Shown in pieces: positions 1-26,241 of a stretch of 26,241 bases of DNA. Both the position numbers and the translations under genes were made by a program. Origin of the DNA: Bacteroidales bacterium (GTDB taxonomy: Bacteria; Bacteroidota; Bacteroidia; Bacteroidales; UBA932); contig JAILDI010000001.1 in assembly GCA_024689525.1 (NCBI GenBank), positions 1-26,241 of the forward strand. Reading direction: 5' to 3'. The notes below the pieces were generated by a model. The model was not told the origin of the DNA. It searched no databases and saw nothing but the letters and a program-made list of their open reading frames with translations. Position 1 is the first letter of the stretch, and each line of letters begins with the position of its first letter.

Positions 1-5
1 AAAAA

Positions 6-37
6 TTTTGGCAGTTTGGAAAAAGTTCGTACATTTG
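6..37 (+). promoter_or_regulatory. Bacteroidota-type promoter for tRNA-Leu
   Basis: TTTTG at 6-10 is followed after 19 bp by TACATTTG at 30-37. This matches the TTTG / TAnnTTTG consensus of the Bacteroidota primary sigma factor, including its usual spacing. It lies 16 bp upstream of the mature tRNA 5' end, so transcription should begin around position 44. Confidence 0.75.
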
Positions 38-53
38 CAGTCCCAAACCCCAA

Positions 54-136
54 GCGGATGTGGTGAAATGGTAGACACGCTACTTTGAGGGGGTAGTGAG
101 CGATGGCTCATGGGAGTTCGAGTCTCCCCATCCGCA
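54..136 (+). tRNA. tRNA-Leu (anticodon GAG)
   Basis: The acceptor stem GCGGATG (54-60) pairs exactly with CATCCGC (129-135), with A136 as discriminator; CCA is not encoded. The anticodon stem CTACT/GGTAG encloses the loop TTGAGGG, giving anticodon GAG, which reads CUC and CUU leucine codons. A long variable arm (GAGCGATGGCTC) follows, as expected of a class II leucine tRNA. The T-arm GGGAGTTCGAGTCTCCC holds the invariant TTCGA. The gene has its own promoter and terminator and is convergent with the long minus-strand operon that fills the rest of the window. Confidence 0.95.
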
Positions 137-140
137 CGAA

Positions 141-167
141 AAGACAGCCGTAAAGGTTGTCTTTTTT
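141..167 (+). terminator. Rho-independent terminator of tRNA-Leu
   Basis: AAGACAGCC (141-149) and GGTTGTCTT (155-163) form a 9-bp stem with one G-U pair and the loop GTAAA, followed by a run of Ts to 167. It starts four bases after the tRNA 3' end. Confidence 0.85.
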
Positions 168-388
168 CGTTTGTATTCCTCACCTCACCGCTCTGTATGG
201 CCGTTTTTGCCTGCTTTTTGAACAGCACTGTTTTGAGGAAGGTGGGTATCAATTACCACTCCCGAGGCCCAGACCTTCCCCAGAGCGCACAGGAGGCTGA
301 AATGTGACGAAAGATCTCTTAAAGATAGCGACGTGGAATTGTTTGGTCTTTAAGGTCGGAGTCGCGAGGTACGAGTCTCGTTTTCCGT
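168..388. other. Intergenic region between tRNA-Leu terminator and operon end
   Basis: I see no convincing gene on either strand. It is where the tRNA transcript and the minus-strand operon converge, so it should hold the operon's transcript end, but no hairpin followed by a T-run on the minus strand is visible. It contains two small inverted repeats (GGAAGGT 237-243 with ACCTTCC 273-279, and the repeat listed at 317-355) and a stretch at 370-387 that resembles the 3' end of the tRNA. Confidence 0.6.
317..355. repeat. Inverted repeat, possible operon transcript end
   Basis: CTTAAAGA (318-325) is the exact reverse complement of TCTTTAAG (347-354), with one flanking G-U-capable pair and a spacer of 21 bases. 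It lies 35 bp beyond the stop codon of the last operon gene and could act as a weak terminator or 3' stabilising hairpin. The long loop, A/T-rich stem and absent U-tract make this tentative. Confidence 0.3.
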
Positions 389-2578
389 TTAAAAACTAAA
401 GGTGTAGGAAAGATCTACGGTAAAGGGCCGGATATAGGAGCCCGCCATAATCAGACCCTGGAGGGCCGAAGCGTCCTCTATGGTGTCGGCAATATCTATA
501 CTACCCTTGGCCCCCTGATCCAAAAGCACATTAACGACATTCAAGTTTATGCGATGATGTTTGCCCAACTTTGCCTCTGCACCGGCAAAGGTCTCAAAAT
601 GGCCCTTGAAATAGGCCAGGTTTGTACGACTCACATACTGGCGGCTATAGTATCGTGCACTGGCCCACACGCGCAAGCTCTTCCAAGTGAAAGAAGGATC
701 CAATTCAATCATCAATTTTGAAATACCGGTCACAGTTTTCCCGGTATAGTCGATGATGGATACCGAGCCATCACTGAAGACAAATTCGTTTCGATAGTTC
801 TTGTACTGGGGGTTCTGCCACGTAGCCCGAGAGTGAAGAGAAAAGCCGTCGAAGCGTAGAGTGCCGTCCACCGTGAATCCTAGAGTTCCGATTCCGTATT
901 GAGCCACCCAGGGCAGGGTTTCGCTTACACCGTTAATCTGCTTTGTAACATTCACCTGTGCTGCATTGTTCCAACTGGTCACGTAAGACACGAGTGCGGT
1001 AAGGTCATACCACTGTCCATCAACGGAAAATCCACCCCGCGCCATCGCGTTTCCAATACTCTTCAAGGATGGAAGCGTTGCGTTCCTGTAATAGGTTGCC
1101 GCCTTTGGGGTCATACTGTAAAAGCCTTCGCCGACGGCCGAAAGGCCCTTGCAGATTCGCCAGGAAAGGCTTTCCGACACAACATAATCAAGACCTGGTT
1201 TCCGGAAATGATGTTTTTGCGCTATTGATGGGTCTGCGAGGTTGAATCCCTCAACGCGTGTATTGATAGTCTCTCCTTCCAGTCGGGCCGCACTATAAAC
1301 ATCATTATATATTCCTCTAACACGGATGCCGGTTCTTGAGAGAAAAGAACTAGTAATGCGCCAAGAGTGGAAGGCATACAGGTCGGCGTGCATTTTCCAG
1401 GAGTCGAACCACGTGCTGTTCCTGTTGAAGTTCCAGGTACCCTGACCATCCTTGAATACTCGCCGAGGATTCGCCTCGACAGTGTGCGCAAAACGGAAGG
1501 TAGATGATGCCTCATACTGCCTTGCGTAAACCAGCGACGTGCCTATTTTCAGATTATGTCGTCCGAACGTTTTTCGCCCTTCGAACCGAAGTTCAGGATC
1601 CACAGTCCAGGTGTCATAATAAAGGGCCTGCCGATTTTGAATCAGTCCTGTATATATATAGCCACCAGAAAGCGAGTAACCCTTTTCTCCAGAGACCTGA
1701 TCCACACCGGCCAACTGCACTTTCATCCAATTGGAAGGAGCCATATAGCAGAGGTGGAAGGCCGCAAGACAGTCCCAGCCAAAAAGGTCGTTCTTTTTGT
1801 AGGTCAAATGCAGGTCGTGCAGTCGCCGACGGTCCATTTGGGACATATCTCCCTCTTGCCACTGTCCGGTTTCAAGATCCATCCACTTAACCTTCTCATC
1901 TGCGGGAACATAGCAGTCGGATCCAAGCCGAAACCCATTATATCGGCTAATTGTGCCATTTCCGTTATATATGAAAGGCGCCACGCTATAGCCGCCATCA
2001 ACCCGGTCATTGCATAATGACAGACGATAAGTCATTGATATCATTTCATCTTCCCAGTGGCGGCTGACTGATGCCTGGTATATTTGCTTCTGATCGACAA
2101 ATAGGCGGGATGGAGAATTGACTGACGTGGGGTCATAATTCACATACGCGCCGAGGGCAAACTGCCATCCCTTGTACAATGGGCCTCGCAACGAACCATC
2201 AAAACGGATGAGTCCGTTTCTGGAAGTTGCCGCCGTAAAAGTGCCGGAAAGGATATTAGAACCAACGCGCGTACTCGAATTCACCGGAATGCTGTATTCG
2301 CCATACTGAACCACAGCTTCCATAAAATCGATGGTACCTACTTTCTCATAAGCGTTGCCGCCGGCCCAATGATACTGGCTTCTCGGGAGTCCCATTGCGT
2401 GTTTTAGGCCATCCACAAACACCACCGCCCCGTTGGAACTGTCTGGAAGACCGATGTTGATTACTCTTGGAGCGCTGGCGCTTTCTGCATTCAACATCAC
2501 GTTGCGTTTGTCTTCCTGACCAGATGCGAGAGCCAGTGATACATAAGAAAGTATGATGATAAGAGCCGCCCGTCTCAT
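389..2578 (-). CDS. TonB-dependent receptor-like outer-membrane protein, reduced plug
   Basis: A 729-aa outer-membrane beta-barrel protein, probably the second substrate transporter of the locus. The ATG at 2578 is chosen because it forms an ATGA overlap with the stop of the GH31 gene and opens directly into a signal peptide (MRRAALIIILSYVSLALASG). A more upstream start would add residues before that signal. No CarboxypepD-regulatory domain is present, unlike the SusC in the same operon. Residues about 40-125 look like a short plug (INIGLP, VVFVDGL, FMEAVVQYGEYSIP). The remainder is aromatic, alternating barrel strands, and the chain ends in the typical terminal strand VDLSYTFSF. It is the last gene of the operon. 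Family knowledge: such receptors move oligosaccharides, siderophores or other ligands with TonB energy. The ligand here is inferred to be a product of the locus. A TonB box is not obvious. Confidence 0.8.
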   Translation of the reverse strand: MRRAALIIILSYVSLALASGQEDKRNVMLNAESASAPRVINIGLPDSSNGAVVFVDGLKHAMGLPRSQYHWAGGNAYEKVGTIDFMEAVVQYGEYSIPVNSSTRVGSNILSGTFTAATSRNGLIRFDGSLRGPLYKGWQFALGAYVNYDPTSVNSPSRLFVDQKQIYQASVSRHWEDEMISMTYRLSLCNDRVDGGYSVAPFIYNGNGTISRYNGFRLGSDCYVPADEKVKWMDLETGQWQEGDMSQMDRRRLHDLHLTYKKNDLFGWDCLAAFHLCYMAPSNWMKVQLAGVDQVSGEKGYSLSGGYIYTGLIQNRQALYYDTWTVDPELRFEGRKTFGRHNLKIGTSLVYARQYEASSTFRFAHTVEANPRRVFKDGQGTWNFNRNSTWFDSWKMHADLYAFHSWRITSSFLSRTGIRVRGIYNDVYSAARLEGETINTRVEGFNLADPSIAQKHHFRKPGLDYVVSESLSWRICKGLSAVGEGFYSMTPKAATYYRNATLPSLKSIGNAMARGGFSVDGQWYDLTALVSYVTSWNNAAQVNVTKQINGVSETLPWVAQYGIGTLGFTVDGTLRFDGFSLHSRATWQNPQYKNYRNEFVFSDGSVSIIDYTGKTVTGISKLMIELDPSFTWKSLRVWASARYYSRQYVSRTNLAYFKGHFETFAGAEAKLGKHHRINLNVVNVLLDQGAKGSIDIADTIEDASALQGLIMAGSYIRPFTVDLSYTFSF

Positions 2579-5500
2579 TTCTTCCTTACTTCGATGAAAG
2601 TTTGAAGTGACCGCTGGGTGGAAGGTGAGCATATATTCCCCTCCCCCTCCAGATAAAGAGCGGCAGAACCGTCAAGATTAATGGCATTGCGGACGAAGAA
2701 ACTGTCGGTCAGCAGTTGCTGCAATTCCGGAAGGCTCATCGCCTTATCTGAAGCCAGCAGCAACATAGTTCCGTCCCACAACTGAGCTAATGCCGTACGT
2801 GGATACTGTTTGTAAATGAAGCCGTGCTTATTTCTTGTGTCTTCCTTCCACCTCAACTGTGCGCCCTCATAAATAAGCATTGGAGCAGAAGAAAAAATGT
2901 TCTTGACCTTTGAGTTGCGATATGAAATGGCCGCCCTGTCGGCCATACCGTCAAAACAAGCAAAATCAAGAGTCCCGTCCTCCTTGATCATTAATGCGGC
3001 CTCGTGCATCCACCAGCGGGAATTGTCAGGGGAAATGCTGATCTCCGAAATGTTCTTTCCATTAATCCTGACATAAGTATGGGGTAGTCCGAAAGTGGCT
3101 GTTGAAACAGCAGTAAGACCATTTTCTGTTCCATATTCCTCAACCGTCTTGCTCTCGGCGCTATAGCCAAACCCTATTGAATAGTCGCCGTCCGGCGCAA
3201 TCTCAAGGATGTGGATACCTTCTTTCTCCAGCAGTCTGAGTCCGTTGCCCAAAATGCAAGAAGAGAATGTGGAATCGGTCTCGGCCGGTTTTTCAAAAGG
3301 ATATTCGGGAAGAGATTGCAGCACAGTCTCGGCGTTCCAAGGATCTTCCGTTATACGGCTTGCTGCACCAATCCACTGCATCATCGCATCGTCTGGCCAC
3401 TTATATTTATCTACTGCATTTTGGGAGTTCTTCACGCTTTCGGCCTCGATACGTGCCCTTTTCAGCCTGCCGCTTTCGCCAGAGACAAAGGCATAGTTTC
3501 CTTCACATTCAATAACTGTTTCAGAATCTGCCGATGTGGGAAAGGCAAATACTGTAACGGACAGAGACGCGCCATCATAGCACCATACTCCATCTCGGGC
3601 GAAGCGACTGTAAGGTAATTCGATACCATTCACAAGCACCTTGTCCGGGGCGCAGAATCCTGGTAGGACTAGCCGTATGCGCCGCTGCTCCAAGGCTCCT
3701 TCGTATTGTCCTTCGCGTGCTCCGACGGTGACTCTGACGCCGGTGTCGGTTTTTTCGCGCGAAAGAGAGGTAAAGGAATATGCAATGTCATAATCTGCGT
3801 TCTCTCCGCCATCTTCATATAAGCGAGTATGGAAATCATCCTCCCCGGGAACCGCCAAAATATAGAGCTCATCAGATACTTCCTGCAGCGACTGGATAGA
3901 AGGTGATGCCATAGGAATCAATGCGGAAGATCGCACGTACCAGGGATTCTCGGCAAGCATATAGGCAAGATTCATAACTGTTCCTCCGGAAAACATCGTG
4001 CCTGTTGCCATATCGAACCAGTCGCTGCCGGAAGGGAACCAGACTTCGCGCGCGGCAAGCCCGGTTGACGGGTCAATCGGCCTGCATATGGCCGCCGAGA
4101 GAATGTCATCGCCAAACATATACTCCTCCTTGAAGGAATAGGCTTCATCGGCCTCTGGCCAGTAATAATACAACGGACGACATATGCCGATTCCGGTTTC
4201 GTAAGTTTGACGGGCTGCTGTATAAATATAAGGGGAAAGGCTGTATCGCAGCCTGAAAGCCTCTTTCAGAATGTCAAATTGCTCGGGGAACATCCAAATC
4301 CGGCGTTCCAGATTCATATTGCGGGTTGGGTGGGTCTTGAAGATGGGGGTAAAAACCCCTTCCTGCACCCAGCGGGTAAACAATTCTGCGTCGGTATAAT
4401 TGATACCTGGAATCTCATTGTGTCCCCCTATATCCTGCCCCCAGTAGGCATATCCAACATTAGAGGATGTGGAAATGAACCAGGGCATATAGGAAAGGAC
4501 CTTCCAACTCACTTTGGTATCTCCGCTGAACCCAACCTGATACCGATGGCTGCCAAGGCCGCCCCAACGGTGATAAATCATAGGCCTCCTGCCATCCCGT
4601 CCGGAATCCTCAAAGAAGGTATGATTGAGCCAGAAAGTATTGCTGAGGCCTTGGAGATAGCGGCTGAGCGGCCACTGCTGCCAGTCAAGCCACCAGAAAT
4701 CAACGCCCTGGCTCTCAAGAGGATGAAGAACCGTATGAAAGTAACTCTGTGCCCATTCCCGCTGGCTCATCCTGTAAGGCACATATTGTCCATCAGGCCA
4801 GTGTTCTCCTGTTCTTTCGGAGTAGTCCTTTACAAAACTCTCATAGCACTCCTCGAAAGTCTGGATGCCGGAAGCGGGATGAAGATTGAGGGAAGTTTTG
4901 AAACCGTTGAGGTGCAGATACTCGAATGTGTTTTCCGGACTTGGGAACAAGCTTTTGTTCCACGTGTATCCGGTCCAACCTTTTGACTGCCCGGCATCGT
5001 CCAGCGCAGGATTTTTGGATGTCAGTCCCCAGGTCTCATGCCAGTCCATATCAATTACGAAAACATCGGCCGGAATTCCGTAGCCTCGAAGTTTTCCCAC
5101 CACATCCTCCAGCTCAAAGTCGTTGTAAAGCCAGTATCGGCTCCACCAGTATCCGAAAGCCCATTTAGGAGGAAGCGGAATCTCGCCTCCAATCTTTATG
5201 TAGTCCCGAACTGCCGATAGATAATCGTGTCCGTAGGCGAAGATATACCAGTCCTGCCTGTCTCCTTCCGGTCGTTCCGCCACCCAACCGTCCTCTGTAA
5301 ATATATGACGCTGACTCTCATCCACAATAGCCCAGCCGTCACGAGAAACGACGCCTTTGTCAAACACATCGCGTGTAAGGCGACCATCTGGCTCCTGTGC
5401 GAAATAGCCGTCATAACGGTCGAGCGTACGGGTTGTGCCCATAAGATTGCCGATGTCGTCCATACCTGGCCGCCAAAGAACTCTTTTCCCGTTCATAAGG

Positions 5501-5814
5501 AAACTGACCGAAAGATTGTCCGATCCAAATTTCCCTCCTTTGTATTCCAAGGTTACGGATGAAGTCTTGATGCGCACCCCTCCGCGAATCTTCTTTACTT
5601 TGAAAGATGGAACAGGAAGATCCCTGTTCACTACTCCAAGAGTGGCCCTGTCTTCAAATACGCCGTCTTCCGCCCACTCCATACGGATTAGTTGTGGAGT
5701 CAGCACGGTAAAACGGGCATTTTCACAGACCACAACGGCATCCTGCGATGCTGATGGTTTCACGGCGGCGAATAGCGGCAGCAGGGCAATCAGGATATGG
5801 CAGAGAACATTCAT
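2575..5814 (-). CDS. GH31 family glycosidase fused to a degenerate phosphodiester glycosidase domain
   Basis: A 1079-aa exported protein; the ATG at 5814 overlaps the phosphatase stop as ATGA and starts a signal peptide (MNVLCHILIALLPLF). Residues about 25-210 form the GH31 N-terminal beta-sandwich, 211-546 the TIM barrel, and about 547-780 the C-terminal sandwiches. GH31 hallmarks are FVIDMDWHETWG, the nucleophile region GVDFWWLDWQQW (D377), the acid/base region FSGDTKVSW (D432) and YWGQDIGGH. GH31 enzymes are retaining alpha-glycosidases (glucosidase, xylosidase, galactosidase, GalNAc-ase), so specificity is not assignable. Residues about 856-1079 align by eye with the phosphodiester glycosidase domains encoded just upstream (PHTYVRING, WWMHEAALM, FSSAPMLI, YPRTALA), but the MDGGGS signature is reduced to NLDGSAAL and other motif residues are changed. 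The tail may therefore bind rather than cleave. The fusion is continuous, without a frameshift. Confidence 0.88.
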   Translation of the reverse strand: MNVLCHILIALLPLFAAVKPSASQDAVVVCENARFTVLTPQLIRMEWAEDGVFEDRATLGVVNRDLPVPSFKVKKIRGGVRIKTSSVTLEYKGGKFGSDNLSVSFLMNGKRVLWRPGMDDIGNLMGTTRTLDRYDGYFAQEPDGRLTRDVFDKGVVSRDGWAIVDESQRHIFTEDGWVAERPEGDRQDWYIFAYGHDYLSAVRDYIKIGGEIPLPPKWAFGYWWSRYWLYNDFELEDVVGKLRGYGIPADVFVIDMDWHETWGLTSKNPALDDAGQSKGWTGYTWNKSLFPSPENTFEYLHLNGFKTSLNLHPASGIQTFEECYESFVKDYSERTGEHWPDGQYVPYRMSQREWAQSYFHTVLHPLESQGVDFWWLDWQQWPLSRYLQGLSNTFWLNHTFFEDSGRDGRRPMIYHRWGGLGSHRYQVGFSGDTKVSWKVLSYMPWFISTSSNVGYAYWGQDIGGHNEIPGINYTDAELFTRWVQEGVFTPIFKTHPTRNMNLERRIWMFPEQFDILKEAFRLRYSLSPYIYTAARQTYETGIGICRPLYYYWPEADEAYSFKEEYMFGDDILSAAICRPIDPSTGLAAREVWFPSGSDWFDMATGTMFSGGTVMNLAYMLAENPWYVRSSALIPMASPSIQSLQEVSDELYILAVPGEDDFHTRLYEDGGENADYDIAYSFTSLSREKTDTGVRVTVGAREGQYEGALEQRRIRLVLPGFCAPDKVLVNGIELPYSRFARDGVWCYDGASLSVTVFAFPTSADSETVIECEGNYAFVSGESGRLKRARIEAESVKNSQNAVDKYKWPDDAMMQWIGAASRITEDPWNAETVLQSLPEYPFEKPAETDSTFSSCILGNGLRLLEKEGIHILEIAPDGDYSIGFGYSAESKTVEEYGTENGLTAVSTATFGLPHTYVRINGKNISEISISPDNSRWWMHEAALMIKEDGTLDFACFDGMADRAAISYRNSKVKNIFSSAPMLIYEGAQLRWKEDTRNKHGFIYKQYPRTALAQLWDGTMLLLASDKAMSLPELQQLLTDSFFVRNAINLDGSAALYLEGEGNICSPSTQRSLQTFIEVRKK

Positions 5815-6995
5815 TCCAGACAAAATTGTTCCAGAAGAGCCCTGACTTCTTCCCATTTATAATATGGGCCGCCCGAAAGCGCCGCCAGGGACCCTTCCTG
5901 TTCATTTACTAAAAATTTTACAAGAACTTTACCCTTTTTGTTGCGATAAAATACAATCTGGAGGTTTGCTGCAAGGGGAACCTTTTCACCGAAACAGAAC
6001 GAGGCGGCAGAGTCGTTGTCCAGATCCGCGGAATAGCCTTCAATCCCAATCTGGACCAACAGGCGCATAAGTCCATTGTCGTGACCGTAACGAAGGTCGG
6101 CCGAAGGCTTATCCCGTTTTATTGCCGCATCGGCACGAAGAACGATGTCCGTAATCAGGGAATCGGCATTTGGAATGGCCATATTCTTGTATCCGGCCAA
6201 ACTTTCGGAAGCGGCTAGCACATTCACGGCCTCTACTCCTATAATCCCGTCCAGGCTGAAGGGTTCAAGACCTATTGCCTCGCGATCCGCCCAAGCATTG
6301 AAAATTGCTTTGGCAAATGATACCTGATTCCCGACAATCTCCTTTCCGCGAACCGGATCGGAAAAGATTATCTCCAGCATTGAATCCATATCCAGATTCT
6401 CGATGAGGTACTTTTTCTGCTGGGACGCTCCGGAAATCCAACCCTCCGGTCGATGAGACGTATTCACAATACTCTGGTAGCGCTTTCCCACCAGATAGGA
6501 CCACTTGGTTCTGGGAGCGAGCCGTGCAATTTCTCCGGTCGATGCGGACATACTCACGATGCAGCGGGGGTAGATGCTGGACATCACTCTGACTGAATCT
6601 TTGAAAACTGTCGGATACCGTGCCACCATACGCCTGGCTATGCCCTGATGCTCCATAACTCCAAACTTGGACAATTGTCCCCACATACCTGCGCTCTCCG
6701 AATGAAGTTCCCTTACCTTCTCCAGCAAGTATTCCCCTTCAGGAGTCAGGAGACCTTCCTGCTCTGCTGCGGCAAGAGGCTGCAAGGCGGGGAGAATCAC
6801 TTTCTCGTATGAAAGATATCTTGAACCGTGACGACCAAAATGACTGATGTAAAATGCTTTATAACCGGTTGGCGGTGGCGTTTCTACGGCAGCATTGCCC
6901 GGATACGGGTGCATAACACCCGTACGCAAATCCTGCGCTACTGCCGCCGAGAGAGCAAGCAGCAGCGCCAGAACAAGCAGAGATGCCTTTCTCAT
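5811..6995 (-). CDS. Histidine acid phosphatase (histidine phosphatase clade 2)
   Basis: A 394-aa exported phosphatase. The ATG at 6995 forms an ATGA overlap with the upstream stop and leads into a signal peptide ending near residue 20 (SAAVAQ). The catalytic motif is FGRHGSRYL, with R55, H56 and R59. A further phosphate-pocket arginine is in IYPRCIVSMSAS (R144), and the acid/base pair is H305-D306 in RYGHDNGLM. Family members, including bacterial inositol-polyphosphate phosphatases, form a phosphohistidine intermediate and release phosphate from monoesters. Here HD is followed by N, unlike the HAE of MINPP-type enzymes. Lying between two phosphodiester glycosidase genes, it is inferred to remove the phosphomonoester those enzymes expose. 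Phytate or another phosphate ester remains a possible substrate. Confidence 0.88.
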   Translation of the reverse strand: MRKASLLVLALLLALSAAVAQDLRTGVMHPYPGNAAVETPPPTGYKAFYISHFGRHGSRYLSYEKVILPALQPLAAAEQEGLLTPEGEYLLEKVRELHSESAGMWGQLSKFGVMEHQGIARRMVARYPTVFKDSVRVMSSIYPRCIVSMSASTGEIARLAPRTKWSYLVGKRYQSIVNTSHRPEGWISGASQQKKYLIENLDMDSMLEIIFSDPVRGKEIVGNQVSFAKAIFNAWADREAIGLEPFSLDGIIGVEAVNVLAASESLAGYKNMAIPNADSLITDIVLRADAAIKRDKPSADLRYGHDNGLMRLLVQIGIEGYSADLDNDSAASFCFGEKVPLAANLQIVFYRNKKGKVLVKFLVNEQEGSLAALSGGPYYKWEEVRALLEQFCLE

Positions 6996-7933
6996 CTTCT
7001 TCTGCACCTTCTGTTTTTGACTTCCTTAATTACAAAGAATGTGGGCAGTCTGCGCTCGTGAGAGTGGTCAAATTCAAAACCTTCTCCCGTTTCTCCCGTT
7101 TTTTCACAGGGATAGCTTACTATGCCTGTTTGTTCATCACCGCGGTCTCTGACAAACATAGAGCTGGAACCGCCGCCATCCATATTCATGGCATACTGGG
7201 GATTGAAATACCTCACCAGAAATCTCCTTAGCTCATCGCAGGTCATCCCGGATGCCTTTCCAAGCCATCGCCCGTCAACCGTAATCAGCAGCAAATGCCT
7301 GTCTCCGGTTAGCGCAATCGCAGTACGAGGGTGGCGTTGCTCTATGGTACTGGTCTTGGCCTTATAGCCTTTCACTGCCTGAAGGAACCATTCAGGAAGC
7401 TGATAATTGTCGATGAGGATTGGCGTACCTGAAAGAATATTCGGTTCTGTACGGCTGCGATATGCTTCAACAGCCTCATCGGGCCTTCCGTCATAATTGA
7501 GAAAACTCACATTGTTCTCCCCGTCAAACAACACAGCGGCTTCGTGCTTCCACCAGTCACGGTTCCCCGGTTCTATCTCAATGTCACACCAGGTATCGCC
7601 GTCCACACGAATAAATGTATGTGGCGGACCAAAACTGGCATTTGTGGCAGCAATAGCTTTTGTGTCTCGCGCAACTTCAGAGAGAACCTCTTTGTCGGGG
7701 TAATACTCATACGATAGCTTGAGATCGGGCTGGTCAAGGTCAAATTCCAGGACGTTGATTACCTGCGGAGCGCACGAGATATTGTCAGTCCCTGTAAAAT
7801 TATGCCAGACAAGACCTACGCGTAGCGTATCGCTTACCCATCCTTCCTTATCCAGCAGGACAGGGGCTTTAGGCTGTGCCATGCATACTGAAACCCCCAG
7901 CAGTATGGTCATAATTGTCATCTGTGTTCTCAT
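6992..7933 (-). CDS. Phosphodiester glycosidase (NAGPA/DUF2233 family), secreted
   Basis: A 313-aa single-domain enzyme of the family that includes the human mannose-6-phosphate uncovering enzyme, which hydrolyses GlcNAc-alpha-1-phosphodiesters. The start at 7933 (MRTQMTIMTILLG) gives a signal peptide with cleavage near CMAQ; it lies 2 bp after the upstream stop. The family motifs are intact: IAATNASFG, WWKHEAAV, ILSGTPILI, RHPRTAIAL, LLLITVDGR and the signature NMDGGGSSSM (D252). The C-terminus carries an unusual basic tail (NRRCRRR). It is a close relative in layout to the C-terminal half of the upstream gene, so the pair probably arose by duplication. It is inferred to remove a sugar from a sugar-1-phosphate diester in the periplasm or at the surface; the actual sugar is not evident. 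Confidence 0.87.
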   Translation of the reverse strand: MRTQMTIMTILLGVSVCMAQPKAPVLLDKEGWVSDTLRVGLVWHNFTGTDNISCAPQVINVLEFDLDQPDLKLSYEYYPDKEVLSEVARDTKAIAATNASFGPPHTFIRVDGDTWCDIEIEPGNRDWWKHEAAVLFDGENNVSFLNYDGRPDEAVEAYRSRTEPNILSGTPILIDNYQLPEWFLQAVKGYKAKTSTIEQRHPRTAIALTGDRHLLLITVDGRWLGKASGMTCDELRRFLVRYFNPQYAMNMDGGGSSSMFVRDRGDEQTGIVSYPCEKTGETGEGFEFDHSHERRLPTFFVIKEVKNRRCRRR

Positions 7934-7935
7934 AA

Positions 7936-9717
7936 TTATCGTATTTGATACCATTCATCGTTATTGTCGTCCACCGTTATAGGGTCGATGCCGGTTCCAA
8001 CTGCGCAGTTCAGGACAAAGAAACTGGGCAGGTCGCGTTCTGCCGAGTGGTCGCGGGACACATCCTCCCCATTTTCTAAAGTCCCGTGGCAAGGATAATT
8101 GACAACGCCATTTCCGGCAATGTACATTGTCGTAGAGCCTCCGCCGTCCATATTGATGGCGTATAAAGGAGCGAAATACCTGTCAAGGAATTCTTGCATT
8201 TCGGCGCAGGTCATGCCCTTTGCCGTAGACAATCTACCGTCAATAGTAATGAGCAGGAGGCGTCCGCTACGGGTTACGGCAAGGACTGTCCTGGGATGAA
8301 TCTGAGCCACATTGGTACCATCGCTGAAATAGCTCAGCTCAGTATGGTTCCCGTTGTCTATCAACAGTGGAGCGCTGGAGAACAAATTCGGGTGAGTGTC
8401 GGCGATATAAGCGTTGTTGGAAGTCTCCTTGTTAAATGCATGATAATTATAAAAGCCAAAAGATGAAATGCCGTCATACCAGACTGCAGCTTTATGTTTC
8501 CAGGCTGTATAACCATCAACGTTAAAGTCAATCCCGCGCCTTACGGTGCCGTTTGTCTTTATGTAAACCACCCCCGGCTGATCAGCGCCATAGGTGGCAT
8601 TTACGGCAGCAACGGCTTTCTTTTCCGCGGCTATTTCCGAGACTTTTTTGTTGATATCGCTATAAACAAACGAGAACTGAAGCCCAGAGTTATCAAGGTC
8701 AGCCTCAAGCACATTGACAATCTGCTGTTTAGACGTAACCGGGTCCATTCCCTCGAAGTTGTGCCATTTCAAACCGGTTTGAACCTGTGTGGTTGTCCAG
8801 CCTTCGCGGTCCAGAAGGGACGTGCAGTGCACATCTGTGACAGAAAGCCTCAGTACGGCCACTCCACCCTTGGGAATTGTCAGGGCCTCGTTGAGGGTGA
8901 TTGTTTTCACTATATCGTAACTTTCAGTCCTGGCTTCCACGGTAATCTTGCCGCTCTTGGCAATGACGCAAGGAAGAAGAGATAAGAAAACGCTGCCGGA
9001 ACCTATCACCGGCCCCTCAGCATAAGTAGCAGAGACCACATTGGTGCCGGAGGGAATGGATGCGATATCCGCGCCATCAAAATCCACGGTAAAATTGCCT
9101 GCCAGTTTAGTCCCTTCTGGCGCCGTGAATTTGATGGATTGAATATGGTTCCCTGCCGCAAACGGCCCAGTCAGTTCAATCCTGAGCACACCAGTTAGAC
9201 GGTGGAACAACAACCCTGAAATGTTCACCGTGCCGCTTGACTCGGAATAAGCCTTGGGCTCCGCGCAAAGAATATCACATGAGGGGTCGAAGGAAGTAAG
9301 AGCCGGTGCTTGAGATGATTTCAGCGTAGCATAACCACTCTTGCCTCCTGTCCAGGCAGAATAAGGATAAACAACACTGGCTGTTCCTGTGGCAGGGGCG
9401 CTGATATCACCTGTAAATAGAGCCGTCTCTCCGGCGCCAAGGGAATTGGCCAACTCTTCAGCCGGTGCCGAATCGGCATTGGCGCCGAAAAGTACGGCAA
9501 CATGGTCATCGGCACCCCACATGGGTGTATATACAAATTTGCCGGGTTCACCAGGCTTCTCCGTACCCACAATGGTTGTTTTTGTAAGTGGTGCCCGGGC
9601 CGATACTTCAAAATGCAACTTGCCGTTTTTTGGGGATTGGGAATCATTTCCGGATGTGCATGCCGGAGCGATACATATAAGCGTGGCGGAGAGCCACTTG
9701 ATAAAATCAGTATTCAT
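7936..9717 (-). CDS. Lipoprotein: fimbrillin-like domain fused to phosphodiester glycosidase
   Basis: A 593-aa lipoprotein. The ATG at 9717 is chosen because it opens a lipoprotein signal (MNTDFIKWLSATLICIAPAC, lipid-modified Cys20) and follows a consensus AAGGAGAT by 7 bases. Residues about 30-290 resemble the N-terminal beta-sandwich of fimbrillin/Mfa-like proteins (ARAPLTKTT, YTPMWGADDHVAVLFG, ASVVYPYSAW, FHRLTGVLRIEL, IPKGGVAVLRL). Residues about 300-575 are a NAGPA/DUF2233 phosphodiester glycosidase domain with intact motifs: VAAVNATYG, AWKHKAAVWYD, IHPRTVLAV, LLLITIDGR and the signature NMDGGGSTTM (D524). A short acidic tail rich in D and N follows. The fimbrillin-like half is probably a surface tether or assembly domain for the enzyme; that role is inferred. 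The gene overlaps the small upstream gene by 11 bp. Confidence 0.85.
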   Translation of the reverse strand: MNTDFIKWLSATLICIAPACTSGNDSQSPKNGKLHFEVSARAPLTKTTIVGTEKPGEPGKFVYTPMWGADDHVAVLFGANADSAPAEELANSLGAGETALFTGDISAPATGTASVVYPYSAWTGGKSGYATLKSSQAPALTSFDPSCDILCAEPKAYSESSGTVNISGLLFHRLTGVLRIELTGPFAAGNHIQSIKFTAPEGTKLAGNFTVDFDGADIASIPSGTNVVSATYAEGPVIGSGSVFLSLLPCVIAKSGKITVEARTESYDIVKTITLNEALTIPKGGVAVLRLSVTDVHCTSLLDREGWTTTQVQTGLKWHNFEGMDPVTSKQQIVNVLEADLDNSGLQFSFVYSDINKKVSEIAAEKKAVAAVNATYGADQPGVVYIKTNGTVRRGIDFNVDGYTAWKHKAAVWYDGISSFGFYNYHAFNKETSNNAYIADTHPNLFSSAPLLIDNGNHTELSYFSDGTNVAQIHPRTVLAVTRSGRLLLITIDGRLSTAKGMTCAEMQEFLDRYFAPLYAINMDGGGSTTMYIAGNGVVNYPCHGTLENGEDVSRDHSAERDLPSFFVLNCAVGTGIDPITVDDNNDEWYQIR

Positions 9718-9847
9718 ACCAGTGATCTCCTTCTTCCATTTTTTCTCCGGCTTTGTCATAAGGACTGCCGAGGCAAATAGAACTCTCAGCAGGGATATAC
9801 AATAACTTGCATTCCGGAGTTTCATACAATTGTTTCGTATTCATCAT
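9707..9847 (-). CDS. Small 46-aa peptide gene, function unknown
   Basis: An open frame of 46 codons from ATG (9847, with a second ATG at 9844) to TGA at 9707. It fills what would otherwise be a 131-bp hole in an operon whose other gaps are at most 9 bp. It starts 1 bp after the oxidoreductase stop and overlaps the next gene's ATG by 11 bases, which suggests translational coupling. The peptide opens MMNTKQLYETPECKLL, has two cysteines (13 and 25), has no signal peptide or membrane segment, and ends in an acidic, aromatic stretch (EKMEEGDHWYEY). From memory, short peptides beginning with a Y-x-x-P-x-x-x-x-L pattern often sit next to fimbrillin-type genes in Bacteroidales. That is a recollection, not a search result. 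No function can be assigned. Confidence 0.65.
   Translation of the reverse strand: MMNTKQLYETPECKLLYIPAESSICLGSPYDKAGEKMEEGDHWYEY
9725..9732 (-). promoter_or_regulatory. Consensus Shine-Dalgarno before the fimbrillin-phosphodiester glycosidase gene
   Basis: On the minus strand AAGGAGAT lies 7 bases before the ATG at 9717. It falls within codons for E-E-G-D of the small upstream peptide, so it could be coincidental. It supports the 9717 start. In Bacteroidota the anti-Shine-Dalgarno is generally sequestered on the ribosome, so a full consensus is unusual. Confidence 0.4.
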
Positions 9848-9848
9848 G

Positions 9849-11813
9849 TCAGTTATTTTTCACCAATAAAACAGCATCGGCCACAACCTTGCCATCTCCT
9901 CCATCCGAAGAGAATGAAGCGCTGAATATTTCTCCGGCTTTCAGTTTTACATTGCACAAGAGGTGCCATGCGCTGGTTGTCTGGCCGGCAATCTGCACAT
10001 CGGAGGCGTGAACCTCAAATTTTTCTCCGGTAGATAGTTCTATGGATGTTAACGGGTTCACTCCTTCCTGGAGTTTGTGCTGATAACTATATACCATATA
10101 GTCCCCATCTACGGGAATCACCGAAGAGAAAACGATGGGAGTACATCCGGGCTCGCCGGTAAAGCACGAAGGACCATATGAGCCATCCATAGCCACTTTC
10201 TCCCATCCTGGGACAGGCTCTATTGAAGCGTCATCCATAATTATGTCCGGATAAGTTCCATTCTGGAATGGATCTGTTTCCAGAATATGTACTATGTCTC
10301 TGTAGTCAACATCCTGAATGCGTGAAAGGCCTTTGTATTTAGCGAAGGCAACGGCCAGTCCGGCTGCCTGTCCCATTCCCATAAATACGGGTTCCATACG
10401 AATGGAACCATATGCTATGTGACTGGCAGAACAACACACGGGCACAAGAAGGTTTGTGCACTGCTCCCTTTTTGGAGTGAGGCTGCGATATGAGATCGGA
10501 TACGGCAGACCGCCGTAGATTTCCACATCGCCTTCGTTCTTTACCATATACTTACCGTCATTTACCACTACTATTCGCTGGCAATTGTGGGAGTCCATAG
10601 TATATGCCGCCATCGCTATTCCGTCCGGAGCCACGCGTGCATTTTCGCAATCGGCCTGGGTGGCAACGTACTCACCCACCATTCTGCGGGATTCTCTTAC
10701 GTAGAGTTGGGGCGTCCAGTGGCCTGTTTCTATATACTCGTCTTTGGGCAGGCCCCACTTTGCCACGAACTCTCTTATGACCGCAGGGATCCTTTCGTCG
10801 TGAGCCGTGAAATACAGCAGGCCAAGTGTGTAGTCTTTGTGGGCCTTTATTATTTCCTGTCTCTGCTCCCAGGTGCCCTCAGGGTAGTCGTAGTTCATCC
10901 CAATCATATCCGTAGAGAAGGCGCTGCGGTTATTGACGTCGGTCTTGCGGCCCGGCATAGGGCTCCATATAAAATACTGGTTTATATCCCTTTGATCCGG
11001 CTGGGCGTCATACAGGCGGATAAGAAGCTCATAGCGGGAGGGGTCATAAGCGTCCGGCTTTTCAATGGGGATCATATTCTCCAGGCTGTCAGTGAGGCAT
11101 ATTCTGAAATTATAAGCTTGAACCAGCGAGTCGCCAGTTCCCTGAGGCTTTAATTTCTGATCACTTATTCCCCAGAGAAGTCCACTTTCCGGATCCCCAG
11201 GTATCACAAATGGGTCCACCCCGTCCGGAAACTGATGGAGATGCCTCATATGTACGCCGTTCCAGGTTTCTCCATACTCGGAATTGTCCTCGCGTCCCAC
11301 ACGGTATTCTACGCCTGATGCAGCCATAAGATCCCCCTCATAAGAGCAGTCGATAAACCAAGGGGCCATGAAGGAGAGTGTATCCTTATCACAAGCCACC
11401 CTGATGGAACGGATATCCGTTCCTTCCTTGCAGGCATCAACAAGATGATAACCATTGATAGCCGTTATACGAGGATGAGATAAATATTCATTCATTATTT
11501 CAGCAGCGGCCGATGGCTCGAAAACCCAGTTCTCCAGGTTGCCGTAATGTGCTCCCAACTTGCGGTAAAACTGTAGCGCCAGGCCTTTGACCACCTGCTT
11601 GTTGCCGATGTCGGTTTGCCCAAGGCCTCCCGTGGTAAGGCCGCCAAAACGGGCCGTGGGCTCAATCACCACTACATTCAGCCCCATCTGAGCCGCACTG
11701 TATGCCGCCACAATGCCGGCAGCAGAGCCGCCGTATATGCATACGTCATATTTAGGCTTACAGGCGGCTAGCATAAGACATGCTACCCCTGCGTAAAGCA
11801 AAAATCTTCTCAT
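9849..11813 (-). CDS. FAD-dependent oxidoreductase lipoprotein with golvesin-like C-terminal domain
   Basis: A 654-aa protein; the ATG at 11813, 2 bp after the upstream stop, starts a lipoprotein signal (MRRFLLYAGVACLMLAAC, Cys18). The FAD-binding Rossmann motif follows at once: DVCIYGGSAAGIVAAYSA, with the ribose-binding acid in VVVIEP (E51). FGGLTTGGLGQTD and WFIDCSYEGDLMA are typical of the FAD_oxidored family (PF12831), as is the late RMEPVFMGMGQAAGLAV. Residues about 535-654 resemble the golvesin/Xly C-terminal domain (VPVDGDYMVYSYQ, TSAWHLL, VVADAVLLVKN), a putative carbohydrate-binding sandwich. Family members occur in many Bacteroidota polysaccharide loci, often mislabelled xanthan lyase, and their reaction is largely uncharacterised. 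An oxidising or lyase-like step on the glycan is possible but unproven. Confidence 0.85.
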   Translation of the reverse strand: MRRFLLYAGVACLMLAACKPKYDVCIYGGSAAGIVAAYSAAQMGLNVVVIEPTARFGGLTTGGLGQTDIGNKQVVKGLALQFYRKLGAHYGNLENWVFEPSAAAEIMNEYLSHPRITAINGYHLVDACKEGTDIRSIRVACDKDTLSFMAPWFIDCSYEGDLMAASGVEYRVGREDNSEYGETWNGVHMRHLHQFPDGVDPFVIPGDPESGLLWGISDQKLKPQGTGDSLVQAYNFRICLTDSLENMIPIEKPDAYDPSRYELLIRLYDAQPDQRDINQYFIWSPMPGRKTDVNNRSAFSTDMIGMNYDYPEGTWEQRQEIIKAHKDYTLGLLYFTAHDERIPAVIREFVAKWGLPKDEYIETGHWTPQLYVRESRRMVGEYVATQADCENARVAPDGIAMAAYTMDSHNCQRIVVVNDGKYMVKNEGDVEIYGGLPYPISYRSLTPKREQCTNLLVPVCCSASHIAYGSIRMEPVFMGMGQAAGLAVAFAKYKGLSRIQDVDYRDIVHILETDPFQNGTYPDIIMDDASIEPVPGWEKVAMDGSYGPSCFTGEPGCTPIVFSSVIPVDGDYMVYSYQHKLQEGVNPLTSIELSTGEKFEVHASDVQIAGQTTSAWHLLCNVKLKAGEIFSASFSSDGGDGKVVADAVLLVKNN

Positions 11814-11815
11814 TC

Positions 11816-13192
11816 TCAAAACTCGATACAAACGATGGAATTAGGATACAGAGTCATCGTAATATTGCCGTCCTCCACGGGAAATGGATAGACCGTATTC
11901 TTGTGCAAATGGTCCGAAAGCATACAGATTGGATCGGAAGATCTATCAGGCACACGTACAATCAAGGTCTTTCGCTGGAAGACAGAGGGATCCTCGTTGA
12001 ATCTCACGAGCATAAGACGAAGTTTCCCCTCCGGGCTTTTTGCGGCAACGGCATAGATATCACTTTCGTCACATTTAACCTTGACCTGTGTCCCGTACTG
12101 GGCCAGCCGGTTCCAGAACCAGAACGCGTAGTACGTGGGAGTCTCTTCATCCGTCTGGCGGTTAATGGAGCCATTATATGTTGTGGGGCGGAAGTCGTAA
12201 TAGGTGAGAATGTCGGTACAGGCCACATCCTGCATATGGCACATCACAGCCGCGGTATAAGCTGAGCCCACGATGCTCTGACGGACTCTTTTACTATGTT
12301 CTACCCCTTCCGGAGTCCAATCGTAATTGTAATTCCATTCGTCCAGGATGGTTGGTACGTCTTTCATTCCATATCGGTCCAGCAGTTCTCGGACACGAAC
12401 GCCTTCCTCTGAGAGCCTTTCGGGCGTGCGGGAATAGCGGTGCCACGTGAAGAAGTCAACCCTCACGCCTCTTTTATTCATTTCTCGGAGGAATGGTTCG
12501 TTCCATTCGAACTCGGCATTTGCGGGACCACCGATAAGGATATCCGGATGTGTCTTTCTGAGGTGCTTGAAGGTGATTTCGAAGAGGTCGTAATACTGGC
12601 ACATCGTCCCTCCCCATGAATGCGGCGTTACCTCGTAGCGCCATCTTCCGTCTTCGAGGAGACGCTGATCCATATCCGGCTCGTTCCAGATTTCCCACAT
12701 CTTTATATTATAATGGAAGCCATCGGCCCAGCCGTCGTTGTAGTGTCGGACGATATGTTCGCAGATCCTGGCCCATTTCTTAAAATCCTTTGGAGGCCAT
12801 GCACCATACTTTTTGATTGTGCCAGGCTCGTGACCGGTATTTTTAAGCCTGTAGATAATCTGCGCTCCGCAGGAAAGTATGCGCTGGATATACTGGTCGG
12901 AGATAGTGAAGTCGTAGTTCTCCGCTTTATTCTCATCGGCATCGAAGTTGGGGAAGATGTGCATCACTTCAATACAGTGTTGAGTAGAATTTCCCACGTC
13001 GTGAAGCCGGGTATATGGAATCCCCGCAGCCTTGTATAGGGGCTGTTGGGCGGCAGTGGGGCCTGCTCCCATGCCGTTCATCGGGCCGATGGGCCTCAAT
13101 TTTTCCTGCGGAAATATCTCTACAACGGCCTGCGCATTCAACATGACAGAGGATAAAAAACAGGCTATGATACCTAACAATCGCTTCATCAT
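11816..13192 (-). CDS. Clan GH-A glycoside hydrolase, GH39-like
   Basis: A 458-aa exported enzyme. The gene starts ATGATGA, where the stop TGA of the upstream gene is embedded; either ATG (13192 or 13189) leads into the same signal peptide (MKRLLGIIACFLSSVMLNAQ). A (beta/alpha)8 barrel is indicated by YTRLHDVG, the acid/base motif KMWEIWNEPD (E171) and the nucleophile motif PTILDEWNYN (E285), spaced as in clan GH-A retaining enzymes. After about residue 375 comes a C-terminal beta-sandwich. The overall pattern, with an early HDVG and WEIWNEPD, is closest to GH39 (beta-xylosidase, alpha-L-iduronidase and related activities) by eye. GH51 or another GH-A family cannot be excluded without a profile search. 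It is translationally coupled to the BACON/DUF5689 lipoprotein gene. Confidence 0.82.
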   Translation of the reverse strand: MMKRLLGIIACFLSSVMLNAQAVVEIFPQEKLRPIGPMNGMGAGPTAAQQPLYKAAGIPYTRLHDVGNSTQHCIEVMHIFPNFDADENKAENYDFTISDQYIQRILSCGAQIIYRLKNTGHEPGTIKKYGAWPPKDFKKWARICEHIVRHYNDGWADGFHYNIKMWEIWNEPDMDQRLLEDGRWRYEVTPHSWGGTMCQYYDLFEITFKHLRKTHPDILIGGPANAEFEWNEPFLREMNKRGVRVDFFTWHRYSRTPERLSEEGVRVRELLDRYGMKDVPTILDEWNYNYDWTPEGVEHSKRVRQSIVGSAYTAAVMCHMQDVACTDILTYYDFRPTTYNGSINRQTDEETPTYYAFWFWNRLAQYGTQVKVKCDESDIYAVAAKSPEGKLRLMLVRFNEDPSVFQRKTLIVRVPDRSSDPICMLSDHLHKNTVYPFPVEDGNITMTLYPNSIVCIEF

Positions 13193-15423
13193 TTTGTATA
13201 TCTTATTGACAAGTAATTGAGTGCGTTATATCGGGAACTGGAAACAGCTCCACCTTCATAGCTGTCGGCGGTCCCCGCCACCTTGTTTGCCGGAACAAGG
13301 CGAACATAGGCCTTGTCCACGGTTTTTACGCTCTCCGGAAGATTGAACATTATATACTTTGTCCCGGGCAACTGGTACGCTTTCTTTGCTGCAGCTCTCA
13401 CAAAGTCCGGAACGGTGTAAGTACAAATTGAATACCACAGTTCGCCATCAAGGGAACACTCGGCTTTCCAGTGACGCGGGGCGCCATAGCCGTTGATTGC
13501 ATTCATGGTTCCGAATACAACGCTTACGGGACCCTGAGCCTCTGACAGTCCCTGTGTGGGGAACTCCACACACCACCATTGGCTTGTACTCCAACCGGAC
13601 GCCGTCCAAGCGGATCCATTGGACTGAGACCAATCACTGCCGGAATAGATGACGCCGATCGTTGGAACTGATGGATATACTCTCCAGTGAGCGCTTCGTC
13701 CCTGAGCATCTACAACACCGTTGCCGTTTGAGGGGGTGCTGATAACCCCGCCATAAGTGTAAGGCCCAAGATGAGTAAAGTCGTTGCAAAGGCCCATCTT
13801 CACGTTTTCGCCTGACGACTTTACACAATATAATTTTGCACCAAGGGCCAGGGGATTTGCGCTCAGGGGATAAGTGGGGAAAAGTTCATCTGTAGAAGGA
13901 TTGTAATTCTTTACTAGATTAACACCAAGAGAATCACAATAGGCCCACTCAAACAGAATGTCAGAAAGGCGGTCGTCGAAATCTTCTGAGATTGCGATAT
14001 CGGTCTTTTCCATGGGCCGTATCTGCCAAGCGGAAAACTCACCAAGTGAAGATATGTAATCCGGCATGGCTCCGGCGGCCTTTAGCTCTTCCTCCCTGAC
14101 GGAGTCCCATTCAAAATTGTCGCACACCTCATGCACAAGGACCCCCGTTACGCTTCCTTGTCCCCGAGGCATTGTCATTCCGTCTCTGGACCAAGGGCAG
14201 TCCACATTGACCATCATTGGTATCTGGTTTCCGGAATCATCCCTGAGAATCATAGGATATGCCGTCATAACACTGATATAGCGGATGTCGATGGGCATGT
14301 ATGGCCCTTTTCTGACGGGTATCTCCACTTTGGGAAGCATGACATAGGTGAACAAGTCCTTGTAGGAGATATCGGCAATCCCAAGTATTCTTGGTGTAAG
14401 CTCTGCTCCGGATTCAGAAGAGACAATGGCTGACAGAGGCACGTCTTTAAAGTAGTATCTCAGCGGATTGCTCTCCCTCACCAAAGTGAGTCCCATTGCA
14501 TCTATTGAGATGCCGGCCCAGCGGTTCAGCACACCATGACAGCTTTCCTGAAACTCCACCTTGATGCCTTCCAGACCATCATCGGCCTGAAGATAAACTA
14601 TCCTGGACTTATAATCCATATCCGGAATATCAACGGAAATAATCCGGTTTTCTGCGCCATTAGTGCTTGAAGGGTTGTTCACAACAACTCCTTCTACAAT
14701 GTAATGCTTATCAAGAGTTACGGCCCCATCATGGTCCAGGATGGATTTGAGAGAGGATATAGTTGTTTGCACCACTTCCGCCCCCTGGCTGAACTGGGTA
14801 ACAAGTATGACGGCGCTTCCACCATCGTGCTCTATTTCTATCCTTGCATGACGTATCAGCGTTGAACTGATATTTGCCGCTACGTAGAATCGTATAAAAT
14901 TCCCTTCCAGACGGATATTTCCAATCCATGATAGATCTTCATCCTGCTCGTATCTCACGAGGTATGACAAATCTGAATCTTTAAGAAGGGTGTTTACCCT
15001 TACACCACATTCGCCGCCACCATACTCTACGCTCAAGCCCTGCTGCACCAGTTCAAATCCGCCTTGAAGGAGGCCGTCCTGGCTTATGGTAAGATATGCC
15101 GTATTGTTTCCTCGCGAGAGCACGACATCCGCTTTTCTGGGAACACTGCGGTTAATGTCAACCGTGAAAGACAGGGTAACGTCGCCGCTAAGGCTTAACC
15201 TGCGGTCGGACGATGACTTGAAATGGATCCAGTCTGTCTCATCGGGTATGGAAACCGTAAATGGTCCGTTGGAAAGCACTTGGGTACTGCAATCTCCTCC
15301 TTGATAACCGACACTGAGTTCGATGTCCACGGGGCCAAGTTCATAGATGCTGGTGTCGTCATGGATTCCAGTGCAGCAGATAGTCGCCAGGGCGACTGAC
15401 ATAATACATACAATCTTTCTCAT
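13189..15423 (-). CDS. Surface lipoprotein with two BACON domains and a DUF5689-like domain (SusE position)
   Basis: A 744-aa protein starting at ATG 15423, 1 bp after the SusD stop. Its signal ends in LATICC, giving a lipidated cysteine at 16 or 17. Two BACON-type Ig-like domains follow at about 30-118 and 120-212 (GGDCSTQVLSNGPFTVSIP..DWIHF, then GGECGVRVNTLLKDSDLSY). Residues about 218-460 resemble DUF5689, an OB-fold-like domain (KHYIVEGVVVNN, IVYLQADDGLEGIKVEF). The C-terminal 260 residues include a jelly-roll-like segment (SQWWCVEFP, RHWKAECSLDGELWYSI, YIMFNLPESVKTVDKAYVRL) similar in style to discoidin-type binding modules. Its place directly after SusD matches the SusE/SGBP slot, so it probably binds the target glycan at the surface. 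No enzymatic motif is visible. Confidence 0.78.
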   Translation of the reverse strand: MRKIVCIMSVALATICCTGIHDDTSIYELGPVDIELSVGYQGGDCSTQVLSNGPFTVSIPDETDWIHFKSSSDRRLSLSGDVTLSFTVDINRSVPRKADVVLSRGNNTAYLTISQDGLLQGGFELVQQGLSVEYGGGECGVRVNTLLKDSDLSYLVRYEQDEDLSWIGNIRLEGNFIRFYVAANISSTLIRHARIEIEHDGGSAVILVTQFSQGAEVVQTTISSLKSILDHDGAVTLDKHYIVEGVVVNNPSSTNGAENRIISVDIPDMDYKSRIVYLQADDGLEGIKVEFQESCHGVLNRWAGISIDAMGLTLVRESNPLRYYFKDVPLSAIVSSESGAELTPRILGIADISYKDLFTYVMLPKVEIPVRKGPYMPIDIRYISVMTAYPMILRDDSGNQIPMMVNVDCPWSRDGMTMPRGQGSVTGVLVHEVCDNFEWDSVREEELKAAGAMPDYISSLGEFSAWQIRPMEKTDIAISEDFDDRLSDILFEWAYCDSLGVNLVKNYNPSTDELFPTYPLSANPLALGAKLYCVKSSGENVKMGLCNDFTHLGPYTYGGVISTPSNGNGVVDAQGRSAHWRVYPSVPTIGVIYSGSDWSQSNGSAWTASGWSTSQWWCVEFPTQGLSEAQGPVSVVFGTMNAINGYGAPRHWKAECSLDGELWYSICTYTVPDFVRAAAKKAYQLPGTKYIMFNLPESVKTVDKAYVRLVPANKVAGTADSYEGGAVSSSRYNALNYLSIRYTK

Positions 15424-15424
15424 A

Positions 15425-17128
15425 CTACCTGGCATATTCTGAGTTATCCAACGCACCGCCGCTGTAGCTCACCTGGTCGGCCGGGATTGGCCAATACCTG
15501 TGGCATGGACGGATATTGTTTTGAAGGTACTTGCTGTCGTTGTAGGCTTTGGTACGATCGTACCAGATGCCCCAACGCACAAGGTCATACTTTCTGGTAA
15601 ATTCTCCAAATAGTTCCTTCGCCCTCTCGCGACGGATTTCCTCCATAAGGGCATCGTTACTCCCCATCATTCCGGCATAGGTGAGCGGGGAGAGGCCGGC
15701 GCGCGTTCTGGTAATGTTAAGGTACTGGCACGCCAGTGTCCCGTCTCCAAGATGCAGAAGAGCTTCGGCCTTCATCAAAAGGACATCGGCAAAACGGAAG
15801 AAACGGTAATTGTTGTTGTCCTTGTTGTTGTACATACCGGGGCACCAGAACTTGTTTCCAAGCCAAGGGCGTGAAGAGGTCCCGCCGGAAGACGAACTGC
15901 CAAAGAAGAAAAACATCACCTGCCTATACGCCCTGGCGGAATCTTCTGCCTTATAACCGGACCATCTCCAGGCAAGGTTGCCCGATCCGCCGCGCGGGGA
16001 ATCCGAGGCATTGGAATACTCTCCCGAGCGAAGATCCTCAGAGGCATAAGGGAGAAGTTGCTGATAATAGTAACCCGTGGGGCGAACGGCCGCGCTAGTA
16101 CGTGCATAACCACCCAGCTCTGGAATCACTATGCCGTCATAGTAATCCGAACCAGACTGGGCGCCCGCGTCTTCCCTGGCTTCCGAATCGTCCTCTGGGT
16201 CATAATCCTCGGGAACCAGAGAAAAGGATCTCCTTGTGGGCATCGTTACCGGGGCAATGGCTCCGTTAATCTGAAGACCATAGGAATCCACCTGATTCCC
16301 TATTTCCCAGATCGATTCCGCAATATACTTGTTGGTAAACGGAATATCGGCCAGGGGATAATCCTGACCAAAGGATTCGGGGGAATTAACATATTTCCCA
16401 TAGATGTCTTCAAGTGCCGATGTGAACTCGAGAACCGTGTCCCACTCCTGGTTCCAGATGGCGCATTTTGCTCCAAGCATAAGTCCCACGGCAGCACCTG
16501 CCCGGTAATTCTCGCCCGTATATGTCCTCTGCATTGGAAGAGCCTTCTTCTCCAGTATCCATTTTCTCATCCAGAGTATGCAGGAATCTCGCGTTGCAGA
16601 AGCGGACATCCTTGGAAGGGTTGCAATGCGTGAGCGATTTTCTTCGGTGACCTTTTCTGTATAGAAAGGAACGTCTCCGAAGGAACTTGTCAGCAGATAC
16701 AGATACATTGCCCGAAGCACCTGGGCTTCAGCCTCCAATGGGGCCGTGTCTGTTTCGGTCACATAGCCTTTATCCATGGCAGCATGCATGTCGGCGATGA
16801 TCGAGTTCGTATACATCAAGCCCTGATATCCGCTTCTCCACAAGGTGGCAGCAAAGCTGGGGCGTGCTGGAGAAACATCGCAGTTTGCATCATAAGCAGT
16901 ACTGGAAGCAAGATACATAAGGTCTGTATCGGCCTCTGTCATCAACCAGAAGCCTCTTGCCGACATAATGCTTCTCATTGGAGTATAACATCCTGTGATT
17001 CCGCTTCTGATCTGGGCGGCGGAGCGATAGTATGTCTCTGATGTTGCAGCGCTACGCATATCCTCTTTGAGGCATGAACTCAGCAACGGCACCACGGTGC
17101 ATATAATCAGTATTGTCCTCTTTATCAT
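15425..17128 (-). CDS. susD: SusD/RagB family nutrient-binding lipoprotein
   Basis: A 567-aa lipoprotein, start 17128, with signal MIKRTILIICTVVPLLSSC (Cys19). The helical SusD fold is shown by the N-terminal ITGCYTPMRSI and the diagnostic C-terminal blocks RFFRFADVLLMKAEALLHL, ARTRAGL-type NITRTRAGLSPL, and LFGEFTRKYDLVRWGIW. SusD proteins cap the extracellular face of SusC and bind oligosaccharide before import. The gene lies 6 bp after SusC, the usual arrangement. The symbol is a family label and says nothing of starch as substrate. Confidence 0.96.
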   Translation of the reverse strand: MIKRTILIICTVVPLLSSCLKEDMRSAATSETYYRSAAQIRSGITGCYTPMRSIMSARGFWLMTEADTDLMYLASSTAYDANCDVSPARPSFAATLWRSGYQGLMYTNSIIADMHAAMDKGYVTETDTAPLEAEAQVLRAMYLYLLTSSFGDVPFYTEKVTEENRSRIATLPRMSASATRDSCILWMRKWILEKKALPMQRTYTGENYRAGAAVGLMLGAKCAIWNQEWDTVLEFTSALEDIYGKYVNSPESFGQDYPLADIPFTNKYIAESIWEIGNQVDSYGLQINGAIAPVTMPTRRSFSLVPEDYDPEDDSEAREDAGAQSGSDYYDGIVIPELGGYARTSAAVRPTGYYYQQLLPYASEDLRSGEYSNASDSPRGGSGNLAWRWSGYKAEDSARAYRQVMFFFFGSSSSGGTSSRPWLGNKFWCPGMYNNKDNNNYRFFRFADVLLMKAEALLHLGDGTLACQYLNITRTRAGLSPLTYAGMMGSNDALMEEIRRERAKELFGEFTRKYDLVRWGIWYDRTKAYNDSKYLQNNIRPCHRYWPIPADQVSYSGGALDNSEYAR

Positions 17129-17134
17129 AGCCCG

Positions 17135-20100
17135 TCAGAATTTAATATTGATGTTAAATGCCGCGGTTCTGGGACGCGGGAATGAACCGTTGTCCAGCCT
17201 GTACACGGATGAAGACGTGTTCACGTCAGGGTCGAAGCCCGGATATGATTTCCACAGAAGGAGGTTTTCACCCACAATTCCAACCGAGCATGTCTTGATA
17301 TATTTCTTTACCTTTTTGCCGAGAGGGACGTCATAGTCCAGAGACAGGGTCTTCAAGCGCAGATAAGAAGCGTCATAGACATGTCTGGAAGAGGCTTGAA
17401 CATCATCAAAACCGGCCTTAACGATATCTGAATCCGGATTCTGCTCTGTCCATGCATCCATCATATACCTATATTTATTATAGGAAGAGGTGCCGGAGCC
17501 AAGCCATAGTTCGCCTATATTGTAAATACTTCCGCCGATTGACCAGGTAACATAGATTCCCAGATTCAGCTTGTTCCATAGGCGGAAATCATTCTGGATG
17601 CCACCATAAAGAATGGCGTCTGATGTGCCCAGGTAAACCATATCATTCTGGTCCAGCATGCCATCGTGATTCATATCTGCATATTTTGGATGGCCTAGTC
17701 CGCTTCCCTGGGTGCCGGGCTTCACTTGCGATACGTAAGCATGTGTGACTTCGTTGCGATCAATCTCGTCCTGGGTGTGCCATACTCCTTCATACTTGTA
17801 TCCCCATAGCGCATTTACCGGATAACCCTTGCGGTATCCGTACATATACTGGGTGGTATTCCGGGGATTCATATAAGTGGGAACAACCTCGGATTCGGAT
17901 CCTACACCCGTTACGATTTGACTATTGTGGGAAGCTGTTAGCGTCGTTGTCCATTCGAAATCGCGCTTCTTGATATTCTTTGTAATCAGTGTAAACTCTA
18001 CACCTTGGTTTCGAGTAGAACCCGCATTAGCATAATACGTATTATAACCAGTTGTCTGTGCGTTTCTTACGCTAAGAAGAAGGTCTTCTGTCCAAGAAAC
18101 ATACGCGTCAATCTCCAACCTTAACCTGTTCTGCCAGACAGCAAAGTCGAATCCGGCATTGATGGCCGATGTGGTTTCCCAAGTAAGATAGGAATTCTGA
18201 AGTTTGGAAGGATAAAAACCGGTTTCCCTGTCGTTGCCATATAACCAGTTGCCCATAGAGGACCCCAGAGAAGCCAGGGACATATACGGAGAAATGGCAT
18301 CATTCCCGCTCCGTCCCGCGCTCAACCTGAATGACATATCGTTAAGCCAGGTGGCTTTTGAGAACCAAGGCTCGTTCATAATAGACCAGCGAAGTGCAAT
18401 GGCCGGGAAGAATCCCCACTTCTTGTTGTCTGCAAAATTGGAGGCACCATCGGCCCTAGCGGTTGCCGTGATATAATAACGCTTGCGATAATTGAAATTC
18501 ACACGGCCGAAGGCTGACAACTTATTGATCCGGTTCCAGTAAGATGTGGGAGTAAAATTGACCGGAGAATCCAGACCAGCCATATTGTACCAAAGCAGGG
18601 AATCATCAAGATAACCGGTTCCCGAGTAATTCTCGCCGGAAATGGTGGTTTGGTCGAAGGTGAAACCAGCAAGGGTTTCCAGTTCCCACCTACTGCGTGA
18701 ACGCTTATAATTAAGGGTGAGTTCTGCGAGATACTTGTCTTTGTCGTAATGGGTACGACGAGCAGTGCCTCCCGTGTCGTTCGCGTTTGCAACTGCAAGG
18801 GTTGAAGGAGAATAATAACCGCCGTCACTGCGTGTGGTGGTACGCGAGGCGCGGGCTTCAGCCCACAGGCGCGGGTTGAAGTTGTATCGCAGGTTGGCGG
18901 AAAGCAACAGTTGTTCGTTTTTCGTTTTGCTGGTCACATTGCGCGCCACAAGATAAGGGCTGTTGAAAGGCAGACCGCCGTACGACTCACCGTCCCCAAA
19001 CTTGTTCCAGGTATCTTCCTTGTCCAGCATTGGAGACAGGAATATGGCGGCAGAGGTGTTTGTCCCGGTAATTGATGCCACCGGATTGTCTTTATCGCTG
19101 AGGACGAAGTTTACGTTCACGCCCCAAGTGAGTCGTTGTTTTATTTTGCTGCTAAGTTTTATGGAACCGGTATATTTACGAAGGCCGGAACCGATAATCA
19201 CAGAGGGGGTGTTGTTGTAACCAAATGATGTTGTCCAGCTCGTTCCTCCGTTAATTCCATGAAGGTTCAGATGGTGGTTTCTGTAAAAAGCCGTTTGGGA
19301 AAGTGCTTTTATCCAATCGGTTCCGGTGTCGCGGTAAATATCCGTATCTGGATAAGGAATGCGGCTGGAGCCAAGATTTGTCGATACCAAATTTCTCCAC
19401 CTGGCATATTCTTCAGCGTTCATCAGGTCCTGGCCGCCAGCTATACCGGAAACGCCAATGGTACTTTTGAACCGCGCCGCAAAAACGCCAGTTTGCTTGT
19501 TAGGGGTCTGCGTCGTTACCAGTATGACGCCATTTGCACCCCTTGAACCATATATGGCGGTGGACGACACATCCTTAAGGAGCGAGATGCTAACAATATC
19601 CGAAGGGTTAAGGTCTGACAGGCTCTCAACCGCATCCACAATCCCATCCACCACAATCAGAGGCTCGTTTCCTGCCGATATGGACCGGCTTCCTCGTATA
19701 CGGATAGAGCCGGCCTCGCCAACCTCTCCCGTTCCGGACGAGAACTCAGCTCCCGCAATCCTGCCTTGAAGAGCCTGTGTAACTGAGGATGCAGGAATAT
19801 TCTCCAGTTGTTCCATTTCTACAACTGCCACGCTACCGGTAAGGTCTCCTTTTTTCGAAGTGCCGTAACCGATTACCACAACAGCCTCCAGTGCTTCATT
19901 GTCCATTTTAAGGACCACGTCTATCTGGGTTCGTCCGTCAACGGCTTCAATGGCCGATTTGAATCCAATGCAAGAAATCTCAAGGAAGGCCTGCGGAGGC
20001 ACGTTTATACTGTATTTTCCGTTTGCATCGGCCATTACGCCGTAGGTGGGGTTTCCGCGCTCCATAATTGTGGCGCCAGCAACCGGAACACCGGCTTCAT

Positions 20101-20194
20101 CTTTCACCACGCCGCTGACAGAAACCTTGTCCTGAGCCGCCAGCGTTATGGCGAAACAGGCGATTAGGAAAGAAATAATAATTCTCAGTTTCAT
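17135..20194 (-). CDS. susC: SusC/RagA family TonB-linked outer-membrane transporter
   Basis: A 1019-aa transporter with a signal peptide (cleavage near ITLAAQ) starting at ATG 20194, 5 bp after the upstream stop. Residues 24-98 are the CarboxypepD-regulatory-like domain (VSGVVKDEAGVPVAGATI). Residues about 105-230 are the plug, including VVVIGYGTSKKGDLTGSV and the SusC signature STAIYGSRGANGVILVTT (212-228). The rest is a 22-strand barrel ending FNINIKF. It imports large oligosaccharides with SusD as lid. The family symbol does not imply starch. Confidence 0.97.
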   Translation of the reverse strand: MKLRIIISFLIACFAITLAAQDKVSVSGVVKDEAGVPVAGATIMERGNPTYGVMADANGKYSINVPPQAFLEISCIGFKSAIEAVDGRTQIDVVLKMDNEALEAVVVIGYGTSKKGDLTGSVAVVEMEQLENIPASSVTQALQGRIAGAEFSSGTGEVGEAGSIRIRGSRSISAGNEPLIVVDGIVDAVESLSDLNPSDIVSISLLKDVSSTAIYGSRGANGVILVTTQTPNKQTGVFAARFKSTIGVSGIAGGQDLMNAEEYARWRNLVSTNLGSSRIPYPDTDIYRDTGTDWIKALSQTAFYRNHHLNLHGINGGTSWTTSFGYNNTPSVIIGSGLRKYTGSIKLSSKIKQRLTWGVNVNFVLSDKDNPVASITGTNTSAAIFLSPMLDKEDTWNKFGDGESYGGLPFNSPYLVARNVTSKTKNEQLLLSANLRYNFNPRLWAEARASRTTTRSDGGYYSPSTLAVANANDTGGTARRTHYDKDKYLAELTLNYKRSRSRWELETLAGFTFDQTTISGENYSGTGYLDDSLLWYNMAGLDSPVNFTPTSYWNRINKLSAFGRVNFNYRKRYYITATARADGASNFADNKKWGFFPAIALRWSIMNEPWFSKATWLNDMSFRLSAGRSGNDAISPYMSLASLGSSMGNWLYGNDRETGFYPSKLQNSYLTWETTSAINAGFDFAVWQNRLRLEIDAYVSWTEDLLLSVRNAQTTGYNTYYANAGSTRNQGVEFTLITKNIKKRDFEWTTTLTASHNSQIVTGVGSESEVVPTYMNPRNTTQYMYGYRKGYPVNALWGYKYEGVWHTQDEIDRNEVTHAYVSQVKPGTQGSGLGHPKYADMNHDGMLDQNDMVYLGTSDAILYGGIQNDFRLWNKLNLGIYVTWSIGGSIYNIGELWLGSGTSSYNKYRYMMDAWTEQNPDSDIVKAGFDDVQASSRHVYDASYLRLKTLSLDYDVPLGKKVKKYIKTCSVGIVGENLLLWKSYPGFDPDVNTSSSVYRLDNGSFPRPRTAAFNINIKF

Positions 20195-20199
20195 ATCTG

Positions 20200-21189
20200 T
20201 CAGTATTTAAGGACCACGGCAATCGGGCTATGTGTCATACCCGAAATGGGCGAGGGGAGAATATCCACGGAAGCCACCTTGTCCAGAACAGATGCGCTGA
20301 CATACACGTAGTCCGCCTGCCACTTGTGGCCGGTATTGTCCGTATAAGTTTCCACCCAACCCCTTGTTTTCATCCAAAGAAGGTCATACAGGTTATTCTG
20401 CCAAGCAAAGCGGTCTGAAATAAAATCGCTTCCTGATGCATCAGCCGGATACCATGACGGAGTATCCATATATCCCACCTGCATAGCGGAATAATGATAC
20501 ATCTGCCCGCAAACAATCCAGTCATTACCGTAAACAAGGGCATTTCCTATGCTGGACTGAACTGCTTCACGGAAAGAGGAGATGCGTTGTTTGTCACTCT
20601 GTCCCTCATAATTACAACCAAGGACATTCAGCCCGTCAATATTACCGGTTACCACTCCGTCAAGTACGCTCACCGTTGCACTATAACTCCGTACCCAATC
20701 TGCGACAGCTGCGGCCGAAGCGCCTTCTGTGGACGCCACAAGCAACTTTACCTCAACACTGGAGGGCGTTTCAAACTCAAGTTTCAAGGTGGGGTCGGCC
20801 GTAACAGAGATATTCTCCTCGGGAGTAAGGAATCCCCTTTGTGATATCAGGAGGGTATCGGCCTTTTTGCTGTCTTCCATGCAAATGGCAATGCGGCCGA
20901 TGCGGCCGGAGCGTAGATTCAGAATGTCGGACTGGTTGGAGTCGTAATGAAAGGTAAATGCACCTCTGCCATTCCCTCCCGGGACATCTGTTGAAATCCA
21001 AGAATCGACAGTTCGAAGACGCCATTGTCCTTCGGTTTCTACTAGAACCGAAACATCACCTCCAGAAGCGCCCACGCTGCAAACCGCCACGGCGTTTCCT
21101 GGCTGAAAGGCGGGAATCACATCAGCCTTCCTTGAACAGGAAAATATCAGCGCTACAGCTGCAAATAATATGAAGAGCCTAGTTTTCAT
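20200..21189 (-). CDS. BACON-domain lipoprotein with possible degenerate EEP-fold C-terminus
   Basis: A 329-aa lipoprotein. The ATG at 21189 overlaps the previous stop by 11 bp and opens the signal MKTRLFILFAAVALIFSC (Cys18). Residues about 35-117 match a BACON domain (VGASGGDVSVLVETEGQWRL, DSWISTDVPGG, TLLISQRG). Residues about 140-329 faintly follow the endonuclease/exonuclease/phosphatase layout: VKLLVAST, SATVSVLDGV where ADVVALQEV is usual, DWIVCGQMYH where a GDFN motif is usual, and ADYVYVSASVLDKV then GMTHSPIAVVL where IDYIFVS and SDHxPV are usual. The catalytic acids of that family would then be lost, leaving a non-catalytic, perhaps ligand-binding domain. The BACON call is firm; the second assignment is by eye only. 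It sits immediately before SusC, where surface glycan-binding proteins occur. Confidence 0.7.
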   Translation of the reverse strand: MKTRLFILFAAVALIFSCSRKADVIPAFQPGNAVAVCSVGASGGDVSVLVETEGQWRLRTVDSWISTDVPGGNGRGAFTFHYDSNQSDILNLRSGRIGRIAICMEDSKKADTLLISQRGFLTPEENISVTADPTLKLEFETPSSVEVKLLVASTEGASAAAVADWVRSYSATVSVLDGVVTGNIDGLNVLGCNYEGQSDKQRISSFREAVQSSIGNALVYGNDWIVCGQMYHYSAMQVGYMDTPSWYPADASGSDFISDRFAWQNNLYDLLWMKTRGWVETYTDNTGHKWQADYVYVSASVLDKVASVDILPSPISGMTHSPIAVVLKY

Positions 21190-22042
21190 CGAACTGCACA
21201 TTTACGGGTGTAAAACCTTCTGGGCCGTCGCTTCCAATAACCATAGATAACATGCTGAACGTCTCTGCGGCAACACGAGGGACAGATACTCCGGCGATAC
21301 TGCACACAAACGGCTGTTCTCCGGTAAAGTAAAACGCGATTTCCAGATCCGGATACTCAAAAGGGGGCAATACAATATAGAAAGGAACCAGATTCCCGGA
21401 TTTGTCACGAATGGAGACCGGCTGGTCAAATACCAGTTCCAGACCGTGTGACGCTCCGTTTCCAAACTGTATCCCCTCCGGCGTGACAATGCCGGTTCCG
21501 GCAAACGGAAGATCTTCGCAGCTAAGAGTTATTCCCTCCACCTTCAAATCTTCTTCCAGGGCAACCTTGATGGCAAGCATCCCATAAGGATATTCGAAAG
21601 AGAGTTTCCCGGCGCTCTCGAAACCGTAGGCAACTGGACTGTAAGCAAGGAACTGCTCCAGAGGGCCGTTTGCCTGAGTATATGCCTGCCGGCTGTCAAG
21701 GGCCGATGTCATCCTTCCCCATGAGCCGGTGTAAGACTCATCCCATGGGTAATAAGCAGATATATCACCCGCGACCTTCGGCCCATAAAAAACGGCTTCT
21801 GAAAGTGCGGCATCGGCTTTTCTGAGTAGATACTTCAGATTGGTCCCATCTTCGGAACCAGACACACCTATCGCGGACCCTTCCGGCCATACCCGGGAAT
21901 CATTACCCAAAAGAATGGACTCTATCTTAGCCTCGACGATGGTACGTCCCTCCAGGTTCAGCGGAGGTAGTTCCTCCGGAACCTTATCGACACATGCCGT
22001 AATGGCAAAGACAGTAAATATTGAGAGTAGATACTTCTTCAT
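21179..22042 (-). CDS. Fimbrillin-like (Mfa/FimA-type) lipoprotein
   Basis: A 287-aa lipoprotein. The start at 22042 gives MKKYLLSIFTVFAITAC with Cys17; an upstream in-frame ATG at 22084 would place extra residues before the signal and overlap the previous gene. Fimbrillin-type features are the early WPEGSAIGVSG, AVFYGPKVAGDISAYYPW, an AIKVAL strand after FEYPYGMLAIKV and the VPFYIVLPP strand. Such proteins are stalk or anchor subunits of Bacteroidales fimbriae, and related folds serve as surface glycan-binding or adhesion proteins. It lies 7 bp after a beta-helix lipoprotein that also has a fimbrillin-like head, so a surface assembly role is likely but unproven. Confidence 0.65.
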   Translation of the reverse strand: MKKYLLSIFTVFAITACVDKVPEELPPLNLEGRTIVEAKIESILLGNDSRVWPEGSAIGVSGSEDGTNLKYLLRKADAALSEAVFYGPKVAGDISAYYPWDESYTGSWGRMTSALDSRQAYTQANGPLEQFLAYSPVAYGFESAGKLSFEYPYGMLAIKVALEEDLKVEGITLSCEDLPFAGTGIVTPEGIQFGNGASHGLELVFDQPVSIRDKSGNLVPFYIVLPPFEYPDLEIAFYFTGEQPFVCSIAGVSVPRVAAETFSMLSMVIGSDGPEGFTPVNVQFDEN

Positions 22043-22049
22043 AGCACTA

Positions 22050-24470
22050 TTATTTACCATCCCAATACGTAACATTTTCCACACTCACCCCTGTATTGGC
22101 AGTAAAGCCTTGGCCGCACACCAGATTGGAAGCAATCTTATCCGCTCCATTGAATATATGTGCGTATCGGGGAGTATAGCTTTCGCCAGTAAGGTCTCCG
22201 TACACTGTATCGGCAAAGCAGTCTTGAGAGATATAGAGGTCTCCTCCCACTTTGCAGTCCTTGATTGATGAGCCGTTGACGTTGCCTTGCTGGTCCATAA
22301 GGGCTGATGCGCTGGTGGAAGTTCCGTTCCTGGTGGGGACTACCGCCACGATGGCGCGGTTGTCCTTGAAATTGGTGGTGCGGCTGAATCCGCCGTTGAA
22401 CCAAATACGGCAATCCTTGAACCTGAAAGGAGCAACGGTGTAGCCCACACCGCCCGCAATTGCAACGCTCTGGCGTTTGGCATCTCCTATAGTGGCGTTG
22501 ACTGTCGTCCCGCCGGTAAAAGAGAGATATCCTCCCCATCCAACCAGGCCGGCAGTAACGACACACTTGCAATTTGCGTTGATTTTGCGTTCCGGATCAG
22601 TGTCGTTCCACGCAACAATCTTTCCCGTAAAAGAGCAATTGTCGATTGTGGCATAAGAATCCTGCTTTCCGGCAAGCGCGCCGGCAAGTCCTGCGATATA
22701 AACCTTTCCGTAGCCCACCTTATACTGGATTCCGGTGATTGCCTTGCAGGAAATTTCCCCACTGCTGGAGCATCCGGTGAGGCTCACGGTAAAGCCGTTA
22801 TCGGCAGTGACCGTGGCAAGTTGGGCTTCATTCTGGTAGGAGGAAATGGCCGAAAACACCATCGGAGCAGCATTGCCGATGATTCCTCCTGCAAATACCG
22901 CAGGAGAATTGGAAGACCCGCCGCCAGCCGAAGTGACACCGGTGTCGCTCCATACAAGACTGCCCGAATTTGTACAATCTGAGACCGTGAGCGCATAGGA
23001 GTTGTCCCTCACCCAGGCAACTATTCCAGCAAGGGCTCCGTAACGGATGAAGTTGCCGGATGTCTGTCCGGAAGGATTCAGGGTAAGGGTTCCGCTATTG
23101 GAACAACCCGTGATGGAAACATCGGAGGTGAGGTCCTTCAACTGTCCAACTACTCCGGCAAGCTGTACGTTTCTTTTTCCGGCTGAGCAGTCGATATTCG
23201 AGGTTATGTTGCCCTCATTGCTGCAATTGGAAAGGGTGCCGCCGCTCATAGTGGCGACAACACCTGCAACGCACGCGACCGTTGCTTCAGCTGAAGTGTA
23301 CGTAATGTCCATCTTGTTCACGACATTCGTAATGGAGCCATTTCCGGAGAGTGAAGGAGACAGGGCAGCAAAGTAACTATCGCTGCCGTCGCCAGTCATC
23401 GACCCCTTGAGGGTAAGCCTTGTGATGCTGCCGGTGATTGTTCCGAACAATGGACCTTCGGCAGCATTGCGGGTGATGCTGTGCCCCTGACCGTCAAAGG
23501 AAAGGGTCCAGTCCTTCAGAGAGGTGAAGTTGTCGGAGGCAATGTCCGCACCGAGACGGACGGAGCCGTCCTTATAACGGTACTTGGACAAATCGCCCCC
23601 CGAGTTATAGGCAAGGGCGAATTCCTCCCACTCTTCGGCAGTTTCTATGTCTTTGGCGCCTGCGGCAAAAGCAACGTTTTCAAAGCAGTAAAGCCTTCCT
23701 GCAACGACATTTCCGGTTGGAGTCCAGCTGCAAAGCATCGAGCGGTGGTCGTCGGAACGCACAAAACTCAGTTGGAAACCGTCCTTATAATATCCGGCAG
23801 GGACGATGAACCAGAAGTTGGTTCCGCCGGGGCTCAGTGCAAGACCGTTTCCGATATCAAGTGTGATCGTATTAGTTCCTTCAGACGGGGTGAGAGTCCC
23901 GGTTTCCGGGTTCAGGATAAACTCTCCGGCTATTGGCAGTCCGGGAGAATACAGCGAAACAGAAGATATTTCCGCAGAAGCGGTGTCTTTAAGGTTTACC
24001 TTGATTGCGGCACAGAGGTTTTTGAGGTCAATTTTGTCTCCGCTTTCGGCATAGCCATACAGGAGAGCACAGCCATTGGCAAAAGTGGTGGAACTGTATT
24101 CCTGGACTTCGGGGATATGGATTTCCCAAGAGCCGTCTTCCGTTACTGCCTTAACCGCTTCTGCCGGGTAGAAGGCCTTGAAGGGGGCTGATATGCTTCG
24201 GAAAGAGAATTCAGCGTTACTCACTTTCGCGCCCGGAGACACATTAACGCTGGAAGATATCTGCCCGTTGACGAGTATTTTGTCGCCATCGGACCAGAAC
24301 ACCTTAAGCGGAGAGCCGCCACCTTCGCTGTCCAGCCAAGTTTTGGTTTCCACGGTCGAAATACCGGCCGTAAGCCTGGTTTCACCCCATCCGGCACTTG
24401 TATCCTGCACCTCGCGGGTGCAGGATACAAGCAGCAGAAGAATCAATCCGTAAAAGACTCTGCGTCTCAT
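22050..24470 (-). CDS. Lipoprotein with fimbrillin-like head and beta-helix (GLUG-type) repeats
   Basis: An 806-aa protein, start ATG 24470, 9 bp after the paralogue's stop, with lipobox LLLVSC (Cys17). Residues about 25-270 resemble the fimbrillin/Mfa sandwich (WSDGDKILVNG, PFKAFYPAEAV, SPGGTNFWFIVPAGYYKDGF). From residue 273 comes EEWEEFALAYNSGG then RLGADIASDNF and LSFDGQGHSITR, the opening of a right-handed parallel beta-helix. Repeats of the form N/T-CxNxGx(IT) and AGVVGxxxG follow to the C-terminus. No catalytic motif is evident. It is probably a surface adhesin or glycan-binding protein. A perfect 14-bp hairpin (24398-24430) spans its lipobox codons. Confidence 0.75.
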   Translation of the reverse strand: MRRRVFYGLILLLLVSCTREVQDTSAGWGETRLTAGISTVETKTWLDSEGGGSPLKVFWSDGDKILVNGQISSSVNVSPGAKVSNAEFSFRSISAPFKAFYPAEAVKAVTEDGSWEIHIPEVQEYSSTTFANGCALLYGYAESGDKIDLKNLCAAIKVNLKDTASAEISSVSLYSPGLPIAGEFILNPETGTLTPSEGTNTITLDIGNGLALSPGGTNFWFIVPAGYYKDGFQLSFVRSDDHRSMLCSWTPTGNVVAGRLYCFENVAFAAGAKDIETAEEWEEFALAYNSGGDLSKYRYKDGSVRLGADIASDNFTSLKDWTLSFDGQGHSITRNAAEGPLFGTITGSITRLTLKGSMTGDGSDSYFAALSPSLSGNGSITNVVNKMDITYTSAEATVACVAGVVATMSGGTLSNCSNEGNITSNIDCSAGKRNVQLAGVVGQLKDLTSDVSITGCSNSGTLTLNPSGQTSGNFIRYGALAGIVAWVRDNSYALTVSDCTNSGSLVWSDTGVTSAGGGSSNSPAVFAGGIIGNAAPMVFSAISSYQNEAQLATVTADNGFTVSLTGCSSSGEISCKAITGIQYKVGYGKVYIAGLAGALAGKQDSYATIDNCSFTGKIVAWNDTDPERKINANCKCVVTAGLVGWGGYLSFTGGTTVNATIGDAKRQSVAIAGGVGYTVAPFRFKDCRIWFNGGFSRTTNFKDNRAIVAVVPTRNGTSTSASALMDQQGNVNGSSIKDCKVGGDLYISQDCFADTVYGDLTGESYTPRYAHIFNGADKIASNLVCGQGFTANTGVSVENVTYWDGK
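24398..24430 (-). repeat. Perfect 14-bp hairpin over the lipobox codons
   Basis: TTGTATCCTGCACC (24398-24411) and GGTGCAGGATACAA (24417-24430) are exact reverse complements separated by TCGCG. In the mRNA the hairpin spans nucleotides 41-73 after the start codon, over codons for V-S-C-T-R-E-V-Q-D-T. There is no T-run after it, so it is not a simple terminator. A role in mRNA processing, stability or translation is possible but unproven. Confidence 0.85.
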
Positions 24471-24479
24471 ATGAGGTTG

Positions 24480-26241
24480 TTAGTTGATGGTTACGCCGGC
24501 GTTTGGCTGGGTAAGGCCTATGCCGCGAACCCAGTTGGAAGAAGAGTCGCTGGCCCTGTTGTTGAATGTCGCACCGGCCCTTGAAGAAGTAGTGGAGAAT
24601 GTAATGGTTGCTGTACTGGATATAGTGCCTGTTACAGTACAGCCAGTGACAGTACTTCCGCTTACATCCGGTGGACAAGTGACGTCAGCGCCGTCAAACT
24701 TCGCCGGGGTAGCTGCTATAAATGCATAGTTGTTTCCGGTAAGATTTGTATCAGTACTACTCACAGTCTTTTTGCCTGCCACGAAATAACCCGTTATGCC
24801 CACGTTGAAATTAGAAATCGCGAAAGGACGAACGGCGAAGCCTATCACACCGCCAAGGGCGAAGCAATGACGCTCTTTGGTTCCAATGGTACCGCTGGTG
24901 CTACCACCGTCGATTGTCACATAACCGCCCCATCCGATGAGACCGCCAACGACGCAGGCCAGACCGCATTGGGAAGATGCATAAATGGAACCGTCTGTCG
25001 CATAGTCATAAGGAGTGACATTGCCGGAGTTGGTGCAGTTAGTCAGAACGGCATGTTCACTTTCCTTACCGATAAGGGAGCCGGCGAGGCCACCGACATA
25101 GACCTTGCGGTGCATCTGCTTCATGGCAGCCGTACTTTCCAAAGCGGCAGCAACGGTACCGTACCAGCCTATAGCCTTACCATTGACATCACCACTGTTA
25201 TCGCAATTAATCATTTCTATTGACATTCCATTGGTGGCTGAAGGAGTACTAAACAGGTAAGGATAAGACCCTGACACTGGCGTCGCACGTCCCAAAACAC
25301 CGCCAATACTGGTTGCTGCAGCGTTTCCTACGGCCTGATTGTTCGCACCGGAACCAAAACCATGTGCGCCAATCCAATTGATTTCGCCAGCATTATCGCA
25401 ATTGTTCAGCGTAATCTTGTTTGCAGGGGAACTAATGGAAGCAATTACTCCACCAACAGCCCCAAACTTCACGTAATTATCTTTGTCGTCTGTCGTGGGA
25501 GTGACAGTAAGCGTGCCGTTATTTACACAATCCTTAATCACCGCATCCTCCGTGAGGGATGTTCCGGCAACGATTCCGCCTACCTGACAGGCATAGATGT
25601 CATCACAGACATTGATATTGGCCGTAATATTCGCGTTATTCACACAGCCCTCCATGGAACCGCCCTTTATCTGTCGAACGATACCACCAATCGCAATGTC
25701 GGCAGCGGCAGTAACGGTAATGTTCATTCCATTTGTCACATTGGTGATTTTTCCACCGGCATCAAGAATGTCGGCCAGAGCACCAAGTTGAGGTGCGGCG
25801 CTTGCATCAATGGCACCCGCCAGTGTAAGGTTCTTGACTTCGCCGCTGATTGTGCCGATAAGGGCTCCGGTAGCGGTCGGCCTTGTGATGGTGTGGCCCT
25901 GGCCGTCGATGGTATACTTGAGGTTGTCAATTGCAGTGAGGTTTCCGGAAATATCGGCCCCCAATTTAACTGTCCCGTTACCAACCCATTTGTAGAGATC
26001 CCAATCATTGGTTTCACCATTAACGGCAGCGGCAAAAGCGTTCCAGTCATCTGCGTTGTTGATGGTTCCGCTCTGGGGGTTGTAAGCCAAAGTCTTGGTG
26101 ATAAGAGTTCCTTTCTTGGAGGCGAGATTTGAGCTTGATGCGGGGATTCCATAAGACTGGAAGTGATCTTCGGTATCCTTTACGGTAATGATAAGACCGT
26201 CTGCAAAATCGTATGAAGGCAGGGTGATGATGACCGGCGTG
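24480..26241 (-). CDS. Beta-helix (GLUG-type) repeat protein, 5' end beyond the window
   Basis: The reading frame is open to the right edge (the last residues in the window read TPVIITLPSYDFADG), so at least 586 aa are present and the start lies outside. An in-frame TTG at 26090 is not the start, as coding continues through it. About the first 55 residues look like the end of a fimbrillin-like domain. Then NADDWNAFAAAVNG, VKLGADISGN and YTIDGQGHTITRPTATG parallel the downstream 806-aa protein. Repeats such as CVNNANITANI, CVNNGTLTV and CDNAGEINW alternate with VGGIVAG or AGSLIG strands, as in a right-handed beta-helix. It ends TAA at 24480. Together the two genes are a tandem duplication, probably surface-exposed binding or adhesion proteins. 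Confidence 0.75.
   Translation of the reverse strand, partial: TPVIITLPSYDFADGLIITVKDTEDHFQSYGIPASSSNLASKKGTLITKTLAYNPQSGTINNADDWNAFAAAVNGETNDWDLYKWVGNGTVKLGADISGNLTAIDNLKYTIDGQGHTITRPTATGALIGTISGEVKNLTLAGAIDASAAPQLGALADILDAGGKITNVTNGMNITVTAAADIAIGGIVRQIKGGSMEGCVNNANITANINVCDDIYACQVGGIVAGTSLTEDAVIKDCVNNGTLTVTPTTDDKDNYVKFGAVGGVIASISSPANKITLNNCDNAGEINWIGAHGFGSGANNQAVGNAAATSIGGVLGRATPVSGSYPYLFSTPSATNGMSIEMINCDNSGDVNGKAIGWYGTVAAALESTAAMKQMHRKVYVGGLAGSLIGKESEHAVLTNCTNSGNVTPYDYATDGSIYASSQCGLACVVGGLIGWGGYVTIDGGSTSGTIGTKERHCFALGGVIGFAVRPFAISNFNVGITGYFVAGKKTVSSTDTNLTGNNYAFIAATPAKFDGADVTCPPDVSGSTVTGCTVTGTISSTATITFSTTSSRAGATFNNRASDSSSNWVRGIGLTQPNAGVTIN

Follow-up and report, generated by a model that had tools for sequence, protein, structure and literature searches.

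Among solved structures, the phosphodiester glycosidases of the NAGPA family are represented by the vertebrate uncovering enzyme (NAGPA; 6pku, 6pki and 6u11) and by BACOVA_00430 of Bacteroides ovatus (3ohg), and the vertebrate enzyme is described as leaving mannose-6-phosphate in place (PMC12024695). In spore-forming Bacillota, NAGPA domains are combined with TelC and NlpC/P60 domains in proposed conflict proteins (PMC12419801), where, as here, NAGPA is joined to other enzymes; for one of the Bacillota partners, peptidoglycan is the predicted target. Two further characterised enzymes are relevant, namely BtMinpp, an inositol polyphosphate phosphatase of Bacteroides thetaiotaomicron (PMC3969271), and LlGH31_u1 of Lactococcus lactis (7wj9), a nigerose-specific alpha-1,3-glucosidase (PMC9061262). 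A survey of titles and abstract openings that covered few subscription journals returned no functional study of NAGPA proteins in Bacteroidota or of their utilisation loci, and no description of a NAGPA–phosphatase fusion. In one rumen paper, NAGPA appears as a functional-category row of a table.

Here, we analysed a 26,241-nt stretch of a Bacteroidales genome (hereafter, the window), in which a predicted operon of 14 ORFs, all on the minus strand, places a SusC/SusD pair in the same gene run as the glycosidases, as is characteristic of a polysaccharide-utilisation locus (PUL). Upstream lie a partial protein cut by the window end (24480..26240), which is a paralogue (phmmer 220 bits) of the adjacent 806-aa putative surface lipoprotein (22050..24470; lipobox LVSC), a putative 301-aa lipoprotein (21179..22084; lipobox ITAC), and a putative secreted protein of 333 aa (20200..21201) with a signal-like N-terminus that did not match a simple lipobox pattern. 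Pfam searches assigned none of these four to a family, nor did NCBIfam for 22050..24470 and 20200..21201, while 24480..26240 had no NCBIfam match better than an E-value of 0.05. They are followed by a SusC-type TonB-dependent transporter with a Plug domain (17135..20194; TIGR04056, 1e-222), a SusD-type binding lipoprotein (15425..17128; PF07980, 1.2e-30), and a DUF5689 surface protein in a SusE/F-like position (13189..15456), whose PF18942 match (1.4e-6; 28.8 bits) barely exceeds the cut-off of 28.6. Next come a GH39-like glycosidase (11816..13192; PF01229, 1.4e-14) and an FAD-dependent oxidoreductase that is a putative lipoprotein (9849..11831; PF12831, 3.7e-109; lipobox LAAC). The last operon gene (389..2632), to which neither Pfam nor NCBIfam assigns a family, encodes a putative outer-membrane barrel-like protein, according to a low-confidence beta-rich model (pLDDT 53.5), and is also found in four related loci (L001–L004).

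Between these genes lie three NAGPA domains, all exceeding the curated PF09992 cut-off of 25 bits. NAGPA-a (7936..9825; 7e-25) consists of an N-terminal extension and an intact phosphodiester-glycosidase domain carrying both IDGR and MDGGGS, and its true start is likely at 9717, judging by the start of its orthologue in L003; NAGPA-b (6992..7954) is an intact stand-alone glycosidase. The fold of the family was established for one NAGPA. Both genes retain the DGR and DGGGS motifs, which we defined by conservation in our alignment rather than by a published catalytic assignment. These motifs are degenerate in the third domain, fused to GH31 (PF09992, 1e-13; residues 912–1088), and the degeneration is common to all 13 aligned sequences (the window protein and 12 orthologues). 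Of the three domains counted in the preliminary description, two are thus intact and the window probably encodes two active phosphodiester glycosidases, while the GH31-fused domain is probably no longer catalytic and might instead serve in binding or spacing. Identity to the vertebrate and B. ovatus structures is only 17–20%, within the same Pfam family and fold; in contrast to these, the window proteins are bacterial enzymes with signal-like N-termini encoded in a utilisation operon, and many of their relatives are joined to a phosphatase. The latter also sets them apart from the Bacillota conflict proteins, for which the accessible part of the source mentions no phosphatase partner, and which do not belong to nutrient operons of Bacteroidales.

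The GH31_u1-like glycosidase bearing the degenerate domain (2575..5856; PF01055, 7.5e-56) has LlGH31_u1 as by far its best solved relative (427 bits versus 128 for the next different enzyme). In this alignment, both Asp residues of WWxDWQQ and GFSGD are kept, as is the Asp mutated to Ala in 7wjc. While LlGH31_u1 is described as having no signal peptide or extra annotated domains (PMC9061262), the window enzyme adds a signal-like N-terminus and the NAGPA domain. Among the 120 best GH31 relatives listed, 26 (the window protein included) carry a fused NAGPA and 19 a fused glycerophosphodiesterase (GDPD), the latter confirmed by Pfam in one GDPD–GH31 fusion.

The remaining enzyme (5811..7007) scores 22.1 bits on PF00328, below the curated cut-off of 23.6, and its homology to clade-2 histidine phosphatases rests on a phmmer search against PDB together with intact motifs. 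The solved structures nearest to it bear the name multiple inositol polyphosphate phosphatase (MINPP), with a best E-value of 1.2e-35; it is a homologue of BtMinpp and shares with it the RHGxR nucleophile motif, here RHGSR. The HAE proton-donor triplet, a hallmark of MINPP (PMC3969271, PMC7762957), is replaced by HDN (within GHDN) in the window and L003, and HD is found in the 41 fusions described below; for this reason, we do not call the enzyme a MINPP. A further difference from BtMinpp is its linkage to NAGPA. The histidine phosphatase with RHGSR and HD announced in the preliminary description is therefore borne out, as are the GH31 enzyme and SusC/SusD in one operon.

That description had made its scheme dependent on the phosphatase and the glycosidases co-occurring elsewhere, which they do: in 40 of 79 loci, kept as the best genomic matches to NAGPA-b and hence not a random sample, both domains reside in a single protein. 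In 40 of the 41 fusion ORFs, RHGxR, HD and DGGGS are all present, the exception (L030) being truncated by the contig end. The phosphatase comes first in 23 and the glycosidase in 18, and the existence of both orders indicates more than one fusion or rearrangement. In the phosphatase tree, proteins of the phosphatase-first order fall into three separate places. The starred branches there and in the NAGPA tree require that this order was gained or lost no fewer than three times, a number compatible with one gain and two losses. No such phosphatase was within reach in 34 of the 79 loci, some of them on short contigs.

The pairing is looser beyond this set. Only two of the five window-type loci contain the histidine phosphatase; in the stretches read of the other three, it is absent and a gene of the S1/P1-nuclease family is present instead. 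Among related loci, one (L125) has an S1/P1 gene but lacks NAGPA over the 19.9 kb covered, another (L127) has a weak phosphatase relative (91 bits) and no NAGPA in 12.8 kb, and a third (L126) has neither. Some parts of the Bacteroidota are rich in NAGPA genes, which occur in 82 of the 149 genomes of the family sample (central genome G001 included) and in 24 of the 119 genomes of the order-level sample, with phosphatase relatives in 37 and 7, respectively. The two occur in one frame or adjacent to each other in only three family genomes (G001, G208 and G253); at the order level, both genes are present in G001 and G095, and side by side only in G001. In these larger samples, the two genes are not neighbours in the majority of genomes that carry one or the other. 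Nine more family genomes carry a metallophosphoesterase fusion, and all nine NAGPA open frames of 882–920 aa in this sample contain a calcineurin-like phosphoesterase, yet a phosphoesterase fusion was found in only 12 of the 82 NAGPA-bearing genomes. Phosphoesterase partners of NAGPA therefore come from three families: histidine phosphatase, calcineurin-like and S1/P1. For the proposed order of events, uncapping followed by dephosphorylation, the fusions support consecutive steps; this particular phosphatase is not obligatory, given its absence from three window-type loci and the lack of adjacency in the wider samples.

We consider it probable that the operon is a PUL for a glycan containing sugar-1-phosphodiesters. 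In its favour are the fusions of NAGPA to phosphatases, the other phosphoesterases that take the partner's place, the NAGPA and GDPD domains fused to GH31 relatives, and an organophosphate:phosphate antiporter-type gene in 8 of the 40 fusion loci; the looser pairing outside the closest loci speaks against it. SusC/SusD and the surface lipoproteins would bind and import glycan fragments; NAGPA-a and NAGPA-b, presumably secreted or periplasmic, would cleave glycosyl-1-phosphate bonds, which frees the sugar and exposes a phosphomonoester. Its phosphate would then be removed by the histidine phosphatase, and the GH31, GH39-like and FAD-dependent enzymes would process the remaining sugars. One or both NAGPAs could, however, cleave something other than a phosphodiester.

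Several other explanations have to be weighed. If the phosphatase worked independently as a phytase on dietary inositol phosphates, with the NAGPA genes as unrelated neighbours, the MINPP names of its closest solved relatives and the rarity of NAGPA next to its relatives in wider samples would be accounted for. The HD motif speaks against this, as do the fusions to NAGPA in both domain orders and an Asn (Asn182) opposite Arg183 of the MINPP S2 pocket (PMC3969271), although it lies in the last column of the PDB alignment and the Arg183 position follows our own numbering; we regard this explanation as very unlikely. Phosphate scavenging, in which the NAGPA–phosphatase pair would degrade nucleotide sugars or sugar phosphates, with phosphate rather than a glycan as the gain, agrees with the reported hydrolysis of UDP-GlcNAc by the uncovering enzyme (PMC12024695) and likewise with the antiporter-type gene of the 8 fusion loci (five of these genes were run against NCBIfam), located at most 9 bp from the fusion in five. 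Nevertheless, it appears unlikely, because the window genes share an operon with SusC/SusD, GH31 and GH39-like enzymes, which points to a glycan as the carbon source.

It is similarly improbable that the locus serves an ordinary alpha-glucan or mixed glycan, its NAGPA domains cleaving non-phosphorylated glycosides or only binding sugar. The nigerose specificity of the nearest solved GH31 (PMC9061262), the presence of GH3 and GH97 in related loci and the degeneration of one NAGPA domain are in line with this idea, which leaves unexplained both the phosphoesterase partners of three families and the GDPD–GH31 fusions.

As for the substrate of the sugar-1-phosphodiester PUL that we favour, the GDPD–GH31 fusions suggest teichoic-type polymers, and a GH92–NAGPA fusion in a single relative suggests phosphomannan. 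The absence of mannan enzymes from the window, previously offered as a weak argument against phosphomannan, is weakened further by that fusion. No neighbouring gene favouring host phosphorylated glycans was seen. GlcNAc-1-phosphate-6-mannose is a known NAGPA substrate, and the linkage unit of wall teichoic acid, GlcNAc-1-phosphate-6-MurNAc, is chemically its bacterial counterpart. On these grounds, we tentatively propose, while holding it rather doubtful, that gut and rumen Bacteroidota have evolved, on more than one occasion, a class of bifunctional uncapping glycosidase/phosphatases targeting Gram-positive wall polymers, in which the fused phosphatase comes from either of two unrelated families, while a third family supplies a neighbouring gene in its place; the GDPD, GH31 and GlpT/UhpT-type partners would then handle the glycerol-phosphate chain.

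The phosphatase fusion offers a testable scheme in which one protein would convert a phosphodiester to a phosphomonoester and then to a free alcohol, and such proteins might act as one-pot reagents for stripping capped phosphates from glycans. If our explanation is correct, gut and rumen Bacteroidota would have a dedicated route to phosphate-bridged glycans, such as teichoic acids, phosphomannans and phosphoglycans, and, should wall polymers be the target, the cluster would let Bacteroidota eat the walls of their Gram-positive neighbours.

The two enzymes on which the proposed pathway depends, the phosphodiester glycosidase (NAGPA, PF09992) and the histidine phosphatase, are frequently joined in one protein among the closest relatives of the window's NAGPA-b. 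A 26-sequence NAGPA alignment, used to scan the genome collection, matched at least 591 stretches, 517 of which were confirmed; the best 80 of these were retained and gave 79 loci, mostly from metagenome assemblies according to their record titles. Both domains occur in one stop-to-stop ORF in 40 of the 79 loci (41 ORFs), a proportion that is no population frequency because the loci were picked by similarity to NAGPA-b; with start-codon ORFs, the count is 35 fusions in 34 loci. The phosphatase comes first in 23 of the 41 fusions and the glycosidase in 18, and RHGxR, HD and DGGGS are present in all except the one in L030, which ends at a contig edge. Five further loci (L003, L029, L035, L040 and L071) carry a separate phosphatase −3 to 6,831 bp from NAGPA, that of L035 showing no usual HD context by motif pattern, and no phosphatase lies in reach of NAGPA in 34 of the 79.

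On the phosphatase tree (48 rows), starred branches require the phosphatase-first order to have been gained or lost at least three times and the glycosidase-first order at least once; on the NAGPA tree (115 rows), the corresponding minima are three and two. Three changes could equal one gain and two losses. Both trees are quick ones with some long branches, and the position of the window phosphatase is uncertain. That fusions exist in both orders and on separate branches argues for NAGPA and the phosphatase as consecutive steps and is good evidence that the product of one fused enzyme would be the substrate of the other. The preliminary description had proposed that NAGPA uncaps a sugar-1-phosphodiester and that the phosphatase then removes the exposed phosphomonoester, and this scheme is now better supported than the window could reveal. 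We regard a phosphoglycan utilisation locus employing these two steps as a reasonably probable reading. The rival reading, a phytase acting independently of NAGPA, draws on wider samples in which the phosphatase mostly does not adjoin NAGPA. In a family sample of 149 genomes, which includes the central G001, 82 carry NAGPA; the window phosphatase has relatives in 37, and in 34 of these it is not beside NAGPA. Of 119 genomes sampled from the order, 24 have NAGPA and seven the phosphatase; two (G001 and G095) carry the pair, which is side by side only in G001. Set beside the fusions, an independent phytase appears highly improbable to us.

In the window itself, 14 genes form a single minus-strand run with intergenic gaps of −58 to +23 bp. 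From the promoter-distal end, they encode an outer-membrane barrel-like protein (389-2632), a GH31 enzyme fused to NAGPA (2575-5856), the histidine phosphatase (5811-7007), NAGPA-b (6992-7954) and NAGPA-a (7936-9825), then an FAD oxidoreductase, a GH39-like enzyme, a DUF5689 protein, SusD and SusC, and, after SusC, four putative surface proteins. All three NAGPA domains exceed the Pfam cut-off, and the locus as a whole is as first described. Just past the 3′ end of the operon lies a plus-strand tRNA-Leu gene (anticodon GAG, 54-137). The closest full relative, L003, is from a roe-deer rumen Bacteroidales genome, which suggests a rumen-type Bacteroidales as the source of the window. L003 has its GH39-like gene between NAGPA-b and the phosphatase (10939-12327), whereas that of the window (11816-13192) is upstream of the FAD gene, indicating rearranged gene order within the locus. 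The outer-membrane protein falls in no Pfam or NCBIfam family, gave a poor fold model and is 45-77% identical to its counterparts in the window-type loci L001-L004; a search of 398 family genomes gave matches in 27 (L096-L124), and NAGPA was absent from all 12 larger stretches examined around them.

Both DGR and DGGGS are intact in NAGPA-a and NAGPA-b. In the GH31-fused domain, DGSA stands instead, and DGR is lost in all 13 aligned fused sequences, although five distant ones (P0099-P0103) have a remnant DGK or DGE; this domain is probably not a working glycosidase. Aligned to 7wj9, described in passages of PMC9061262 as a nigerose-specific alpha-1,3-glucosidase, the window GH31 keeps both motif aspartates, including the residue that is Ala in 7wjc. 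The histidine phosphatase scores slightly below its Pfam cut-off, yet it is a clear homologue of PDB entries named as multiple inositol polyphosphate phosphatases (MINPPs), and the RHGSR and HD signatures reported earlier are present, the latter as HDN. Since passages of PMC3969271 and PMC7762957 give HAE for MINPPs versus HD for other clade-2 phosphatases, MINPP identity was not assigned.

Partnership of NAGPA with phosphoesterases extends beyond this family. In the 149-genome sample, 13 of the 18 NAGPA-matching open frames of at least 690 aa have a phosphoesterase partner, and such fusions occur in at least 12 of the 82 NAGPA-bearing genomes, counting only frames of that length. Nine frames (882-920 aa) combine NAGPA with a calcineurin-like phosphoesterase and a beta-propeller (Pfam on one, phmmer and motifs on all nine), and four are histidine-phosphatase fusions (one in G001, two in G208, one in G253). 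One each is fused to GH31 (G001, by phmmer), GH92 and GDSL, and two have no assigned partner (L083 of G208, scanned; one in G001, outside the scan). The propeller of the calcineurin-like proteins (L080, L086-L093; nine genomes of one family) is PQQ-type. A GDSL esterase shares a 738-aa frame with NAGPA in L095 (2397-4610), and GDSL genes adjoin NAGPA in several loci. Very long NAGPA frames (1,397-1,424 aa) occur in seven genomes (G014, G023, G060, G069, G092, G096 and G124); the one long protein scanned (L081, 1-3435) weakly matches glycosyltransferase group 1, and NAGPA in such proteins may perhaps have a biosynthetic use. A 1,374-aa frame in L138 (7925-12049) begins, as judged by eye, like a Cas9 nuclease. 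The window-type loci fall into two groups: the histidine phosphatase is present and an S1/P1 gene absent in the window and L003, whereas L001, L002 and L004 carry a member of the S1/P1 family (E 1.5e-26 to 2.4e-32) but, over the stretch covered, not the histidine phosphatase. A strict swap is disfavoured by L125, which has an S1/P1 gene and lacks NAGPA throughout the 19.9 kb covered there.

Several neighbours bear on the substrate. In 8 of the 40 fusion loci there is an MFS gene of the organophosphate:phosphate antiporter type, which in five of them lies no more than 9 bp from the fusion; the five such genes scanned scored best to PgtP, GlpT and UhpC models, all under curated cut-offs. A glycerophosphodiesterase (GDPD) gene lies next to the fusion in two loci, on the same strand in L020 and on the opposite strand, 52 bp away, in L014. 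Among the best 120 of 3,990 GH31 relatives, for which only candidates with the most words in common were scored, precomputed domains place NAGPA in 26 (including the window's own) and GDPD in 19, namely P0136 and 18 other proteins with a window-type GH31, one confirmed by Pfam. In L034, antiporter, GH31 and phosphatase–NAGPA fusion stand consecutively. Together, these arrangements favour glycerol-phosphate or teichoic-type polymers as the putative substrate. A wall polymer would also fit a passage of PMC12419801 in which NAGPA and a peptidoglycan peptidase domain occur together in Bacillota. Phosphomannan is favoured by a protein combining GH92, an alpha-mannosidase family, with NAGPA (L137, 6996-10016, the same locus as L094), a possible link to such substrates, and by a GH92 gene near one fusion. 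In our judgement, Gram-positive wall polymers are the foremost, if tentative, candidate; a substrate other than these two is only slightly less likely, and phosphomannan is rather unlikely.

Our literature searches on this question found no description of a bifunctional NAGPA–phosphatase relative. Among utilisation loci, one centred on phosphodiester glycosidases is of a known kind, and the bifunctional relative would be the new element.
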